A stretch of DNA of 64,000 nt, taken from contig NZ_FNJQ01000019.1 of assembly GCF_900104055.1 (NCBI RefSeq), positions 1 through 64,000 on the forward strand. The letters are read 5' to 3'. The position numbers and the translations under genes were made by a program. The DNA comes from Pseudoselenomonas ruminantium. Its GTDB lineage: Bacteria > Bacillota > Negativicutes > Selenomonadales > Selenomonadaceae. Positions within the stretch are counted from its first letter, which is position 1; every line of letters starts with the position of its first letter. Below are positions 1 to 64,000 of the stretch, piece by piece. The notes beneath the pieces were generated by a model that saw only the letters and a list, made by a program, of their open reading frames with translations, made no database searches and had not been told where the DNA came from.

Positions 1-52
1 TACGCCGAAAGTACTTGTCTGGAGACGGACTGGGAGGATAGGGCGTTGCTGG
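1..52 (+). rRNA. rrf: 5S rRNA, 3' part (first of tandem copies)
   Basis: The first 49 bases are identical to positions 122-170 of the complete 5S gene that follows. They carry the 3' half of a 5S rRNA; the 5' half lies outside the window. Only a few bases separate it from the next copy. Confidence 0.85.
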
Positions 53-59
53 TTTGAAT

Positions 60-173
60 CTGGTGACGATAGCCGAGTGGTTCCACCTGTTCCCATACCG
101 AACACAGTAGTTAAGCACTCGTACGCCGAAAGTACTTGTCTGGAGACGGACTGGGAGGATAGGGCGTTGCCAG
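60..173 (+). rRNA. rrf: 5S rRNA (second tandem copy)
   Basis: The 5' end CTGGTGACG pairs with the 3' end GTTGCCAG to close helix I. The conserved CCCATACCGAACACAG segment of loop B/C is present. Ends were set by the terminal helix. A small hairpin (AACTCC/GGAGTT, 179-196) follows and may mark processing or partial termination before the tRNA array. Confidence 0.93.
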
Positions 174-201
174 TTAAGAACTCCTTTTTAGGAGTTATGC
201 T

Positions 202-277
202 TCCCCGATAGTTCAGCCGGTAGAACGGTGGACTGTTAATCCATATGTCGCAGGTTCGAATCCTGCTCGGGGAGCCA
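202..277 (+). tRNA. tRNA-Asn(GTT)
   Basis: Cloverleaf with acceptor TCCCCGA/TCGGGGA, anticodon GTT in the loop of GGACTGTTAATCC, and encoded CCA. First tRNA after the 5S genes. Confidence 0.96.
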
Positions 278-301
278 ATTATGATATACCTCTGGGGTGA
301 T

Positions 302-378
302 TGGGGTATAGCCAAGTCGGTTAAGGCACGGGACTTTGACTCCCGCATCCGCTGGTTCGAGTCCAGCTACCCCAGCCA
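302..378 (+). tRNA. tRNA-Gln(TTG)
   Basis: Acceptor TGGGGTA/TACCCCA, anticodon TTG, CCA encoded. Confidence 0.96.
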
Positions 379-384
379 GATAAT

Positions 385-460
385 GGTTCACTAGCTCAGT
401 TGGCAGAGCACCTGACTTTTAATCAGGGTGTCCCGGGTTCGAATCCCGGGTGAGCCACCA
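385..460 (+). tRNA. tRNA-Lys(TTT)
   Basis: Acceptor GGTTCAC/GTGAGCC, anticodon TTT, CCA encoded. Confidence 0.96.
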
Positions 461-468
461 ATAAATAT

Positions 469-543
469 GGCGCGTTGGTCAAGTGGTTAAGACACCGCCC
501 TTTCACGGCGGCTTCATGGGTTCGAATCCCATACGCGTCACCA
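469..543 (+). tRNA. tRNA-Glu(TTC)
   Basis: Acceptor GGCGCGT/ACGCGTC with one G-T pair, anticodon TTC, CCA encoded. Confidence 0.96.
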
Positions 544-549
544 TATCAT

Positions 550-625
<76 letters not shown>

Positions 626-631
626 TTATAT

Positions 632-707
632 GGGCGATTAGCTCAGCTGGGAGAGCGCCTGCCTTACAAGCAGGATGTCAGCAGTTCGATCCTGTTATCG
701 CCCACCA
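632..707 (+). tRNA. tRNA-Val(TAC)
   Basis: Acceptor GGGCGAT/ATCGCCC, anticodon TAC, CCA encoded. Confidence 0.96.
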
Positions 708-713
708 TTTTAT

Positions 714-790
714 GGCCCGGTAGTTTAGTTGGTTAGAATGCCGCCCTGTCACGGCGGAGGTCAGGGGTTCAAGTCCCCTTCGGGTCGCCA
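714..790 (+). tRNA. tRNA-Asp(GTC)
   Basis: Acceptor GGCCCGG/TCGGGTC with G-T pairs, anticodon GTC, CCA encoded. Confidence 0.95.
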
Positions 791-797
791 CTTGATA

Positions 798-817
798 TTA
801 ACGCCTACGGGCGTTAA
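798..817 (+). other. UACG-capped hairpin between tRNA-Asp and tRNA-Phe
   Basis: Perfect 8-bp stem TTAACGCC/GGCGTTAA around a TACG loop closed by C-G, the unusually stable UNCG tetraloop type. No T-run follows, so it is more likely a processing or pausing hairpin than a terminator. Confidence 0.6.
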
Positions 818-836
818 ATATATATATGTATGATGT

Positions 837-912
837 GCCTTTGTAGCTCAGTTGGTAGAGCAGGGGACTGAAAATCCCCGTGTCAGTGGTTCGATTCCGC
901 TCGAAGGCACCA
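837..912 (+). tRNA. tRNA-Phe(GAA)
   Basis: Acceptor GCCTTTG/CGAAGGC, anticodon GAA, CCA encoded. Confidence 0.96.
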
Positions 913-921
913 TTTTTTCAG

Positions 922-997
922 GCTGGTGTAGCTCAATTGGTAGAGCAGCTGACTTGTAATCAGCAGGTTGGGGGTTCAATTCCTCTCGCCAGCTCCA
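922..997 (+). tRNA. tRNA-Thr(TGT)
   Basis: Acceptor GCTGGTG/CGCCAGC, anticodon TGT, CCA encoded. Confidence 0.96.
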
Positions 998-1011
998 CTA
1001 CTTGATATTAC

Positions 1012-1085
1012 GCGGGTGTAGCTCAATGGTAGAGCCCCAGCCTTCCAAGCTGGTCACGTGGGTTCGATTCCCATCACCCGCTCCA
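1012..1085 (+). tRNA. tRNA-Gly(TCC)
   Basis: Acceptor GCGGGTG/CACCCGC, anticodon TCC, CCA encoded; short D-loop typical of tRNA-Gly. Confidence 0.96.
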
Positions 1086-1102
1086 TAAGCAGATTGTTTA
1101 CT

Positions 1103-1191
1103 GCCGGGGTGGCGGAACTGGCAGACGCAACGGACTTAAAATCCGTCGGTTGGAAACAACCGTACCGGTTCGATTCCGGTCCTCGGCACCA
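1103..1191 (+). tRNA. tRNA-Leu(TAA)
   Basis: Class II tRNA with a long variable arm, acceptor GCCGGGG/CCTCGGC, anticodon TAA, CCA encoded. Confidence 0.95.
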
Positions 1192-1214
1192 CTTAAAATT
1201 ACATAGTTTATCAT

Positions 1215-1301
1215 GCGGACGTGGCGGAATCGGCAGACGCGCTAGTTTCAGGTACTAGTGGTGGTGACATCGTGGAGGTTCAAGTCCTCTCGTCCGCACC
1301 A
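1215..1301 (+). tRNA. tRNA-Leu(CAG), copy 1
   Basis: Class II tRNA with acceptor GCGGACG/CGTCCGC and anticodon CAG. Base-for-base identical to 3596-3682. Confidence 0.95.
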
Positions 1302-1330
1302 TTTTTATATTCAGGCCTTTTGGCTGGTGG

Positions 1331-1355
1331 TGTCCTTTTGAGGGCATATTTTTTT
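1331..1355 (+). terminator. weak terminator between two tRNA-Leu genes
   Basis: TGTCCT/AGGGCA 6-bp stem (one G-T pair) with a TTTG loop, followed by TATTTTTTT. It sits between tRNA-Leu(CAG) and tRNA-Leu(GAG) in the first copy of the pair. The second copy of the pair lacks this spacer. Confidence 0.5.
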
Positions 1356-1356
1356 C

Positions 1357-1442
1357 GCGGTCGTGGCGGAATTGGCAGACGCGCTACTTTGAGGGGGTAG
1401 TGTTCACAAGACGTATGGGTTCAAGTCCCATCGACCGCACCA
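1357..1442 (+). tRNA. tRNA-Leu(GAG), copy 1
   Basis: Class II tRNA, acceptor GCGGTCG/CGACCGC, anticodon GAG. Identical to 3688-3773. Confidence 0.95.
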
Positions 1443-1461
1443 TTTTCTTTTTTGAACATAC

Positions 1462-1503
1462 AACTTGTTCTATGATATAGATTTCATGGAACAAGTTTTT
1501 TTT
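1462..1503 (+). terminator. terminator of the rRNA/tRNA operon
   Basis: AACTTGTTC/GAACAAGTT 9-bp stem followed by a run of eight T. It closes the tRNA array just before pbuX. Confidence 0.8.
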
Positions 1504-1547
1504 ATATATTTATATCATTTATCATTTTGCAGGAGTGATGAACACAC

Positions 1548-2909
1548 ATGAAAGAAGCGAGTATCGGGAATATCTACCGGCTTGATGGCCGCGTGCCCCT
1601 GGAAGCAGCCATTCCTTTTGGCTTGCAGCACGTATTGGCCATGTTTGTAGCCAACCTGACACCCATCGTCATTATTGCTGGAGCGGCAGGTTTTGACAAG
1701 GCCATGACGGCCATGCTGGTGCAGAATGCCATGTTTGTGGCAGGGATTGCGACATTGGTGCAGTTATACCCACTGTGGAAGGTGGGGGCGCGCCTGCCAA
1801 TCGTTATGGGCGTGAGTTTTACCTTCGTGACCGCAATCTGTTTCGTGGCAGCTAATTTTGGCTATGGCGCAGTCGTTGGCGCTGTTCTCGTTGGTGGTAT
1901 TTTTGAAGGGACACTGGGGCTGCTCGCAAAATACTGGCGGCGGTTTATCTCACCGATTGTTTCGTCGATTGTCGTTACTACGATCGGGTTCTCCCTGTTG
2001 GGGATCGGCATCCGTTCCTTTGGTGGCGGTTATAGCGATGGTTATGGTTCCCTGGATAATTTATTTTTGGGGACAGTCACCCTGGTTACCTGTCTGCTCT
2101 TTTCTTCGTTTGCCAAAGGGCATTACAAGCAACTGGCTGTATTAGTGGGGCTGGTTGTAGGTTATGTCGTGGCTTTTGGTTTGGGAAAGGTAAATCTGTC
2201 CGCCGTGTTTGCGGGCAATATATTTGCCCTGCCTGCGTTTTTACCAGTAGCACCGGAATTTAATTTAGGCGCAATCATTTCCGTGGGAATCATCTTTTTG
2301 GTATCGGCGGCGGAAACGATTGGTGATACGACGGCAATGGCTGTGGTAGGTCTCAAGCGGGATATCAAGGAGCGGGAGATTTCTGGCTCGCTGGCCTGTG
2401 ATGGTTTCTGCAGTTCTGTGGCTGCGCTGTTCGGCTGCTCGCCGATTACGTCGTTCAGCCAGAATGTTGGTCTGATCGCCATGACGAAGGTAGTCAACCG
2501 CTTTGCCATCATGACCGGAGCGGTGGCCATGATCATTGCAGGGATGTTCCCGCCAATCGGTGCGTTCTTTGCTTCCCTGCCCGACGCGGTATTAGGTGGC
2601 TGCACGATCATGATGTTTGGTTCCATCATGGTCAGCGGTATCCAGATGATGAGCCGTTTGCAGATGACACAACGCAATGTGACGATTGCCGCGCTGTCCT
2701 TCTCTCTCGGAATCGGGACAACCACGGCTTCGGAAAATGCCATCTGGCATGTATTCCCGCAGATCGTGCAGGATGTATTCAGCGGCAACTGCGTGGCAGT
2801 GGTCTATGTGGTGGCAATCTTGCTGGATACTTTCCTGCCGGCTAATATGGAAGTGGAAAAGAAAGAGGCTGAGGAAGAAGTGCTGGAGCCGGCCATTGAC
2901 AACCATTGA
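1548..2909 (+). CDS. pbuX: NCS2-family xanthine/uracil permease
   Basis: Nucleobase:cation symporter-2 of the inner membrane, 453 aa with about 12-14 hydrophobic segments. Family marks are visible: the QH motif in TM1 (QHVLAMF, residue ~27) and the SAAETIGD substrate-binding segment (~254). Start ATG follows GCAGGAGTG at normal distance. The adjacent xpt gene, 18 nt downstream, points to xanthine as substrate, as in pbuX-xpt operons of Firmicutes. Uracil or another purine cannot be excluded from sequence. No purine riboswitch fits in the 45 nt between the upstream terminator and the start, so this pair seems to be regulated differently from Bacillus xpt-pbuX. Confidence 0.88.
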   Translation: MKEASIGNIYRLDGRVPLEAAIPFGLQHVLAMFVANLTPIVIIAGAAGFDKAMTAMLVQNAMFVAGIATLVQLYPLWKVGARLPIVMGVSFTFVTAICFVAANFGYGAVVGAVLVGGIFEGTLGLLAKYWRRFISPIVSSIVVTTIGFSLLGIGIRSFGGGYSDGYGSLDNLFLGTVTLVTCLLFSSFAKGHYKQLAVLVGLVVGYVVAFGLGKVNLSAVFAGNIFALPAFLPVAPEFNLGAIISVGIIFLVSAAETIGDTTAMAVVGLKRDIKEREISGSLACDGFCSSVAALFGCSPITSFSQNVGLIAMTKVVNRFAIMTGAVAMIIAGMFPPIGAFFASLPDAVLGGCTIMMFGSIMVSGIQMMSRLQMTQRNVTIAALSFSLGIGTTTASENAIWHVFPQIVQDVFSGNCVAVVYVVAILLDTFLPANMEVEKKEAEEEVLEPAIDNH

Positions 2910-2927
2910 GAATAGGAGCTTATTATC

Positions 2928-3503
2928 GTGGAATTATTGAAAGAACGTATCTTAAAAGAAGGTTACTGCCTGTCGGGCAATATCTTGAAAGTGGATTCCT
3001 TCATCAATCATCAGATCGATCCGGAATTCACGGTGGAGATGGGCAAGGAATTCGTGCGCCGTTTCGCTGATGTGAAGATTGACAAAGTGCTGACCATTGA
3101 GTCCTCGGGGATTGCTATCGGCATGGCCGTGGCCTATGAACTCAAGAAACGACTGGTCTTTGCCCGCAAGAATCCTTCGCTGCTGATGCAGGAGGATATG
3201 TATACCTGCCCGATCACTTCCTATACCAAGAAGGAAGCCAAGCTCGTGTATGTGCTCAAGAAATTCTTGCAGGCTGGGGAAAATATCCTGATCATTGACG
3301 ACTTCATGGCCGATGGCAATGCTGCTCTAGGCCTGGCCAATATCGTCGAGCAGGCTGGTGGCAAGGTCGTGGGTATTGGCATTGCCATTGAAAAATCCTT
3401 CCAGCAGGGTGCTCAGCGTGTCCGCGATGCCGGCTACCGGGTGGAATCTCTGGCCCGGATCGCATCTCTGGAAAACGAACAGATAAAATTCGTGGAAGAT
3501 TGA
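2928..3503 (+). CDS. xpt: xanthine phosphoribosyltransferase
   Basis: Converts xanthine plus PRPP to XMP in the cytoplasm. The 191 aa length matches the family. It shows the Xpt-type start (LKVDSFINHQIDP, ~22-34), TIESSGIA near residue 57, the PRPP loop ILIIDDFMADGNAA (~120) and the C-terminal GYRVESLARIASLE block. The start codon is GTG, with AATAGGAGC upstream. It follows the permease with an 18-nt gap, so transport and salvage are co-expressed. Both genes are flanked by the duplicated tRNA-Leu pair. Confidence 0.93.
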   Translation: MELLKERILKEGYCLSGNILKVDSFINHQIDPEFTVEMGKEFVRRFADVKIDKVLTIESSGIAIGMAVAYELKKRLVFARKNPSLLMQEDMYTCPITSYTKKEAKLVYVLKKFLQAGENILIIDDFMADGNAALGLANIVEQAGGKVVGIGIAIEKSFQQGAQRVRDAGYRVESLARIASLENEQIKFVED

Positions 3504-3523
3504 AGTTTTTTGTAAAAAAACTA

Positions 3524-3552
3524 TTGACAGATGAGCGAATGTAGATTATAAT
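3524..3552 (+). promoter_or_regulatory. consensus sigma-70 promoter for the second tRNA-Leu pair
   Basis: TTGACA (3524-3529), 17-bp spacer, TATAAT (3547-3552): a full match to the housekeeping consensus. Transcription would begin about 36 bp ahead of tRNA-Leu(CAG). Confidence 0.85.
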
Positions 3553-3595
3553 AATTTTCGTTGATTCGGTGATTTCACCGAAAGCAATTGAATAA

Positions 3596-3682
3596 GCGGA
3601 CGTGGCGGAATCGGCAGACGCGCTAGTTTCAGGTACTAGTGGTGGTGACATCGTGGAGGTTCAAGTCCTCTCGTCCGCACCA
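3596..3682 (+). tRNA. tRNA-Leu(CAG), copy 2
   Basis: Identical to 1215-1301, but with its own consensus promoter 44 bp upstream. Confidence 0.95.
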
Positions 3683-3687
3683 TATTC

Positions 3688-3773
3688 GCGGTCGTGGCGG
3701 AATTGGCAGACGCGCTACTTTGAGGGGGTAGTGTTCACAAGACGTATGGGTTCAAGTCCCATCGACCGCACCA
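3688..3773 (+). tRNA. tRNA-Leu(GAG), copy 2
   Basis: Identical to 1357-1442. Only 5 nt separate it from tRNA-Leu(CAG), against 55 nt in the first copy. Confidence 0.95.
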
Positions 3774-3785
3774 TTTAGATTTCAG

Positions 3786-3812
3786 GCCCAGACAGATTGT
3801 CTGGGCTTTTCT
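3786..3812 (+). terminator. terminator after the second tRNA-Leu pair
   Basis: GCCCAGACA/TGTCTGGGC 9-bp stem with a 3-nt loop, then TTTTCTT. Confidence 0.85.
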
Positions 3813-3836
3813 TGTATAACAGAAGGAGGAATTTCC

Positions 3837-5138
3837 ATGTGGCGCAAGATATTCCTTTTATGTTTCGCCTGGCTGCTTTCCTTATCTCCCGTACAGGCCA
3901 GGGAGCTGGACAAGGCCGAGCTTAACTTTGCTACAGCCCTGATTTCCATGTCGACCTACAGTGCAGAACTCAATGTGCTGGCCCGGCATTGGCTGGAGGA
4001 GTTGGGCTGGGTGGTGGACTCCCACGAATATGCCACAGCCTTGGCGGCAGGACGCGTGCACATACTGGCCAAGAAATTACCCGATGATGAGCAGGTCTAT
4101 GTGCTGGCTTTTCCGGGGACGGAACGCAAGCAGGACGCCATTGTCGACCTGCGGGTGAAACGGGTGAATTTTGGGGGGACGAGTCCTGCTGAATTTGCGG
4201 AGGTGGCCGGCCTTGAGGACCGGCAGGGAGCCAATCCCTTGGTGCATAAGGGATTTAATGACTATACGCAGGCTGCTTTATTCAGCGAACAATTGCCGGA
4301 GTTTGGTAATTTGACGCTCGGAGAGGTCATTGCCCGGGATTTGCGGGAGCATCCTGCCTATCAGGTATATCTGACTGGTCATAGCCTGGGCGGGGCGGCA
4401 GCAACGCTGGCAGCGGCCCGGTTGGCGGATATGGGCGTGAGGCCGCAGCAGTTGCAGGTCATCACCTTTGGGGCACCGGCCGTGGGCAATACGGCTTTTG
4501 CCAGAGCCTATGAAAAGCGCATGCAGCTGACGCGCATCACCATGGAGGGAGATCCGGTGAAGGCGGCCTTGCAATTGCTGTCCGGCAGTTATGCCCAATT
4601 CGGGGAGAAATTGGTCTGGGACAGTCATTTAGGGCGTTTCCCGCATGATATGACGCTCTATCTGGATGAAGCCCTGCGCCATTATCAGGATGCTCATGAT
4701 GAGTCGGAAAGGCCATTGTTGGTGACAGGGCATTGTCATCAACTGGATGGTCCGCTTTATGTGGCCCCGTTACGCTTCAAGCTGGATGATATGCTCAGCA
4801 ATGACAGGAGTTATATGGAGCGGGTGGCTCGCGGCATCCTGAAAGGTGCGTATACGCCGATTATCTTTGGCGAAGCTCGGCAGGATGTGTATCAGGCGGC
4901 GCGGCAGCAGGGCGCAAAATATGTGCTTTATGAGCGTTTCCGTGGTCAGCGGCTCAAAAAAGAGGATGCCAATTTTCGGCTGACCTTGGAAGAAGAGCTC
5001 TACGATATGGAGGGAAATCTCTTGTCCTTCCAGTCATACAGCACGACGGCCAGCACCCTGACGCCGATTGAGGCCGTGGGGTATCTCGTCATGCAGGCGG
5101 AAGCAGAGCGGAGTGCCAAATTAAACGTGAAAAAATAG
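3837..5138 (+). CDS. secreted class-3 lipase-like alpha/beta hydrolase
   Basis: Predicted lipase/esterase of 433 aa with a cleavable signal peptide (hydrophobic core FLLCFAWLLSLSP, cleavage near VQA-RE). It therefore probably acts in the periplasm or at the outer membrane. The lipase nucleophile elbow GHSLGG is at about residue 181, followed by AAATLAAARLADMG, as in the lipase_3 fold. The downstream TFGAPAVGN segment is also family-typical. The C-terminal ~170 residues (after ~265) are not recognisable and may be a separate accessory domain. Start ATG has GAAGGAGGAA ahead of it. The gene stands alone after a tRNA terminator. Substrate unknown. Confidence 0.75.
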   Translation: MWRKIFLLCFAWLLSLSPVQARELDKAELNFATALISMSTYSAELNVLARHWLEELGWVVDSHEYATALAAGRVHILAKKLPDDEQVYVLAFPGTERKQDAIVDLRVKRVNFGGTSPAEFAEVAGLEDRQGANPLVHKGFNDYTQAALFSEQLPEFGNLTLGEVIARDLREHPAYQVYLTGHSLGGAAATLAAARLADMGVRPQQLQVITFGAPAVGNTAFARAYEKRMQLTRITMEGDPVKAALQLLSGSYAQFGEKLVWDSHLGRFPHDMTLYLDEALRHYQDAHDESERPLLVTGHCHQLDGPLYVAPLRFKLDDMLSNDRSYMERVARGILKGAYTPIIFGEARQDVYQAARQQGAKYVLYERFRGQRLKKEDANFRLTLEEELYDMEGNLLSFQSYSTTASTLTPIEAVGYLVMQAEAERSAKLNVKK

Positions 5139-5213
5139 AAATCGGCAGGAATTTTTTTCCTGTGAGCGAATATTTAATATGTGTATGTATTGCCATAAGG
5201 CTAGGAGGTTACT

Positions 5214-6338
5214 ATGGAAAAGTCGAAGGTCTATTTTACCAGCTTCCGTACCCAGGTGGGCACGAGCTGGCTGGAGAAGCTGCGCCGTCTGTGCATTGCG
5301 GCGGGCATCAAGAATATCGATATGGAAGGCAAGTTCGTCGCCATCAAGATGCATTTTGGTGAGATGGGCAATCTGGCCTTCCTGCGTCCGCAGTATGCCA
5401 AAGTTGTGGCCGATATCGTCAAGGAACAGGGAGGCATTCCCTTCCTGACGGATTGTAATACGCTCTATCCCGGCAGCCGCAAGCATGCGCTGGAACATAT
5501 GGATATTGCGAACCTGCATGGTTTCAATCCCATGACCACGGGCTGTCAGATCATCATCGGCGATGGACTCAAGGGGACGGATGATGTGGAGGTTCCCGTC
5601 AAGAACGGCGAATATGTCAAGGCAGCCAAGATTGGCCGCGCCGTGATGGATGCCGATATCGTCATCAGCCTGGCGCATTTCAAGGGGCATGAGATGACGG
5701 GCTTTGGCGGCGCCATCAAGAATCTGGGCATGGGCTGCGGCAGCCGTGCCGGCAAGATGGAGCAGCATTCTTCCGGCAAGTGCGTGGTCAATCAGGAGTT
5801 GTGCCGCAGCTGCCATAAATGTGCCAAGGAATGCGGTTCGGACGCCATCAGCTTTGATACGGGCAAGGCTTATATCGATCCGGAAAAATGCAAGGGCTGC
5901 GGCCGCTGCATCGGTGCCTGCGGTTTCTCTGCCATCCGGAATGAGCAGTGGGATGCTGGTGACCTTTTGGATAAGAAGATGGCGGAATATACGCAGGCCG
6001 TGGTGCAGGATCGTCCCTGCTTCCATATCAACCTCGCCATGGACATCTCGCCGAACTGTGACTGTCATGGAGAAAACGATGCGCCCATCCTGCCAGATAT
6101 CGGCATGTTTGCCTCCTTCGATCCCGTGGCCATCGATCAGGCTAGCGCAGATGCCTGCCAAAAGGCAACGCCGATTCGTGACAGCCAGTTAGGGGATAAT
6201 CTGGCACAGGCGGATTGGCATCATCATCATGATGTCTTTATGGACAACAACCCCAATGTGCATTGGAAAGAAACGCTGGAACATGCCGAAAAGATTGGCA
6301 TGGGTACCCGCGAATATGAACTGGTGACTTTGAAATAA
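5214..6338 (+). CDS. DUF362 protein with two 4Fe-4S clusters
   Basis: Cytoplasmic 374-aa protein. An N-terminal DUF362 domain covers residues 1-190, and a ferredoxin-like insert carries CRSCHKCAKECG (~197) and CKGCGRCIGACG (~226). Each motif is a canonical CxxCxxCxxxC cluster ligand set. DUF362 proteins are widespread in anaerobes and their reaction is unsettled; an electron-transfer or redox maturation role is only inferred. The region HFKGHEMTGFGGAIKNLGMG before the clusters is the conserved DUF362 core. Start ATG follows AGGAGG. A bidirectional terminator separates it from the convergent gene. Confidence 0.8.
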   Translation: MEKSKVYFTSFRTQVGTSWLEKLRRLCIAAGIKNIDMEGKFVAIKMHFGEMGNLAFLRPQYAKVVADIVKEQGGIPFLTDCNTLYPGSRKHALEHMDIANLHGFNPMTTGCQIIIGDGLKGTDDVEVPVKNGEYVKAAKIGRAVMDADIVISLAHFKGHEMTGFGGAIKNLGMGCGSRAGKMEQHSSGKCVVNQELCRSCHKCAKECGSDAISFDTGKAYIDPEKCKGCGRCIGACGFSAIRNEQWDAGDLLDKKMAEYTQAVVQDRPCFHINLAMDISPNCDCHGENDAPILPDIGMFASFDPVAIDQASADACQKATPIRDSQLGDNLAQADWHHHHDVFMDNNPNVHWKETLEHAEKIGMGTREYELVTLK

Positions 6339-6348
6339 AGGGAAAATA

Positions 6349-6382
6349 AAAGGGCATTGCCGTGGGTGGCAATGCCCTTTTG
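6349..6382. terminator. bidirectional terminator
   Basis: AAAGGGCATTGCC/GGCAATGCCCTTT 13-bp perfect stem with a 6-nt loop and A/T flanks on both sides. It lies between the convergent DUF362 and FliD-like genes. Confidence 0.85.
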
Positions 6383-6400
6383 GCGCCGCAGGCAATTCAC

Positions 6401-7363
6401 TCAGAACAAGGAGCTGAAGAGATTGCCAATCATGCCGTACTGAACAGAGGCGCTCAGTACCCGTGGGTTGGTGTAAGCCGAGGCGGTCTTGATGGAGTCG
6501 CCGAACATGCTCTGCAGGGAGGGGAACAGTTTTTCGCTTTGGCTTCCCGCCTCGTTGAGATGCTGTTCAGCCTTGCCCGCAAGTCCGTTGCTGCCGAGAG
6601 CGTTCTTGACGCGGTCGCCGTTTTCCGTAAGGGCTTGGGCGAGTTTGTCTTCATCGACAGTCATCTTTCCCGTCTTGCTGTCCACCGAGATACCGAGCTG
6701 CTTATAGGTGTCAGCCCGGTAAGTGGTGTCGGCGAACGACTTATGGAGCGATTCCATTCTCTTCCCCACACTGCTGTAATCGCTGGTGAGGTCTAAGGCA
6801 TCGTTGTAGTCGGAGACGAGCTGCTTGACATTGCTGATGGCGTTTTTGAGGCCATCGCTATAGGTCTTCTGGCCGTCCTCGGCTTCTTTGATGTCGTCCG
6901 CACTGAATTCGTAGCTCATGTTCTTCACGGCCTTGGCCGATTTTTCTAGATCGCCCATATAGGCCTTGAACTGGGTGTCGAAGGTGGACTTGGCTTCGTT
7001 GTAGGAATTCACAAGTCCGGCCGCGCTGGATGAAACACCGGAAATGGCGTTCAGGCTGGCGAGGCTTGAGGCACTGGAGTACGAATTGGTGTAACCGGAC
7101 CAAAGGCTGCTGATGGAGTCCTGGGAAGCATTGGTCTTCTTGTTGCCTTGGGCATAACTGAAAGAATCCACCAGCGTACTGAGCGAGCTGATATTGGAAG
7201 CCGCGGCGGCATAGCTCTTGCTCTGGGCAGAGCTGGTACTCTTGTCACTGCTTTCCTCAGCCTTGCTGGCTGCCTTTTGGGCAGACGTCGTTTGCTGGGT
7301 ATCTCCCTGGGCCATCTTGTACATCGTGTACGTATCCTTGGTCATTGCCGAAATGGTAGACAT
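6401..7363 (-). CDS. FliD-like (flagellar cap C-domain) protein
   Basis: A 320-aa Ser/Ala/Thr-rich protein with no signal peptide. Residues ~160-260 resemble the FliD_C domain: NVKQLVSDYNDALDL, then LGISVDSKTGKMTVDEDKLAQAL, then a GLAGKAEQHL end. This is the order of the filament cap/hook-associated protein 2. It lacks the FliD N-terminal domain and is shorter than FliD, so it is either a reduced cap-like protein or an exported relative. Start chosen at ATG 7363, 7 nt after AGGAGG; an upstream in-frame extension has no ribosome site. A GCCGATAT box 55 bp upstream resembles the sigma-28 (-10) element, which fits a late motility gene. Confidence 0.65.
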   Translation of the reverse strand: MSTISAMTKDTYTMYKMAQGDTQQTTSAQKAASKAEESSDKSTSSAQSKSYAAAASNISSLSTLVDSFSYAQGNKKTNASQDSISSLWSGYTNSYSSASSLASLNAISGVSSSAAGLVNSYNEAKSTFDTQFKAYMGDLEKSAKAVKNMSYEFSADDIKEAEDGQKTYSDGLKNAISNVKQLVSDYNDALDLTSDYSSVGKRMESLHKSFADTTYRADTYKQLGISVDSKTGKMTVDEDKLAQALTENGDRVKNALGSNGLAGKAEQHLNEAGSQSEKLFPSLQSMFGDSIKTASAYTNPRVLSASVQYGMIGNLFSSLF

Positions 7364-7417
7364 GGTACATCCTCCTTTCCCACTGAATCTGGAAAGTGCG
7401 ATACTTTCCTTATTGTT

Positions 7418-7425
7418 ATATCGGC
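7418..7425 (-). promoter_or_regulatory. sigma-28-like -10 box
   Basis: On the minus strand this reads GCCGATAT, one mismatch from the flagellar sigma factor consensus GCCGATAA. The matching -35 (TAAA) is poor, so the call rests on the -10 alone and on the flagellar look of the gene it precedes. Confidence 0.45.
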
Positions 7426-7580
7426 GAAAATGGGCGGAGACATAAGCACTTTTTGTACTGGGAACAATTTCAATCAATAGGGATAATTGCCCGGAGAATG
7501 GAGGAATAAAAGCAATGAATTTCAAGCAATGAGCCGCTTTTCAGAAAATAATTTTTTCCAGCGTTTTTCGCCGAAAATGT

Positions 7581-7609
7581 TTTACTTATGGGGACAAAGA
7601 GTGTAGAAT
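7581..7609 (+). promoter_or_regulatory. pyk promoter
   Basis: TTTACT (7581-7586), 17-bp spacer, TAGAAT (7604-7609). The predicted start near 7616 would give a ~130-nt leader before pyk that begins almost directly with a hairpin. Confidence 0.5.
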
Positions 7610-7619
7610 AGTAACTGAT

Positions 7620-7706
7620 GGGGAGTTTTCCCCGCATGAATTAGGCCGTAGACAGGACGCCATACAGCGACTCCGGAAGGGGAATTTTCCCCAGGAGGTG
7701 TCCGTC
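7620..7706 (+). promoter_or_regulatory. structured leader of pyk with twin GGGGA/TCCCC hairpins
   Basis: Two near-identical hairpins: GGGGA-GTTT-TCCCC at 7620-7633 and GGGGA-ATTT-TCCCC at 7679-7692, centres 59 nt apart. The second is enclosed by a 10-bp stem with one bulged A: GACAGGACGCC (7651-7661) against GGTGTCCGTC (7697-7706). It does not match a riboswitch class I recognise. The rest of the 7364-7748 gap holds the promoters of the two divergent genes and no other feature I can support. Confidence 0.5.
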
Positions 7707-7748
7707 TAAAATATAATATGTAGTAAAAGAATAGGTGGGGTTTACAAC

Positions 7749-9161
7749 ATGTTAAAAAAGACGAAAATCGTTTGCACGCAGGGTCCGTCCACAGAGAAAC
7801 CGGGCGTAATCGATGCACTGATTGCCAATGGCATGAACTGCGCACGCTTCAACTTCTCCCATGGTGACCACGAAGAACATCTTGGCCGTATCAATATGGT
7901 TCGTGAAGCAGCCAAGAAAGCTGGCAAGGTTATCTCTTTAATCCTCGATACCAAAGGTCCGGAAATGCGTCTGGGCGAGTTCAAAGATGGCAAGGTTATG
8001 CTCGAGAAAGGCAACCAGTTCACTTTGACTTATGACGATGTACCGGGTGACGAAACTCATGTTTCCGTAAACCACAAAGGTCTCTATACGGAAGTTAAGC
8101 CGGGCGACACCCTGCTTCTCTCCGATGGCCTCGTAGCTCTCAAAGTAGACGAAATCAAAGGCAAGGATATCGTTACGACGATCCAGAACAGCGGTAAGAT
8201 GAGCACCCGCAAGCGCGTAGCTGCTCCGGGCGTATCCCTGGGCCTGCCTCCCATCTCTGAGCAGGATGCTAAGGACATCATCTTCGGCTGCGAACAGGAT
8301 ATGGACTTCGTAGCTGCTTCCTTCATCCAGCGTCCGGATGACGTACTGGCTATCCGCAAGCTCATCGAGGAGCACAATGGCCATATGGAAATCATTCCGA
8401 AGATCGAAAACCTCGAAGGTGTCAAGAACTTCGATGCTATCCTCGAAGTTTCCGACGGCATCATGGTTGCCCGTGGTGACCTGGGCGTAGAAGTTCCGGC
8501 TGAAGACGTTCCTCTGATCCAGAAGGAAATCATCCGCAAGTGCAACGCTGCTGGCAAGCCGGTTATCGTTGCTACGCAGATGCTCGACTCCATGGAACGC
8601 AACCCGCGTCCGACGCGTGCTGAAGTTTCCGACGTCGGCAACGCTATCCTCGATGGTACGGATGCCATCATGCTGTCCGGTGAAACGGCTTCCGGTGACT
8701 ACCCGGTAGAAGCTGTTTCCACGATGAACCGCATCGCACAGCGCATGGAAAGCTCCCTCGAATACAAGGAGCTCTTCGTAGAACGTGGCTTCCAGCACAT
8801 GGAATCCCGTACGCGCGCTATCGCTCATGCTACGGTTCAGATGGCTTACGAGCTCGATGCTCCGGCTATCATCACGCCGACCGAATCCGGTTACACGACG
8901 AAAGTTGTTTCCAAGTACCGTCCGAAAGCTGCTATCGTAGCTTATACGCCGAGTGAAAAAGCTCTGCGTCAGCTGAACCTGCGTTGGGGTGTATATCCGG
9001 TCCTCGGTTCCAAGTGGAACGATGTGGATGAGATGATCAGCAACGCTACGGCTGCTGCTGTCAAGGAAGGTCTCGTAGAACGTGGCGACCTCACCATCAT
9101 CACTTCCGGTGTGAAGGCTGGCAAGGGCAACTCCAGCTCCGTACGCGTGTACAACATCTAA
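7749..9161 (+). CDS. pyk: pyruvate kinase
   Basis: Makes pyruvate and ATP from PEP and ADP, the last step of glycolysis. 470 aa, matching the family without the extra C-terminal PEP-utiliser domain seen in Bacillus. Visible: the N-terminal KIVCTQGPST, RFNFSHG (~37-43), the active-site block MVARGDLGVE (~240) and the MLDSM motif. The C-terminal allosteric domain runs from ~345 to the end. Codon use is strongly biased (GCT, CGT, GTA), as in a highly expressed gene, unlike most neighbours. A long leader with stable hairpins precedes it and a strong terminator follows, so it is monocistronic. Confidence 0.97.
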   Translation: MLKKTKIVCTQGPSTEKPGVIDALIANGMNCARFNFSHGDHEEHLGRINMVREAAKKAGKVISLILDTKGPEMRLGEFKDGKVMLEKGNQFTLTYDDVPGDETHVSVNHKGLYTEVKPGDTLLLSDGLVALKVDEIKGKDIVTTIQNSGKMSTRKRVAAPGVSLGLPPISEQDAKDIIFGCEQDMDFVAASFIQRPDDVLAIRKLIEEHNGHMEIIPKIENLEGVKNFDAILEVSDGIMVARGDLGVEVPAEDVPLIQKEIIRKCNAAGKPVIVATQMLDSMERNPRPTRAEVSDVGNAILDGTDAIMLSGETASGDYPVEAVSTMNRIAQRMESSLEYKELFVERGFQHMESRTRAIAHATVQMAYELDAPAIITPTESGYTTKVVSKYRPKAAIVAYTPSEKALRQLNLRWGVYPVLGSKWNDVDEMISNATAAAVKEGLVERGDLTIITSGVKAGKGNSSSVRVYNI

Positions 9162-9184
9162 TAGAAGCAAGCATAACGTTGATA

Positions 9185-9226
9185 AGAAACTCTCTGAGAT
9201 ATTCATCTCAGAGAGTTTCTTTATTG
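9185..9226 (+). terminator. pyk terminator
   Basis: AGAAACTCTCTGAGAT/ATCTCAGAGAGTTTCT 16-bp perfect stem with a 4-nt loop, then TTATTGTTTT. Confidence 0.92.
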
Positions 9227-9234
9227 TTTTTATA

Positions 9235-9263
9235 TGGAAAATAGCAGGTAAAGGCGTTATAAT
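9235..9263 (+). promoter_or_regulatory. promoter of the walJ-htrA-rlmH operon
   Basis: TGGAAA (9235-9240), 17-bp spacer, TATAAT (9258-9263), about 60 bp before walJ. Confidence 0.6.
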
Positions 9264-9324
9264 GAAAAGGTCTTGTTTTTACAGATAATTTACAGAGTCA
9301 AGTGTTAAGATAGGAGTCGTGGGG

Positions 9325-10086
9325 ATGCAGGTTAGGATTTTGGCTAGTGGCAGCAAGGGCAATGCCGTCTTTGTGGAAATGGATGGCGTTCGGCTGCTGC
9401 TTGACGCTGGCATCAGTGCCACGAAAATAAAAAAAGGATTGCAGGGGATTGGTGTCGAACCTTCCTCTTTGGATGGTGTCCTCATCACCCATGAGCATCG
9501 CGACCATGTAGCGGGACTGGTAACGCTTTCCAAGTGGTATCACCTGCCCATCTTTACCCGTCCGGGCACGATTGAACACATGAAGGACAGGGCCGCAATT
9601 CCCGCGGAATGTTTCTGTCCTGTTGGCGAGCAGTTTTCCGTGGGAGGGCTGGCCGTAGAAAGCTTCAATATTTCCCATGATGCCGCTGAGCCGGTGGGTT
9701 ATCGGCTGAAGGGTCGCAGGAATGTGACGCTGGCGACGGACTTAGGCTTTGTAACGTCCAGCGTGCAGGCCGCGTTGGAAGGTGCAGATGTGCTGATCCT
9801 GGAAGCCAATCATGATCCCGAGGTCCTGAGACAGGGCGCATATCCTTGGCATCTGAAACGGCGCATCCTGTCTAACCGTGGACATCTGGCCAATAGTGAT
9901 GCGGCTTGGGCTTTACTGCGAATGCAAAAGCGTCCGGAAAAGGTCTTCCTGGCGCATCTATCTGAGGAAAATAACCGCCCGGAGCTTGCGGAGGATACCG
10001 TGCAGCGTATCTTGGCACAGCAGGGCGTGAATATCGATTTAACCGTAGCCAGCCAGACTGAAATGGTCAGCTGGTACTTGAATTAA
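9325..10086 (+). CDS. walJ: MBL-fold metallohydrolase, WalJ/YycJ family
   Basis: A 253-aa metallo-beta-lactamase-fold hydrolase, probably a nuclease-type enzyme of the WalJ (YycJ) family. That family is linked in other Firmicutes to coordinating cell-wall work with DNA replication. The metal-binding THEHRDH motif is at ~55, and later ligands are seen in NISHDAAEPVGY (~115) and LILEANHD (~155). Start taken at ATG 9325, 8 nt after AGGAG; the GTG at 9319 is too close to the ribosome site. It begins a three-gene operon with htrA and rlmH. The same order is found at the end of the B. subtilis wal operon, but the walRK kinase and regulator genes are not here. Confidence 0.88.
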   Translation: MQVRILASGSKGNAVFVEMDGVRLLLDAGISATKIKKGLQGIGVEPSSLDGVLITHEHRDHVAGLVTLSKWYHLPIFTRPGTIEHMKDRAAIPAECFCPVGEQFSVGGLAVESFNISHDAAEPVGYRLKGRRNVTLATDLGFVTSSVQAALEGADVLILEANHDPEVLRQGAYPWHLKRRILSNRGHLANSDAAWALLRMQKRPEKVFLAHLSEENNRPELAEDTVQRILAQQGVNIDLTVASQTEMVSWYLN

Positions 10087-10104
10087 ATTTTTGGAGGGAT
10101 TTTC

Positions 10105-11208
10105 ATGAATAAGAAGAAAACTTCACTGATGGTTGCCGCAATGCTGGCTTTGTCAGCGGTATCGTTCTCCGGTTGCTCCGCGGGGACGGCGGCGGATAAC
10201 TCGGCCAGTGTCAGTGAGTCGACGCAGAGCGCTCAGGCCCCCCGCAGCGATGTGAAATTATCCGATGCGCGGAACACACCGGCTGTGCGGGCGGCCAAGA
10301 TGGTAGGCCCGGCTGTGGTCGGTATCACCAACAAGGCCGTGGCCCGTGACTGGTTCAACAATCCTGTGGAGACGCAGGGCGTGGGTTCTGGCGTGATCTT
10401 CAAGGAAGACGGCTATATCGTGACCAATAATCATGTGGTCAGCGGCGCCAAAGAAATCATCGTCTCCCTGCCCGATGGCCGCAGCCTCAAGGGCAAGCTG
10501 ATCGGTGCCGATGAGCTGACGGACCTGGCAGTAGTCAAAGTTGAGGCCAAGGACCTGCCAACGGCGAAATTCGGGGATTCGGACCAGATCGTGGTCGGGG
10601 AACCGGCGATTGCCATTGGCAACCCCATGGGGCTTGAATTCCAGGGCAGCGTCACGAGCGGCGTGGTCAGTGCGGTCAACCGTACCTTGGATATCAGCGA
10701 CAAGCTCGTGAAGCTGATTCAGACCGATGCAGCCATCAATCCGGGTAATTCTGGCGGCGCACTCGTGAATGCCGACGGCGAAGTCATCGGTATCAACAGC
10801 GCTAAGCTCGCTGCCAGCGGCGTAGAGGGCATGGGTTTTGCCATTCCCACCAACACCGTACAGAACATCATCGATGAAATCATGAGCAAGGGCTACGTGG
10901 CTCGTCCGTATCTGGGTGTGTCGGTATTTGATCCCCAGACGGCTGGTCGTTATGGGTATCAGCTCAATATCGACAAGGGCGTCTATATCTTCCAGCTGAC
11001 ACTTAATGGCCCGTGCGGCAAAGCCGGCCTCCAGCGCGGCGATATCATCCTCAAGGTCAACGATGAGGAAGTCAACAGCGTGACGGATCTGCGGGCAAAA
11101 GTGGCCAGCCATAAGGTCGGCGATACAGTGAAAATAACCTTTGACCGCAATGGTGCCAGCCGCAATGTGGATGTAGTCCTCGAAGAAATGCCACAGGATA
11201 ACCGCTGA
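10105..11208 (+). CDS. htrA: HtrA/DegP-type serine protease, lipoprotein-anchored
   Basis: Envelope quality-control protease, 367 aa. The N-terminus ends in SFSGC (Cys ~24), a lipobox, so it is probably a lipoprotein. A Ser/Ala-rich linker follows. The trypsin-like domain has His in NNHVV (~110), Asp in TDLAVV (~140) and Ser in GNSGGAL (~216). One PDZ domain occupies ~275-360 (KAGLQRGDIILKVND). Its stop codon overlaps the rlmH start (TGATG), so the two are translationally coupled. Most Firmicute HtrA proteins use a transmembrane anchor; the lipid anchor here suits a diderm envelope. Confidence 0.93.
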   Translation: MNKKKTSLMVAAMLALSAVSFSGCSAGTAADNSASVSESTQSAQAPRSDVKLSDARNTPAVRAAKMVGPAVVGITNKAVARDWFNNPVETQGVGSGVIFKEDGYIVTNNHVVSGAKEIIVSLPDGRSLKGKLIGADELTDLAVVKVEAKDLPTAKFGDSDQIVVGEPAIAIGNPMGLEFQGSVTSGVVSAVNRTLDISDKLVKLIQTDAAINPGNSGGALVNADGEVIGINSAKLAASGVEGMGFAIPTNTVQNIIDEIMSKGYVARPYLGVSVFDPQTAGRYGYQLNIDKGVYIFQLTLNGPCGKAGLQRGDIILKVNDEEVNSVTDLRAKVASHKVGDTVKITFDRNGASRNVDVVLEEMPQDNR

Positions 11209-11687
11209 TGAAGATCACGATTGTCTGTGCAGGCAAGATCAAGGAGAAGTATCTCTCTGCGGGCATCGCGGAATTCATGAAGCGCCTGAAGCCCTTCGCG
11301 CAGGTGGAGATCCGGGAGGTCCACGAGGAGAAGATGCCAGATAATCCCTCGGCGGCAGAGAAAGAACAGGTGCTGACCAAAGAAGGGGAAAAACTCCTGA
11401 AACTCGTGCCCGAGGGCAGCTATCTCTTTGTGTTGGATGTCTTCGGCAAGGAGAAGTCCTCCGAGGAACTGGCAGCCAGCATCGATAAGCTGGGGCTTTC
11501 AGGGCGCAGCAACATCACCTTCCTGATTGGCGGGGCCTTTGGCCTGTCGCCCGAGGTGCGCAAGTCCGCCGATGAACTCCTGAGCTTCTCGCGGATGACC
11601 TTCACCCATCAGATGGTAAGGCTGTTGCTAGTAGAACAAATATACCGCGCATTCAAGATCAACCGTGGGGAAAAATATCATTGGTAA
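11208..11687 (+). CDS. rlmH: 23S rRNA pseudouridine-1915 N3-methyltransferase
   Basis: SPOUT-class methyltransferase that modifies pseudouridine 1915 in helix 69 of 23S rRNA. The 159 aa length fits the family. The SAM-binding knot is seen as FLIGGAFGLSPEV (~103-115), followed by SRMTFTHQMVRLLLVEQIYRAF. It ends in YHW where the family usually has YHK. ATG overlaps the htrA stop. A 13-bp hairpin follows the stop. Confidence 0.95.
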   Translation: MKITIVCAGKIKEKYLSAGIAEFMKRLKPFAQVEIREVHEEKMPDNPSAAEKEQVLTKEGEKLLKLVPEGSYLFVLDVFGKEKSSEELAASIDKLGLSGRSNITFLIGGAFGLSPEVRKSADELLSFSRMTFTHQMVRLLLVEQIYRAFKINRGEKYHW

Positions 11688-11694
11688 TAATGCC

Positions 11695-11732
11695 GGGTGG
11701 CTGGTTTGCAAAATAGTGTAAACCAGCCACCC
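11695..11732 (+). terminator. hairpin after rlmH
   Basis: GGGTGGCTGGTTT/AAACCAGCCACCC 13-bp perfect stem with a 12-nt loop. The T-run is weak, so termination may be partial. A TATAAT (11739-11744) directly downstream probably starts the xpaC transcript. Confidence 0.6.
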
Positions 11733-11777
11733 TTGTGGTATAATGGAAACATAAATTTGCGGCAAGGGGAGAGGGAG

Positions 11778-12761
11778 ATGCGGAATATATGCGGCCTGTT
11801 GGCCTTGATTTTTGGAATTGGCGGGATATATTGCCTGACGAATGACTATGATGCGGCGGGCCTGTTGATGCTGGTGGGCATGGGAGCCGGTCTTTACCGG
11901 GGGCAGCTGCCGCAGAAGGTCGTGCGCAAGCTGGATGTCAGCCAGTTGGCCGAAGCACAGGTTGATTCGGCGCTGGAGGATTGGGAGAAGGCCCGGCTGG
12001 ATTATGACCGGGTGGAGGCCGCCAGGCGGAAAATCCGGGACAGCCAATTGAGCCAGCAGCTGGGACTGATGCAGCAGGAAGCTGCCAGGCTGCTGAATTA
12101 TGTGGAAAAGCATCCGGAGCGCATCGCAGCGGCTAACCGCTTTATCCATTATTATCAGGACCGGGCGGCCGGCCTTTGCGAACAGTATATGGAGCTCGAG
12201 GATACGAAGCTTGAAACCAGCCAGGTCCGCCAGGTGAAAGCCCAGCTCAAGGAAACGCTGGTCAGCTTTGATGAGGCCTATAGTGCGGAGTTTACCAAGA
12301 TCATCAACAATCAGCTGCTGGATATGGAAGCGGAACTCACGGTGATGAAACAGTCGTTGGAGGCGGAAGGTATCAGCAATACCCGGCAGGAAATGAATGG
12401 AGAGCCGGTGGAACTCAATGCGCATAGCGGTCCGCCAGCCACTGGCATCGGCCGGAAGAAACGTCCCCGCCGTGGGGCTGTTACCAAAGTAGGTCAGCAC
12501 AGTTTGGAAACTGTGCAGGAGAGGCTGCCTGTGCCGGATGATCTGCGCGCGTCTGTACTGATGCAGAAGGCGATCATGAGCGGTTTGGCTATTGCCTTGG
12601 GAACTTTGGGGGCGCATAAATTCTATCAGGGCAAAACCAAGTGGGGAGTTGCCTATATTGTCCTATGCTGGACGCTGATTCCCACGTTTGTGTCTATCGT
12701 AGAGGGTATTCGGTATTTCTTTATGCCGGTAGATGATTTCTATGAACAATACTATCGCTAA
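11778..12761 (+). CDS. XpaC-like protein with C-terminal TM2 domain
   Basis: A 327-aa membrane protein. One or two TM segments lie at ~4-36. A central alpha-helical, coiled-coil region spans ~50-210 and resembles the XpaC family (named for 5-bromo-4-chloroindolyl phosphate hydrolysis). A C-terminal TM2 domain lies at ~262-312 (IALGTLGAHKFYQGKTKWG). Start ATG 11778 lies behind AGGGGAGAGGG; a longer reading frame overlaps the upstream hairpin and lacks a ribosome site. It is followed 15 nt later by a TelA gene, the same partnership as xpaC-yaaN in Bacillus. Fusion to TM2 is not the standard architecture I know. Function unknown. Confidence 0.7.
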   Translation: MRNICGLLALIFGIGGIYCLTNDYDAAGLLMLVGMGAGLYRGQLPQKVVRKLDVSQLAEAQVDSALEDWEKARLDYDRVEAARRKIRDSQLSQQLGLMQQEAARLLNYVEKHPERIAAANRFIHYYQDRAAGLCEQYMELEDTKLETSQVRQVKAQLKETLVSFDEAYSAEFTKIINNQLLDMEAELTVMKQSLEAEGISNTRQEMNGEPVELNAHSGPPATGIGRKKRPRRGAVTKVGQHSLETVQERLPVPDDLRASVLMQKAIMSGLAIALGTLGAHKFYQGKTKWGVAYIVLCWTLIPTFVSIVEGIRYFFMPVDDFYEQYYR

Positions 12762-12776
12762 GCGGGAGGACTGACC

Positions 12777-13937
12777 ATGGAAGTAAAATTAGAAGATTTG
12801 ATGAAGGCGAAGACCAATATTGCAAGTAGCGATGTGACGCCGGATAACCTGCCGTCCGCAGAAGTGATAACGGCGCAGGTAGAACAGGCGGTGAATGCCC
12901 TGAGTCCGGAGGAACGGGCACAGGTGGAGAAGATAAAGGACGAGCTGGACCTGACCGATTCCACGGCCATTTTGCGCTTTGGCGCACCGGCCCAGCAGAA
13001 GATTGCCGAGTTCTCTGACAGCGTATTGTCCCAGGTGCGTACGAAGGATAGCGGTCCTGTGGGTGAGCTGCTGGGAAGCCTCGTCAAGCAGGTGCGGGAT
13101 TTTGAACCGGAGGAGAACAAGAGCTTCCTGACCAAGATCCCGCTGGTGGGCAGTCTCGTAAAGAAGGGGGAGGATATCAAGTTAGGCTATGATAAACTCT
13201 CCACACAGGTGGAACGCATCCAGGGGAATCTGGAGCAGGCCAAGCTCAAGATGATGAAGGATGTGGCGCTGTTCGATAAGCTCTATGCGGAGAATCTCAG
13301 CTATTTCAAGCAATTGCAGCTCTATATCCAGGCCGGTGAGGAAAAGCTTACGGAAATGCGGGAAGTTACCTTGCCGAAACTTCGGCAGCAGGCCGCTGAA
13401 TCCGGCGATCCCATGGCCGTACAGGTGGTATCGGACTTTGAGGCCAGTGTCAACCGCTTTGAGAAGAAAGTCCATGACCTCAAGATCAGCAAGACGATTG
13501 CCATCCAGTCGGCGCCGCAGATCCGTCTGATCCAGAACAATGACAAGGCGCTGATCGACCGGGTGCAGACGGCTATCTACAGCACGATTCCCCTTTGGAA
13601 GAATCAGCTGGTCATTGCCTTAGGTTTGCAGGCTCAGCAGGATGTCCTGCGCATGCAGCAGGCGGTCAGCAATACTACCAATGAGCTGCTGCGCCGCAAT
13701 GCGGAACTTTTGCAGCAGAACAGCATTGAGACTGCACAGGAAAATGAGCGCAGCATCGTGGATATCGAGACGGTGCGGGAAGTCAATGAACGGCTGATCA
13801 ATACCATCGAGGAGACCATCAAGATCCAGCAGAATGGCCGGGCCAAACGGCAGGCCGCGGAAGCGGAACTGGTACAGATCGAAGGTAAACTCAAGGAAAC
13901 CCTGCTGAAGAGCAGCGGCAGGCAGGAGGCTCATTAA
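12777..13937 (+). CDS. TelA/YaaN-family toxic anion resistance protein
   Basis: A 386-aa soluble, almost wholly helical protein. It contains the TelA/KlaA core (FLTKIPLVGSLVKKGEDIKLGYDKLSTQVERI, ~120-150), long coiled coils, and the conserved QSAPQIRLIQNNDKALIDRVQTAI block. The family was named for tellurite resistance; in Firmicutes it is linked to envelope stress and to resistance to some antimicrobials. The position directly after the XpaC-like gene (15-nt gap) supports a joint envelope role. A PBP gene follows after 3 nt, so all three are probably co-transcribed. Confidence 0.85.
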   Translation: MEVKLEDLMKAKTNIASSDVTPDNLPSAEVITAQVEQAVNALSPEERAQVEKIKDELDLTDSTAILRFGAPAQQKIAEFSDSVLSQVRTKDSGPVGELLGSLVKQVRDFEPEENKSFLTKIPLVGSLVKKGEDIKLGYDKLSTQVERIQGNLEQAKLKMMKDVALFDKLYAENLSYFKQLQLYIQAGEEKLTEMREVTLPKLRQQAAESGDPMAVQVVSDFEASVNRFEKKVHDLKISKTIAIQSAPQIRLIQNNDKALIDRVQTAIYSTIPLWKNQLVIALGLQAQQDVLRMQQAVSNTTNELLRRNAELLQQNSIETAQENERSIVDIETVREVNERLINTIEETIKIQQNGRAKRQAAEAELVQIEGKLKETLLKSSGRQEAH

Positions 13938-13940
13938 AAC

Positions 13941-15923
13941 ATGAAGAAAGAACGCCGGGCAATACAACGGCGGGTAAGTTTTTTGGCATTTTTTATGCTG
14001 GGGCTATTGGGACTGACGGTGGGCCGTTATGCCTGGCTGCAGCTGGTGCAGGGAAATTCCCTGGGCGAACGCATGAAAGCGCAGGTAGGGCAGGATTATG
14101 CCATCCAGTCGCCCCGCGGGACGATCGTGGACCGCAATGGTCGGGAAATGGCCGTGAGTACCATGACGAAATCCCTCTATATCGATCCCTCGCATGTAGA
14201 AAATCCGCAGGAGGTGGCGGAGAATCTTGCGCCGCTGATTGGCAAGAGCGAGCAGGAAATCCTGGATGATATCGCCGTGGGCGGCGGGTTTGTCTGGGTG
14301 AAGCGGCGCATGGAACAAGCGGAATATGAAGCGGTGCGCCAGCTTATCAAGGACAAGAACTATATTTCCTGTATGAACTTCCGGGACGAGGCCAAGCGTT
14401 ATTACCCCAATGATGTGCTGGCGGCTAATGTGCTGGGCTTCATCGGTACGGATGACAAGGGGCTGGACGGCGTGGAACAGGCGCTTGATTCCCTGCTCAA
14501 AGGAGAGGTCAAGGAAACATATATCACCACTGACCAGCAGGCACGGCCTATACTGGATTCTATCTTTTCCAACAAGCGCCGCTATATGGGCGATGCCTGC
14601 AAGACCGTAGAACTGACCATCGACAGTGGCATTCAGTTCATCGTGGAGCAGGAACTGGACCGGGCTATGGCGGAAAATAACCCCAAGGCGATCACCTGTA
14701 TCGTGATGGATCCGAAAAGTGGGGAAGTTCTGGCCATGGCCTCCCGGCCGTCTTATAACCCCAACAAGTTTTGGGATTATTCGCCGGAACTCTGGAAGAA
14801 TCGAGCCGTGTCCTTTATCTATGAACCGGGCTCGACCTTCAAGTCCGTAGTGGCAGGTGCTGCCCTGCAGGAAAAGGTGGTCAGCCCCAATCAGGTATTC
14901 GTGGATCCGGGCTATGTCATGGTGTCCGGGCGGCGTATCCAGAACTGGAACGGCGAGAGCTTTGGTACGGTTACCTTTACCGATGTCGTGAAGCAATCGC
15001 TGAATACAGGTTTTGCACAGGTGGGCTTGCGCCTGGGCGCAGAAAAGCTCATGAACTATGCCAAGGCCTTTGGCTTTGGCGAGCCGACCGGCGTTGACCT
15101 GCCTGGTGAGGAAAGCGGTATCCTCTTCAAACCTGAGGATATGCGGGATTCGGATATGGCGACTACGGCCATCGGCCAGAGTATCGCCGTGACGCCCTTG
15201 CAGCTGATCACAGCCGTATCGGCCATTGCCAACGATGGTGTGCTGCTGAAGCCGCATATCGTCAAAACCATCCGCAATGCGGATGGCAGTGTCTATGAGG
15301 AACGCAGCAAGACGGAAGTAAGGCGTGTCATTGACTCTGCTACGGACAAGACGCTGATGGGCCTTCTCGAGCAGGTCGTGGCTAGCGGCGGCGGTGCCAA
15401 GGCACAGGTCAAGGGCTATCGTATCGGCGGCAAGACCGGTACGGCGCAGAAAATCCGCGAAGACGGCAGCGGCTATATGGACGGGCGTTATATTGCCTCC
15501 TTCTGCGGCTTTGCTCCTGTGGAAGATCCTCAGCTGACGGTGCTCGTGGTGATTGACGATCCGGGTACAGGCAACTTCTATGGCGGCCAGATTGCCGCGC
15601 CGGTGGCTGGCCGAATCTTCTCCCAGCTCTTCCGTCATTTGCATATTGAGCCGTCCAGCGATCCTTTTGCGGGCATGGAACCGGCAGAGAAGAAGCAGCC
15701 CGTGCACAGGCCGGTCCGCCCCTTTACGGGTGAGGTACCCGAGGGCAAGGTCGTTGTGCCGGATTTCAAGGGCAAGAGCCTGCGGGAGGCTGCCGGCCTG
15801 GCCGCAGATAAAGGACTATCCTTCCAGAGCGAAGGATCTGGCTATGCCACAGGGCAGAGTATCGAGGTGAATACGCTGGTTGATGGCGGTACCACTATCA
15901 CGGTGTATTTTGAACCCGGTTGA
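13941..15923 (+). CDS. class B penicillin-binding protein (FtsI/SpoVD type) with PASTA domain
   Basis: Peptidoglycan transpeptidase of division or sporulation type, 660 aa. One TM anchor (~15-38) is followed by the PBP dimerisation domain starting QSPRGTIVDRNG (~55). The transpeptidase has STFK (~297), SLN (~352) and KTGT (~497). One C-terminal PASTA domain lies at ~598-658 (VPDFKGKSLREAAGLAADKG). PASTA plus this layout matches SpoVD/PBP2x rather than E. coli FtsI. It lies outside any dcw cluster, next to TelA, so it may be a second, specialised class B PBP. Start ATG lies 12 nt from AGGAGG, a slightly long spacing. Confidence 0.88.
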   Translation: MKKERRAIQRRVSFLAFFMLGLLGLTVGRYAWLQLVQGNSLGERMKAQVGQDYAIQSPRGTIVDRNGREMAVSTMTKSLYIDPSHVENPQEVAENLAPLIGKSEQEILDDIAVGGGFVWVKRRMEQAEYEAVRQLIKDKNYISCMNFRDEAKRYYPNDVLAANVLGFIGTDDKGLDGVEQALDSLLKGEVKETYITTDQQARPILDSIFSNKRRYMGDACKTVELTIDSGIQFIVEQELDRAMAENNPKAITCIVMDPKSGEVLAMASRPSYNPNKFWDYSPELWKNRAVSFIYEPGSTFKSVVAGAALQEKVVSPNQVFVDPGYVMVSGRRIQNWNGESFGTVTFTDVVKQSLNTGFAQVGLRLGAEKLMNYAKAFGFGEPTGVDLPGEESGILFKPEDMRDSDMATTAIGQSIAVTPLQLITAVSAIANDGVLLKPHIVKTIRNADGSVYEERSKTEVRRVIDSATDKTLMGLLEQVVASGGGAKAQVKGYRIGGKTGTAQKIREDGSGYMDGRYIASFCGFAPVEDPQLTVLVVIDDPGTGNFYGGQIAAPVAGRIFSQLFRHLHIEPSSDPFAGMEPAEKKQPVHRPVRPFTGEVPEGKVVVPDFKGKSLREAAGLAADKGLSFQSEGSGYATGQSIEVNTLVDGGTTITVYFEPG

Positions 15924-15952
15924 GAAACAGAAATTGAACAAGGGGTATGGGG

Positions 15953-16834
15953 ATGCTGAGAAAAAATCGTCAGGACATTCTGGCAGGCCTGCGGGAAAAC
16001 CTGAATAAGGGAAAAATCCTGACAGGCCTAGGAACAGGCATGGAGGAAATCCTTAAGCATATCGATAGGACTAATGTAGATTTTGTCGCGCTCTACCATA
16101 CCGGCCGTTTGCAGCAGGCTGGACGCAATCTGATGTCCAGCCTGCTGTCCTATGATGATGCCAATTCATTGATGCAGGCCAAAGGTGAGGATTTGCTGCC
16201 GGTGGTGAAGAAGACACCGCTGATAGCTGGTGTATGCGGGACGGACCCCTTCCGGAAGATGGATATGTTCCTGGCGCAGCTAAAAGAACAGGGATTCAAT
16301 GGCGTGCAGAACTTTCCTACTGTGGGCATCATCGATGGCCGCTTCCGGGCCAATCTGGAAGGAACGGACCTGGGGTATCAGCTGGAAGTGGATATGGTCC
16401 GGGAAGCACATGAACTGGATCTGTTTACCTGCCCGTTCGTATTCGATGTGGAGCAGGGCAAGGCGATGACAGAAGCCGGGGCCGATGTGCTGGTCATCCA
16501 TTTGGGAATCGTGACCAAGGCCATGCTGAACGCGGGCAATGTCCCGCCGCTGTCGGACTGCTGTGCACTGGCGGAAAAGATCATGCGGGAAAGCAAGGCG
16601 ATAAGGCCGGATGTGATTACGCTGGTCTGCGGGCAGAGAATGGCGGCTTCTGAAGATGCCGCCTATATCGTGGAACATGTTCCAGAATTGGATGGTTTTT
16701 TCAGTTTCTATCCGCTCAAGAGCGAAGATACGGAGCGCAGCCTGCAGGTCCGGGTGAGATCTTACAAGGTGCTGGATAAGATGAAGGCGTTTGTGGCCAG
16801 AAAACAGGGAGCTATGAGTGATGGCAGTTTATGA
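15953..16834 (+). CDS. stand-alone TIM-barrel 'PEP hydrolase-like' protein
   Basis: A 293-aa cytoplasmic protein of the family called PEP hydrolase-like or TIM-barrel signal-transduction domain (PF09370 type, from memory). The marker sequence GVCGTDPFRKMDMFLAQLKEQGFNGVQNFPTVGIIDGRFR lies at ~90-130. The family is known as the sensor half of some sigma-54 activators and is thought to bind a small molecule. Start taken at ATG 15953, 7 nt from AAGGGG. Its last 17 nt overlap the next gene, which carries the same domain plus an AraC-type module, so the two are almost certainly co-translated and may form a complex. No direct enzymatic evidence here. Confidence 0.78.
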   Translation: MLRKNRQDILAGLRENLNKGKILTGLGTGMEEILKHIDRTNVDFVALYHTGRLQQAGRNLMSSLLSYDDANSLMQAKGEDLLPVVKKTPLIAGVCGTDPFRKMDMFLAQLKEQGFNGVQNFPTVGIIDGRFRANLEGTDLGYQLEVDMVREAHELDLFTCPFVFDVEQGKAMTEAGADVLVIHLGIVTKAMLNAGNVPPLSDCCALAEKIMRESKAIRPDVITLVCGQRMAASEDAAYIVEHVPELDGFFSFYPLKSEDTERSLQVRVRSYKVLDKMKAFVARKQGAMSDGSL

Positions 16835-18011
16835 TAAAAGCTATATCCTGCGCCGCCTGCGGGCGGAGGTCAACGTCGGCGGGCATATAATCGGTGCGGC
16901 GGTCGGTTCCGGTATGACCGCCAAGCTGGCGGCCATGGGCGGAGCGGATCTTTTGCTGGCACTTTCGGCGGGGAAATACCGCATCATGGGGCGCAGTTCG
17001 TTGAGCAGTTATTTCTGCTATGGCAACAGCAACCAGATGGTCATGGAGATGGGCAAGCGGGAGATCTTTCCCGTGGTACAGGATGTACCCTTGCTGTTTG
17101 GTCTGATGGCCAGCGATCCCTATCTGAAACTGTATGACTATCTGAAGCTGATCAAGGAATGCGGTTTTGCCGGCGTTGTGAATTCGCCGACACTGGCACT
17201 GGTGGATGGCAGTTTCCGCGAGGCGCTGGAAGAAGAAGGCAGTTCCTATGAACGGGAAGTGGCGGCGATAAACCTGGCCAATCAGCTGGATCTCTTGACC
17301 ATGGCTTTTGTGACTTCCGTGGAGGAAGCCGATAAGATGCTGGCCGTGGGGGCCGATATCATCTGTGTGCATATGGGACTTACGGCTGGCGGCCTCTTGG
17401 GAGCCAAGCGCCATCTGACCATCAGTGAGGCCCGGGGCATCGCGCAGGCAATCTTCGAGCTATGCCGGAAAAAGAAGCCGGATTGCCTGCGCATGGTCTA
17501 TGCCGGGCCGGCCAATACATTGATGGATATGCAGTATATATACCGCAATACGGACTGTCAGGGCTATATCGGTGGTTCGACCTTTGACCGCATACCGATG
17601 GAGAAATCCATCTATGATACCGTGAGTTCCTTCAAGCAGTACTGTAGTCCGGAAGCCATCGGCACATTGCGGGAACGCAAATGGGGCGGCAATCAGTTGG
17701 TGGAATCCATGCGCCGCTACATTGAGGAACACTATATGGATGATGTGAAGCTGGGCGACCTGGCCTTGGTGGCACATATGTCAGCGTCCTATATGGGCGG
17801 GCGCTTCAAGAAGGAAACGGGCATCAGCTTCACGGATTACCTTTTGCAATTCCGCATGGGCAAGGCCAAAGCTTTGCTGAAAAGCGACAAGAACCTGCAA
17901 TGCAAGGAAGTGGCCGCGCAGGTCGGTTATCATGATTATGTACAGTTTTCCAAGATGTTCCGCAAGCATGTGGGGATGTCTCCACGGGACTATCAAGGAA
18001 CATTAGATTAA
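16818..18011 (+). CDS. TIM-barrel sensor fused to AraC-type DNA-binding domain
   Basis: A 397-aa protein. Residues 1-285 repeat the PEP hydrolase-like barrel of the preceding gene (FGLMASDPYLKLYDYLKLIKECGFAGVVNSPTLALVDGSFREAL). Residues ~295-397 are a complete AraC/XylS double helix-turn-helix (LGDLALVAHMSASYMGGRFKKETGISFTDYLLQFRMGKAKALL, then VAAQVGYHDYVQFSKMFRKHVGMSPRDY). The barrel replaces the usual cupin-like sensor of AraC proteins. Either GTG 16818 or ATG 16821 could start it. Next to the pectin operon, it is the best candidate for its activator. The ligand is likely a late intermediate such as KDG, KDPG or PEP, which is inference only. Confidence 0.8.
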   Translation: MMAVYDKSYILRRLRAEVNVGGHIIGAAVGSGMTAKLAAMGGADLLLALSAGKYRIMGRSSLSSYFCYGNSNQMVMEMGKREIFPVVQDVPLLFGLMASDPYLKLYDYLKLIKECGFAGVVNSPTLALVDGSFREALEEEGSSYEREVAAINLANQLDLLTMAFVTSVEEADKMLAVGADIICVHMGLTAGGLLGAKRHLTISEARGIAQAIFELCRKKKPDCLRMVYAGPANTLMDMQYIYRNTDCQGYIGGSTFDRIPMEKSIYDTVSSFKQYCSPEAIGTLRERKWGGNQLVESMRRYIEEHYMDDVKLGDLALVAHMSASYMGGRFKKETGISFTDYLLQFRMGKAKALLKSDKNLQCKEVAAQVGYHDYVQFSKMFRKHVGMSPRDYQGTLD

Positions 18012-18034
18012 AAATAAGATACACCTATAAATTT

Positions 18035-18082
18035 AAAGTTGTGTTTATACGCATATCAAATGCTGAAAACACAACTTTTTTA
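18035..18082 (+). terminator. terminator of the TIM-barrel/AraC pair
   Basis: AAAGTTGTGTTT/AAACACAACTTT 12-bp perfect stem followed by TTTTTT. It separates the regulator genes from the pectin operon. Its right arm contains one of the AAACACA repeats. Confidence 0.85.
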
Positions 18083-18136
18083 TGGTTGGATTTCTGGAAA
18101 TAAATTTTAAACACAAGTAAAAAGGCGATAAACACA
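18067..18136 (+). promoter_or_regulatory. three AAACACA half-sites in 21-bp phase upstream of uxaB
   Basis: AAACACA occurs at 18067, 18109 and 18130. The spacings are 42 and 21 bp, so all three face the same side of the helix. The last two are extended (TAAACACA). AraC-family activators classically bind direct repeats 21 bp apart. A TATAAA (18142-18147) follows 5 bp after the last site with no -35 match, as expected for an activator-dependent promoter. Confidence 0.55.
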
Positions 18137-18211
18137 TTTACTATAAAGAATAAAACGATTAAAATAATAAGTAACAAGTAAGAAAACAGGCTGCGGGAGG
18201 TAAAATACAGT

Positions 18212-19711
18212 ATGGAACGGCTGAATTATGAAGTATTGGAGAAAAGTGGCTATCAGGGATACATCCTGAAAGAAGCACCAGTAAAGATGCTGCAGTTTGG
18301 CGAAGGCAATTTCCTGCGGGCCTTTGTGGATTACTTCTTTGATGTGGCCAATGAGAAAGCCGGCTGGCACGGCAAGGCCATTTTAACCCAGCCGCGGGGG
18401 AAAGGGAAGGATAAGGTCTTCAACGAACAGGAAGGCCTATACACCCTCTATATTCGGGGCAATGAGAAAGGCCAGAAGGTAGATGAACGACGGGTGATTT
18501 CGGTGGTGGAAAAATGTTATAACCCCCTGGAACATTTTGACAGACTGACTGAAGCTGCCTGCCTGGATACCTTGGAATATATCACCAGTAATACCACGGA
18601 AGCTGGCATCGTCTATGATCCCACTGCGAAACTCACGGACGTACCCCCTGCCAGCTTCCCGGCAAAACTGGCAAAACTATTGTATGCACGTTTTCAGGCA
18701 GGCAAGAAAGGTTTGATCATCCTGTCCTGTGAACTGATTGATCATAATGGCCGGGAACTGCAGAAAATTGTCCTGCAGCATGCCCGGGACTGGCAGCTGG
18801 GCGAAGGTTTCGTCCGCTGGATTGAAGAGGAGAACCTGTTCTGTTCCACGCTGGTGGACCGTATCGTTCCCGGTGAGATCCGGGATGCTGGTGAGATTGC
18901 GGCGCTGAATCAGATCAATGGTTATGAAGATAGATTGATGGATGTAGGTGAGGTCTTCGGCGTCTGGTATATTGAAGGGCCGAAGGAATTGGAGGACAGG
19001 CTCCCCTTCAAGCGGGCTGGACTGAATGTCCATGTGGTGCCGGATATCGCACCATACAAGAAGCGGAAGGTGCGCATCCTGAATGGCGCCCATACAGGCT
19101 TTGCCCTGGGCAGTTTCCTCGCAGGCAAGGATATCGTCAGGGATTGCATGAACGATGATGTGATCCGGGCGTTCATGAATCACATGCTCTATGAGGAAGT
19201 GATTCCCATCCTGCCGTTGGATCAGCAGGATTGTGAAAAATTTGCCGCTTCTGTGGCCGACCGGTTCAACAATCCGTTCATGGAACATCAGCTTCTCAGT
19301 ATTGCCCTGAATTCCACGGCTAAGTGGAAGGCGAGAGATATGGGCTCGCTGCTGGAATACCGGAAGAAGTTTGGCAAGCTGCCCAAAAGCCTCGTGATGA
19401 CGCTGGCGGCGTATATCGCCTTCTATTCCACTGATATTCAGGCACGGCAGGAAAAAGCACTTCTGTGCCGGCGCCCTCAGGGAGATATCTATCCGGTGCA
19501 GGATGATGACTGGGTACTGGATTTCTATTATGAGCATCGTCATAGCGATGATGCAGTCCTGGTCCATGATGTGCTGGCTTACGAAAAGATGTGGGGCTGC
19601 GATCTGACGCAGCTGCCTGGACTGGAAATGCAGGTGCTGAAGGATTTGCAGCTGATTCGCCAGAAAGGCACGAAGAAAGCCTTTGCCAGTTGTTTGTTGG
19701 CATGTGCCTGA
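18212..19711 (+). CDS. uxaB: tagaturonate reductase (altronate oxidoreductase)
   Basis: Reduces D-tagaturonate to D-altronate with NADH in the galacturonate (Ashwell) pathway; cytoplasmic. 499 aa, close to E. coli UxaB. The N-terminal nucleotide-binding segment MLQFGEGNFLRAFVDYFFD (~27-45) and the mannitol dehydrogenase-type block KKRKVRILNGAHTGFALGSFLAGKDIV (~285-311) mark the polyol-specific long-chain dehydrogenase family. Start ATG lies a normal distance behind GGGAGG. It is the first gene of the long pectin operon and follows the phased AAACACA sites. Confidence 0.93.
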   Translation: MERLNYEVLEKSGYQGYILKEAPVKMLQFGEGNFLRAFVDYFFDVANEKAGWHGKAILTQPRGKGKDKVFNEQEGLYTLYIRGNEKGQKVDERRVISVVEKCYNPLEHFDRLTEAACLDTLEYITSNTTEAGIVYDPTAKLTDVPPASFPAKLAKLLYARFQAGKKGLIILSCELIDHNGRELQKIVLQHARDWQLGEGFVRWIEEENLFCSTLVDRIVPGEIRDAGEIAALNQINGYEDRLMDVGEVFGVWYIEGPKELEDRLPFKRAGLNVHVVPDIAPYKKRKVRILNGAHTGFALGSFLAGKDIVRDCMNDDVIRAFMNHMLYEEVIPILPLDQQDCEKFAASVADRFNNPFMEHQLLSIALNSTAKWKARDMGSLLEYRKKFGKLPKSLVMTLAAYIAFYSTDIQARQEKALLCRRPQGDIYPVQDDDWVLDFYYEHRHSDDAVLVHDVLAYEKMWGCDLTQLPGLEMQVLKDLQLIRQKGTKKAFASCLLACA

Positions 19712-19722
19712 AAGGATTGGAT

Positions 19723-21210
19723 ATGGATAGGATAAAAGCAGTGCGCATCGCCGCAGAAGATAATGTGGCGGTGGCACTGACCAAGATAGATAAAGGGGAA
19801 TGCCTGCAGGTGGGGGATGTGGAAGTTACCGCCTGTGAGGAAATTCCCCAGGGACATAAGATTGCGTTGCAGTCTGTGGCAGAAAACGAGAACATCATCA
19901 AATACGGGTATCCCATCGGACATGCAGCCCAGGACATCAGTCCGGGCTGCTGGGTACATACCCATAACTTGCGGACTAATCTCAAGGGAGAAATAGAATA
20001 CGTTTACCATCCGGCGGTGCATGATCTGCCAGAGCAGCCAGCCCGGGAGTTTGCCGGGTATCTGAGACCAGATGGCCGGGCGGGTATCCGCAATGAGATC
20101 TGGATCATCCCCACAGTGGGCTGTGTCAATGATGTAGTGCTGAAGCTGGCGCGGGATAATCAGGATCTGTTGGGTGAACATATCGACGGCATCCATGCCT
20201 TCACGCATCCCTTCGGCTGCAGCCAGACCGGTGCGGACCATGCTCAGACCAGAAAGCTTCTGGCGGCTTTGGTCAATCACCCCAATGCCGGTGGTGTGCT
20301 GGTGGTGCACTTAGGTTGTGAGAACTGCACCCATGAACAGTTTGTGGAAGAATTGGGGGATTTTGACCGGGAACGGGTAAGGTTCCTCAACTGCCAGCAG
20401 GCAGAAGATGAACTGGCTGCCGGACGTCAGCTCCTGCAGGAACTTACAGCTTATGCCGGCAGGTTCAGACGGCAGTCCCTGCCAGCCAGCAAACTGGTGG
20501 TGGGGCTGAAGTGCGGAGCCTCTGATGGGCTTTCGGGAATCACCGCCAACCCCACGGTCGGCAGGTTCAGCGACCTGCTGCTGAGTCAGGGCGGCAGCAC
20601 CATCCTGACCGAGGTGCCGGAGATGTTCGGTGCCGAAGGCATCCTTCTGGGCAGGTGCCGCAATCGGCAGTTGTTTGACAAGGCGGCGGCCATGCTCAAT
20701 GGCTTCAAGGACTACTTCATCTCCCATCATGAGGTGGTCTACGACAATCCCAGCCCCGGCAACAAGCAGGGGGGCATCACCACACTGGAAGACAAGAGTT
20801 GTGGCTGTGTCCAAAAGGGAGGTACGGCGCCCATTGAAGATGTGCTGGGGTACGGGGAGCAGGTAAAGAAGCAAGGTTTGAACTTGCTCTATGGGCCGGG
20901 CAATGACCTGGTTTCCAGCACAGCTCTGGCTGCTGCTGGTGCTGCCTTGATCCTCTTCACCACAGGCCGGGGGACGCCCTTTGGTTCACCGGTACCCACC
21001 GTGAAGATTGCTACCAACAGCCGCCTGGCCCAGCATAAACCGCATTGGATTGACTTCAATGCCGGTACGGTGGCGGAAGGCGAAGCGTTGGACACGGCTG
21101 GTGGGCGCTTGCTGGACAAAGTCCTGCAGGTGGCCGGTGGCGAACTGACCTGCAATGAGAAAAACGGCTATCGCCAGATTTCCATATTCAAAGATGGTGT
21201 TGTTTTATAG
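19723..21210 (+). CDS. uxaA: altronate dehydratase
   Basis: Dehydrates D-altronate to 2-keto-3-deoxygluconate (KDG). 495 aa, the same size as the E. coli enzyme. An N-terminal SAF domain (~1-90, IPQGHKIALQSVAENENIIKYG) is followed by the catalytic UxaA domain. Conserved Cys/His are visible in THPFGCSQTGAD (~165), HLGCENC and LKCGASDGLSG. Start ATG 19723 has GAAAGGA upstream; a longer frame overlaps uxaB with no ribosome site. 11 nt after uxaB. Confidence 0.94.
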   Translation: MDRIKAVRIAAEDNVAVALTKIDKGECLQVGDVEVTACEEIPQGHKIALQSVAENENIIKYGYPIGHAAQDISPGCWVHTHNLRTNLKGEIEYVYHPAVHDLPEQPAREFAGYLRPDGRAGIRNEIWIIPTVGCVNDVVLKLARDNQDLLGEHIDGIHAFTHPFGCSQTGADHAQTRKLLAALVNHPNAGGVLVVHLGCENCTHEQFVEELGDFDRERVRFLNCQQAEDELAAGRQLLQELTAYAGRFRRQSLPASKLVVGLKCGASDGLSGITANPTVGRFSDLLLSQGGSTILTEVPEMFGAEGILLGRCRNRQLFDKAAAMLNGFKDYFISHHEVVYDNPSPGNKQGGITTLEDKSCGCVQKGGTAPIEDVLGYGEQVKKQGLNLLYGPGNDLVSSTALAAAGAALILFTTGRGTPFGSPVPTVKIATNSRLAQHKPHWIDFNAGTVAEGEALDTAGGRLLDKVLQVAGGELTCNEKNGYRQISIFKDGVVL

Positions 21211-21229
21211 GAAGGACTGATTTTCCGTT

Positions 21230-22663
21230 ATGAAGGCTTTTATGGGGAAAGATTTTATGCTCCGCAATCAGACAGGTGCGCGGCTGTATGAAGAATATGC
21301 CCGGGACTTGCCGCTGGTTGACTATCATTGCCATATCTCACCCAAAGAGATTTTTGAGGACCGCCGCTTTGACAATATCGCGCAGATTTGGCTGGGCGGG
21401 CGCAATGATGATGGCACTTACTTCGGTGACCATTATAAATGGCGGGTGATGCGCACCAACGGCGTACCCGAGGATATGGTTACCGGCGGGGCAGATCCCT
21501 ATGAGAAGTTCAGCGCTTTTACGAAATCGCTGGAAATGGCCATCGGCAATCCCATGTATCACTGGTGCAATCTGGAGCTGCATAAGTATTTTGGTGTGAC
21601 CGAACCCCTTACCGAAAGCAATATGAAAGCCGTCTGGGACAAGGCCAACGATATGCTGCAGCATAACCCGGATATGTCCGTGCGGGGGCTTATCCGTCAG
21701 TCCAAGGTCGCTTACATCGGCACTACGGATGATCCCATCGACACGCTGGAATGGCATGAGAAGCTGGCTGCCGATGAAACGGTGGAGTTCAAGGTCTGCC
21801 CCTCCTTCCGTCCGGACAAGGCGGTCAATATCCATAAAGAGGGCTTCCGTGAATATATGGAAAAACTGGCGGCCTGCGTGGGCAAGGAAAAACTGGCTTC
21901 CATTGAGGATGTGCTGGCGGCCCTTACGGAACGGATCGCTTATTTCAAGAAGCACGGCTGCCGGGCCAGCGACCATGGCCTTGATTATGTGATGTTCAAC
22001 CATCAGGGATTGGAGGCTGCGGATAAGGCCTATAAGAAAGCCCTTGACGGCGAAACGCTCACGACGGCGGAAGCCGAGGCTTATCAGACCGAAGTGCTGC
22101 TGCATCTGGCCCGGGAATACCATAAGCAGCAGATCGTGATGGAAATCCATTACTCCTGCAGCCGCGACAACAACGAAAAGATGTTTGCCCTGCAGGGGCC
22201 GGACACGGGGTTCGACATGATTGCCCAGACCACCTGCATCGGCAATCTGGCAAGGTTTATGAGTGAGCTTTACAGGGAAGGTAATCTGCCGCAGATGATT
22301 CTGTTCTCGCTGGACAGCACGGATTTTGACCGGATAGCCTCGCTGATGGGCTGCTTCCAGTCCGAGGAAATGCCCGGCAAGATCCAGATGGGTTCGGCCT
22401 GGTGGTTCCTCGATACCAAGGACGGCATGGAAAAGCAGATGCGCTCACTGGCCCGGCTTTCCCTGTTGGGGAATTTTGTCGGCATGCTGACCGATTCCCG
22501 TTCCTTCCTGTCCTATACCCGTCATGATTACTTCCGGCGCATCCTGTGCAATATCATCGGTGACTGGGTGGAACATGGAGAGTATCCCTGCCATGAAGCA
22601 TCTTTGCAGAAGATCGTGGAGGGCATCAGTTATAAAAATGCAGTCCGCTACTTCCACATTTAA
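21230..22663 (+). CDS. uxaC: uronate isomerase
   Basis: Isomerises D-galacturonate to D-tagaturonate (and glucuronate to fructuronate). It belongs to the amidohydrolase-like TIM barrel family; 477 aa. The metal-binding DYHCHISPKEI lies at ~31-41. EIHYSCSRDNNEKMF (~305) and the late block LSLLGNFVGMLTDSRSFLSYTRHDYFRRILC are diagnostic of UxaC. 19 nt after uxaA, in operon. Confidence 0.95.
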   Translation: MKAFMGKDFMLRNQTGARLYEEYARDLPLVDYHCHISPKEIFEDRRFDNIAQIWLGGRNDDGTYFGDHYKWRVMRTNGVPEDMVTGGADPYEKFSAFTKSLEMAIGNPMYHWCNLELHKYFGVTEPLTESNMKAVWDKANDMLQHNPDMSVRGLIRQSKVAYIGTTDDPIDTLEWHEKLAADETVEFKVCPSFRPDKAVNIHKEGFREYMEKLAACVGKEKLASIEDVLAALTERIAYFKKHGCRASDHGLDYVMFNHQGLEAADKAYKKALDGETLTTAEAEAYQTEVLLHLAREYHKQQIVMEIHYSCSRDNNEKMFALQGPDTGFDMIAQTTCIGNLARFMSELYREGNLPQMILFSLDSTDFDRIASLMGCFQSEEMPGKIQMGSAWWFLDTKDGMEKQMRSLARLSLLGNFVGMLTDSRSFLSYTRHDYFRRILCNIIGDWVEHGEYPCHEASLQKIVEGISYKNAVRYFHI

Positions 22664-22695
22664 AAGTGGCGATTTAAGGAAAGGATTTAGAGAGA

Positions 22696-23406
22696 ATGAA
22701 AGAGATATTCAAGCAGTTCAAGGAGATTGGGATTATCCCGGTGGTGGTCATGGAAGATGCACAGTATGCAGAACAGCTGGCAGATGTCCTCTGCGATAAC
22801 GGTCTGCCCTGTGCGGAGGTCACCTTCCGTACGGAGGCAGCTGCCGAGGTGATTTCCCGCATGGTGAAACATCGCCCGGAACTTCTGGTGGGGGCGGGCA
22901 CTGTGCTCACCACGCAGGAAGCAGATCTGGCCATCGCCGCGGGGGCAAAGTTCATCGTCAGCCCCGGCCTTAACCCCGAAGTGGTCCGGTACTGTCAGGC
23001 CAAGGGGATGCCGGTAGCTCCGGGAACCCAGACGCCCAGCGAAATGGAACAGGCCATCGGCCTGGGGCTGGATTTCGTGAAATTCTTCCCGGCGGAACCG
23101 GCTGGCGGCCTCAAGATGATCAAGGCGGTGGCTGCGCCCTACGGTCAGCTGGTCTTTATGCCGACAGGCGGCCTTACGCCGGAGAATGTCCGTGCCTATC
23201 TGGCCGATGACAAGATTCTGGCCTGCGGCGGCAGCTGGATGGTCAAGCAGCAGATGATGGCTGAGGGTGACTGGGACGGGATTGCCGGTCTGGTCCGTGA
23301 GGCTGCGGATATCGTCCGGGAAGTCCGGGGCAGGAAAACGGTCAATAGCCTCTATCGCAAGGACAAGTCAGACTATTTGAATAAGCGTAAATTGAAGATT
23401 TCTTGA
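22696..23406 (+). CDS. eda: KDPG aldolase
   Basis: Cleaves 2-keto-3-deoxy-6-phosphogluconate to pyruvate and glyceraldehyde-3-phosphate. 236 aa, about 20 longer than E. coli Eda because of a basic C-terminal tail (from ~212) with no clear role. The general-base Glu lies in CAEVTFRT (~37), the Schiff-base Lys in FVKFFPAEP (~116), and PTGGLTPENV follows. 32 nt after uxaC. Confidence 0.95.
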   Translation: MKEIFKQFKEIGIIPVVVMEDAQYAEQLADVLCDNGLPCAEVTFRTEAAAEVISRMVKHRPELLVGAGTVLTTQEADLAIAAGAKFIVSPGLNPEVVRYCQAKGMPVAPGTQTPSEMEQAIGLGLDFVKFFPAEPAGGLKMIKAVAAPYGQLVFMPTGGLTPENVRAYLADDKILACGGSWMVKQQMMAEGDWDGIAGLVREAADIVREVRGRKTVNSLYRKDKSDYLNKRKLKIS

Positions 23407-23433
23407 ATAGGCAATGGAAATGAGGTCATAAAC

Positions 23434-24918
23434 GTGGCGTTTTCCTGGAATCAAAAACTTTATGAGGAAATCCTGGCTAAGTTCAGAGCGCCTTTGCCCC
23501 GTGTCAGGTTCTGCCGGATCACGGACAGCAGATATCAGGAGCTCTGGCGTTCCGTGGAGGAAATCTACTATGAGCATCCGCTGGGCCCTTACAGGGGCAG
23601 CAAGGCGGAGCTCAAGGAAGATCTGTCGTACCGGGAGGAAAGATTGTTAGAGCGGCGCCGGCATGTGCTGTTCCATGGTCAGGCTATCCAGCAGGCCATT
23701 GATGATATGGCGCAGGCGGGCGGCGGCCGGGTGGAAATCCCGGCAGGCATCTGGTATACCGGTGCGCTGGAGCTCAAATCGCATGTAGAGCTGTATCTGG
23801 CGGCTGGTGCCAGGCTCTGCTTCATCCGCAACAAGAGCAATGTCTTCTATCCCCTGCGCTATACTCGCTGGGAAGGCGTGGAATGCATGAACTTTTCGCC
23901 GTTCATCTATGCGGAGGGCGCAGAGGACATCAGCATCACGGGACAGGGCACGCTGGACGGGCAGGCCGATGAATTCAACTGGATGCCCTGGAAATTCGGC
24001 TACTTCGGCGAGCCGGATCAGGAGGAGCAAAGACAGCGACTCTTCCGGGCTGGGGCAGAGGGACTTCCCGTTTCGCAACGCATTTTTACCGATGATGTAT
24101 CCACCCTGCGGCCGCCCTTCATCCAGTTCTACAACAGCAAGGATATCCGAATCATGGGCGTGCATATCGTCAATTCCCCCTTTTGGGAAATCAATCCGGT
24201 GCTCTGCGAGAATGTCTGGATCAAGGGTGTACATATTGAGACGGATCTCTACAACAACGATGGCATCGATCCGGAATCCAGCCGCAATGTGCTGATCGAG
24301 GATTGCTATTTTCTCACGGGGGATGACTGCATCGCGATAAAATCCGGGCGCAATGAGGATGGGCGTCGCATCGGCGTGCCGACGGCCAATGTGATCATCC
24401 GCCATAACCGCTTTGCCAATGGCCACGGCGGCATCACCTTGGGCAGTGAGATTTCCGGCGGGGTGCATGATGTGTTTGCGACAGGCAACCATTTCGACAG
24501 TCCCAACCTCGATTATCCCATCCGTTTCAAGACCAATGCCATGCGGGGGGGCACGCTGGAAAATGTCTATGTGAAGGACAGCGTGGTCAACAAGGCACGG
24601 CTGGCGGTGGTGCATGCGGATTTCTTTTACGAGGAAGGCCATGCAGGAGAAAACCTTCCGCAGCTGGATAATATCACGCTGGATGGTTTCCGGACCGCAG
24701 AGGGCGGCAGCATTGATGCACGTTATGCCTTTTATCTCAAGGGCTTTGCCGATGCGCCGATTGCCAATATCACCTTCCGGGATATGCAGCTGGAAGGGGT
24801 GAAAGGTGAGGCTGTGCTGGAAAATGTCCAGGGACTGGCCTTCGAGAATGTGACCATTAACGGAAGACGTCAGCCGGACCGGCTGGTGGATGTTGGCTCT
24901 GACGGGCAGGTCGGATAA
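23434..24918 (+). CDS. cytoplasmic GH28 polygalacturonase-family hydrolase
   Basis: Glycoside hydrolase family 28 (right-handed beta-helix), 494 aa. It lacks a signal peptide, so it should act inside the cell on imported oligogalacturonides. Catalytic set in order: NNDGIDPESS (~274), GDDCIAIKSG (~296), GHGGITLGSE (~330) and RFKTN (~363). An N-terminal ~75-residue extension before the helix (WRSVEEIYYEHPLGPYRG) is not assigned. The start is GTG. Position between eda and the symporter fits a digalacturonate- or oligogalacturonate-cleaving exo-enzyme. Rhamnogalacturonan hydrolase activity is an alternative. Confidence 0.85.
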   Translation: MAFSWNQKLYEEILAKFRAPLPRVRFCRITDSRYQELWRSVEEIYYEHPLGPYRGSKAELKEDLSYREERLLERRRHVLFHGQAIQQAIDDMAQAGGGRVEIPAGIWYTGALELKSHVELYLAAGARLCFIRNKSNVFYPLRYTRWEGVECMNFSPFIYAEGAEDISITGQGTLDGQADEFNWMPWKFGYFGEPDQEEQRQRLFRAGAEGLPVSQRIFTDDVSTLRPPFIQFYNSKDIRIMGVHIVNSPFWEINPVLCENVWIKGVHIETDLYNNDGIDPESSRNVLIEDCYFLTGDDCIAIKSGRNEDGRRIGVPTANVIIRHNRFANGHGGITLGSEISGGVHDVFATGNHFDSPNLDYPIRFKTNAMRGGTLENVYVKDSVVNKARLAVVHADFFYEEGHAGENLPQLDNITLDGFRTAEGGSIDARYAFYLKGFADAPIANITFRDMQLEGVKGEAVLENVQGLAFENVTINGRRQPDRLVDVGSDGQVG

Positions 24919-24952
24919 GAGCCGGACTTTTAACTGTGTTAGGAGGATCAAG

Positions 24953-26485
24953 ATGGAAGCAAGAAAAGTAACTTGGTGGAATGTGCTGGGCTATGCCTGT
25001 TTGAATTTCCTCGGTGGCGGTACCCAGGCACTCAGTTCCGCTTTCCTGATGTTGTTCTACACGATGTATTGCGATATTCCCGCCGTGCAGGCAGGTCTTA
25101 TCTTTACCATTGCCAGATGTATCGATGCCGTGGGCAATCCGGTGATGGGCTATATCAGCGATAACTTTGGCCGTACCCGCTTGGGCAAGCGCTTCGGGCG
25201 GCGCAAGTTCTTTATCCTGACCGGTATTCCCTTGGTGCTTATCACCTATCCAATCCTTTGGACGCCGGGCCATAGTTTTGAATTCTATGTGGCTGCCAAC
25301 ATCATCTATGAGATCGTCTTTACCAGTGTGATGGTTCCGGGGCCGACGCTGCCGGCAGAAATGACGCAGGTCGCAGCCGAAAAGACCAAGCTGGTCTCGG
25401 CCAAGCAGTATTGCGGCACCTTTGCCAGCACCATTGCCCTGCTGTTCCCGGCCTTCTTCTTCCAGCGCTTCGGAGAAGGCAATCTCGATGCTTTCTTCTA
25501 TACTGGCCTTACCTATGCTGTGGTAGTTTCCATCTCCTTAGCCGTTATGTATGTACTGACCTATGAACGTGCACCCGAGGACATCCACTATACGGAAGAG
25601 ATGGGTTCAGTATCCCATGTGCTGCGCAAATTGGTCAATGACGTGTTCGCTTCCATGCGCATCCGGGCCTTCCGCCTCCATGCCGGCATGATGCTCTTTA
25701 TCGGCATCTACAAGAATTTGGCCGCGGGCGTGTTCACCTACTATGTGGTTTATGCCCTGTCCCTGTCGGTTAGTGCGACCTCCATCATCACGAGTTTTGC
25801 CACCTTGGTTTCCTTCATCGCTTTGGCAATCTTCATCACCATCTGCTACCGCCGCGGCGGCCCGTTCGCCTTCAAGGTGGTAGGCGTCATCGTGACGGCT
25901 TCGCTGGCCGGTTATTATATCCTGTTCCAGAATCAGTCCAGCATGACTGAAGAGGCCGTGATTGTCTGGTTGACCGTTCTGGCCATCATCAACAATGTGG
26001 GCAAGGCTGGTGCAGACTATATCCCGGTATTCCAGCTGCCGTTTATGGCTGATATTGATGAAGCGGTTACCATGGAACGCCGCGAGGGTATCTTCACAGG
26101 CGTGAATGGCCTGCTGTCCAAGCTCGCCTCGGCTGCCGAAGGCTTCCTGCTGGGCGTAGGGCTGGCCCTCTTCGGTTTTGAAAAGGGCGCTGGCCAGCAG
26201 ACGGCAATGGCTATTGATGGCGTGCTGGTCATGACCATTGCGGTGCCAATCGTTCTCTGCGGCATCGTTTATCTGATTTCCCGCAATCTGACGCTGACCA
26301 AGGAAAACCATAAGCTCCTCGTGGATGAGGTACATCGCATCCGTTCGGGCGGCAGCATGGCCGATGTGACGCCGGAAACGCGCAAGGCTGTGGAATCCCT
26401 GACGGGCTGGAAGTATGAGCAGTGCTTCGGTCATAATGATCTGATGCGCGTCCACGATGAACCCGCTAGTGTTCATTCCCACTGA
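24953..26485 (+). CDS. GPH-family sugar/oligouronide:cation symporter
   Basis: Inner-membrane transporter of the glycoside-pentoside-hexuronide family (MFS fold), 510 aa with about 12 TM segments. The N-terminal half has the motif DAVGNPVMGYISDNFGRTRLGKRFGRRKFFIL (loop 2-3), the signature of GPH proteins, which is close to the MFS loop. Start ATG 24953 lies 6 nt from AGGAGG. It is the only inner-membrane transporter in the pectin operon, so it should import galacturonate oligomers or unsaturated uronides. A ~45-residue C-terminal cytoplasmic tail ends in His-rich SVHSH. Confidence 0.85.
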   Translation: MEARKVTWWNVLGYACLNFLGGGTQALSSAFLMLFYTMYCDIPAVQAGLIFTIARCIDAVGNPVMGYISDNFGRTRLGKRFGRRKFFILTGIPLVLITYPILWTPGHSFEFYVAANIIYEIVFTSVMVPGPTLPAEMTQVAAEKTKLVSAKQYCGTFASTIALLFPAFFFQRFGEGNLDAFFYTGLTYAVVVSISLAVMYVLTYERAPEDIHYTEEMGSVSHVLRKLVNDVFASMRIRAFRLHAGMMLFIGIYKNLAAGVFTYYVVYALSLSVSATSIITSFATLVSFIALAIFITICYRRGGPFAFKVVGVIVTASLAGYYILFQNQSSMTEEAVIVWLTVLAIINNVGKAGADYIPVFQLPFMADIDEAVTMERREGIFTGVNGLLSKLASAAEGFLLGVGLALFGFEKGAGQQTAMAIDGVLVMTIAVPIVLCGIVYLISRNLTLTKENHKLLVDEVHRIRSGGSMADVTPETRKAVESLTGWKYEQCFGHNDLMRVHDEPASVHSH

Positions 26486-26529
26486 ATACACGAAAAAATT
26501 TTTGCAATATTTAGGAGAGAACGAAGAAA

Positions 26530-27633
26530 ATGAAAAAATATTCACAGTGGATGGCTGATTCCGTTATCCAGCGCAAGACCGACCTGACAAGTTACTGGGC
26601 TTATGAATTTGGCCTGACGCTGGACGGCATCGCGGAGGTCTGGCATCAGACCGGAGAGCGGAAATACTTTGACTACATCAAGTCCTGCATGGATACGTTT
26701 ATCGGGGAGGATGGCAGTATCCGGGGTTATGATGTCCAGGAGTACAATATCGACCATCTCAACAATGGCAAGATCCTGCTGACCATATACAAGGAAACCC
26801 ATGAGGAAAAATACCGCAAGGCACTGGAACTCCTGCGCAGCCAGATTGAGCATCATCCCCGCACGAAGGAAGGGGTGTTCTGGCACAAGGAAATCTATCC
26901 GGAACAGATCTGGCTGGATGGCCTCTATATGGGGGCAACCTTCTATGCCAAATACGTCAGTGAGTTCAGCCGCAGCATGGAGGAATATGATGATATTGCC
27001 CGGCAGTTTATCATCGCCCGTAAGCATACGCTCGATGAGCAGACAGGGCTTCTCTATCACGCCTATGACGATGCCCGCCAGCAGCCCTGGGCCAACAAGC
27101 TGACAGGACTTTCCAAGCACTTCTGGGCCCGCTCCATTGGCTGGTACTGCATGGCGCTGGTGGATACGCTGGCAGAATTGCCGGCGGACAATCAGTATAA
27201 GCCGGAGCTCATCCAGATCCTCAACGATACGATGCAGGCGCTGATCAAAGTGGCCAGCCCCCAGTCCCATGTCTGGTATCAGGTGCCGGACTGCGGCGAC
27301 CGCAAGGGCAACTATGTGGAAGCTTCCGGCTCGTCCATGATCGCCTACGCTCTGTTCAAGGGGGTGCGCATGGGCTGGCTGCCGGAGAGCATGCGGGAAT
27401 TTGCGAAACTCTCCTATCATGGGCTCATTGATGAATTCATCACCGAAACGCCCATGGGCACCATCTGCCTCAATAAGATCTGCTTCGTTGCCGGGCTGGG
27501 CGGCCAGCCCACCAAGGCTTACGGCGAGCGGGATGGTTCCTTTGCCTACTATATCAGTGAACCGATTGTGACCAATGAACCCAAGGGATTGGGCCCCTTC
27601 ATTCTGGCGGCTGCGGAATATGAGCGCCTTTGA
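26530..27633 (+). CDS. GH105 unsaturated galacturonyl/rhamnogalacturonyl hydrolase
   Basis: Family GH105 (YteR/YesR type), a cytoplasmic (alpha/alpha)6-barrel enzyme. It removes unsaturated uronic acid from the ends of oligosaccharides made by pectin lyases. 367 aa, no signal peptide. NIDHLNNGKILL (~76) and the acid Asp in IWLDGLYMGATFYAKY (~135-150) match the family. Its product feeds KduI/KduD encoded downstream. No polysaccharide lyase gene is in this window, so the substrate must come from elsewhere in the genome or from neighbours in the community. Confidence 0.88.
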   Translation: MKKYSQWMADSVIQRKTDLTSYWAYEFGLTLDGIAEVWHQTGERKYFDYIKSCMDTFIGEDGSIRGYDVQEYNIDHLNNGKILLTIYKETHEEKYRKALELLRSQIEHHPRTKEGVFWHKEIYPEQIWLDGLYMGATFYAKYVSEFSRSMEEYDDIARQFIIARKHTLDEQTGLLYHAYDDARQQPWANKLTGLSKHFWARSIGWYCMALVDTLAELPADNQYKPELIQILNDTMQALIKVASPQSHVWYQVPDCGDRKGNYVEASGSSMIAYALFKGVRMGWLPESMREFAKLSYHGLIDEFITETPMGTICLNKICFVAGLGGQPTKAYGERDGSFAYYISEPIVTNEPKGLGPFILAAAEYERL

Positions 27634-27708
27634 ACGTGGAAACGGATTTAGTAAATAGTTGGCTGTTGATTTTTCGTATTGTGTGTCCTTAGGAGTGAAA
27701 ACGAAACG

Positions 27709-29217
27709 ATGATAAAACAGAAGATGCTTTTAGGTCTAGTCAGTGCAGCATTTTTAGGTATGGGCAGCCTGCCCGGTGCGGCCGAAGCCGCCGACAATCC
27801 CTTTGCCAGCGTGCCGCCGGACAGCGGCTATTATGATGATGTGGATGCGCTGGTCAACAACGGTCTGATCTATGGCTATGAGAAAGGCGAATTCAAGAAG
27901 ACGCGCATCATCAGCCGCATGGAGATGGCCATCTTCACGGCCAAGGCCATGAGTGCCATGGACCGGGCCGGGGCTGAGGATGCCCAGCGCATCCAGCGCT
28001 TGATCAAGGAGTTTTCCGGGGAACTTTCCGATATGCATGTGAAGGTGCCGGGCGTAGCGGCAAAGAAGGAAGAATCCAAGGCAGCCAGTGGACCAAAGAT
28101 CAAGCAGATGCCCAAGAACTTCAGCCTGACGGGCCTGATCCGCCTGCGTGATGACTGGGGACACAACAAGAATGCCGATGGCAAGGATGATACCTTCGGT
28201 GGAACGAAGAACCATCAGCTGCTCTGGCAGATGTTCACGAAATTTGATATCGGTGCTGGCTGGACCGGTGAGATCGACTTCCTCGGCGCCAAAGATGGGG
28301 ATGGGGATTCCCGTACTACTGGCGAAAATACCAGCGGTACCGCCGATGTCAACAAGGCTTTTGTAACCGGGCCGCTGGCCGGAGGTTCCGTGCGTGTGGG
28401 CCGTGTGAAAGGTTCCACGGTCTATGGCGATTCCATGATTATGGGGCAGTATTATCAGGGGATTGATTACACCCGTAAGATGGGCAAATGGAAAGCTGGG
28501 GCGACCTGGGGCAAGGTAGATTATAATACTTCAAGATGGAGCGGTGACACTGAGAAAGTCAATACGACATATTATGATAAAGATGGAAAGGCCCATTATG
28601 GATATAAGGCAGAACGGGGCGTTTCAGGTTCAGATATGAATCCGGACGGTCTGGGTGTTAATATGACACAGATACAGACTTCTTATCAGGCCAGCAAGGA
28701 CTTTGCCTGGAATATGGGTTTCTGGCATCTGACAGCCCGGGGCAGCGGCAATTACCGCAGCAGCAAGGATATTGCGCTGGGTAAGGCTTCCACGCACTAT
28801 AATGATCCCAATATCTTTGAGACCAGTGTCAGCTGGCAGGCTTCCCGCAAGCTGAAAGTTCTGGGGAACTTTGCCATCTCCGATGATACGCGTGGCAAGG
28901 ATACGGACTTTGGCCGCCAGAACAAGGCCTATGGCATATCCTTCCGCTGGGGGCAGGTGGCGGCCAGCAATCCGCATTCCAGCAAGCTCCAGCTTGACCT
29001 GCTGCATCAGGAACGCTATACGGGCATCAAGTCCACTTATGATCTGAAGAACAAGATGGGCGAAGGTGAGCGGGGCTTCATCCTGGATTACCGCTATGTG
29101 CCCATCCAGAATGTGATGTTCGACTTCCGTTGGATGCACTATCATTCCCTGGGCAAGACCGCGGCTAAGACGGATCATGGCAATCAGTACCGTGTACAGG
29201 CATATTATTACTTCTAA
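27709..29217 (+). CDS. SLH-domain outer-membrane porin (OmpM type), pectin locus
   Basis: Outer-membrane protein of 502 aa. A signal peptide (LLGLVSAAFLGMGSLPGAAEAA) is followed by one SLH domain (~27-85, YYDDVDALVNNGLIYGYEKGEFKKTRIISRMEMAIF), a Lys-rich linker, and a beta-barrel of ~350 residues ending in aromatic YYF, the usual barrel terminal signal. In Negativicutes the SLH domain binds polyaminated peptidoglycan and tethers the outer membrane. Start ATG 27709. Being inside the pectin operon, it is probably a substrate-induced pore for oligogalacturonides. 21 nt separate it from the exo-GH28 gene. Confidence 0.87.
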   Translation: MIKQKMLLGLVSAAFLGMGSLPGAAEAADNPFASVPPDSGYYDDVDALVNNGLIYGYEKGEFKKTRIISRMEMAIFTAKAMSAMDRAGAEDAQRIQRLIKEFSGELSDMHVKVPGVAAKKEESKAASGPKIKQMPKNFSLTGLIRLRDDWGHNKNADGKDDTFGGTKNHQLLWQMFTKFDIGAGWTGEIDFLGAKDGDGDSRTTGENTSGTADVNKAFVTGPLAGGSVRVGRVKGSTVYGDSMIMGQYYQGIDYTRKMGKWKAGATWGKVDYNTSRWSGDTEKVNTTYYDKDGKAHYGYKAERGVSGSDMNPDGLGVNMTQIQTSYQASKDFAWNMGFWHLTARGSGNYRSSKDIALGKASTHYNDPNIFETSVSWQASRKLKVLGNFAISDDTRGKDTDFGRQNKAYGISFRWGQVAASNPHSSKLQLDLLHQERYTGIKSTYDLKNKMGEGERGFILDYRYVPIQNVMFDFRWMHYHSLGKTAAKTDHGNQYRVQAYYYF

Positions 29218-29238
29218 GGCATTGTAGGAGGCAGAAAC

Positions 29239-30951
29239 ATGTTTATCAATAAAAAGAAAGTTGCAGCATTGGCATGTGTGATCGGTCTGTCCCTGTCACA
29301 GGGCGTTTGGGCAAATCCGGCCGCCCCCACAGGGCTGACGGCTCCAGGGCAGGCGGTGACGGATAACAGCCTGAGCCTGATCTGGGACCGCCCGGCCAAG
29401 GATGATGAGGTAGTCAGCTACAATGTCTATATGGATGGGAAATTGGTGGCGCAGACTGCCAAGGATTTCTCCTCTGAGGCCAAGCAGGAGATCCGGGATT
29501 TCTACACCGCCTCTCCGCAGGGGCAGAAGGTCGTAAGCCATAATTACCGGGTTACCGGTCTGCAGCCGGGCAGCAAGCACAGCTTCACGGTGCGGGCAGT
29601 GGATGCCAAAGGTGCAGAATCGGTGGACAGCAACAAGCTCAGCACGGCAACCCTTACGGCTGGTGCTCGGCTGGACGTGACGAAATACGGTGCCGTCGGG
29701 GATGGCAGCACGCTCAATACCCAGGCTATCCAAAAGGCCATTGATGCCTGTCCCGCTGGTGGTACGGTGGTTGTCCCGGCAGGTAATTTCAAGACCGGCA
29801 GCCTCTGGCTCAAGAGTGATATGACCTTGGAAGTGCAGAAAGATGCTACCTTGCTGGGGACGGAAGATCCGTCAGCTTATCCTTATCATTACAAGCTTTA
29901 CTCCTACCTTTCCGATGAACGCTATTTTTCCCTGCTCAATGCTCGTCCTGGTCAGGATGGCAAGCAGCTGCAGAATATTCGCATCGTTGGGGAAGGTACC
30001 ATCGATGGCAATGGCTGGAAGATGGATGAAAAGGGCAATTATCTCTACCGGGCCAGAGCGAAGAAAGGCGAACCTCTGCCGGCCAATCATGTTTCCAAGA
30101 TCGGCGTATTGGCCGCCAATCAGGTAGCAGCCCTGGAAAAAAACGAGGGCTTGGATGAAAACAAGGCTTATCCGCGCCGTTCCAGCCTGATCCTGCTGAA
30201 GGGTGTCGACCATGTTTACGTCACGGGCGTAACGCTCAAGAATCCGGCCAATCATACACTGGTCTTGCAGAAATGCAATGACGTGGTCGTGGAGAACACC
30301 AATTTCCAGACCTTCAACTGCAATAATGGCGATGGCATCGAATTCGGCCATGGAAAAGGTTTGAAAGTCTACGACAATGTGTTCAACAACGGTGATGACT
30401 GCGTGAACTTTGCCGCTGGCCAGGGAGCCAAAGGAGAGAAGGGCGCACCCACCGAGGATATCTGGATCTTCAACAACTCCTTCCATCATGGGCATGGTGC
30501 CGTGGTCATGGGCAGCCATACGGCAGCTTATATCCAGAAACTGCTGGCAGAGGACAATGTCATCGATGGCACGGAAATCGCCCTGCGCATGAAGACCAAT
30601 CCGGCTAATGGCGGTGGTGCCCGGGACGTCTTGTTCCGCAACAATGCGGCTCGCAACCTCACGAAGAATTTCTTCATTGCCACGACGGCTTATAGCGATC
30701 CCAATGCCAAGACTGATTTCCCCAAGGCCAGCAAGGCCGGCAGCTTCTACAACATCCGCGTGGAGGACTGCACGGTGGAGAAAACCGGCAAGGCTGCTAT
30801 CGAGATCGTGGGCCTGCCCGAGGCCAAGCACCATGATATCAACTTCAAGAATATCACGATTGATAAAGGCCAGCCATGGATCATCACCAATGCCGAAAAT
30901 ATCGATTTCGACAATGTAAAACAGAGTAATACCCCTATCAATAAATTCTAA
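29239..30951 (+). CDS. secreted exo-poly-alpha-galacturonosidase (GH28) with FnIII domain
   Basis: Hydrolyses polygalacturonate, probably releasing digalacturonate (PehX-like layout). 570 aa: signal peptide (~1-25), fibronectin type III domain (~30-135), then a GH28 beta-helix. Catalytic residues lie in NNGDGIEFG (~362), GDDCVNFAAG (~384), GHGAVVMGSH (~417) and RMKTN (~449). Export implies periplasmic or surface location, ahead of the porin or symporter step. It shares fold and active-site pattern with the cytoplasmic GH28 at 23434 but is a different subfamily. Confidence 0.9.
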   Translation: MFINKKKVAALACVIGLSLSQGVWANPAAPTGLTAPGQAVTDNSLSLIWDRPAKDDEVVSYNVYMDGKLVAQTAKDFSSEAKQEIRDFYTASPQGQKVVSHNYRVTGLQPGSKHSFTVRAVDAKGAESVDSNKLSTATLTAGARLDVTKYGAVGDGSTLNTQAIQKAIDACPAGGTVVVPAGNFKTGSLWLKSDMTLEVQKDATLLGTEDPSAYPYHYKLYSYLSDERYFSLLNARPGQDGKQLQNIRIVGEGTIDGNGWKMDEKGNYLYRARAKKGEPLPANHVSKIGVLAANQVAALEKNEGLDENKAYPRRSSLILLKGVDHVYVTGVTLKNPANHTLVLQKCNDVVVENTNFQTFNCNNGDGIEFGHGKGLKVYDNVFNNGDDCVNFAAGQGAKGEKGAPTEDIWIFNNSFHHGHGAVVMGSHTAAYIQKLLAEDNVIDGTEIALRMKTNPANGGGARDVLFRNNAARNLTKNFFIATTAYSDPNAKTDFPKASKAGSFYNIRVEDCTVEKTGKAAIEIVGLPEAKHHDINFKNITIDKGQPWIITNAENIDFDNVKQSNTPINKF

Positions 30952-30959
30952 CCCTCCGG

Positions 30960-31006
30960 AAAGCCTTCCCCTCTGGGGAAGGCGCCCCGTAAGGGGCGGA
31001 TGAGGT
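30960..31006 (+). repeat. dispersed twin-hairpin repeat, copy A
   Basis: Two adjacent perfect hairpins: CCTTCCCC-TCT-GGGGAAGG (30964-30982) and CGCCCC-GTAA-GGGGCG (30983-30998, GNRA loop), then GATGAGGTT. A degenerate copy lies at 43719-43770. It sits between two genes of the pectin operon and could act as an mRNA stabiliser or attenuator. Confidence 0.65.
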
Positions 31007-31024
31007 TAGACTGGAGGTCAGTAC

Positions 31025-31417
31025 ATGAAAAAATTATACCGTCTGACGGGCATCATGTTCCTCTTGTGCCTGTTGTGCTGCAGCAGTTTCCTGTCTGTCA
31101 CGGAAGCGGCAGACAAGGAAGTATCCTTCAAGGTGACGCAGGTAGAGCTTTCCGGCAGCAAGGTTTTGCTGCATGGCAATTTTAAGAATGAAAGTGAAGA
31201 ATTCCAGAAAGTCAGGCAACTTACCGTTCGTTATACCCTGTCGGACGCCGATGGTTATCCGCTGCTGGTAGGCAGTTGCCGGGGCAGTGATCTGGATATT
31301 TCCGTGGGCAGTGACAAGGTTCCCTATACGCTGACGGCAGAGAATATACACGCGCCGGAATTTTCCAGCAGTGATATCGCTGTTTGGAAAATCAGTGCCC
31401 ATGTGGAAACTGAATGA
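31025..31417 (+). CDS. small exported protein of unknown function
   Basis: A 130-aa protein with a clear signal peptide: hydrophobic LTGIMFLLCLLCCSSFLSV, with possible cleavage at TEAAD or lipidation at one of the Cys. The mature part (~30-130) looks like a single beta-sandwich (VTQVELSGSKVLLHGNFKNESEEF..., VRYTLSD). It is not a family I can name. It lies in the pectin operon 18 nt after a twin-hairpin repeat. A role at the envelope with the exo-GH28 or porin is inference from position only. Confidence 0.7.
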   Translation: MKKLYRLTGIMFLLCLLCCSSFLSVTEAADKEVSFKVTQVELSGSKVLLHGNFKNESEEFQKVRQLTVRYTLSDADGYPLLVGSCRGSDLDISVGSDKVPYTLTAENIHAPEFSSSDIAVWKISAHVETE

Positions 31418-31475
31418 AGGATTTATTGAAAACAATATGGAATATAAATAAGGGATATGAAAAGAAGGGATGACA

Positions 31476-32315
31476 ATGTTGCAATTAGGGATTCGGCTGC
31501 ATGACATGCGGCCGGGAAGTTTAGCCGAGCGGGCGGCCTGGGCACGGGGACAGGGATTTTCCTGCGTGCATCTGGCCTTGGAAAAGACCATATCTGGTTT
31601 CAAGCTGGAACCGGGAAAATTGACCGCTGGATTTGGCAAACATATCCGGGATATCTTTGCCTCGCATGATGTGGATGTGGCGGTGTTGGGCTGTTATAAG
31701 AATCTGGCCCATCCGGACCGCGCAGAATTGCAGAGGATTCAAGAAAATTACATCGCCCATCTGCGCATGGCGGTGAGTCTGGGCTGTTCGGTGGTAGGGA
31801 CGGAAACCGGCGCCCCCAATGCAGAATATCAATATGAACCACAATGTCATACGGAAATGGCCCTGCAAACGTTCCTGCATGGTCTGGAGCCTGTGGTGGA
31901 GGCCGCTGAGAAATTAGGCGTGCTGCTGGCCATAGAGCCGGTCTGGAACCACATTGTCTGGAATCCCCAGGTGGCTCGGCGGGTAATCCGGGAAGTGGCT
32001 TCGCCGAATTTGCGGATCATCTTCGATCCGGTGAATCTCCTGTCTGGCGAAAACTATCAGGACAGGGAACGAGTTATCGGGGAAGCAATCGAACAGTTCG
32101 GCGAATATGTGGAAGTGGTGCATCTGAAGGATTTCCAGGTGCAGGGGGGAAAGCTGTCAGCCGTTGCTCCGGGCACGGGACTGATGGATTATAAGCCATT
32201 GTTGGCTTATCTGAAACAGGAAAAATACGGCATCCAGGCAACGCTGGAAAATACGATTCCAGAAAATGCCGTGGCTGCGCGAAAATATTTGGAAGAAATC
32301 TATGCTGAGGTTTGA
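31476..32315 (+). CDS. sugar phosphate isomerase/epimerase-type TIM barrel
   Basis: A 279-aa cytoplasmic protein of the xylose isomerase-like TIM-barrel superfamily. Metal-ligand-like segments are present: LLAIEPVWNHIV (~146), RIIFDPVNLL (~177) and VEVVHLKDFQV (~208). These match the Glu/Asp/His pattern of the group. Start ATG 31476 is preferred because the in-frame ATG at 31470 lies directly on the ribosome site AAGAAGG. The substrate is unknown. The position before kdgK suggests a uronate or deoxyuronate isomerase step not covered by the named enzymes. Confidence 0.72.
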   Translation: MLQLGIRLHDMRPGSLAERAAWARGQGFSCVHLALEKTISGFKLEPGKLTAGFGKHIRDIFASHDVDVAVLGCYKNLAHPDRAELQRIQENYIAHLRMAVSLGCSVVGTETGAPNAEYQYEPQCHTEMALQTFLHGLEPVVEAAEKLGVLLAIEPVWNHIVWNPQVARRVIREVASPNLRIIFDPVNLLSGENYQDRERVIGEAIEQFGEYVEVVHLKDFQVQGGKLSAVAPGTGLMDYKPLLAYLKQEKYGIQATLENTIPENAVAARKYLEEIYAEV

Positions 32316-32356
32316 GGCAAAAGGCTGTCAGCAGAGGTGAGAAAGGATAGATATTT

Positions 32357-33304
32357 ATGGCTGAGGTACTGACAATCGGCGAGCCCATGGGACTCTTTGT
32401 GGCGGAGGAGGCAAAACCGTTGAAGGATGTACAGACCTTCACCCGTCTGGTATGCGGTGCGGAGGTGAATTTTTCTATCGGCCTTTCAAGGCTGGGACAT
32501 ACGGTTTCCTATGTCTCCCGGGTGGGCAGTGATCCCATCGGCCAGCATATCCGGGATTTCCTGCAGGAAAATGGCATCGAAGCCGGTTATGTGCAGGTTG
32601 ACCGGGAACATCTGACCGGCATGCAGTTCAAGGAAAAAGCGCCGGAGGGGGTAGATCCGCTGGTGGTCAATTATCGCCGCCATACGGCCTTTTCCTATTT
32701 CACGCCGGAGGATCTGCATGGCATTGACTGGCAGGGTGTGAGGCATGTCCATGTGACAGGCATTCCCGCAGCGCTGTCCGCCAGCTGCTGTGCCGCAGTG
32801 GAAAAACTGATGGATGAGGCCCATGCCCATCAGGCAATGGTCTCCTTCGATCCCAATCTGCGCCCGGCTCTCTGGTCGTCCCATAAGGTCATGGTCAGGA
32901 CTTTGAACCGTCTGGCCGCGAAGGCCGACCTGGTGTTGCCGGGACTTGGGGAAGGCAAGATTCTCACCGGGATGGAAAAGCCGGAGCAGGTAGCCGACTT
33001 CTATCTGGAACGCGGTGCTAAAGCCGTGGTCATCAAATTGGGCGGCAGCAAGGGCGCTTATGGCAAGGAGCGGAATGGCAAGGAATTTATCGCGCCGTCC
33101 TTCCGGGTGGAACATGTGGTGGATACGGTAGGTGCCGGGGATGGCTTTGCCGTGGGCACCGTATCGGCCCTGCTGGAAGGCAGGACGCTGGAAGAAGCCG
33201 CCTTGCGCGGCGCTGCGATTGGTGCATTGGCCATCATGTCGGCAGGTGATAATGAGGGCTTGCCAAATCGCACGGAATTACAACATTTTATGGAGGCAGT
33301 TTGA
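32357..33304 (+). CDS. kdgK: 2-dehydro-3-deoxygluconokinase
   Basis: Phosphorylates KDG to KDPG, joining both uronate branches to Eda. PfkB/ribokinase family, 315 aa. Visible: N-terminal GEPMGLFV, substrate lid CGAEVNFSIGLSRLG (~35), SFDPNLRPALW (~165) and catalytic DTVGAGDGFAVG (~255). Four bases separate it from kduI. Confidence 0.93.
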   Translation: MAEVLTIGEPMGLFVAEEAKPLKDVQTFTRLVCGAEVNFSIGLSRLGHTVSYVSRVGSDPIGQHIRDFLQENGIEAGYVQVDREHLTGMQFKEKAPEGVDPLVVNYRRHTAFSYFTPEDLHGIDWQGVRHVHVTGIPAALSASCCAAVEKLMDEAHAHQAMVSFDPNLRPALWSSHKVMVRTLNRLAAKADLVLPGLGEGKILTGMEKPEQVADFYLERGAKAVVIKLGGSKGAYGKERNGKEFIAPSFRVEHVVDTVGAGDGFAVGTVSALLEGRTLEEAALRGAAIGALAIMSAGDNEGLPNRTELQHFMEAV

Positions 33305-33307
33305 ACA

Positions 33308-34150
33308 ATGGATATTCGTTATTCGGCAAATCAGAGAGATTTCAAGCGTTATACGACGGAGGAAGTGCGGCAGGAATTCTTGATTGAAAACCTGTTCCAA
33401 GCCGATGAAGTGACGGCGGTATACTCCCATGTAGACCGCATGGTGACTTTCGGCTGCATGCCGGTCAAGGAAGAAGTGGCGCTGGATAAGGGAATTGATG
33501 TCTGGCATAATTTCGGCACCCATTTCATCCTGGAACGCCGGGAAATCGGCATTTTCAACGTGGGCGGCGCTGGTACGATCACGGCTGATGGCACAGCCTA
33601 TGAATTGGGCTATAAGGACTGCCTCTATATCACCATGGGGACAAAAGAGGTCACGTTCAAGAGTCAGGACGGCAGCCAGCCGGCGAAATTCTACATGGTT
33701 TCCGCTCCAGCTCATAAGGCCTGCCAGACAAAGCTCCTGACCATCAAGGATGCCAACAAGGTTCCCTGCGGCGATGCCAGGACCAGCAACAAGCGCACCA
33801 TCAATCAGTTCATCCATCCGGATGTTTTGGAAACCTGCCAGCTCTCCATGGGCATGACTTCCTTGGAACCCGGCAGTGTTTGGAATACCATGCCCGCGCA
33901 TACCCATGAACGCCGCATGGAAATCTATTTCTACTTTGAGATTCCGGAAAACGAAGTGGTGTTCCATATGATGGGCGAACCGCAGGAAACCCGTCATGTG
34001 GTGATGCAGGACGAACAGGCCATCATCAGCCCGTCCTGGAGCATCCATGCCGGCTGCGGTACCGCCAACTACACCTTTATCTGGGCCATGGGCGGTGAGA
34101 ATAAAGCCTTTGACGATATGGATCATATCAAGAATACCGAACTTAGATAA
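33308..34150 (+). CDS. kduI: 5-keto-4-deoxyuronate isomerase
   Basis: Isomerises 5-keto-4-deoxyuronate (DKI) to 2,5-diketo-3-deoxygluconate. Cupin-fold zinc enzyme, 280 aa, equal to the E. coli protein. Zinc ligands are in MPAHTHERRMEIYFYFEI (~196-213) and SWSIHAGCG. It processes the unsaturated uronate released by GH105. Confidence 0.95.
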   Translation: MDIRYSANQRDFKRYTTEEVRQEFLIENLFQADEVTAVYSHVDRMVTFGCMPVKEEVALDKGIDVWHNFGTHFILERREIGIFNVGGAGTITADGTAYELGYKDCLYITMGTKEVTFKSQDGSQPAKFYMVSAPAHKACQTKLLTIKDANKVPCGDARTSNKRTINQFIHPDVLETCQLSMGMTSLEPGSVWNTMPAHTHERRMEIYFYFEIPENEVVFHMMGEPQETRHVVMQDEQAIISPSWSIHAGCGTANYTFIWAMGGENKAFDDMDHIKNTELR

Positions 34151-34163
34151 GGAGCGCATGGAG

Positions 34164-34955
34164 ATGGATATGGAATACCTGAAACAATTCTCATTGGAAG
34201 GCAAGGTGGCACTCGTTACTGGCGCGGCTTATGGCATCGGCTTCGCCATTGCCAAGGCCTATGCCAAAGCTGGAGCCAGGATCGCCTTCAACTGCCGCGG
34301 TGAAAAGCATATGCAGGAAGCAATGGCCGCTTATCAGGCTGAAGGCATCGAAGCCAAGGGCTATTACTGCGACGTGACCAAGGAAGATGAAGTGCAGAAG
34401 ATGGTCGCCGATATCGAAAAAGAACTGGGCACGATCGATATCCTCGTGAATAATGCCGGCATCATCAAGCGCATTCCCATGCTGGAAATGTCGGCCGAAG
34501 AATTCCGGCAGGTGGTGGATATCGACCTCAATGCGCCGTTCATCGTAGCCAAAGCCGTGATTCCGGGCATGCTGAAAAAAGGACATGGCAAGATCATCAA
34601 CATCTGCTCCATGATGAGTGAACTGGGGCGGGAGACGGTATCGGCTTATGCGGCCGCCAAGGGCGGACTCAAGATGCTGACGCGCAATATCTGCGCGGAA
34701 TATGGCCATGCCAATATCCAGTGCAACGGCATTGGCCCTGGCTATATCGCTACGCCGCAGACAGCTCCCCTGCGCACGCCGGGGCATCCCTTCAACGAGT
34801 TCATCCTGGCCAAGACACCAGCTAACCGCTGGGGAACCACGGAAGACCTGGAAGGCCCGGCAGTATTCTTAGCCTCTGATGCCTCAAACTTTGTCAACGG
34901 ACATATCCTCTATGTGGATGGGGGAATACTGGCCTATATCGGCAAACAGCCCTGA
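34164..34955 (+). CDS. kduD: SDR oxidoreductase, probable KduD
   Basis: Short-chain dehydrogenase expected to reduce 2,5-diketo-3-deoxygluconate to KDG with NAD(P)H. About 263 aa. Rossmann motif TGAAYGIG (~18), NNAGI, catalytic Ser in ICSMMSE and YxxxK in SAYAAAKGG. The kduI neighbour (13 nt) makes KduD the natural call; gluconate 5-dehydrogenase is the main alternative because the two are hard to tell apart. ATG codons at 34158, 34164 and 34170 are all possible starts; 34164 has the best spacing from AAGGAG. Confidence 0.82.
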   Translation: MDMEYLKQFSLEGKVALVTGAAYGIGFAIAKAYAKAGARIAFNCRGEKHMQEAMAAYQAEGIEAKGYYCDVTKEDEVQKMVADIEKELGTIDILVNNAGIIKRIPMLEMSAEEFRQVVDIDLNAPFIVAKAVIPGMLKKGHGKIINICSMMSELGRETVSAYAAAKGGLKMLTRNICAEYGHANIQCNGIGPGYIATPQTAPLRTPGHPFNEFILAKTPANRWGTTEDLEGPAVFLASDASNFVNGHILYVDGGILAYIGKQP

Positions 34956-34986
34956 GACAAAGAAAACAAATTAGAGGTGAATCCTG

Positions 34987-36204
34987 ATGGCAGTTCATGT
35001 AATCAACGAAGCGAGGCGTTGCCTGCAATGCAAGAAGCCGCTGTGTCAGCTGCAAGGCTGTCCCATCGGCACCAATATCCCAGAAATGATCCGGCGGTTT
35101 CTGGCCGGTCAGGGAAATGAGGCCGCTGCGATGTTATTTGCCAACAATCCCATGAGCATTATCTGCTCGTTGGTCTGTGACCATGAAAAACAGTGCGAAG
35201 GTCATTGTATTCAAGGGCGCAAGGGCAGTGCGGTACAGATTTCCAGTATTGAGCATTATATCTCCAATGGCTTTTTTGAGAAGCTGCAGCTGGAAAAGCA
35301 GCCGCCCAAAGGCCAGCGGATAGCGGTGATTGGCAGCGGCCCGGCCGGGCTTGTGGTGGCGGTGGTGATGGCGCAGAAGGGCTATGATGTGACCATCTTT
35401 GAGCGCAAGAGCCATATTGGCGGCATGATGCGCTATGGGATTCCGGACTTCCGTCTGCCCCGCACGATCCTGAGCCGCTATAAAGAGAAGCTGCGCCTGC
35501 TGGGCATCCATATCCGGCCCCATACCACCATTGGCGGTGCCCTGCATCTGGATGATCTGATCAGCGATGGATATCAGGCAATCTTCATCGGCACGGGCAC
35601 CTGGCGGGCACGGCGCTTGGGCGTACCCGGGGAGAGCCTGGGCAATGTACACTATGCGATTGACTATCTGCAGAATCCCGGCGCCTATGCGTTAGGCGAG
35701 CGGGTGGCTGTGATCGGTGCCGGCAACTCGGCCATGGATGCGGCCCGTACGGCCTTGCGCCAGGGCAGCCGCTTCGTTACCATCTATGCCCGCAGCAATC
35801 ATGTCACGGCCAGTCAGCGGGAACTGGATTATGCCATCGCTGATGGTGCGGAGATAATCTATGGCATGGCAGTGGAGAAGATTACAGAACAGGGCCCTGT
35901 TTTTGTCAAACGGGAATTTTCCGAGGCCGGTGAATTGCTCAGCCAGGGGCTGGCGGAACTGGCTCCGGCTGACAGTACGATCATCGCCGTCAGTCAGCGT
36001 CCCAAGGACAAGCTGGTGAGCACCACATCCGGACTCGATGTGAATGACAAGGGCTTGGTGGAAGTTGATGAACATGGACAGACCACCCGCCCGGGAATAT
36101 TCTCCGCCGGTGATGTGGTCACCGGCCCCTGGAATGTGGTAGAGGCCGCCAAAGCGGCAAAAGAAGTGGCAGAGCAGATGGACGCCTATTTGCAATCGTT
36201 ATAG
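34987..36204 (+). CDS. GltD-like FAD/Fe-S NAD(P)H oxidoreductase
   Basis: A 405-aa flavoprotein like the small subunit of glutamate synthase and NfnB-type proteins. The N-terminal Fe-S domain has CLQCKKPLCQLQGCP (~13) and CSLVCDHEKQCEGHC (~58). FAD-binding GSGPAGL lies at ~117, NAD(P)-binding GAGNSAMDAARTAL at ~238, and the C-terminal FAD motif GIFSAGDVVTGP at ~363. No large (GltB/NfnA) subunit is present. As last gene of the pectin operon it may balance NAD(P)H used by UxaB and KduD; this is inference. A strong terminator follows. Confidence 0.78.
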   Translation: MAVHVINEARRCLQCKKPLCQLQGCPIGTNIPEMIRRFLAGQGNEAAAMLFANNPMSIICSLVCDHEKQCEGHCIQGRKGSAVQISSIEHYISNGFFEKLQLEKQPPKGQRIAVIGSGPAGLVVAVVMAQKGYDVTIFERKSHIGGMMRYGIPDFRLPRTILSRYKEKLRLLGIHIRPHTTIGGALHLDDLISDGYQAIFIGTGTWRARRLGVPGESLGNVHYAIDYLQNPGAYALGERVAVIGAGNSAMDAARTALRQGSRFVTIYARSNHVTASQRELDYAIADGAEIIYGMAVEKITEQGPVFVKREFSEAGELLSQGLAELAPADSTIIAVSQRPKDKLVSTTSGLDVNDKGLVEVDEHGQTTRPGIFSAGDVVTGPWNVVEAAKAAKEVAEQMDAYLQSL

Positions 36205-36262
36205 GCGGATAAAGCAGTGTCTGTCAGGGTAAAACAATAGAAACATAATATGAATAATTGTA

Positions 36263-36304
36263 CGAAAAAACCTCCAGCTATTCATCAAGCTGGAGGTTTT
36301 TCGT
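36263..36304. terminator. bidirectional terminator ending the pectin operon
   Basis: CGAAAAAACCTCCAGCT and its complement form a ~16-bp stem with A and T runs at both ends, between convergent genes. Confidence 0.92.
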
Positions 36305-36319
36305 TCTGCGTATGATTGT

Positions 36320-36595
36320 TTATACAATCGGAAAACTTTCGATTGCGCCATACTGGATGTACTTGCTGGCGTTGGTGGGTTCCCCTTCCATGATGGCCGT
36401 GCTCACAGCATCCATGTTGTCATCGATTACATTGATGCGGCCGGCTTTTACTTCTTCCTCGACCTTGGCTAGCAATTCCTTGCGGGCTTTTTTCGTTCCC
36501 TGATAGATGGTCTTGTTGTAGAAGATGTTCATGGTCTTCTGTGTCTTTTCTTCATCGCAGTTGAAGAAGACATAAGCGTGTTTAGCGTTTGCCAT
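36320..36595 (-). CDS. small conserved-looking protein, unknown
   Basis: A 91-aa soluble, charged protein beginning MANAKHAYVFFNCDEEKTQKTMN. No motif recognised. Start ATG 36595 lies 10 nt from AAGGGGG; a longer frame would start inside the AT-rich promoter region. It has its own promoter (TTATCA-17-TATAAT) and is divergent from galM. Single-copy within the window. Confidence 0.7.
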   Translation of the reverse strand: MANAKHAYVFFNCDEEKTQKTMNIFYNKTIYQGTKKARKELLAKVEEEVKAGRINVIDDNMDAVSTAIMEGEPTNASKYIQYGAIESFPIV

Positions 36596-36662
36596 TGGTT
36601 GATAATCCCCCTTAAAATACAAATAATATAATCGCATTTATGAATATGTAACCAATAAAGAT

Positions 36663-36691
36663 ATTATAACACAGCTTGTCAAAAATGATAA
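36663..36691 (-). promoter_or_regulatory. promoter of the 91-aa orphan
   Basis: On the minus strand: TTATCA (36686-36691), 17 bp, TATAAT (36663-36668). Confidence 0.6.
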
Positions 36692-36715
36692 ATTAAATTG
36701 AATTTTCACAGGTAG

Positions 36716-36784
36716 TTGACAAATAAAATAAGAAAGAGTAAAGTGAAACTTGTATAGAATTGTAGAAAATCATACACAATTCTA
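36716..36784 (+). promoter_or_regulatory. galM promoter with downstream inverted repeat
   Basis: TTGACA (36716-36721), 17 bp, TAAAGT (36739-36744). Just downstream, TAGAATTGT (36755-36763) and ACAATTCTA (36776-36784) form a 9-bp inverted repeat centred about 20 bp past the predicted start. This is a good place for a repressor site or a 5' hairpin. Confidence 0.55.
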
Positions 36785-36809
36785 AGTCGAAAACCTGGGA
36801 GGTATATAT

Positions 36810-37937
36810 ATGGCAACAGTTAAGCATGAACCCTTTGGCAAACTCAGTGACGGGCGTGAGGTATCGCTCTATACCCTGCGCAATACCAAGGGGACGGAAG
36901 TAAAGATTACCAACTACGGCGCACGTCTGGTCAGTTGGCGGGTTTTTGGCAAGGATGCGAAGAAGATAGATATCTTGCTGGGCTATGCGGATGCCGCTGC
37001 TTATGAAAAGGACGATACGAGCATGGGCGGCATCGTAGGCCGCCATGCCAACCGCATTGCCGGAGGCAAGGCAATCATAAACGGACAGGAGTACCAGTTG
37101 GATTTGAATACCGGTTCGAAGATGCAGAACCATATCCATGGCGGCTCCAAAGGCTTCCATAATGAACTTTGGCAGGCTGAGGAAGTCTATGAAGGGGTAA
37201 AGCTGACCTATCATAGCAAGGATGGCGATGCGGGCTATCCTGGCAATATGGATGTAACCGTTATCTATTCTCTGTCCAATGATAATGAGCTTTCTATTAA
37301 GTATGAAGCTATCAGTGATAAGGACACCATCTGCAACCTGACCAACCATAGCTATTTCAATCTGGATGGTTTTGCCGCACCGCCGGTGCTGGATCAGAAA
37401 ATCCAGATCTTTGCCGATGAATATACCTGGGCTGACAGCGAATCCCTGCCGGATGGCAGAATCCTGCCGGTAGAGGGCACGCCGATGGACCTGCGTCAGC
37501 CGGTGCGCATTGGTGAACATATCGATGATGATTTCGATGAACTCGTTATGGGCAAGGGCTATGACCATAACTGGGTACTGCGGGATGAACCGGTGAGTGT
37601 GGAGATGAAACCGGGAATGTTCGGCTATGATCCCCATTGTCCCATTGACTATTTGAAGGGCGGACTCAAGAAGGCTGCTTATGCCGAATCGGACAAGAGC
37701 GGCTTGACTTTGACTTGCTACACTACTCTGCCGGGAATCCAGTTCTATACGGGCAACTTCCTCGAAGGCGGCCTGCCAGGCAAAGATGGCGTGGAATTCC
37801 AGCGCCGCACGGGCTTCTGCCTTGAAACGCAGTACTTCCCTAACTCGCTGGCCAATCCGAATTTCCCGCAGCCAATCATCAAAGCCGGTGAAAAATGGGA
37901 ATCCCAGACGATTTTTGTCTTGTGGCCCAAGGACTGA
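36810..37937 (+). CDS. galM: aldose 1-epimerase (galactose mutarotase)
   Basis: Interconverts alpha and beta anomers of galactose and other aldoses in the cytoplasm. 375 aa. Catalytic His/Glu regions: GRHANRIAGGKA (~72), NHIHGGSKGFHNELW (~108), LTNHSYFNLDG (~179) and LPGIQFYTGN (~310). Monocistronic by context. Its product is useful for galactose released from galactan, whose genes lie at the right end of the window. Confidence 0.94.
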   Translation: MATVKHEPFGKLSDGREVSLYTLRNTKGTEVKITNYGARLVSWRVFGKDAKKIDILLGYADAAAYEKDDTSMGGIVGRHANRIAGGKAIINGQEYQLDLNTGSKMQNHIHGGSKGFHNELWQAEEVYEGVKLTYHSKDGDAGYPGNMDVTVIYSLSNDNELSIKYEAISDKDTICNLTNHSYFNLDGFAAPPVLDQKIQIFADEYTWADSESLPDGRILPVEGTPMDLRQPVRIGEHIDDDFDELVMGKGYDHNWVLRDEPVSVEMKPGMFGYDPHCPIDYLKGGLKKAAYAESDKSGLTLTCYTTLPGIQFYTGNFLEGGLPGKDGVEFQRRTGFCLETQYFPNSLANPNFPQPIIKAGEKWESQTIFVLWPKD

Positions 37938-38192
37938 ACATCGCGAGTGTGTAGGAAATTTGAGCTTCATAAGCAATATGTATAAATTCGATATGTAATA
38001 TTTATGTAAAGACGGGCGAAAAACGTATTTTGCTCAAATAGGCATAAATTATGATAATTTTTGCGAATACTGCATATGAATAATAAATAGTAGACAAAAA
38101 TACGAAAAAAGCATACAATATACATGTAAACGAGAACGAAAGCTAGTTAAGTATTCTCGAAACGTCATACCAATTTCAGGGAGGCATGTTTG

Positions 38193-39380
38193 ATGAATAT
38201 TCATGAGTATCAAAGCAAGGCAGTATTGAAATCCTATGGTGTCACTGTACCGGAAGGATATCCTGCCTTCAGCGTAGAAGAAGCCGTGGAAAATGCCCAA
38301 AAGCTCGGTACGCCGGTGGTAGTGGTAAAGGCCCAGATCCATGCAGGCGGGCGCGGCAAGGCTGGCGGTGTCAAGCTGGCGAAGAACCTCGACGAGGTGA
38401 AAGCTTACGCGACGGAACTTTTAGGGAAGACCTTGGTTACCCATCAGACAGGTCCTGAAGGCAAGAAAGTTGGCCGCCTCCTGATTGAAGCTGGTTCCAA
38501 TATCAAGAAAGAATATTATCTGTCCTTTGTCATTGACCGTCAGACGGCCCGCGTGGTCATGATGGGGTCCGAAGAAGGCGGTATGGAAATCGAGAAGGTT
38601 GCGGCCGAAATGCCGGACAAGATCTTCAAGGAATACATCGATCCGGCTGTTGGTCTGGCTCCGTTCCAGGCTACTCGCATGGCGTACAATATCAATATCC
38701 CGCAGGAAGCCATCCGCAAGGCAACCAAGCTGATGGGCTGTCTCTACAACGCTTTCGTGGGCAAGGATTGCTCCCTGGCTGAGATTAATCCGCTGGTCGT
38801 AACGGCTGATGATGATGTGGTAGCGCTCGATGCCAAGCTGAACTTCGACGACAGCGCCCTGTTCCGTCATCCGGATATCGAAGAACTCCGGGACGAGAGC
38901 GAAGAAGATCCGAAGGAACGCCGCGCAGCAGAAGCTGGCCTCAATTACGTCAACCTTGGCGGCGATGTGGCCTGCATGGTCAACGGGGCAGGCCTTGCCA
39001 TGGCTACGGTGGATATCATCAAACACTATGGCGGCGAACCGGCTAACTTCCTCGATGTAGGCGGCGATTCCTCGCCGGAAAAGATTGCCGAGGCATTCCA
39101 GATCATGCTGGACGGCGGTCAGGCCAAGGGGATCTTCGTCAACATCTTCGGTGGCATCAACCGCTGCGATGCGGTAGCTGCCGGTATCGTGGAAGCTGCG
39201 AAAATCATTTCCGATGATGGCAAATCCCTGCCGGTTCCTGTTGTGGTGCGCTTGGAAGGCACCAATGTGGAACAGGGCCGCAAGATCCTGCAGGATTCCC
39301 CCATTGCCAATGTCATCATGGCACCGACTATGGAGGGCGGCGCAGAAGAAATCGTCAAACGAGTCAAAGCAGCAGAATAA
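38193..39380 (+). CDS. sucC: succinyl-CoA ligase, beta subunit
   Basis: Beta subunit of ADP-forming succinyl-CoA synthetase, 395 aa. ATP-grasp N-terminal part ([33 protein letters not shown] ~45-60), AEINPLVV (~194), and the CoA-ligase C-terminal domain with [10 protein letters not shown]. Start ATG 38193, 8 nt from AGGGAGG; a TTG one codon earlier is possible. The 255-bp upstream gap is AT-rich with a likely promoter (TTGCTC-17-GATAAT, 38030-38058) and an inverted repeat CGAGAA/TTCTCG near 38132-38160. Selenomonads make propionate through succinate, which fits. Confidence 0.96.
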
Positions 39381-39395
39381 GGGAGGCCATCTGAC

Positions 39396-40301
39396 ATGGG
39401 TGTTTTAGTCAACAAGGATACAAAGGTAATCGTACAGGGCATTACGGGCAAACAGGCCACCTTCCATACGAAACAGATGCTGGCCTATGGCACGAAGATT
39501 GTCGCTGGTGTAACGCCGGGCAAAGCCGGCCAGGTTGTAGAAGGTGTTCCCGTATTCAACACCGTCAAGGACGCAGTGGACGCAACAGGGGCTACGGCCT
39601 CCGTGGTCTATGTACCCGCAAGGTTCGCCGCTGACTCCATCATGGAAGGTGTGGATGCCGGACTGGATTTGGTGGTCTGCATTACGGAACATATCCCCGT
39701 TGAGGATATGGTCAAGGTACGCCGTTATATGGAAGGCAAGAAAACCCGCCTGATTGGGCCGAACTGCCCGGGCATCCTGACTACGGATGAAGCAAAACTC
39801 GGTATCATTCCGGGCAATATCCAGAAGAAAGGTCATGTAGGCCTCGTTTCCCGCTCCGGAACCTTGACCTATGAAGCCGCTTTCCAGCTGATGAACGCCG
39901 GTATCGGCGTGACGACAGCTATCGGTATCGGCGGTGACCCGGTCAAGGGCACGGACTTTATCGATGCTTTGCAGCTCTTCAAAGAAGATCCGGAAACCAA
40001 GGCTGTGCTGATGATCGGTGAAATCGGCGGTACGGCTGAGGAAGACGCGGCTAAGTGGATTAGGGAAAACATGCCGGAAAAACCGGTAGCAGCCTTCATC
40101 TCCGGCCGTCAGGCGCCTCCGGGAAAACGCATGGGCCATGCTGGTGCCATCATTTCCGGTGGCAAAGGTACGGCTGCTGACAAGATCAAGGCCCTCAATG
40201 CTGTGGACATTCAAGTGGCTGATACCGTAGCTCATATCGGTGCAACGGTTGTCGATACGCTGAAAAAAGCCGGCATCTATGATGAATGCCATACCTGCTG
40301 A
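39396..40301 (+). CDS. sucD: succinyl-CoA ligase, alpha subunit
   Basis: Alpha subunit, 301 aa. CoA-binding Rossmann N-terminus ([18 protein letters not shown]) and phosphohistidine loop [17 protein letters not shown] (~246). 15 nt after sucC; the pair forms the complete heterodimeric enzyme. Confidence 0.97.
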
Positions 40302-40311
40302 AGATAGCATA

Positions 40312-40348
40312 AAAAAATCCCGCTGGACAAAGTCCAGCGGGATTTTTA
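40312..40348. terminator. bidirectional terminator, sucD/LDH
   Basis: AAAAATCCCGCTGGAC and its complement with a short loop, A-run before and T-run after, between convergent genes. Confidence 0.9.
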
Positions 40349-40366
40349 GTTCCGTAACAAAGGAAA

Positions 40367-41323
40367 TTATTTGATGCCAGCGCCATCGAGAGCGGAACGA
40401 ACGCTCTGAGCAGCTTTGTGCATCTTCTCCAGTTCATCATCCGTGAGATGAACTTCGAAGGAGCGCATGATACCATCAGCGCAAACCATACGAGGAATGG
40501 AGAGGGCAACGTCTTTGATGCCATATTCGCCTTCGAGAACTGCAGAGCAGGGCAGGATCGTGTGTTCATCATAGAGAACGGACTTGATGAAGCGGCAAGC
40601 AGCCATAGCGATACCAGTGTTGGTGAAGCCCTTCTTATTGATGACATCGTAAGCAACCTGAACCAGTTCCTGTTCAACAGCTTCGTGGCTGAGTTTTTCC
40701 GTGCGGTGGAAATATTCATCCAGATCATCGATGGGGAAACCAGCGCAGCCAGTCGTGGACCAAGCAACGAATGCAGCGTTGCCGTGCTCACCGAGAACAT
40801 AACCGTTGATGTTCTTCGGATCCACCTGGTACTTGTCAGCCAGGATGCGACGGAAACGGTAGGTTTCGAGCATCGTACCAGTACCGAGGATGAGGTTGCG
40901 CGGATAATCAAACTGGGTGGAAACAACATAAGTAGCAACATCGAGCGGATTCGTGATCATGATGATCATAGCTTCCTTCGTACGCTTAACGATCTCGCCC
41001 ATTACGGAGCTCATGATCTTAGCGTTGGTGCCAGCCAGCTTCAGACGGTCCGGAGTTTCGCCCGGGCGGATGGAAGGACCAGCGGTGATAACGATGATGT
41101 TTGCATCTTTGCAGTCTTCATAGTCACCGAGGTGGAACTTGATGTTCGTGCTGTAGATGCAGCTCGTTGCATGGCTGGAGTCCTTAGCTTCGCCCCAAGC
41201 TTTGTCTTCGTTGAGGTCGATCAGAACTACTTCCGTAGCAAGCTGGAAGTCAGCAATCTTGTTGGCAACTGCGGAGCCAACGTTGCTGGCGCCAATGACG
41301 ACGATTTTTCTTCTGTTGTTCAT
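40367..41323 (-). CDS. LDH/MDH-family L-2-hydroxyacid dehydrogenase
   Basis: NAD-dependent dehydrogenase of 318 aa in the lactate/malate family. N-terminal GASNVGSAVAN, LGTGTMLETYRFRR and catalytic His in VLGEHGNAAFVAWS (~178). The substrate loop reads AGPSIRPGETPDRLKL: neither the Gln of LDH (AGANQKPGETR) nor the Arg of MDH is at the discriminating position, which seems to be Ile. The pattern is nearer L-2-hydroxyisocaproate-type enzymes. Codon bias suggests high expression. Start ATG 41323, AGGGGG upstream. Lactate remains the simplest substrate guess. Confidence 0.82.
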   Translation of the reverse strand: MNNRRKIVVIGASNVGSAVANKIADFQLATEVVLIDLNEDKAWGEAKDSSHATSCIYSTNIKFHLGDYEDCKDANIIVITAGPSIRPGETPDRLKLAGTNAKIMSSVMGEIVKRTKEAMIIMITNPLDVATYVVSTQFDYPRNLILGTGTMLETYRFRRILADKYQVDPKNINGYVLGEHGNAAFVAWSTTGCAGFPIDDLDEYFHRTEKLSHEAVEQELVQVAYDVINKKGFTNTGIAMAACRFIKSVLYDEHTILPCSAVLEGEYGIKDVALSIPRMVCADGIMRSFEVHLTDDELEKMHKAAQSVRSALDGAGIK

Positions 41324-41373
41324 TTTGTTATTACCCCCTGAATCATTGTGAAATATATCCCTAAGTCGTGTTA

Positions 41374-41402
41374 ATCGTAGCACTATTAATACCTAGTGTC
41401 AA
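41374..41402 (-). promoter_or_regulatory. promoter of the LDH-family gene
   Basis: On the minus strand: TTGACA (41397-41402), 17 bp, TACGAT (41374-41379). Confidence 0.65.
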
Positions 41403-41526
41403 TAAATAATTTCAAAGAAACAAAAGCAATATTTTTCGCAAAATTGCTGAAATGTTGTAAATGAGGGGAAAATGTGTCAATTTTTGGCAGGGCCAAAAAT
41501 TATATCAGATTTTGAGGGGGAAGTTG

Positions 41527-41555
41527 TTGTAATTCATGTTTTTTTATTATATATT
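41527..41555 (+). promoter_or_regulatory. mbl promoter
   Basis: TTGTAA (41527-41532), 17 bp, TATATT (41550-41555). Confidence 0.55.
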
Positions 41556-41601
41556 ATAGTGTGTTGCGATGAAGATGACTTCGGAAGGAGATTTTTGACA
41601 T

Positions 41602-42624
41602 ATGTTTGGCATGTCTTTAGATATTGGTATTGACTTGGGTACGGCAAACGTACTGGTTTATGTGAAGGGAAAAGGTATTGTCCTGCGGGAACCGTCGGTA
41701 GTGGCGGTGGACCGGGACACCAACCGGGTATTGGCCATCGGTGAGGAAGCGCGCCAGATGATCGGCCGCACGCCGGGCAATATCGTGGCAATCCGTCCGC
41801 TGCGTGAAGGCGTTATCGCCGACTATGACATCACGGAAAGCATGCTGCGACACTTCATTGAAAAGGTTGTGGGACGCCGCTTCGTCTTCCGTCCCCGCAT
41901 CATGATCTGCATTCCCTCCGGCTGCACCATGGTGGAGCAGCGGGCTGTGCAGGAAGCTGCGGAACAGGCTGGTGCCCGTCATACCCAGCTGATTGAAGAA
42001 CCGCTGGCAGCAGCACTCGGTGCGGGGCTCGATATCGTGGAACCCCGCGGTTCCATGGTCGTGGATATCGGCGGCGGCACGACGGATATCGCCGTGATTT
42101 CTCTGGGTGGCATCGTGACCAGTGCCTCCCTGCGCGTGGCTGGTGATCGCTTCGATGAGGACATCATTGCCTATGTGAAGAAGGAATTCAACATGATGAT
42201 CGGCGAGCGCACGGCTGAGGAGATCAAGATGCGTGTCGGCGCTGCCTTCGTGGGGGCCCGTAATGAAGTGATGGATATCCGTGGCCGTGATATGCTCTCC
42301 GGTCTGCCGAAGAATGTGCAGATCACCACGGAACAGGCAGCTGCGGCTATGCATGAAAGCGTGGCGAAGATTGTCAGCTGCGTGAAGAAGGTGCTGGAGG
42401 ATACTCCGCCAGAGCTGGCTGCCGATGTGATGAACTGCGGCATTGTGCTCACGGGCGGCGGTGCGATGCTCTATGGTCTTGACGAACTGATCCGCAAGGA
42501 AACAGATATCCCCACGGCGCTGGCTGAAGATGCCATGAGCTGCGTGGCTATCGGCTGCGGCATGGCACTGGACAGTTTCAGCAAGTTCGATGGCAAGGCC
42601 AAGAATATCAAGACAGGACACTGA
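41602..42624 (+). CDS. mbl: MreB/Mbl-type actin homologue
   Basis: Cytoskeletal ATPase that guides lateral cell-wall synthesis, 340 aa. Actin-fold motifs: phosphate 1 DLGTANVLVY (~11), phosphate 2 DIGGGTTDIAVIS (~155), and C-terminal LTGGGAMLYGLDELI (~285). The position just before flhO/flhP-type rod genes is the B. subtilis mbl arrangement, which supports Mbl over MreB. A terminator separates it from the flagellar genes. Confidence 0.92.
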   Translation: MFGMSLDIGIDLGTANVLVYVKGKGIVLREPSVVAVDRDTNRVLAIGEEARQMIGRTPGNIVAIRPLREGVIADYDITESMLRHFIEKVVGRRFVFRPRIMICIPSGCTMVEQRAVQEAAEQAGARHTQLIEEPLAAALGAGLDIVEPRGSMVVDIGGGTTDIAVISLGGIVTSASLRVAGDRFDEDIIAYVKKEFNMMIGERTAEEIKMRVGAAFVGARNEVMDIRGRDMLSGLPKNVQITTEQAAAAMHESVAKIVSCVKKVLEDTPPELAADVMNCGIVLTGGGAMLYGLDELIRKETDIPTALAEDAMSCVAIGCGMALDSFSKFDGKAKNIKTGH

Positions 42625-42650
42625 TCTGCGAAGAAAATAAATTTTTTGAC

Positions 42651-42685
42651 AAAGGCGAAACTCGAAAAGGAGTTTCGCCTTTTTT
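42651..42685 (+). terminator. mbl terminator
   Basis: AAAGGCGAAACTC/GAGTTTCGCCTTT 13-bp stem, then TTT. Confidence 0.85.
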
Positions 42686-42737
42686 AGCGAATAAACGAAG
42701 CAAGGATAAATGTGAGATGGGACAAGGAGGACGCATT

Positions 42738-43538
42738 ATGTGGCGCGGTCTATATACAGCCGGCGCGGGGATGATCACGGAGTCCAAGCGCACGGACACA
42801 TTGGCCAACAATCTGGCCAATGCCAATACCAACGGTTTCAAGCGGGATGAGGCCGTCAGCCGGGAGTTTGAACCCATGCTGATCAAGCGCATCAATGATG
42901 GCATCAACAAGAATGACGTGACCAGTTTCAAGCAATTCCATGTAGGCGAACAGTATCCGGTTGTGGGTACTTTGGGACTGGGTTCCCGCATCGATGAGAT
43001 TGCGACCGAGCACACCCAGGGGGCTTTTGAAACCACCGGCAATCCATTGGATCTGGCGATTTCGGGCAATGGTTATTTTGCTATCCAGACGGAAAATGGG
43101 GTGCGGTATACGCGGGACGGGAATTTCTATAAATCTGCCAATGGACAGATTCAGACGGTGAACGGGCAGACTGTTTTGGGGGCGAATGGACAGGGCATCA
43201 CGATCCCGCAGGATGCCACCCGCATCATGGTGGGGAGCAAGGGCGAAATCTATGCGGATGACCAGCAGGTGGGACAGCTGCAACTCGTGCAGTTTGATAA
43301 TCGCCGGGCTGTGCTCAAGCAGGGAAACAATCTCTATTATCCGCAGGAAGGTGCACAGCCTCAGCCGGCTGCGGGCGAGGTCTTGCAGGGCGTATTGGAG
43401 CGCTCCAATACGAATATCGTGTCGGAAATGGTGGAGCTCATCAATAACTACCGGCTTTACGAAGCCGGGGCAAAGGCGGTTACTACACAGGATACCATGC
43501 TCGAAAAATCCGTGAGTGAAGTTGGCAGAGTGTCTTAA
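42738..43538 (+). CDS. flgF: flagellar proximal rod protein FlgF/FlhO
   Basis: Rod protein exported by the flagellar type III system, 266 aa. N-terminal flg_bb_rod (MWRGLYTAGAGM...DTLANNLANANTNGFKRDE), central LDLAISGNGYFAIQTENGVRYTRDGNF, and C-terminal VELINNYRLYEAGAKAVTTQD. Start ATG 42738, 7 nt from AAGGAGG. First gene of the rod/ring operon. FlgF and FlgG are distinguished mainly by order here. Confidence 0.88.
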   Translation: MWRGLYTAGAGMITESKRTDTLANNLANANTNGFKRDEAVSREFEPMLIKRINDGINKNDVTSFKQFHVGEQYPVVGTLGLGSRIDEIATEHTQGAFETTGNPLDLAISGNGYFAIQTENGVRYTRDGNFYKSANGQIQTVNGQTVLGANGQGITIPQDATRIMVGSKGEIYADDQQVGQLQLVQFDNRRAVLKQGNNLYYPQEGAQPQPAAGEVLQGVLERSNTNIVSEMVELINNYRLYEAGAKAVTTQDTMLEKSVSEVGRVS

Positions 43539-43576
43539 GTTTTTTTAGGCTTGTTCGATATATATTGGAGAGGTTG

Positions 43577-43770
43577 GTTTTCTGTACTTTTCTTTGGCGC
43601 AAAGAAAAGTACCAAAAGAAAACGCGGACTGAAATCCCATCACGGGATTTACGTCCGCCTGCGCCCGTCCATGGGCGCTGGGCAACGATTTAGTGGTATC
43701 TTTTTCGTTGTGGCAGTAAAAGCCTTTCCTATTGAGGGGAAGGTGCCGAACGTTAGTGAGGCGGATGAGG
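43577..43770 (+). repeat. compound hairpin element between flgF and flgG
   Basis: Four hairpins in a row. (1) GTACTTTTCTTTG/CAAAGAAAAGTAC, 13 bp perfect (43584-43612), inside an outer GTTTTCT/AGAAAAC stem (43577-43623). (2) GCGGAC...GTCCGC (43624-43658) enclosing AAATCCC/GGGATTT. (3) GCGCCC/GGGCGC (43661-43678). (4) A degenerate copy B of the twin-hairpin repeat at 43719-43770. Small open frames here are by-products of the repeats. The flgG ribosome site GAGGAGG lies at its very end. Confidence 0.7.
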
Positions 43771-43787
43771 TGAGGAGGTAGCTCGGT

Positions 43788-44579
43788 ATGATGAGAGCAC
43801 TTTGGTCGGCGGCTTCTGGTATGAAGGGTCAGCAGACTAATATTGATGTTATCGCCCATAATATTGCCAATGTCAATACCTATGGCGGCAAGAAGGTGCG
43901 GGCGGAGTTTCAGGATTTGATCTATCAGACCTTGCGGGATGCTGGGGCCCAGAGCGGGCAGGACAATCAGTATCCGACCGGCTTGCAGGTCGGATTAGGG
44001 ACGCGTGTGGCGGCTACCCAGCGGGTGATTACTCAGGGGCCTTTGCAAAGTACAGAACATCCTTTGGATATTGGCATTCAGGGCGAAGGATATTTCCGAG
44101 TTACGATGCCGGATGGAACCACAGCATATACCCGCGATGGCTCCTTTAAATTAGATTCTCAGCGGCGTATGGTGACTTCTGATGGTTATCTGCTGGCGGA
44201 TGGCATTACTTTTGCGGAGAATTCACCAGTGGATTCTATCGTCATTGCCGGTGATGGCACTGTATCGGAAACGCCGGCAGGCGGCACGCAGCAGAATGTG
44301 GGACAGATCACCTTGGCCCGGTTCGTCAATCCGGCAGGCCTTACGGCTGTTGGCAAGAACCTCTTTATCGTATCGGCAGCTTCCGGCGATCCCATTGAAG
44401 GCAATCCTGGTACGGACGGTGCGGGCACCCTTACCCAGGGTACATTGGAGATGAGCAATGTGCAGATCGTCGAGGAAATGGTCAATATGATAGTTTCCCA
44501 GCGTGCTTATGAATCCAACTCCAAGGCCATCACCACTTCCGATTCCATGCTGGAAATTGCCAATGGCCTGAAACGCTGA
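43788..44579 (+). CDS. flgG: flagellar distal rod protein FlgG
   Basis: 263 aa. Rod-protein N-terminus MMRALWSAASGMKGQQTNIDVIAHNIANVNTYGGKKVRAEF, central HPLDIGIQGEGYFRV, and C-terminal VEEMVNMIVSQRAYESNSKAITTSD are textbook FlgG. The start overlaps nothing; the stop overlaps the flgA start. It follows a 249-bp insertion of repeats. Confidence 0.96.
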   Translation: MMRALWSAASGMKGQQTNIDVIAHNIANVNTYGGKKVRAEFQDLIYQTLRDAGAQSGQDNQYPTGLQVGLGTRVAATQRVITQGPLQSTEHPLDIGIQGEGYFRVTMPDGTTAYTRDGSFKLDSQRRMVTSDGYLLADGITFAENSPVDSIVIAGDGTVSETPAGGTQQNVGQITLARFVNPAGLTAVGKNLFIVSAASGDPIEGNPGTDGAGTLTQGTLEMSNVQIVEEMVNMIVSQRAYESNSKAITTSDSMLEIANGLKR

Positions 44580-45367
44580 TGAAAGTGAAAAGAAGCCGCA
44601 TAGCCAGTCTGTTTACATCATGGATGTTATGGATTGGCTTCTTCTGTCTGTCAGTTTGTGTTTCTCCGCCGCAGGCAGAAGCAATCTATGGCGGCGGTCA
44701 GCAGGCGGAGGCTTTTCCACAGCTTATGAGTTCCCAGAAATTGGCGGGGATTGCCCGGCAGCAATTGGAGTTGGAACTCTATAAAGTGGGAGAAGGGCGG
44801 CGGCATGTACTGACACTGACCGTTTCCCCCCCGGATATGCGTCTGCCGGCAGGGAAAATCCGCTATGAGGCGGAAATCCCGGGCAAGCTGCATTATGGCA
44901 ATGTGCAGCCAGTGCATATCCGGGTGTTCGTGAATGAAAAGCTCTATCGGCGGGCCATCTGCTATTATCGGGTGCAGGTATTTGAGAAGGTGCTGGTGGC
45001 CGGGATGAATCTTGGTTTGGAGCAGACTATTGGCGCCAATGCCGTACGCCTCGAAGAACGTGAGGTGCAGGGGGGCACAGGGCGCTATCTGACGAAATAC
45101 GAGGATATTGCCGGCCGGGTACCCATCCGTTACATCCATATGGGGCAGCCCATCGAACAGAATATGCTGCAGAACCCTGTGGTGATCAATCCGAATTCGC
45201 CGGTAAAGCTGATCGCGAATATCAATGGCGTACAGGTCAGCGCTGACGGCATTGCCCTGCAAAAAGGGCGGATTGGCGGCATGATCCGGGTGCGCAATGC
45301 CCATTCCAACAGGCTGTTGCAGGGACGGGTGATTGACGCGAATACCGTCGAGATTACAGGTCGTTGA
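44579..45367 (+). CDS. flgA: P-ring assembly chaperone FlgA
   Basis: Periplasmic chaperone for FlgI assembly, 262 aa with a signal peptide (WMLWIGFFCLSVCVSPPQAEA). The C-terminal SAF/ChapFlgA domain contains RYIHMGQPIEQNMLQNPVVINPNSPVKLIANINGVQVSADGIALQKGRIGGMIRVRN, the conserved core. ATG overlaps the flgG stop. Found only in bacteria with an outer-membrane ring system. Confidence 0.93.
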   Translation: MKVKRSRIASLFTSWMLWIGFFCLSVCVSPPQAEAIYGGGQQAEAFPQLMSSQKLAGIARQQLELELYKVGEGRRHVLTLTVSPPDMRLPAGKIRYEAEIPGKLHYGNVQPVHIRVFVNEKLYRRAICYYRVQVFEKVLVAGMNLGLEQTIGANAVRLEEREVQGGTGRYLTKYEDIAGRVPIRYIHMGQPIEQNMLQNPVVINPNSPVKLIANINGVQVSADGIALQKGRIGGMIRVRNAHSNRLLQGRVIDANTVEITGR

Positions 45368-45382
45368 AGGCAGGTAATAAGT

Positions 45383-45985
45383 ATGCAGATAAAAAAATAT
45401 CATAAAAGAATCGCCTTGGCGTTGGCGGCTGGCAGTTTGTTTTTCAGTGCAGCGCCGATGGTTTCGGCGCAGTCGCTTTGGGCTGAGGGCGGCAGGTATC
45501 GGAATATCTTTTCGGATCGGAAGGCGCAGGATGTAGGGGATATCCTGACCATTGCCATCAGTGAATCCACGAGCCTGTCTACGAGCAAGTCCAGCGCCAA
45601 CAGTAAGAGTGGCAGTACATCGCTGTCAGCAGGCGTAGGCATCTTTGACTTCCTGAAGGCGGCTTCGGCCAGTGGTTCGGATTCGTTTAAGGCTGATGGT
45701 TCCTCCACCGCCAAGAACACGACGACAGCCAATGTGACCGTCACCGTGGTGGATATCCAGCCCAATGGCAATCTGGTGCTGGAGGGAACACAGTCCATCT
45801 GGCATAATAAGAATGAGCATAAAATCACCTTCCGGGGCGTTTGCCGGCCGGAGGATGTGACGGCGGCCAATACCATTCCTTCGACGAAGATTGCGGCTGC
45901 GGAAGTGCGATTCAATGGCAAGGGACCTCTGAATGCCAAGCAGCGGCAGGGAATCCTGACGCAGATATTCAATATCCTGTTCTGA
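45383..45985 (+). CDS. flgH: flagellar L-ring protein FlgH
   Basis: Outer-membrane bushing of the flagellum, 200 aa. Signal peptide to about VSA-QSLWAEGG. Conserved SLW...FSDRKAQDVGDILTIAISESTSLS (~31-70) and C-terminal VRFNGKGPLNAKQRQGILTQIFNILF. FlgH is usually a lipoprotein, but no Cys is present at the cleavage site here. Smaller than the usual 220-240 aa. Confidence 0.93.
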   Translation: MQIKKYHKRIALALAAGSLFFSAAPMVSAQSLWAEGGRYRNIFSDRKAQDVGDILTIAISESTSLSTSKSSANSKSGSTSLSAGVGIFDFLKAASASGSDSFKADGSSTAKNTTTANVTVTVVDIQPNGNLVLEGTQSIWHNKNEHKITFRGVCRPEDVTAANTIPSTKIAAAEVRFNGKGPLNAKQRQGILTQIFNILF

Positions 45986-46000
45986 TTAGGGGATGTTTAT

Positions 46001-47113
46001 ATGAAGAAGATATTGGCTTGTTTTTTGGCCGGGGCGTTAGTGTTTGGCGGCATGCCCACGCTGGCGTCGGCGGATAATGCGGTGACGCGGATCAAGGATA
46101 TCGCCAAGGTGCAGGGCGTGCGCTCTAACCAGCTCATGGGCTATGGTCTGGTAGTGGGGTTGAATGGCACCGGCGATTCGAATAAGACGCTGGAAACCAT
46201 CCAATCCATTGTCAATATGCTCAAGACCTATGGCGTGTCGGTAAATCAGGCTTCCTTGAAGTCGGATAATGTCGCCGCGGTTATGGTTACGGCCACCCTG
46301 CCTCCATTTGTGCGGGAAGGCGACACAATCGATATCACGGTTTCGTCTATCGGTGATGCGGACAGTATCCAGGGCGGTACGCTCCTGCAGACACCACTCC
46401 GGGCTGGCAATGGGACGGTATATGCAGTGGCGCAGGGCGCAGTGTCCACGGGCGGTTTTGCCGCGGGGCGCGGTTCTTCGACTTCGACCAAGAATTTTCC
46501 TACCGTCGGCATGACGCCGAATGGGGCAATCGTAGAACGCACGGTGGAGGATGACCTGGGCAATAATGGCAGGTTATCCCTGTCGCTCTCCCATCCGGAC
46601 TTTACGACGGCTACGCGCATGGCAGCGGCCATCAATTCCCAGTATGGAGGTGTGGCGCAGGCTGTGAATCCCGGCCGCATCGATATCAATATCCCGAGCT
46701 ACTATCAGGGAAATGTGGTAGGCTTTGTGGCTTCGATTGAAGAACTGCCGGTGATGCCGGATAAGGTGGCCAAGATTGTGGTCAATGAGCGCACGGGCAC
46801 CATTGTCATGGGCGGCGATGTTTCGGTGGATGAGATCGCCATCACCCAGGGCGGTCTGACCATCAAGGTGCAGAAGAATAAGACGGCCAGCCAGCCGGAG
46901 CCCTTCAGTTACGGCACCACCATTGAGACGCGCAATGAGAATGTGGATGTCAAGGAGGATAAGGCCAGTACGCTGGTTCTGCCGGCTACGGCCAATGTCA
47001 GTGACATTGTCGGTGCATTGAATGCCGTAGGGGCGACGCCACGGGATACGATATCGATCCTGCAGGCTATAAAAGCAGCAGGCGCACTTCATGCAGAATT
47101 GCAGTTGATTTAA
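46001..47113 (+). CDS. flgI: flagellar P-ring protein FlgI
   Basis: Periplasmic ring protein, 370 aa with a signal peptide. Diagnostic start RIKDIAKVQGVRSNQLMGYGLVVGLNGTGDSNK (~30-62), central SSIGDADSIQGGTLLQTPLRAGNGTVYAVAQG, and end VGALNAVGATPRDTISILQAIKAAGALHAELQLI. 15 nt after flgH. Confidence 0.97.
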   Translation: MKKILACFLAGALVFGGMPTLASADNAVTRIKDIAKVQGVRSNQLMGYGLVVGLNGTGDSNKTLETIQSIVNMLKTYGVSVNQASLKSDNVAAVMVTATLPPFVREGDTIDITVSSIGDADSIQGGTLLQTPLRAGNGTVYAVAQGAVSTGGFAAGRGSSTSTKNFPTVGMTPNGAIVERTVEDDLGNNGRLSLSLSHPDFTTATRMAAAINSQYGGVAQAVNPGRIDINIPSYYQGNVVGFVASIEELPVMPDKVAKIVVNERTGTIVMGGDVSVDEIAITQGGLTIKVQKNKTASQPEPFSYGTTIETRNENVDVKEDKASTLVLPATANVSDIVGALNAVGATPRDTISILQAIKAAGALHAELQLI

Positions 47114-47127
47114 GCGGGGTGAAGTGA

Positions 47128-47568
47128 ATGCATATAGCACCTTTGACAGCGCAGGGGATAAGTGCCGGCGCCAACAATAACTATGATGCGGCGCAGTCCG
47201 CAGCGGAGTCGGCGAAGTTTGCCGATGTACTGAAGGAACTGCAGGGACGTGTGGACAAGGCGCAGAAAAGCGGTGATGCCAAGTCCGTGCAGGAAGCGGC
47301 AGAGATGGCCAAGCGGGACAAGGAACTTAAAAAGGCCTGTGAGGGCTTTGAAGCCATGTTCCTCAATATGATGTACCGCCAGATGCGAGCGACTGTGCCG
47401 GAGAATAGTCTGTTTGGCGAGTCGCACGGCGAGAAGATATTCAAGGATATGCGGGATGATGAATTGATGAAACAGGTGGCAGCGGGCGGCGGTATCGGCA
47501 TTGCGGATATGATGTATAAGCAGCTCAAGCCGCAAGTTGTGAAGCAAAGTCAAAATGTGGTAAAATAG
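47128..47568 (+). CDS. flgJ: rod-binding protein FlgJ (N-domain only)
   Basis: 146 aa. The rod-binding domain KKACEGFEAMFLNMMYRQMRATVPE...GEKIFKDMRDDELMKQVA...GIGIADMMYKQL is complete. There is no muramidase domain, so another enzyme must open the wall. Last gene of the operon before a terminator. Confidence 0.9.
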   Translation: MHIAPLTAQGISAGANNNYDAAQSAAESAKFADVLKELQGRVDKAQKSGDAKSVQEAAEMAKRDKELKKACEGFEAMFLNMMYRQMRATVPENSLFGESHGEKIFKDMRDDELMKQVAAGGGIGIADMMYKQLKPQVVKQSQNVVK

Positions 47569-47576
47569 ATTAGGCT

Positions 47577-47608
47577 GAGGCGGTTGTGTCAACCGCCTCT
47601 CTATTTTT
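47577..47608 (+). terminator. terminator of the flagellar rod/ring operon
   Basis: GAGGCGGTTG/CAACCGCCTC 10-bp perfect stem, TGT loop, then TCTATTTTT. Confidence 0.9.
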
Positions 47609-47645
47609 GGCATGAAAGTTACAACTATATGAGGAGGTATTTGAC

Positions 47646-49148
47646 TTGTTCTATAAATCAAGAAAAATAACTGCTTTACTGCTGGCATTGTCGTTACTGG
47701 GACTACCGGTGGCTGAGGCTGCGGATTTGAATTCGGTACGCTATCACAGTGGGGCGGAGCATGACCGGATCGTGTTTGACTGGTCAGAAATGCCCCGTTA
47801 TAATGTGACGGTTTCAGCGGACAAGAAGCTGCTGACCATTGATTTCTTCAATGCGGATAAGCGGGCAATCAACAAGGAGGCCTTTTCGAGCAGCCGCATT
47901 GAATCGGTGGATTATACAACGCGGAATGGGCATTTACTGGTAAGCATGAAGCTGAAAAGCGGGCTGGGCTATAAGGTCGAGAAATTAGGCAATCCGGCAC
48001 GGGTGTTCGTGGATATCCTGCCGGAAACCATGGTGCATAATGGCAGCAGTGCAGCGCAGAAGAAACCGACAGGCGTGGTAAGAAAGCCTGCGGGCACGGT
48101 CAAACCGTCAGCATCAGATGCGCGCAATATGATGCCGCTGAACTTTGATGGCCTCTATACGGAGATGATGGCGCCGGGGATTGCCAAGCGGCAGTATGTC
48201 TATTGGGATGATGCCGGGAAGATTTCGGCTTATTTTGTGGAGGCGGACAAGAATCTCTACACCATCAAGCCGGTGCTGGCAAAAGGCAGGATCCCAGGAT
48301 TGCAGACTACCAGCGGGATGTCGGATATGACGGATGCGGTGGCGGCAGTCAATGCCACTTATTTTGCCGGCAATGGCGATGCCATCGGCATGGTCAAGAT
48401 AGATGGGGATATGGCTGGCACGACTTATTTCCGCCGTACGGCTATCGGGATGAATGCCAGTGGCCAGCCGTTTATGGGGCCGGTAACCTATAGCGGACAT
48501 GTGACGCTGGGGGATGTGACACTGCCCGTGTCCGGTGTGGACTGCGAGCGCGGCGCCAATAACCTCACGATCTACAATCATTGGTATGGCCCCAGGACAC
48601 GTACGAATGAGTATGGCATGGAGTATACCGTGGTGAATGGGGAAGTGACGGCCATCCATACGGGCAATTCAGTGATTCCGAAGGACGGCATGGTGATTTC
48701 CGTGCATGGTTCGTCCGCCGAGGCTTTTGCCGGTGTGCAGGTGGGGGACCGGGCAGAGATCGATCAGGAAATGGGAGCACGCTGGAATCAGGCCGTAGAT
48801 ATCATGGGCGCTGGTCCGCGGCTGGTGCAGAATGGTCAGGTTTCCGTGACGGCCGGGGATGAACAGTTCCCTGGCGATATCCGCTATGGACGGGCACCTC
48901 GCAGCGCAGTGGCCATCCTCAAGAATGGCAATTATCTGTTCGGCGTGGTGGATGGCCGCCAGTCCTCCAGCCGGGGGTTGACATTGACCGATTGGGCAAA
49001 GCTCCTGGTGAAGATGGGCGCCAAAGACGCAATGAACCTGGATGGCGGTGGCTCCAGTGCGCTGGTTATCGGTGGTCAGCTGCAGAACTCCCCCAGCGAT
49101 GGTTCTGAGCGGTATGTGGGCAGTGCACTGATTATCACGAAAAAATAA
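47646..49148 (+). CDS. AMIN-domain phosphodiester glycosidase (NAGPA) family protein
   Basis: Exported envelope protein of 500 aa: signal peptide (ALLLALSLLGLPVAEA), AMIN domain (~27-130, RIVFDWSEMPRYNVTVSADKKLLTIDFF) expected to bind peptidoglycan, and a phosphodiester glycosidase domain (~170-500). The latter shows AVNATYFAGNGDAIGM (~235) and the core KMGAKDAMNLDGGGSSALVIGGQL (~457). The start codon is TTG at 47646, 7 nt from AGGAGGT. The family includes the mammalian uncovering enzyme and bacterial exopolysaccharide or wall-teichoic-like remodelling proteins; the substrate here is unknown. Confidence 0.82.
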   Translation: MFYKSRKITALLLALSLLGLPVAEAADLNSVRYHSGAEHDRIVFDWSEMPRYNVTVSADKKLLTIDFFNADKRAINKEAFSSSRIESVDYTTRNGHLLVSMKLKSGLGYKVEKLGNPARVFVDILPETMVHNGSSAAQKKPTGVVRKPAGTVKPSASDARNMMPLNFDGLYTEMMAPGIAKRQYVYWDDAGKISAYFVEADKNLYTIKPVLAKGRIPGLQTTSGMSDMTDAVAAVNATYFAGNGDAIGMVKIDGDMAGTTYFRRTAIGMNASGQPFMGPVTYSGHVTLGDVTLPVSGVDCERGANNLTIYNHWYGPRTRTNEYGMEYTVVNGEVTAIHTGNSVIPKDGMVISVHGSSAEAFAGVQVGDRAEIDQEMGARWNQAVDIMGAGPRLVQNGQVSVTAGDEQFPGDIRYGRAPRSAVAILKNGNYLFGVVDGRQSSSRGLTLTDWAKLLVKMGAKDAMNLDGGGSSALVIGGQLQNSPSDGSERYVGSALIITKK

Positions 49149-49238
49149 TTTTGACATAGGACTTTGTGCCTATGGTAAAACATCTTGGCGGGCGTTATAA
49201 TGAGAAGATGGACAAATATAGAACTGCAAATGAGGTGA

Positions 49239-51323
49239 ATGATTTTGCGTAGATATATAAGGAAAATGGTGGCAGCAGGTCTGGCGGGAATGATGATGTC
49301 TGCCCCGGCTACAGGATTGGCCATGGATCCCATCATGCCCCATAGTCAGGTGACCGGCGGCATGGTGGGCACTGCATATACCGTTGTGGACAGCAGCGGC
49401 GAGCTCAAGGATTTCCAGGTGGATATCGTAGGCAATATGGACAATGGCAAGGGTTCCCAGCCCATGATCATGGCCAAGGCCTCTGGTCCGGTGATCGAAC
49501 AGACCGGCGGTATCCTGCAGGGGATGAGCGGCAGCCCTGTCTATGTGGATGGATATCTGATCGGCGCTGTGGCAGCCGGAATCAAGGGCATGACGCCGTA
49601 CACCTTCTTTATCACGCCCATCGATGAGATGACACCGCTTTGGTCTATGCCGGACCGAAAGAACAAGACAAAACTTTCTACTATAAATATCAAGAGGGCG
49701 GCAGAGAAGCGGGAGCAGGAAGCCAAGGAGAAGAAAAAGCAGCAGGAAGAGCGGGCTAAAGCTGGCGATAAGAAGGTCTATGGTGATGAGTTGTTAGACC
49801 GGGCCCGGGCAGCAGTCAAGGCTGACAAGGATAAGGGAAAAGAGAAGCCGGCAGCTGCGAAAGCAGGCGAAAAGGCAGCAGAGAAAACTGCAGAACCTGC
49901 CAAGGTTGCAGTGGAAACGGTAAAAAAAGAAGTAACCAAGACAGAGAAAGCATCTAAGGCAGCCAAGGCCAAAAAGGCGAAGAAGGATAAGCCTGTTAAG
50001 ACAGCACTGAAATCTGAGCCGAAGGATGTCATGTATTTTTCTGGTTTCAATCAGGCAGGGCTGGACTTCCTGAAACGTCAGCTTGATCCGCAGGACAGTT
50101 ATACTTTCCTGCCCATGGGAGCACCTACGAGTGCAGAAATGGGCAGAACTGTCTACAATGCCAGCCTCGTTCCAGGGGCGGCAGTGGGCGTAGCGGTGGC
50201 CTATGGTGATTTTGCTGTTGGAGCTACCGGCACGGTGACGGCTGTGGATGGAGATAATATCCTGGCCTTTGGTCACCCCTTCCTGCATCGTGGCAATGTG
50301 AACTATTTCATGACGGATGCCACGGTGGTAGGTACGATCAGCGGTCAGAGCAATGGCATGAAGGTGGCCAATATCGGCAACATCATCGGCCGCATCAAGC
50401 AGGACCGGGCAACGGGCATTTCCGGTACTTTGGGTGAGTTTCCTTCGGTGGTGCCAATCAAGGTCAATGTCCGGGATAATTCCCTGGCCCGTAATGTCAA
50501 CTACGGTGCCCGGATTGCCTATGATGAGGACTTCCTGCCGCAGCTTTCGGGTGGCATTGCTTATGCAGCCCTTTCCAAGACCAGTGACAACCTGAGTGGC
50601 AGCACGGCCAAGGTGGGGTTCAAGATCCGTACTGATGCGGTGGAGAAGGGCGTAGTGTCCCGGGACAATATGTTCTATAACACCGCCGATGTGGGGCAGA
50701 TTGCCATGGCAGAACTCATACAGGCAGTGAGTACCATCTGCCAGAACACCGATAAGGAGTCGGACATCATCGATGTACAGGTGAATATCACTGTAGATGA
50801 TGGCCGCAAGACGGCGTCGATTGTTTCGGCTGTGCCGGACAAGAAAAAAGTGAAACCCGGTGATACGGTGAAGTTCACGACTACGATCAAACCGTATCGC
50901 AAGTCTCAGGAAACTTTGATCATTCCCTACACGGTGCCCGAGGCCCAGCCGGCAGGCACCCTGAATCTGGACATCCGCGGCGGCGGATTGACGCCGGTGA
51001 CTTCACTGATGCTTCTGCAGCAGGCAGGTGTGGATGTGACTACGGAAGCTGAGAGCAAGCTGACAACTGCAGCGAAGCTGCAGAAATTGGAAAAAGCTGG
51101 CCGCAACAATGAAATCGTCATTGCGCCCGGCGCCGTACAGGTACCGGCCAGCAAGACGGCAATCCTGCAGGCCAAGCGTGACGCTGCCCGCAAGAGCAGG
51201 GAAAAGGTCAGCAATCTGGATAAACTAGGCAAGCAGCCGGCAACACCTGGTGAGACGAAATTTACCACCAGCTACATCATTGACAATGTAATCCATTCTA
51301 CGCTGACCGTAGAACGGGACTGA
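49239..51323 (+). CDS. SpoIVB-type (S55) peptidase domain protein with Lys/Ala-rich insert
   Basis: A 694-aa exported protein with signal peptide (MVAAGLAGMMMSAPATGLA). S55-like motif GMSGSPVYVDGYLIGAVAAG (~95-115) carries the putative nucleophile Ser. A second conserved block, ILAFGHPFLHRGNVNYF, at ~343-360 carries the putative His. Between them a Lys/Ala/Glu-rich low-complexity stretch (~147-265) interrupts the fold. A beta-rich C-terminal part follows. In SpoIVB the His block precedes the Ser block; here the order is reversed, as in the long non-spore members of the family. Function unknown; surface or periplasmic proteolysis is inferred. Confidence 0.75.
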   Translation: MILRRYIRKMVAAGLAGMMMSAPATGLAMDPIMPHSQVTGGMVGTAYTVVDSSGELKDFQVDIVGNMDNGKGSQPMIMAKASGPVIEQTGGILQGMSGSPVYVDGYLIGAVAAGIKGMTPYTFFITPIDEMTPLWSMPDRKNKTKLSTINIKRAAEKREQEAKEKKKQQEERAKAGDKKVYGDELLDRARAAVKADKDKGKEKPAAAKAGEKAAEKTAEPAKVAVETVKKEVTKTEKASKAAKAKKAKKDKPVKTALKSEPKDVMYFSGFNQAGLDFLKRQLDPQDSYTFLPMGAPTSAEMGRTVYNASLVPGAAVGVAVAYGDFAVGATGTVTAVDGDNILAFGHPFLHRGNVNYFMTDATVVGTISGQSNGMKVANIGNIIGRIKQDRATGISGTLGEFPSVVPIKVNVRDNSLARNVNYGARIAYDEDFLPQLSGGIAYAALSKTSDNLSGSTAKVGFKIRTDAVEKGVVSRDNMFYNTADVGQIAMAELIQAVSTICQNTDKESDIIDVQVNITVDDGRKTASIVSAVPDKKKVKPGDTVKFTTTIKPYRKSQETLIIPYTVPEAQPAGTLNLDIRGGGLTPVTSLMLLQQAGVDVTTEAESKLTTAAKLQKLEKAGRNNEIVIAPGAVQVPASKTAILQAKRDAARKSREKVSNLDKLGKQPATPGETKFTTSYIIDNVIHSTLTVERD

Positions 51324-51345
51324 TGGTAAAAGTGCGACTCCCCTA

Positions 51346-51374
51346 TTGTAAAGACTGGCGGTTAATGGTAAACT
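51346..51374 (+). promoter_or_regulatory. murA promoter
   Basis: TTGTAA (51346-51351), 17 bp, TAAACT (51369-51374). A near-direct repeat, AAAAGTGCGACTC (51328) and AAAAGCGCGACTAC (51391), brackets it. Confidence 0.6.
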
Positions 51375-51423
51375 ATTGGTTGGTGCTTTTAAAAGCGCGA
51401 CTACTAGGAGGATAAAGAACTTA

Positions 51424-52689
51424 ATGGAAAAGTTGATTATACACGGGGGACGCCCCTTAAAAGGGCGCGTAAAAATCAGCGGGGCCAAGAATGCTGTTCT
51501 GCCCATCATTGCAGCAACGCTCTTGGGACAAGATAGGGAAAGTCTTCTGGACGAAGTTCCAGCCTTGGAAGACGTACATACCATTACCGAAGTCCTGAAA
51601 AAATTAGGGGTAAAAGCAGACTTCGACGAGGAAAAGCATCAGCTGCGCGTGGACAGCACGGTGATTGGCAGCTGCGAGGCACCTTATGATCTGGTGCGTA
51701 AGATGCGGGCATCTTTTTTGATCATGGGGCCGCTCTTGGCGCGTTGCGGACAGGCGAAGATTTCCCTGCCCGGCGGCTGTGCTATCGGCACCCGTCCAAT
51801 CGACCTGCATTTGAAGGGGTTTGAAGCACTGGGCGCTAAGATCAAGATCGGTCATGGCTTTATCGAAGCCACGGCCCCGGAAGGCCTCAAGGGTACGAAA
51901 ATCTATCTGGATTTCCCCAGCGTAGGGGCTACGGAAAATATCCTGATGGCTGCTTCCATGGCCGAAGGTGTTACTGTGTTGGAAAATCCGGCACAGGAAC
52001 CGGAAATCGTGGATCTGGCCAATTACCTCAACGTGATGGGGGCGAAAATCCGCGGTGCGGGTACCAATGTCATCAAGATTGAGGGTGTGCCCAAGCTCGT
52101 GGGGCGTGATTACACGATCATCCCTGACCGCATCGAAGCTGGTACCTACATGGTGGCCGCAGCGATGACGCAGGGTGATGTCTATATCGAGAATGCAATC
52201 AGCGAACATCTGAAACCTGTCATTGCCAAGCTCAAGGAAGCTGGCGTGAACATCGAAGAGGATGTGGATGGTATCCGCGTGACCTGTGACAAGCGCACGA
52301 AGGCTGTGGATATCAAGACCATGCCTTATCCCGGCTTCCCGACGGATATGCAGGCTCAGTTCATGGCGATGCTGGCCATTTCCGAAGGCACGGGTATGGT
52401 GACGGAAACGGTATTCGAAAACCGCTTCATGCATGTGGACGAACTCAAACGCATGGGTTCCAATATCAAGATTGACGGCCGCACTTCCGTGGTGGAAGGG
52501 GTGGATACCCTTACGGGCTGTCAGGTGAAGGCTACCGACCTTCGTGCCGGTGCTGCTATGGTATTGGCTGGTCTTGTAGCTGAGGGGGAAACTCAGGTGG
52601 GCTATATCCATCATATCGACCGTGGCTACGACAATCTCGTACAGAAATTAGTAGGCTTAGGCGCAGACATCTGCCGCCGGGAGTCCTGA
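51424..52689 (+). CDS. murA: UDP-N-acetylglucosamine 1-carboxyvinyltransferase
   Basis: Transfers enolpyruvate from PEP to UDP-GlcNAc, the first committed step of peptidoglycan synthesis. 421 aa. [18 protein letters not shown] (~19-36) and the loop [14 protein letters not shown] (~117-130) with the fosfomycin-sensitive Cys are present, then [13 protein letters not shown]. Start ATG 51424 is 12 nt from AGGAGG, the only plausible start. Monocistronic with terminator. Confidence 0.97.
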
Positions 52690-52696
52690 AAATAGC

Positions 52697-52727
52697 AAAG
52701 AGGCCTTGCGGCCTCTTTATTTTTTTC
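52697..52727 (+). terminator. murA terminator
   Basis: AAAGAGGCC/GGCCTCTTT stem with TTGC loop and TATTTTTTT tail. The -35 region of the tRNA-Arg promoter (TATAAT at 52739-52744) overlaps it. Confidence 0.9.
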
Positions 52728-52754
52728 GCATATTCTGCTATAATACTAGATGTT

Positions 52755-52831
52755 GCGGTTGTAGCTCAGTTGGATAGAGCGTCCGCCTCCTAAGCGGCAG
52801 GTCGCGCGTTCGAATCGCGCCAATCGCACCA
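52755..52831 (+). tRNA. tRNA-Arg(CCT)
   Basis: Acceptor GCGGTTG/CAATCGC, anticodon CCT, CCA encoded. Its own TATAAT lies 11 bp upstream. Confidence 0.95.
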
Positions 52832-52847
52832 GATATATGCAAAAGAC

Positions 52848-52924
52848 GCCCGGTGACGGGTAATATTTTCCTTCATTTTGACAAGTTTGCCAAACGTTAC
52901 GGAAAACATTACCCGTCACCGGGC
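52848..52924. repeat. 77-bp element with 24-bp inverted repeats
   Basis: Left arm 52848-52871 (GCCCGGTGACGGGTAAT then TTTTCC) is complementary to right arm 52901-52924 with one mismatch. The 29-nt centre holds an inner GTTTG/CAAAC repeat. It lies between tRNA-Arg and the 3' end of a convergent gene. It could serve as a bidirectional terminator, but the arms are unusually long and the T-run is weak. Confidence 0.65.
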
Positions 52925-52941
52925 TTAATTTATGCTTTGGC

Positions 52942-53328
52942 TTACTCAATCGGGCAGGAATGTGCTTCGCCGCCTCTTTCTGCCTGGTGCTTGCCCTCGA
53001 ACAGGGCTTCGCTGACTTTGCGCATCAGCTCATCCTGTTCTGCTGCGGCCGAGAAAATCACCTTGTTCTCCGGCGCGGTGCTTTCGTTTTCGAGCTCCGT
53101 GATGGAAAGCTGCAATCGATGACTTTTGTCCTTGCGGAAGGAATAATTCATCCGGGTGGCCAGCCATTCCGTGATCATTTCGATGTTCTGGAAGGATGCG
53201 ACCTTGTTGTAATCCTTGTAAACTTCTGCTGCCAGTCCGGCGGCTTTTTTTTTGTCGCTGGTCACGCCTACCAGTGAGAACGTTGTGGATTCGCCTTCCG
53301 TGACAAGGCTGTTGATGATATAAAGCAT
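52942..53328 (-). CDS. 128-aa protein, unknown
   Basis: Soluble, charged protein starting MLYIINSLVTEGESTTFSLVGVTSDKKKAAGLAAEVYKDYNKVASFQNIEMI. No recognised motif or signal peptide. Start ATG 53328 follows AGAGAAGG. It has its own good promoter, TTGACA-16-TACAAT. The head resembles small proteins that handle an instrument-like VGVTSDKKKA repeat, but I cannot assign a family. Confidence 0.72.
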   Translation of the reverse strand: MLYIINSLVTEGESTTFSLVGVTSDKKKAAGLAAEVYKDYNKVASFQNIEMITEWLATRMNYSFRKDKSHRLQLSITELENESTAPENKVIFSAAAEQDELMRKVSEALFEGKHQAERGGEAHSCPIE

Positions 53329-53365
53329 GTCAAAACCTTCTCTTTCTTTACAGAATCATGCTTCT

Positions 53366-53393
53366 ATTGTAGCAGATAAAGATTTGCTGTCAA
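53366..53393 (-). promoter_or_regulatory. promoter of the 128-aa protein gene
   Basis: On the minus strand: TTGACA (53388-53393), 16 bp, TACAAT (53366-53371). The remaining gap to 53754 is AT-rich and holds the dtpT promoter and a GGACATATGTCT site. Confidence 0.65.
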
Positions 53394-53579
53394 ATTGTGT
53401 AAAGTTTGTTTCACGGACAAATGTAGTATTGTGTGTATACATAGCGTGGACATAAGGGCTGAATGTATATCTTATATTACATGTTTACATTTGCAAATAT
53501 TTTTTTGTGTTATTTTTCTTGCACAACCATCACTTATAAAGTATATATGATAGACTTTGAAAATTTGCTTGCATAAAAA

Positions 53580-53591
53580 GGACATATGTCT
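53580..53591. promoter_or_regulatory. GGAC-N4-GTCY palindrome upstream of dtpT
   Basis: GGACATATGTCT, containing the perfect palindrome GACATATGTC. The centre lies about 103.5 bp upstream of the predicted dtpT start, in helical phase with class I Crp/Fnr sites. The same core recurs at 60262-60271, and a GGAC-N4-GTCC site at 56403-56414. Confidence 0.45.
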
Positions 53592-53653
53592 TTGTTTTGC
53601 AGAGGGGAAAAATGTATAGTTGTCCATGTAACAGTTTTTACACATTGCGTCGC

Positions 53654-53682
53654 TTTGCAGATACTTTTATTTATGCTATAAT
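53654..53682 (+). promoter_or_regulatory. dtpT promoter
   Basis: TTTGCA (53654-53659), 17 bp, TATAAT (53677-53682). Confidence 0.55.
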
Positions 53683-53754
53683 GTCTACTCGTAACAAACA
53701 TTGCAATGATGCGATGCTGTGTGTATGTATTTTCGAGAAGTTAGGAGAATGATT

Positions 53755-55245
53755 ATGGTAGAAACGCAACCTGTAAATCGCAAAAAAGCGTTTAATATGC
53801 TTTTCTTCCTGGAATTCTGGGAGCGGTTTGGTTTTTACGGTCTGCAGGCTGTGCTGGCAGGTTTCTTTGTTAAGAGCCTGGGCATGGAAGATGCAGAGTC
53901 CTTTGTAGTATTTGGTGCATTCAGCGCCATGGTATATGGTTATGTATCCATCGGCGGTTTCCTGGGCGATAAGGTGCTGGGAACTCAGCGTACGATCACT
54001 TTGGGGGCCGTGGTGCTCATGATCGGTTACTTCATGATGGGCATGGCTGGTACCAATAAGGATATGGTGTTCCTGGCTCTGGGTGCTATTGCCTGCGGTA
54101 ATGGTATCTTCAAGGCGAACCCGTCCTCACTGCTTTCCAAGCTCTATGAAGGGGCAGAGGAAGAACTGGACAGTGCGTTCACCATGTATTATATGGCCGT
54201 GAACATCGGTTCCTTCATCTCCATGCTGCTGGTGCCGATCATCGGTGCACAGTATGGTCTGGATCTGGGCTTCATGATCTGCGCTATGGGCCTGGTCCTG
54301 GCTATTGGTGGTTTCATCAGCTTCCGTTATCTGGTACGGGGCATTGACTCCCCGGCTGGTGCGGAGAAGCTTTCCGTTACGAAGCTGGCTGTGGTTATCG
54401 CTGGCGTGGTCGCAATGACCTTCATTTCCAGCTGGCTCCTTTCGCATCTGTCCGTAGCTCATTGGCTGCTGCTGATCATCGGCATCCTGGTATACGGCGT
54501 ATTCTTCAAGATGATCATCCAGTCCAAGGGCGCAACCCGCAGCCATATGATTGCGGCCATGATCCTGATCGTGGAAGCTATCGTGTTCTTCACGCTTTAC
54601 AATCAGATGCCGACGTCCCTGAACTTCTTTGCCATCAAGAACGTGGAGCACAGCATCATGGGCATCAATATTCCCGATGCGCAGGTGTTCCAGACACTCA
54701 ATCCGTTCTGGATCATGCTGGCCAGCCCTGTCCTGGCATTCATGTATTCCCGTTTTGGCAGCCAGGGCAAGGACCTGTCCATGCCGGCTAAGTTTGCACT
54801 GGGCATGCTGTTGACGGCAGGTTCCTTCTTAGTAGTAGGTTTCTCTGCTAACTTTGCCAGCGAAGGCGGTATCGTTTCTGCCTGGTGGCTGGTTGGTTCT
54901 TACTTCCTGAGCTCCATCGGCGAGCTCCTGATCAGTGGTCTTGGCTTGTCCATGATTTCCAAACTCGTGCCGCAGAAGCTGATTGGCTTCCTGATGGGTG
55001 CCTGGTTCCTGACCACGGCTATTTCCTCCATCATCGGTGGCTGGGTGGCAAGCCTCACGGCTGTGCCGAAGGATGTTACGGATCCTGTCCTGACGTTGGG
55101 CGTATATTCTGACGTCTTCACGCAGATTGGTCTCGTAACCCTGGGGGTGACGGTTGTTATGGCCGCTACGGTGCCGCTCCTCAACAAACTCATCAACAAG
55201 CAGGATGAGGAAGAGGTTACGGCAGAACCTGCTTTGGAAAAATAA
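53755..55245 (+). CDS. dtpT: POT-family proton-dependent oligopeptide transporter
   Basis: Inner-membrane di-/tripeptide:H+ symporter, 496 aa with about 14 TM segments. The POT signature EFWERFGFYGLQAV lies at ~19-32 (ExxERFxYYG type), and a later GIFKANPSSLLSKLY block is conserved in the family. Start ATG 53755, 7 nt from TAGGAG; the earlier ATG 53749 is too close. Strong codon bias suggests high expression. Monocistronic, with a long regulated-looking upstream region. Confidence 0.92.
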   Translation: MVETQPVNRKKAFNMLFFLEFWERFGFYGLQAVLAGFFVKSLGMEDAESFVVFGAFSAMVYGYVSIGGFLGDKVLGTQRTITLGAVVLMIGYFMMGMAGTNKDMVFLALGAIACGNGIFKANPSSLLSKLYEGAEEELDSAFTMYYMAVNIGSFISMLLVPIIGAQYGLDLGFMICAMGLVLAIGGFISFRYLVRGIDSPAGAEKLSVTKLAVVIAGVVAMTFISSWLLSHLSVAHWLLLIIGILVYGVFFKMIIQSKGATRSHMIAAMILIVEAIVFFTLYNQMPTSLNFFAIKNVEHSIMGINIPDAQVFQTLNPFWIMLASPVLAFMYSRFGSQGKDLSMPAKFALGMLLTAGSFLVVGFSANFASEGGIVSAWWLVGSYFLSSIGELLISGLGLSMISKLVPQKLIGFLMGAWFLTTAISSIIGGWVASLTAVPKDVTDPVLTLGVYSDVFTQIGLVTLGVTVVMAATVPLLNKLINKQDEEEVTAEPALEK

Positions 55246-55259
55246 TTTTTCAATAGGTA

Positions 55260-55288
55260 TTGACACATGCTTTCGCAATCGCTATAAT
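55260..55288 (+). promoter_or_regulatory. consensus promoter of a three-tRNA operon
   Basis: TTGACA (55260-55265), 17 bp, TATAAT (55283-55288): perfect consensus. Confidence 0.88.
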
Positions 55289-55319
55289 AATATATGTTGA
55301 TTGCGGAAGCAATTATCGT

Positions 55320-55397
55320 GACTCAGTAGCTCAGTTGGATTAGAGTATTTGACTACGAATCAAAGGGTCGGGGGTTCGAGTCCCTCCTGGGTCACCA
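55320..55397 (+). tRNA. tRNA-Arg(ACG)
   Basis: Acceptor GACTCAG/CTGGGTC, anticodon ACG, CCA encoded. Confidence 0.95.
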
Positions 55398-55410
55398 TTT
55401 TTTTTATAAT

Positions 55411-55487
55411 GGGGTTATAGCTCAGTTGGTTAGAGTGTCTCGTTGACATCGAGGAGGTCACAGATTCGAATTCTGTTAACCCCACCA
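55411..55487 (+). tRNA. tRNA-Val(GAC)
   Basis: Acceptor GGGGTTA/TAACCCC, anticodon GAC, CCA encoded. Confidence 0.95.
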
Positions 55488-55490
55488 TTT

Positions 55491-55567
55491 GCTCGCCTAG
55501 CTCAGTTGGCTAGAGCATCTCCGTCACATGGAGGGGGTCTGGGGTTCGAATCCCTAGGCGAGCACCA
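55491..55567 (+). tRNA. tRNA-Val(CAC)
   Basis: Acceptor GCTCGCC/GGCGAGC, loop GTCACAT giving anticodon CAC, CCA encoded; 3 nt after tRNA-Val(GAC). Confidence 0.93.
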
Positions 55568-55579
55568 GATAGAGATATG

Positions 55580-55616
55580 CAGGAAATTTATCAGTTTGAT
55601 AAGTTTCCTGTTTTTG
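55580..55616 (+). terminator. terminator of the three-tRNA operon
   Basis: CAGGAAATTTATCA pairs with TGATAAGTTTCCTG (one mismatch), followed by TTTTT. Confidence 0.88.
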
Positions 55617-55631
55617 TATATATGCGGTTCA

Positions 55632-55666
55632 TGAAAAAATCCCGCCGTTAGCGGCGGGGTTTTTCA
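55632..55666. terminator. terminator of the Crp/Fnr gene
   Basis: TCCCGCCG/CGGCGGGG stem with TTAG loop, A-run on the left and T-run on the right; serves the minus-strand gene and backs up the tRNA terminator. Confidence 0.85.
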
Positions 55667-55669
55667 TAT

Positions 55670-56320
55670 TCACTCGTCCACAAAGGAGTCCTTGAGGGCC
55701 TGCTGCTGTTCTTTGTTCATGGTGATTTTGCCATGGAGCAGGGTGATGAGCCCTGCTTCTTTTAATTTGAGTACGCCGCGGTTGACGGTCTTCACGCTGG
55801 TGCCGATGTCGTCGGCAATCTGCTGGCGGCTCGTGTGCAGGATGAAGAGGTCGGTTTCGATATCGCCGAGGCGTTTCAAGAGATAGCTGTGCAGGCGTTC
55901 GAGGCTCGGCAGGAATTTGATGCGCCCTGCTTCATTGGAGGTGGGATACATCTTGGCAGCCAACATACGGGCGACGGCTACGGCGAATTCGTTGTCCAGA
56001 TGCATCCACTGGATGAAGGTTTCGGCGCGCATGGCGATGACCTCGCAGGTGCTGTCCGCTTCGTTGGTGGCGGCATAGACGCTCTTGCCGGCCAGCACGT
56101 CCAGGTCGCCGATGATGTCAGCTTCGCCCAGGGCGGCAAAGGTATAGCGCTGCCCGCTGGCGAATTCGTTGCTGACGCGGGTGCTGCCCCGGGTGATCAG
56201 GTAGACGTGTTTGGCATCCTCGCCTTTGCGCACGATGGTCTCGCCGTTCATATAGGTCCTGTGGGTGGTCTGGCGCCGGATTTCCTCTGGCATATGGGAC
56301 AGGATGAAATCTAAATCCAT
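55670..56320 (-). CDS. Crp/Fnr-family transcriptional regulator
   Basis: A 216-aa regulator. N-terminal cyclic nucleotide-type sensor fold (GETIVRKGEDAKHVYLITRGSTRVSNEFASGQRYTFAALGEADIIGDLDVLAGK, ~25-85) and C-terminal winged HTH (TSRQQIADDIGTSVKTVNRGVLKLKEAGLI, ~163-195). No Fe-S cysteines at the FNR positions. The recognition helix SVKTVNRGVLKL keeps the Arg of CRP (RETVGR) but has Lys for its Glu, so a site other than TGTGA is expected. The divergent purine permease gene shares its promoter region. Ligand unknown. Confidence 0.9.
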   Translation of the reverse strand: MDLDFILSHMPEEIRRQTTHRTYMNGETIVRKGEDAKHVYLITRGSTRVSNEFASGQRYTFAALGEADIIGDLDVLAGKSVYAATNEADSTCEVIAMRAETFIQWMHLDNEFAVAVARMLAAKMYPTSNEAGRIKFLPSLERLHSYLLKRLGDIETDLFILHTSRQQIADDIGTSVKTVNRGVLKLKEAGLITLLHGKITMNKEQQQALKDSFVDE

Positions 56321-56363
56321 AGTCGATATCCTTTCTGTAGTGAGCTGAAAATTTTATTCATTT

Positions 56364-56443
56364 ATTATATAGCATTTTTTTATGGAAAAAAAGGACATAT
56401 TTGGACGAATGTCCTTTTTTTTTATGGGGTAAATAGATACAAT
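56364..56443. promoter_or_regulatory. divergent promoter region with overlapping GGAC-N4 sites
   Basis: Plus -10 TACAAT (56438-56443); minus -10 TATAAT (56364-56369); neither has a real -35. GGACGAATGTCC (56403-56414) is centred 41.5 bp before the predicted plus start. GGACATATTTGG (56393-56404) is centred 41.5 bp before the predicted minus start. AAAAAAAGGACAT (56386-56398) and its complement (56409-56421) also form a long inverted repeat. Confidence 0.5.
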
Positions 56444-56481
56444 GGTTGTGAAATGATAAAAATGAAGGGAGAGTGCGAAGC

Positions 56482-57762
56482 ATGCGGAATTTGTTTGGTC
56501 ATGCCCTGAACCATCCTAAGGTTTGGCAACGGGAGATTGTGTCTGGCATTACAGCATTTTTTGCAATCTCTTATATCATAATCGTCAATCCCCTGATCCT
56601 GGCGGATGCGGGTATTCCGGTGGAATTGTCCGTCTTTGCCACGATCTTTTCTTCGGTGATTGGCTGCCTGCTGATGGCCTTTGTGGCCAATGCCCCGATT
56701 GTACTTACCCCTGGCATGGGGATAAATGCCTTCTTTACTTACACGATCTGTGTGCAGATGGGGCTCAGCTGGCATGAGGCGCTGGCGATTTCTTTGCTGT
56801 CCGGTGTGATCTTTGCGCTGGTGGCTTGTACGCCTTTGGCGGGCAAGCTCAGCCGGGCGGTGCCGCCTTCGCTGAAATGTGCGATTACCGTTGGCATCGG
56901 CCTGTTCCTCGTGGAGATCGGTCTGGAGAAAGCCCAGCTGATCCGCCGGGGCACGAATTCGATCATCGAACTGGGATCGCTGACCAATCCTGCGGCACTG
57001 CTGGCCATCTTTGGCCTGATCCTGAGCCTGGGGCTGTATCTGCGGAATGTGATGGGCAGTTTCTTTATTGCCATCATAGCCACCAGTGTGCTGGGGTATT
57101 TCCTGGGTGTCAGTGAAGCCAGCCAGATCAGCGTGAATCTGGCATCGGTCAGCGATTATCCGCAGCTTCTGCTGCAGGCGGATTTTTCCCGGTTGCTGAG
57201 CATTCCCTTCTTGCTGGCAGTCTTTTCCATGTCGATGATCATGGTCTTTGAAACCATGGGGCTGCTCGAAGGCATCCTGCCCAATCAGGCCAAGTTTGCG
57301 AAGACCTTCAAGGGGTCGGCTATCACGACGATTCTTTCCAGTGTGATGGGCACGAGTCCGACGGTGGCGGCAGCGGAGAGCGCAGCCGGCATTGCCAGTG
57401 GCGGGCGCACGGGACTGATGGCGCTGACAGCGTCTGTCCTGTTTATTCTTTCTTTGTTCTTCATTCCCCTGCTTGCATATGTGCCGGCGGCAGCGATTGC
57501 CCCGGTAATCATCATCACGGGAGCCATGATGATGCAGCAGCTTAAATATATGACGTTTGACGATTTTTCCGAGTGGTTCCCGGCATTTCTGGTGGTGGTG
57601 CTGATTCCTCTTTCGGGCAGTATTTCGACTGGCCTGGCATTCGGCTTCGCCGCCTACCCCCTCCTGAAATTCCTGAGCGGCAATGGACGTGAGGTTCATG
57701 CGCTCAGCTATGTTCTGGGCTTTCTTTTCCTCTTGAATCTTGTTTTCCAGGCAAGGTTCTAG
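56482..57762 (+). CDS. AzgA-type (NCS2) purine permease
   Basis: Inner-membrane adenine/guanine/hypoxanthine:H+ symporter, 426 aa with about 12-13 TM segments. Family motifs TPGMGINAFFTYTICVQMG (~79), a Glu-rich ETMGLLEG (~260) and GTSPTVAAAESAAGIASGGRTG (~295) are those of the PbuG/AdeP group, distinct from the PbuX group at 1548. Start ATG 56482, 10 nt from AAGGGAGAG; the GTG at 56473 is too close. Divergent from the Crp/Fnr gene and possibly controlled by it. Confidence 0.9.
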   Translation: MRNLFGHALNHPKVWQREIVSGITAFFAISYIIIVNPLILADAGIPVELSVFATIFSSVIGCLLMAFVANAPIVLTPGMGINAFFTYTICVQMGLSWHEALAISLLSGVIFALVACTPLAGKLSRAVPPSLKCAITVGIGLFLVEIGLEKAQLIRRGTNSIIELGSLTNPAALLAIFGLILSLGLYLRNVMGSFFIAIIATSVLGYFLGVSEASQISVNLASVSDYPQLLLQADFSRLLSIPFLLAVFSMSMIMVFETMGLLEGILPNQAKFAKTFKGSAITTILSSVMGTSPTVAAAESAAGIASGGRTGLMALTASVLFILSLFFIPLLAYVPAAAIAPVIIITGAMMMQQLKYMTFDDFSEWFPAFLVVVLIPLSGSISTGLAFGFAAYPLLKFLSGNGREVHALSYVLGFLFLLNLVFQARF

Positions 57763-57781
57763 AATTTACATAAAGCTTTTG

Positions 57782-57832
57782 GCAAAAGGCTCTATTTTGT
57801 TCCTGCAAGACAAAATAGAGCCTTTTGCTTTG
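57782..57832 (+). terminator. hairpin after the purine permease
   Basis: A 19-bp perfect stem (57782-57800 with 57810-57828) around a 9-nt loop. The T-run is short, but the stem is the longest simple one in the window. Confidence 0.75.
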
Positions 57833-57918
57833 CAGGATTTTTCTCTGTACCTGTAGTATAATATAGTTAGTATACCTATGGGCGGAATACAAACTCACAC
57901 AGTAAAGAAGGCGATATT

Positions 57919-59622
57919 GTGGATGAAAAAACTGTGATGTTAATCGTAGATGACGTGGAAATAAACCGGGTGGTGCTGACTCAGTTTTTCCAGGATGATT
58001 ATGAGATCATCGAGGCCGAGAATGGCCAGGAGGCCCTGCAGGCCATTGCCGAAAACAAGGTCGGCATCGTGCTGGTGGACCTGGTCATGCCGGTCATGGA
58101 TGGCTTTCAGGTGCTGGCGTTCATGAAACAGAACAGCCAGTATGCGGGCATCCCTGTGGTGGTCATGACGGCCAACAATGATGGGGATAGCGAGGCGCGG
58201 GCTATGGAGATGGGGGCGGCTGATTTCATCACCAAACCTTATAATCCGACTATCGTGCGCTGCCGCATCCGGAATGTCATGGCGCGGGAGGAAAATGAGT
58301 GGCGTCGGGCTGCTCAGGCGGCGCAGAACCGCCAGCTGGCCGAGATGCATCAATATGTGGAACGGGATGCCCTGACGGGAATCTACAACCGGGAGGCCTT
58401 CTATCGGAAGGCTTCGGAGCGGATGCAGGCGCACTATCAGATTGAGCATAGCATTGTCTATATGGATATCAGCTGTTTCAAGGTGGTCAATGATCTGTTC
58501 CGCATTGAGACGGGGAACCTGGTCCTGAAGACGGCGGCTTATTATCTGGATATCTTCGCCGGTGAGGATGGTATCTGTGCCCGTATTGAGGCCGACCATT
58601 TCGCGCTGTGCATGCCGTCGGCCAAACTGGATATGGATAAATTGATTGCCGGACTGGACAGCACCATACAGTCCCTGGGCATCAGCCACAATGTGCTTTT
58701 CTATGCGGGTGTCTATCCGGTGGATAATGCCTTCCTGCCGGTGGATCAGATGTGTGACCGCGCCCATATGGCCCTCAACCGCATCAAAGGAAAGTATATG
58801 CCGCGCTATATTTTCTATGATAAGGCCATGCGGGACCAGATGATTGAGGAGCAGATGATCGTCCGCAATATGGAATATGCACTGGAGCAGCGGCAGTTCT
58901 TCATTCAGCTGCAGCCGGTGTACGGCCTGCAGGAAAAGCGAGTCATTGCAGCGGAAGCGCTGGTGCGCTGGAATTATCCCAAGGGCATGATTATGCCCGG
59001 CAAATTCATTCCGGTCTTTGAAAAGAACGGTTTTATCGTGCGGCTGGACCGCTTTGTCTGGGAAGAAGCCTGCAGGGTGTTGCGCTCGCAGCTTGATGCG
59101 GGCATCAAGCCGGTGCCGATTTCCGTCAACGTGTCCCGACTGAATTTCTTCAGCCAGGATCTGTTGGCCTTCCTGCAGGGACTAGTGAAGAAATATGAAC
59201 TGCATCCGAAACTGTTGAAGCTGGAAATCACGGAAAGTGCTTATATGGAAAACCCCCATCAGCTCATGGCCATCGTACGGGCCTTCCGGGGCAATGGCTT
59301 CCCGGTCATGATGGACGACTTCGGCAGCGGCTTTTCGTCGCTGTCCATGCTCAAGGACCTGCCGGTGGATGTCTTGAAGATCGATATGGCCTTTGTGCAG
59401 GAAGTGGATAAATCCAGCCGTGCCGGGGCGATCATGGAGACCATCGTGGAACTGGGCAAGCGCCTCAACATGGATGTGGTCGTGGAAGGCGTGGAGACCA
59501 GAGAACAGCTGGAATTCCTGGAGCGCATAGGCTGCCTGGAAGTTCAGGGATATTATTTTTCCAAGCCTTTGGATGTAGACACGTTCAAAGGTTTGATAGC
59601 GAGGAGTCAAGATTTTGATTGA
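57919..59622 (+). CDS. response regulator with degenerate GGDEF and EAL domains
   Basis: A 567-aa cytoplasmic c-di-GMP signalling protein. REC domain 1-125 with phospho-Asp54 (VLVDLVMP) and Lys in ITKPYNP. GGDEF-like domain ~150-300, in which the active loop reads EADHF (~224-228) instead of GGDEF, so cyclase activity is unlikely. EAL domain ~320-560 with EALVRWN (~346), NVSRLNF, LEITESAY, DDFGSGFSS and EGVET all intact, so phosphodiesterase activity is likely. The start codon is GTG. A histidine kinase partner is not in the window. The last 8 nt overlap the next gene. Confidence 0.9.
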   Translation: MDEKTVMLIVDDVEINRVVLTQFFQDDYEIIEAENGQEALQAIAENKVGIVLVDLVMPVMDGFQVLAFMKQNSQYAGIPVVVMTANNDGDSEARAMEMGAADFITKPYNPTIVRCRIRNVMAREENEWRRAAQAAQNRQLAEMHQYVERDALTGIYNREAFYRKASERMQAHYQIEHSIVYMDISCFKVVNDLFRIETGNLVLKTAAYYLDIFAGEDGICARIEADHFALCMPSAKLDMDKLIAGLDSTIQSLGISHNVLFYAGVYPVDNAFLPVDQMCDRAHMALNRIKGKYMPRYIFYDKAMRDQMIEEQMIVRNMEYALEQRQFFIQLQPVYGLQEKRVIAAEALVRWNYPKGMIMPGKFIPVFEKNGFIVRLDRFVWEEACRVLRSQLDAGIKPVPISVNVSRLNFFSQDLLAFLQGLVKKYELHPKLLKLEITESAYMENPHQLMAIVRAFRGNGFPVMMDDFGSGFSSLSMLKDLPVDVLKIDMAFVQEVDKSSRAGAIMETIVELGKRLNMDVVVEGVETREQLEFLERIGCLEVQGYYFSKPLDVDTFKGLIARSQDFD

Positions 59623-60256
59623 AAAAAAAGCCGTTATCTTTGATATGGATGGGGTAATCATCGACAGTGAACCCATCCACAGCCGGGTGAAAATGGATAC
59701 ATTTGCCCACTTTGGACTTCCCTTTGATGAAGCGGATTTGGTCCACTATATGGGACGCACGAGCCGGGTGATATTCGAAGACACCTTGCAGAAGCATGGC
59801 CGTACGGACGTCACGGCTGCTGATATGGCCGCCTATAAGCATGACCACTATCTGGAGGTGCTGGAAAGCGGTGAGATTGAGCCGGTACCGGGTTCGGTGG
59901 AGTTCATCCAAAGGCTGCATGCCGCAGGCATTCCACTGGCGCTGGCCACGTCGTCCAATGTACGCGCCATGAATGCGGTGTTGGATAACTTTGGCATCCG
60001 GCAGTATTTCACCTCCATCCTTTCCGGCGGCGAACTGCCCGAAAGCAAGCCGCATCCGGCCATCTACCTGATCAGCGCCCAGCGTCTGGGCGTGAAGCCG
60101 GAGGACTGCATGGTGGTGGAGGATACCACTAACGGTATCCGGGCGGCCAAGGCCGCCGGCATGTACTGCGTGGCCTACCGGAATCCGAATTCCGGCGAGC
60201 AGGACCTGTCCCTGGCTGATGAGATAGTGGATGATTTTCGTAAAATAAATGTGTAA
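59615..60256 (+). CDS. HAD hydrolase, beta-phosphoglucomutase-like
   Basis: A 213-aa haloacid dehalogenase-superfamily enzyme. Nucleophile motif FDMDGVIIDSEPIHS (~8-22), LATSSNVRAMNAVLDNFGI (~108), SKPHPAIYLISAQRLG (~142) and VVEDTTNGIRAAKAAGM (~168). The layout matches the beta-PGM/YhcW-like subgroup with a helical cap; it could be a sugar-phosphate phosphatase or a mutase. The start codon is TTG at 59615, 8 nt from GAGGAG, overlapping the end of the EAL gene. Confidence 0.85.
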   Translation: MIEKKAVIFDMDGVIIDSEPIHSRVKMDTFAHFGLPFDEADLVHYMGRTSRVIFEDTLQKHGRTDVTAADMAAYKHDHYLEVLESGEIEPVPGSVEFIQRLHAAGIPLALATSSNVRAMNAVLDNFGIRQYFTSILSGGELPESKPHPAIYLISAQRLGVKPEDCMVVEDTTNGIRAAKAAGMYCVAYRNPNSGEQDLSLADEIVDDFRKINV

Positions 60257-60261
60257 TTAGT

Positions 60262-60271
60262 GACATATGTC
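60262..60271. promoter_or_regulatory. GACATATGTC palindrome
   Basis: Perfect 10-bp palindrome, the same as in the dtpT upstream region. It abuts a TTGACA (60274-60279)-17-GACAAT pair, but the HAD terminator hairpin covers that region, so its use is uncertain. Confidence 0.35.
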
Positions 60272-60280
60272 TCTTGACAG

Positions 60281-60321
60281 CACTGCCCTCTTTGGCGACA
60301 ATAGGAGGGCAGTGTTTTTTT
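60281..60321 (+). terminator. terminator after the HAD gene
   Basis: CACTGCCCTC/GAGGGCAGTG 10-bp stem followed by seven T. Confidence 0.9.
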
Positions 60322-60335
60322 ACGTGGAAATGTAA

Positions 60336-60387
60336 TGAAAACATTTTCAAAACGTGAAAACACGCTGAAACGATTTTCCTCTATACT
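60336..60387 (+). promoter_or_regulatory. PTS promoter region with cre-like site
   Basis: TGAAAACATTTTCA (60336-60349) differs from the catabolite-responsive element consensus at one fixed base. CGTGAAAACACG (60353-60364) is a second palindrome. A TATACT (60382-60387) is the likely -10; no good -35 is seen, which suggests control by an activator or CcpA-like factor. Confidence 0.5.
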
Positions 60388-60451
60388 ATAACCATAGCAA
60401 GGGAGAACCGGGCAAGGGGTTCTCAATCAGAGAGAAAGAAAGGGAATCATC

Positions 60452-62116
60452 ATGGAAAAACTCATCAAGATGGTAGAGACCATGAAGCCTTTGTTTGAAA
60501 AGGTTTCCAACAACATCTACCTGCGGGCGATCCGGGACGGTTTTGTAAGCTGCATACCGGTAATCCTGTTCTCGTCGCTGTTTATTCTGGTGGCTTGTGT
60601 GCCGGAAATATTCGACTACAAATGGCCGGAAAAGATCAGCACGGTACTCTGGCAGGCTTATAACTACAGCATGGGCATGCTGGGCATCCTGATGGTGGCG
60701 ACCATCGCCAAGAGCCTGACGGACAGCATCAATACCAAGATGCCGAAATTGCGGCAGATCAATGACGTATCGGTTATGATCGTCTCCATCATCTGCTTGC
60801 TGCTGCTGGCGGTTGCTCCTGTGGAAGGGGGCATCTCCACGGAATTCATGGGCACGAAAGGTTTGCTCTCCGCTTTTGTCGTCGCTTTTACTGTTCCGAA
60901 TATTTACAAGTTTTTCGTAAAGCGCAATATTACCATCAAACTTCCGGACGAAGTTCCTCACTATATCGCTCAGACCTTCGCTGACCTCATCCCCCTGTCG
61001 GTCGCGGTCATGGTTTACTGGGTATTTGGTATCGTCTTCAAAGAGGCAACGGGCATGATGTTCGGCGCCTGGATCCTGGAAGTTTTCAAACCCCTCTTTG
61101 TGGCGGCTGATGGTTATATCGGCCTGGCAATCATCTATGGCGCTATGGCGATGTTCTGGTTCGTCGGTATCCATGGGCCCTCCATCGTGGAACCGGCCGT
61201 GACCGCAATCTACATTGCCAATATCGAAGCGAACCTGCAGATTGTCAGTGCCGGTGGCCATGCCACGAATATCCTGACGCATCCGACGTCTTACTTTGTC
61301 GCTACATTGGGCGGCACGGGCGCAACCCTGATGTTCTGCGCCATGTGCGCCTTTATCGCAAAATCCAAGCAGCTCCGCGCCGTAGGCCGGGCATCCATCG
61401 TGCCCGTGACCTTCGCCGTCAACGAACCGATCATCTTCGGTGCCCCCATCGTGTTGAATCCGGTACTCTTCTTCCCCTTTGTGTTGACGCCAATCCTCAA
61501 TGTATGGGTGTTCAAATTCTTCGTTGACAATCTGGGCATGAATGCCTTCACTTACATCCTGCCGTGGACTACCCCCGCGCCCATCGGCTTGATCGTTGGC
61601 ACAGGTTTTGCCCAGCTGGCCTTCATTCTGGCTCCGCTGCTGCTCGTCATGGATGCCGTGATGTACTATCCGTTCTTCCGCGTCTATGATGCCCAGCTGG
61701 TGGAAAGGGAAAAAGCCGGCGTGACGGACGAAGCCGTTGAAGAAGCTGCTCCGGCTGAGGAAGCCGCACCTGTTGTGGCCGCTGCAGAAGTGCCGGAAGA
61801 TGAAAAGCGCGTCCTGGTTCTCTGCGCTTCCGGTGCCACGAGCTCCATGCTGGCCAAGGCCATCACCAAAGGCGCTGAGCAGCGCCATGCACCGGTCGAA
61901 TCCATTGCCATGGCTTACGGCCAGCACAAGGACATCATCACGGACTTCGATCTGATTGTCCTGGCGCCGCAGATGGCTTCCATGTATGATGAGCTCAAGA
62001 ACGACTGCGAGGCCAAGGGTGTCAAGAGTGCAACCACCAGCGGCCGGGAATACGTAGGCTTGACGCGTGATCCGGACAAGGCTTTGGATTTCGCCCTGGC
62101 TTTGATGGCACATTAA
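60452..62116 (+). CDS. lactose/cellobiose-type PTS EIICB
   Basis: Phosphotransferase system permease with fused EIIB, 554 aa. EIIC (~1-420, about 10 TM) has the lactose-family blocks IHGPSIVEPAVTAIY (~245) and VPVTFAVNEPIIFGAPIVLNP (~322). An Ala/Glu/Pro-rich linker (~425-452) leads to EIIB with phospho-Cys458 in VLCASGATSSMLAKAI. No EIIA or phospho-beta-galactosidase gene is in the window. The downstream porin and galactanase suggest beta-1,4-galacto-oligosaccharides (galactobiose) rather than lactose as substrate; this is inference. Confidence 0.9.
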   Translation: MEKLIKMVETMKPLFEKVSNNIYLRAIRDGFVSCIPVILFSSLFILVACVPEIFDYKWPEKISTVLWQAYNYSMGMLGILMVATIAKSLTDSINTKMPKLRQINDVSVMIVSIICLLLLAVAPVEGGISTEFMGTKGLLSAFVVAFTVPNIYKFFVKRNITIKLPDEVPHYIAQTFADLIPLSVAVMVYWVFGIVFKEATGMMFGAWILEVFKPLFVAADGYIGLAIIYGAMAMFWFVGIHGPSIVEPAVTAIYIANIEANLQIVSAGGHATNILTHPTSYFVATLGGTGATLMFCAMCAFIAKSKQLRAVGRASIVPVTFAVNEPIIFGAPIVLNPVLFFPFVLTPILNVWVFKFFVDNLGMNAFTYILPWTTPAPIGLIVGTGFAQLAFILAPLLLVMDAVMYYPFFRVYDAQLVEREKAGVTDEAVEEAAPAEEAAPVVAAAEVPEDEKRVLVLCASGATSSMLAKAITKGAEQRHAPVESIAMAYGQHKDIITDFDLIVLAPQMASMYDELKNDCEAKGVKSATTSGREYVGLTRDPDKALDFALALMAH

Positions 62117-62134
62117 CAATTCAGTAGGATATCA

Positions 62135-62182
62135 ACTCCTGCTGCCAGCTGTATGGCAACAGTGGCAGCAGGAGTATTTTTA
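62135..62182 (+). terminator. terminator between PTS and porin
   Basis: ACTCCTGCTGCCA/TGGCAGCAGGAGT 13-bp stem, then ATTTTTAT. Expression of the downstream porin may rely on readthrough or its own promoter. Confidence 0.85.
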
Positions 62183-62225
62183 TACGCAAAATTACAGAAG
62201 ATTAGAAATTTTAGGAGGAATTGTC

Positions 62226-63659
62226 ATGAAGAAATCCGCTCTTGCTGCCGCTGTTCTGGCAGCTACGACCATCAGCACCACGGCCTTTGCCGCACAGAAT
62301 CCCTTCAAGGACCTGCCGGAAGGCCATTGGGCCTATGATGCCGTCACCATGCTCGCCGAGGATGGCGTGCTGGAAGGCTACGGCGATGGTACGTTCAAGG
62401 GGGCTAAGACCGTGAACCGCTATGAAATGGCGCAGATTGTAGCCAAAGCCATGGAGAAGTACGACAGTGCCCAACCGCAGGACAAAGGTGCCATCAATAA
62501 ATTGAAAAAAGAATTTGCAGCGGAGCTCAAGGATATGGATGTGCGGCTGTCCAATGTGGAACAGGAAATCAATGCCATCAAGAGCAAACAGTCCAATATA
62601 AAAATATTTGGCGATGTCCGATTCCGTTATGCGGAAAACATTAAAGGAAATTATTATAAAAGACTAAATGTAGCCGGAATGGATGCTGATACGAAAAAGC
62701 ATTTGGACAAGAAGGAAAAAGTAGCACCGACTCGTTTCCGTATTGGCATGTGGGGAGAGCCTGCTCCCAATCTGTCGTTCAATGCGCGGTTGAAGCTGGA
62801 GCATGAGACCAACCGCAGTGATGCGGATAAAGACCATGGACTGGGCAGTGATAACCATGGTAATGTTACCCTGGATCGGGCCGAAGTGAATTGGTCCGCG
62901 AAAAATGGTTTCCGGATTGACGCTGGCCGCATGGAGAAAAACCTTGGACAGGGCCTTATCTGGTGGGAAAATGGTATCGATGGTTTCGCGGTAAATAAGA
63001 CCTTCGGCCCGAAAATGGATGCCATGTTTGGCTGGGGCGATATCACGGCAGAAAACTGGGGTCAGGGAAAAGATAAGTGGATGCCAGGGTTCTTTGCCAA
63101 TGTATCCGTACGGCCGAGCAGTGCTACGACCATTACCGTGTCCCACTTGAACGCGAAAATGGATGCGCAGCTCTGGAATCCTTCTGTCAACGACTGGGGC
63201 TGGATTAATTTCTATGGCAAAGCAGTGGATTATAAACTGAACCAGACTGCGGTGGGCTTCAACACCAAACTTTCCCCGCGTGTTACCTGGATCGCAGAGG
63301 GGATTGTCAACAATGTGGCCATGACGGGCAAAGACCAGAACAAGCATGGCTTCTGGACGCGCGTGGTCTATGGCAATCTCGACTGGATGAAGAAAAACAC
63401 GTGGCATACGTATGTGGAATACGCAGCATTGGGCAACTATGCAGTGGATTCCTCGGGTTGGGGCCATCATATGGACTTTGCCGGTGGTAATGGTTATGGC
63501 GGCGACGCCGGCGGCTGCCGTGGCTATGGCTTGGGATTCAGCTACATGCTGGCGCCGCAGGCAAATCTGGAACTCAACTGGCATCGCATGAAGACCTATA
63601 ATACGAAATATGGCACGTATGACAATATGCTGTTGTCGGGACTCATTTTCAGCTTCTAA
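62226..63659 (+). CDS. SLH-domain outer-membrane porin (OmpM type), galactan locus
   Basis: 477 aa: signal peptide (SALAAAVLAATTISTTAFAA), SLH domain (~25-80, FKDLPEGHWAYDAVTMLAEDGVLEGYGDGTFKGAKTVNRYEMAQIVAKAM), a coiled-coil segment (~95-122, LKKEFAAELKDMDVRLSNVEQEINAIK) thought to span the periplasm, then a beta-barrel ending in LIFSF. Closer to classical OmpM than the copy at 27709, which lacks the clear coiled coil. Start ATG follows AGGAGG. The GH53 gene begins 38 nt after its stop. Confidence 0.9.
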   Translation: MKKSALAAAVLAATTISTTAFAAQNPFKDLPEGHWAYDAVTMLAEDGVLEGYGDGTFKGAKTVNRYEMAQIVAKAMEKYDSAQPQDKGAINKLKKEFAAELKDMDVRLSNVEQEINAIKSKQSNIKIFGDVRFRYAENIKGNYYKRLNVAGMDADTKKHLDKKEKVAPTRFRIGMWGEPAPNLSFNARLKLEHETNRSDADKDHGLGSDNHGNVTLDRAEVNWSAKNGFRIDAGRMEKNLGQGLIWWENGIDGFAVNKTFGPKMDAMFGWGDITAENWGQGKDKWMPGFFANVSVRPSSATTITVSHLNAKMDAQLWNPSVNDWGWINFYGKAVDYKLNQTAVGFNTKLSPRVTWIAEGIVNNVAMTGKDQNKHGFWTRVVYGNLDWMKKNTWHTYVEYAALGNYAVDSSGWGHHMDFAGGNGYGGDAGGCRGYGLGFSYMLAPQANLELNWHRMKTYNTKYGTYDNMLLSGLIFSF

Positions 63660-63697
63660 AGGAACAGGGCAAACAGGTTGCAGGAGGAGAAGATAGT

Positions 63698-64000
63698 ATG
63701 AAGAACGCAAGGCTTAAATCTTTGGTATTTGGAGCGCTGGCAGCAGGAGCCGTATCGTTGTTTCCGTTTACGGCTGAGGCAGCCGTGCAGGTCAATCCCA
63801 TTCCCAATCTCAGCGCGGATTTCATCAAGGGTGCGGATGTATCCATGCTGCCGGAGTTGGAATCATTGGGGGGCAAATTCTACGATATGGATGGCACGGA
63901 GATGGATGAGCTGGCCCTCATGAAAAAATATGGCATCAACTGGATCCGTCTGCGCATCTGGAACAATCCGGACCATGCCAATGGCGGCGGCTATACGACG
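63698..64000 (+). CDS. arabinogalactan endo-beta-1,4-galactanase (GH53), 5' part
   Basis: Only the first 101 codons are in the window. Signal peptide SLVFGALAAGAVSLFPFTAEA, then the GH53 N-terminal signature FIKGADVSMLPELESLGGKFYDMDG...ALMKKYGINWIRLRIWNNP. The enzyme cuts beta-1,4-galactan side chains of pectin outside the inner membrane. Start ATG 63698 follows CAGGAGGAG. Confidence 0.9.
   Translation, partial: MKNARLKSLVFGALAAGAVSLFPFTAEAAVQVNPIPNLSADFIKGADVSMLPELESLGGKFYDMDGTEMDELALMKKYGINWIRLRIWNNPDHANGGGYTT

Follow-up and report, generated by a model that had tools for sequence, protein, structure and literature searches.

Two overlapping genes on the forward strand of the window, a stretch of 64,000 nucleotides from Pseudoselenomonas ruminantium (contig NZ_FNJQ01000019.1), encode barrels of the same Pfam family, PF09370. 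The first gene (15947 to 16834) encodes a solitary barrel of 295 residues, matched by PF09370 over residues 11 to 274 at 266 bits; the second (16818 to 18011) encodes a protein of 397 residues in which the same domain (residues 10 to 274, 312 bits; family cut-off 33.8) is fused to an AraC-type double helix-turn-helix (HTH) region. HTH_18 was matched at residues 315 to 393 (74.9 bits) and HTH_AraC from residue 302 in two stretches, so that the protein ends in a domain of about 100 residues with two HTH motifs, the mark of the AraC family. Pfam found no AAA+ sigma-54 domain in the fusion, so it is not of the TIM-barrel sigma-54 activator type. These assignments bear out a first-pass annotation of the locus, which had described two overlapping PF09370 genes, one of them AraC-fused. 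The 17-nt overlap that it gave presupposes a GTG start codon (16818) for the fusion; with ATG at 16821, which matches the starts of the nearest relatives and is likely the start used, it shrinks to 14 nt, and in the type-B relatives described below the overlap is 4 nt. Over the barrel, the two proteins are 29% identical. The overlapping pair, solitary gene first and fusion second, was found uninterrupted by stop codons in 7 of 22 genomes of Selenomonas, and the recurrence of an intact pair in the same order indicates that it is real and not a chance arrangement.

The pair is followed by 15 open reading frames (ORFs) on the same strand, from uxaB at 18212 to a GltD-like flavoprotein gene ending at 36204; the first-pass annotation had described a 15-gene pectin operon here. 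The first gene encodes a UxaB-like oxidoreductase of the mannitol dehydrogenase type (tagaturonate reductase; 18212 to 19711), followed by altronate dehydratase UxaA (19711 to 21210), uronate isomerase UxaC (21230 to 22663), and a KDPG/KHG aldolase (22696 to 23406). The remainder of the presumed operon (23434 to 36204) encodes, in order, GH28, MFS, GH88, SLH, and GH28 proteins, a 130-residue protein with no Pfam match, an AP_endonuc_2 TIM barrel, PfkB, KduI, a KduD-like SDR protein, and the GltD-like protein. The pair lies directly 5' of uxaB-uxaA-uxaC-kdgA in five of the seven pair-bearing Selenomonas genomes; in the other two it lies directly 5' of the KDPG aldolase gene (kdgA) and a PfkB kinase gene, in loci that also encode KdgT (G003) or UxuA (G008). 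On its 5' side we found either a PBP/TelA cluster or a GSP_synth-like gene. UxaC is encoded in 21 of the 22 Selenomonas genomes, in 14 of them without the pair, so uronate use does not need the pair. PMC4441647 links pectin use in a Clostridium to a Crp-type regulator.

Across the class, PF09370 was matched at an E value of ≤0.001 in 66 of 380 genomes and above the family cut-off in 53. Neighborhoods were covered for 44 of these 53, the remainder being G313, G316, G104, G105, G107, G113, G114, G187, and G222. In all 20 intact AraC-barrel loci fetched from outside Selenomonas and the related genus g50, the fusion gene is followed on the same strand by a gene for UPF0261 (PF06792) and then by a second barrel gene. 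These 20 stretches, of 4.9 to 19.9 kb, contained no homologue of twelve uronate/pectin proteins of the window (E ≤ 1e-10, coverage >60%). The first-pass annotation had tied its regulatory reading to homologues of the fusion lying near uronate genes; at the level of the class they lie mainly elsewhere, and the fusion is not unique to this locus. In one of these cassettes (G157) UPF0261 is split over two ORFs, and the genes of another (L032) were checked by Pfam. Broken genes and barrel fragments (fusion pieces in G182, G185, and the fusion of G194) were excluded from the tree and the counts; UPF0261 is present at the G182 and G194 loci and does not follow the broken fusion-type gene of G185 (L129). 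At three further loci in the class (L031, L110, and L111), Pfam placed a sigma-54 activator where the AraC fusion otherwise stands. We refer to the UPF0261-linked barrels as enzyme type; this is a label, since we know of no activity for any PF09370 member, and "enzyme" is therefore an assumption.

The barrels instead lie with uronate or TRAP-transporter genes in 7 of 22 genomes of Selenomonas and in two of g50. UPF0261 was found in none of the 22 Selenomonas genomes, and the window pair does not form part of a UPF0261/TBST cassette; nor was it found in either barrel-bearing g50 genome (G289 and G290), which, at 79% and 88% completeness, give weaker evidence of absence. According to PMC5028733, UPF0261 accompanies TBST in 491 of the 504 bacterial genomes that carry the latter (97.4%), to which the Selenomonas lineage is an exception. 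The solitary barrel belongs to the same TBST/PF09370 family as the UPF0261/TIM-barrel (Tm-1-like) pair of that study, whose main text does not contain the words AraC, HTH, or sigma. A search of the open-licence literature found no paper that names PF09370, and none that connects the phosphoenolpyruvate hydrolase-like barrel with an AraC or other transcriptional regulator or a TIM-barrel sensor domain with the AraC family. Restriction of the fusion to the Negativicutes was ruled out by a phylum sample of 398 evenly drawn genomes, in which two loci (G401 and G617) carry it, both in a UPF0261 cassette; two is a minimum, because PF09370 was matched in 36 genomes other than Selenomonas and 16 of these were fetched. 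The long open frames of two other genomes in this sample (G707 and G407) lacked an AraC domain. When contigs were searched with the fused protein, barrel-bearing relatives were confined to L036 to L038, the other 15 loci matching through the HTH part alone.

A tree of 76 rows placed all regulator barrels, whether AraC or sigma-54 linked, in one clade (support, 98/97) and the enzyme-type barrels in the other (97/99), except for the long-branch row L124. The truncated fused barrel of G290 was included as a row, and the solitary barrel of that genome was left out of the tree and used in the residue comparisons. The window fusion falls in the regulator clade, together with those of Selenomonas and g50, and the window solitary barrel falls in the UPF0261-linked clade. 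Judged from this tree, the two barrels of the window are old paralogues. The solitary barrel had been described as a sensor twin, which does not fit: it stems from the UPF0261-linked clade and not from duplication of the sensor, and a recent origin from the fused barrel by duplication is likewise ruled out by the tree.

The stem shared by the seven solitary barrels of Selenomonas is 0.82 changes per site long, and beyond it we measured a further 0.43 for type A (window, G013, and G017) and 0.58 for type B (G010, G011, G003, and G008); other enzyme-type tips are at most 0.062 long, except that of G289 at 0.54. The dN/dS ratio (NG86) between the window and G017 was 0.071 for the solitary barrel and 0.042 for the fusion. 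Over eight Selenomonas pairs it was 0.05 to 0.21 for the solitary barrel, always below 0.25, and 0.04 to 0.14 for the fusion, while three enzyme-type pairs from genus g39 gave 0.008 to 0.017 with dS saturated. By these ratios the solitary barrel is under purifying selection, but less constrained than its relatives; intact frames in all seven genomes, together with the low dN/dS, rule out a pseudogene. The histories of the two genes are partly separate, since G010 and G011 combine a window-like fusion (91%) with a type-B solitary barrel as in G003 and G008 (87%), and a GSP_synth-like gene lies upstream in both G011 and G003.

We compared residues at 144 columns that are invariant in 34 enzyme-type sequences, 104 in the N-terminal part of the barrel and 40 in the C-terminal part. 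The Selenomonas solitary barrels keep 63 to 65% of these and the fused barrels 51 to 53% (0.64 and 0.53 for the window), so that the window solitary barrel does not retain the set that is invariant among UPF0261-linked barrels. Its losses are concentrated after strand 5, with 67/104 residues kept in the N-terminal part versus 9/40 in the C-terminal part (p = 6e-6), and include HGGP and the G-A-S-S loop; the N-terminal motifs GTDPFR and QNFPTVG and residues N136, E147, and H185 are kept in all seven Selenomonas genomes. The other AraC-fused barrels showed no such bias (36/104 and 17/40 kept; p = 0.44), and among the loss patterns compared only the C-terminal loss of the solitary barrel was significant. 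Both solitary barrels of g50 fall in between, having lost the beta-6 loop and kept HGGP. A first impression that the solitary and fused barrels had lost active-site residues in a complementary way was not supported (joint table, p = 0.49).

The solitary barrel is most likely either an enzyme acting on a uronate metabolite or an accessory co-sensor. That it is still an enzyme on a uronate-derived 2-oxo acid, with no regulatory role and an overlap that merely coexpresses the two proteins, is possible, at somewhat under even odds. Its place in the UPF0261-linked clade agrees with this, as do the N-terminal motifs kept throughout and the dN/dS values below 0.25 in every Selenomonas pair; in G289, the solitary barrel gene is part of the kdg operon and has a predicted operator directly in front of it. 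Structure models of both barrels gave as best fold match 2p10, annotated as a putative phosphonopyruvate hydrolase, followed by other TIM barrels that include enzymes of the PEP mutase/isocitrate lyase type. Most of the invariant C-terminal residues are gone, however, including HGGP and the G-A-S-S loop, UPF0261 is absent from Selenomonas, and enzyme status is assumed for the family as a whole.

The first-pass annotation had instead proposed a two-protein regulator, in which the solitary barrel would modulate the fused one or feed ligand to it. A mixed oligomer of the two, with the former enzyme as co-receptor, we regard as doubtful. In its favor, the genes overlap in all seven Selenomonas pairs, a solitary barrel accompanies the fused barrel in all nine genomes found to have the latter without UPF0261, and evolution of the solitary barrel is strongly accelerated. 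Against this, the fusion of G010 and G011 groups with that of the window and their solitary barrel with those of G003 and G008, and partners that are only 56% alike stand next to a single type of fusion; the two genes are on separate contigs in G289; and residue loss is not complementary. A stronger version would have the loss of UPF0261 followed by catalytic decay of the enzyme-type barrel and coupling of its gene to that of the AraC-barrel, the ex-enzyme and the regulator built from its paralogue becoming a dedicated two-protein metabolite sensor, in which the former would act as co-receptor and the uronate regulon would have been acquired along with the ancestral operator; we consider it unlikely.

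The fusion gene is separated from uxaB by a gap (18012 to 18211) that aligns across all seven Selenomonas genomes, including the two in which kdgA follows. A promoter-like sequence, TTTACT-17-TAAAAT (18137 to 18165, forward strand), has both hexamers conserved in the seven aligned gaps. Directly abutting its -35 box, 3' of the fusion gene, we identified a predicted operator of ATAAACACA direct repeats 21 bp apart. The proximal half-site in the window, ATAAACACA at position 0 (18128 to 18136), and the second, TTAAACACA at -21 (18107 to 18115), are both on the forward strand, as is a third at -63 (18065 to 18073), which is imperfect in the window and reads ATAAACACA in G017, G013, G008, and G003. 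The alignment also revealed an inverted half-site at -88 from the proximal one (18040 to 18048, reverse strand), which reads TGTGTTTAT on the forward strand. The -88 and -63 sites form an inverted repeat followed by a run of T, resembling a terminator, and may in part be one.

The short pattern AACACA-N15-AACACA occurs exactly at six of the seven pair loci and only once in the window's genome, at the fusion-uxaB gap. Over the 22 Selenomonas genomes it gave 11 matches versus 10 for the reversed control; by itself it is near background, and we therefore relied on a longer pattern, on spacing, and on position. In the 380 genomes, all nine matches to the longer pattern at 0 to 1 mismatch lie after a fusion gene or before a DctP gene, as do 14 of 15 at 0 to 2 mismatches, the sole exception (G020:C65) being inside a frame for polysaccharide synthesis; at up to 3 mismatches there were 63 matches versus about 31 for the control, counted by hand. 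The consensus was first read from Selenomonas, and those seven gaps are not independent evidence. We scored the gaps before UPF0261 in the 20 cassette loci against 500 dinucleotide shuffles each. Thirteen passed, their score being reached by at most 7 of 500 shuffles and that of G040 being a perfect 18 of 18; four were weak (10 to 22 of 500; G128, G131, G190, and G188) and three failed (G183, G200, and G130). For G200, G190, and G188, in which the longest UPF0261 ORF extends into the gap, the limits of the gap were drawn manually. Of the two loci outside the class, the G617 gap passed (0 of 500) and the G401 gap failed.

The same layout recurs at a transporter locus. Contig C38 of the window's genome carries on its minus strand a TRAP operon encoding DctP, DctQ, and DctM (Pfam), the promoter of which, upstream of 32195, has half-sites at 0, -21, and -63 and an inverted one at -88, the spacings being those found at uxaB. 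In the window's genome, G013, and G017, the TRAP promoter scored 17 to 18 of 18, reached by 0 of 500 shuffles, with no inverted site in G013. The DctP of this operon was matched at an E value of ≤1e-60 in 3 of the 22 Selenomonas genomes, these same three, all of which carry the pair. In G289 a related layout (0, -21, and -64) precedes the DctP gene that adjoins the fusion (0 of 500), a second DctP gene downstream of uxaB-uxaA-uxaC (4 of 500), and the solitary barrel gene inside the kdg operon (0 of 500); the last two are 3-mismatch matches, which rest on position and the shuffle test, and no inverted half-site was found at the G289 sites. Upstream of the solitary barrel in G290 there was no such site (219 of 500). 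These footprints point to control by the fusion of both uronate uptake and breakdown and, in G289, of the solitary barrel too.

That the pair regulates something else and is a mere neighbor of the pectin genes would agree with the class-wide context, in which the fusion adjoins UPF0261 with no uronate gene nearby in 20 of 20 loci, and with the PBP/TelA or GSP_synth-like genes that the pair abuts upstream. The operator, however, stays with the uronate genes in two downstream arrangements, uxaB and kdgA, and recurs before the TRAP transporter elsewhere in the window's genome and in G289, and we consider this reading very improbable. The earlier proposal that the fusion regulates the pectin genes is supported for Selenomonas, by gene order in all seven pair-bearing genomes and by the conserved operator at uxaB or kdgA and at the TRAP operon, and does not extend to the class as a whole. 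From sequence data, a role of the fusion as a uronate activator or regulator in the Selenomonas lineage is well supported.

We propose that an AraC-type activator with a barrel sensor was recruited, together with its operator, from the UPF0261 cassette to uronate genes, a reading to which we assign a probability of about 0.72. The barrel of the fusion would bind a pathway metabolite, probably a 2-oxo acid or sugar acid, as the fold matches also suggest, and the fusion would then activate its targets by binding the ATAAACACA repeats, 21 bp apart, next to the -35 box of the uxaBAC-kdgA pectin operon and, likewise, the repeats at the promoter of the DctPQM transporter. Regulator and operator would derive from the self-contained cassette of AraC-barrel, UPF0261, and barrel that is carried by other Negativicutes and was found at least twice beyond them. 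In the Selenomonas lineage, UPF0261 would have been lost and the regulator redirected with its operator to uronate genes, the solitary barrel being the former UPF0261-linked barrel of the cassette, now much diverged and overlapping the regulator gene. Such a history would be a stepwise natural example of the rewiring of a transcription switch, the sensor having its paralogue in the operon formerly controlled, with one operator traceable from UPF0261 cassettes to pectin-sugar genes and a partner barrel that then evolved fast. For the use of pectin sugars by a rumen genus, the proposal provides a regulator, an operator, and a regulon (the uxa operon and the TRAP transporter) that can be put to the test, and it may open a way to what the widespread UPF0261/PF09370 pair binds and does.

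In the classical layout of AraC/XylS activators such as AraC and RhaS, seen at araI, direct-repeat half-sites are spaced by 21 bp and adjoin the -35 box. The fusion resembles these activators in its C-terminal double HTH and in its predicted sites, but they have a cupin sensor and the fusion has a PF09370 TIM barrel, a paralogue of a gene in its ancestral target operon. Enzyme-like N-terminal domains are already known from other members of the AraC family, among them FtrA and GbdR, which share with the fusion an enzyme-derived domain joined to an AraC HTH but differ in fold; the NCBIfam models for both match its HTH part far below cut-off, and the window also encodes a UPF0261-linked sister barrel alongside. 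What distinguishes the present case is a PF09370 barrel sensor that appears to have been recruited together with its operator. The PF09370 sigma-54 activators of the three class loci (608 to 625 residues) share the regulator-barrel clade and the UPF0261/barrel cassette, but have an AAA+ sigma-54 output domain and a Fis HTH in place of the AraC HTH. In the MocR/PdxR regulators an enzyme fold serves as sensor, and in DhaR with DhaK/DhaL enzyme subunits steer the regulator; the reuse of an enzyme fold is alike, but the folds and DNA-binding domains are unrelated to those of the fusion.

The structure model of the solitary barrel was of middling confidence (pLDDT, 76.7), and in that of the fusion the C-terminal helices were well modeled. 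Residue 123 of the fusion, located after strand 4 in the model, is Ser in 9/9 recruited fusions versus Phe or Tyr in 23/23 other aligned regulator barrels, and is a candidate for a change in specificity.

Upstream of the overlapping barrel and barrel-AraC genes in the window (13941-15946), a TelA gene precedes a penicillin-binding protein gene, which is separated by 23 nt from the start of the pair. The pairs in Selenomonas genomes G011 and G003 have a GSP_synth-like gene in place of these two neighbors, and transcription of the pair may come from such unrelated upstream genes. Beyond the fusion gene, at 18040-18082, the upstream pair of half-sites is arranged as an inverted repeat with a T run after it, so a terminator and the operator may share sequence here. 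Similar repeats were found by eye in G149, G151, and G200.

Within the pectin operon, the SLH-domain protein (27679-29217), which may let pectin oligomers through the outer membrane as a porin, is present at all three type A loci (the window's genome, G013, and G017). The operon also contains a 130-amino-acid ORF without a Pfam match (31025-31417), which is conserved in G013 and G017. The SLH protein, the second GH28, and this ORF are all missing from G010 and G011.

In the metagenome-assembled genome RUG11858 (L038/L114, G290:C37), the fusion gene is cut inside the HTH and continues in frame into a uxaC fragment (about 7334-9243 of L038); either a deletion or a misassembly produced this junction.

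A second way of pairing barrels is seen at seven loci (L219-L222 and L227-L229; genomes G448, G520, G481, G739, G409, G757, and G523), where UPF0261 is flanked on each side by a different solitary PF09370 barrel and the AraC domain is absent. In G284 and G494 (L124 and L232) there is a second, divergent UPF0261/PF09370 cassette.
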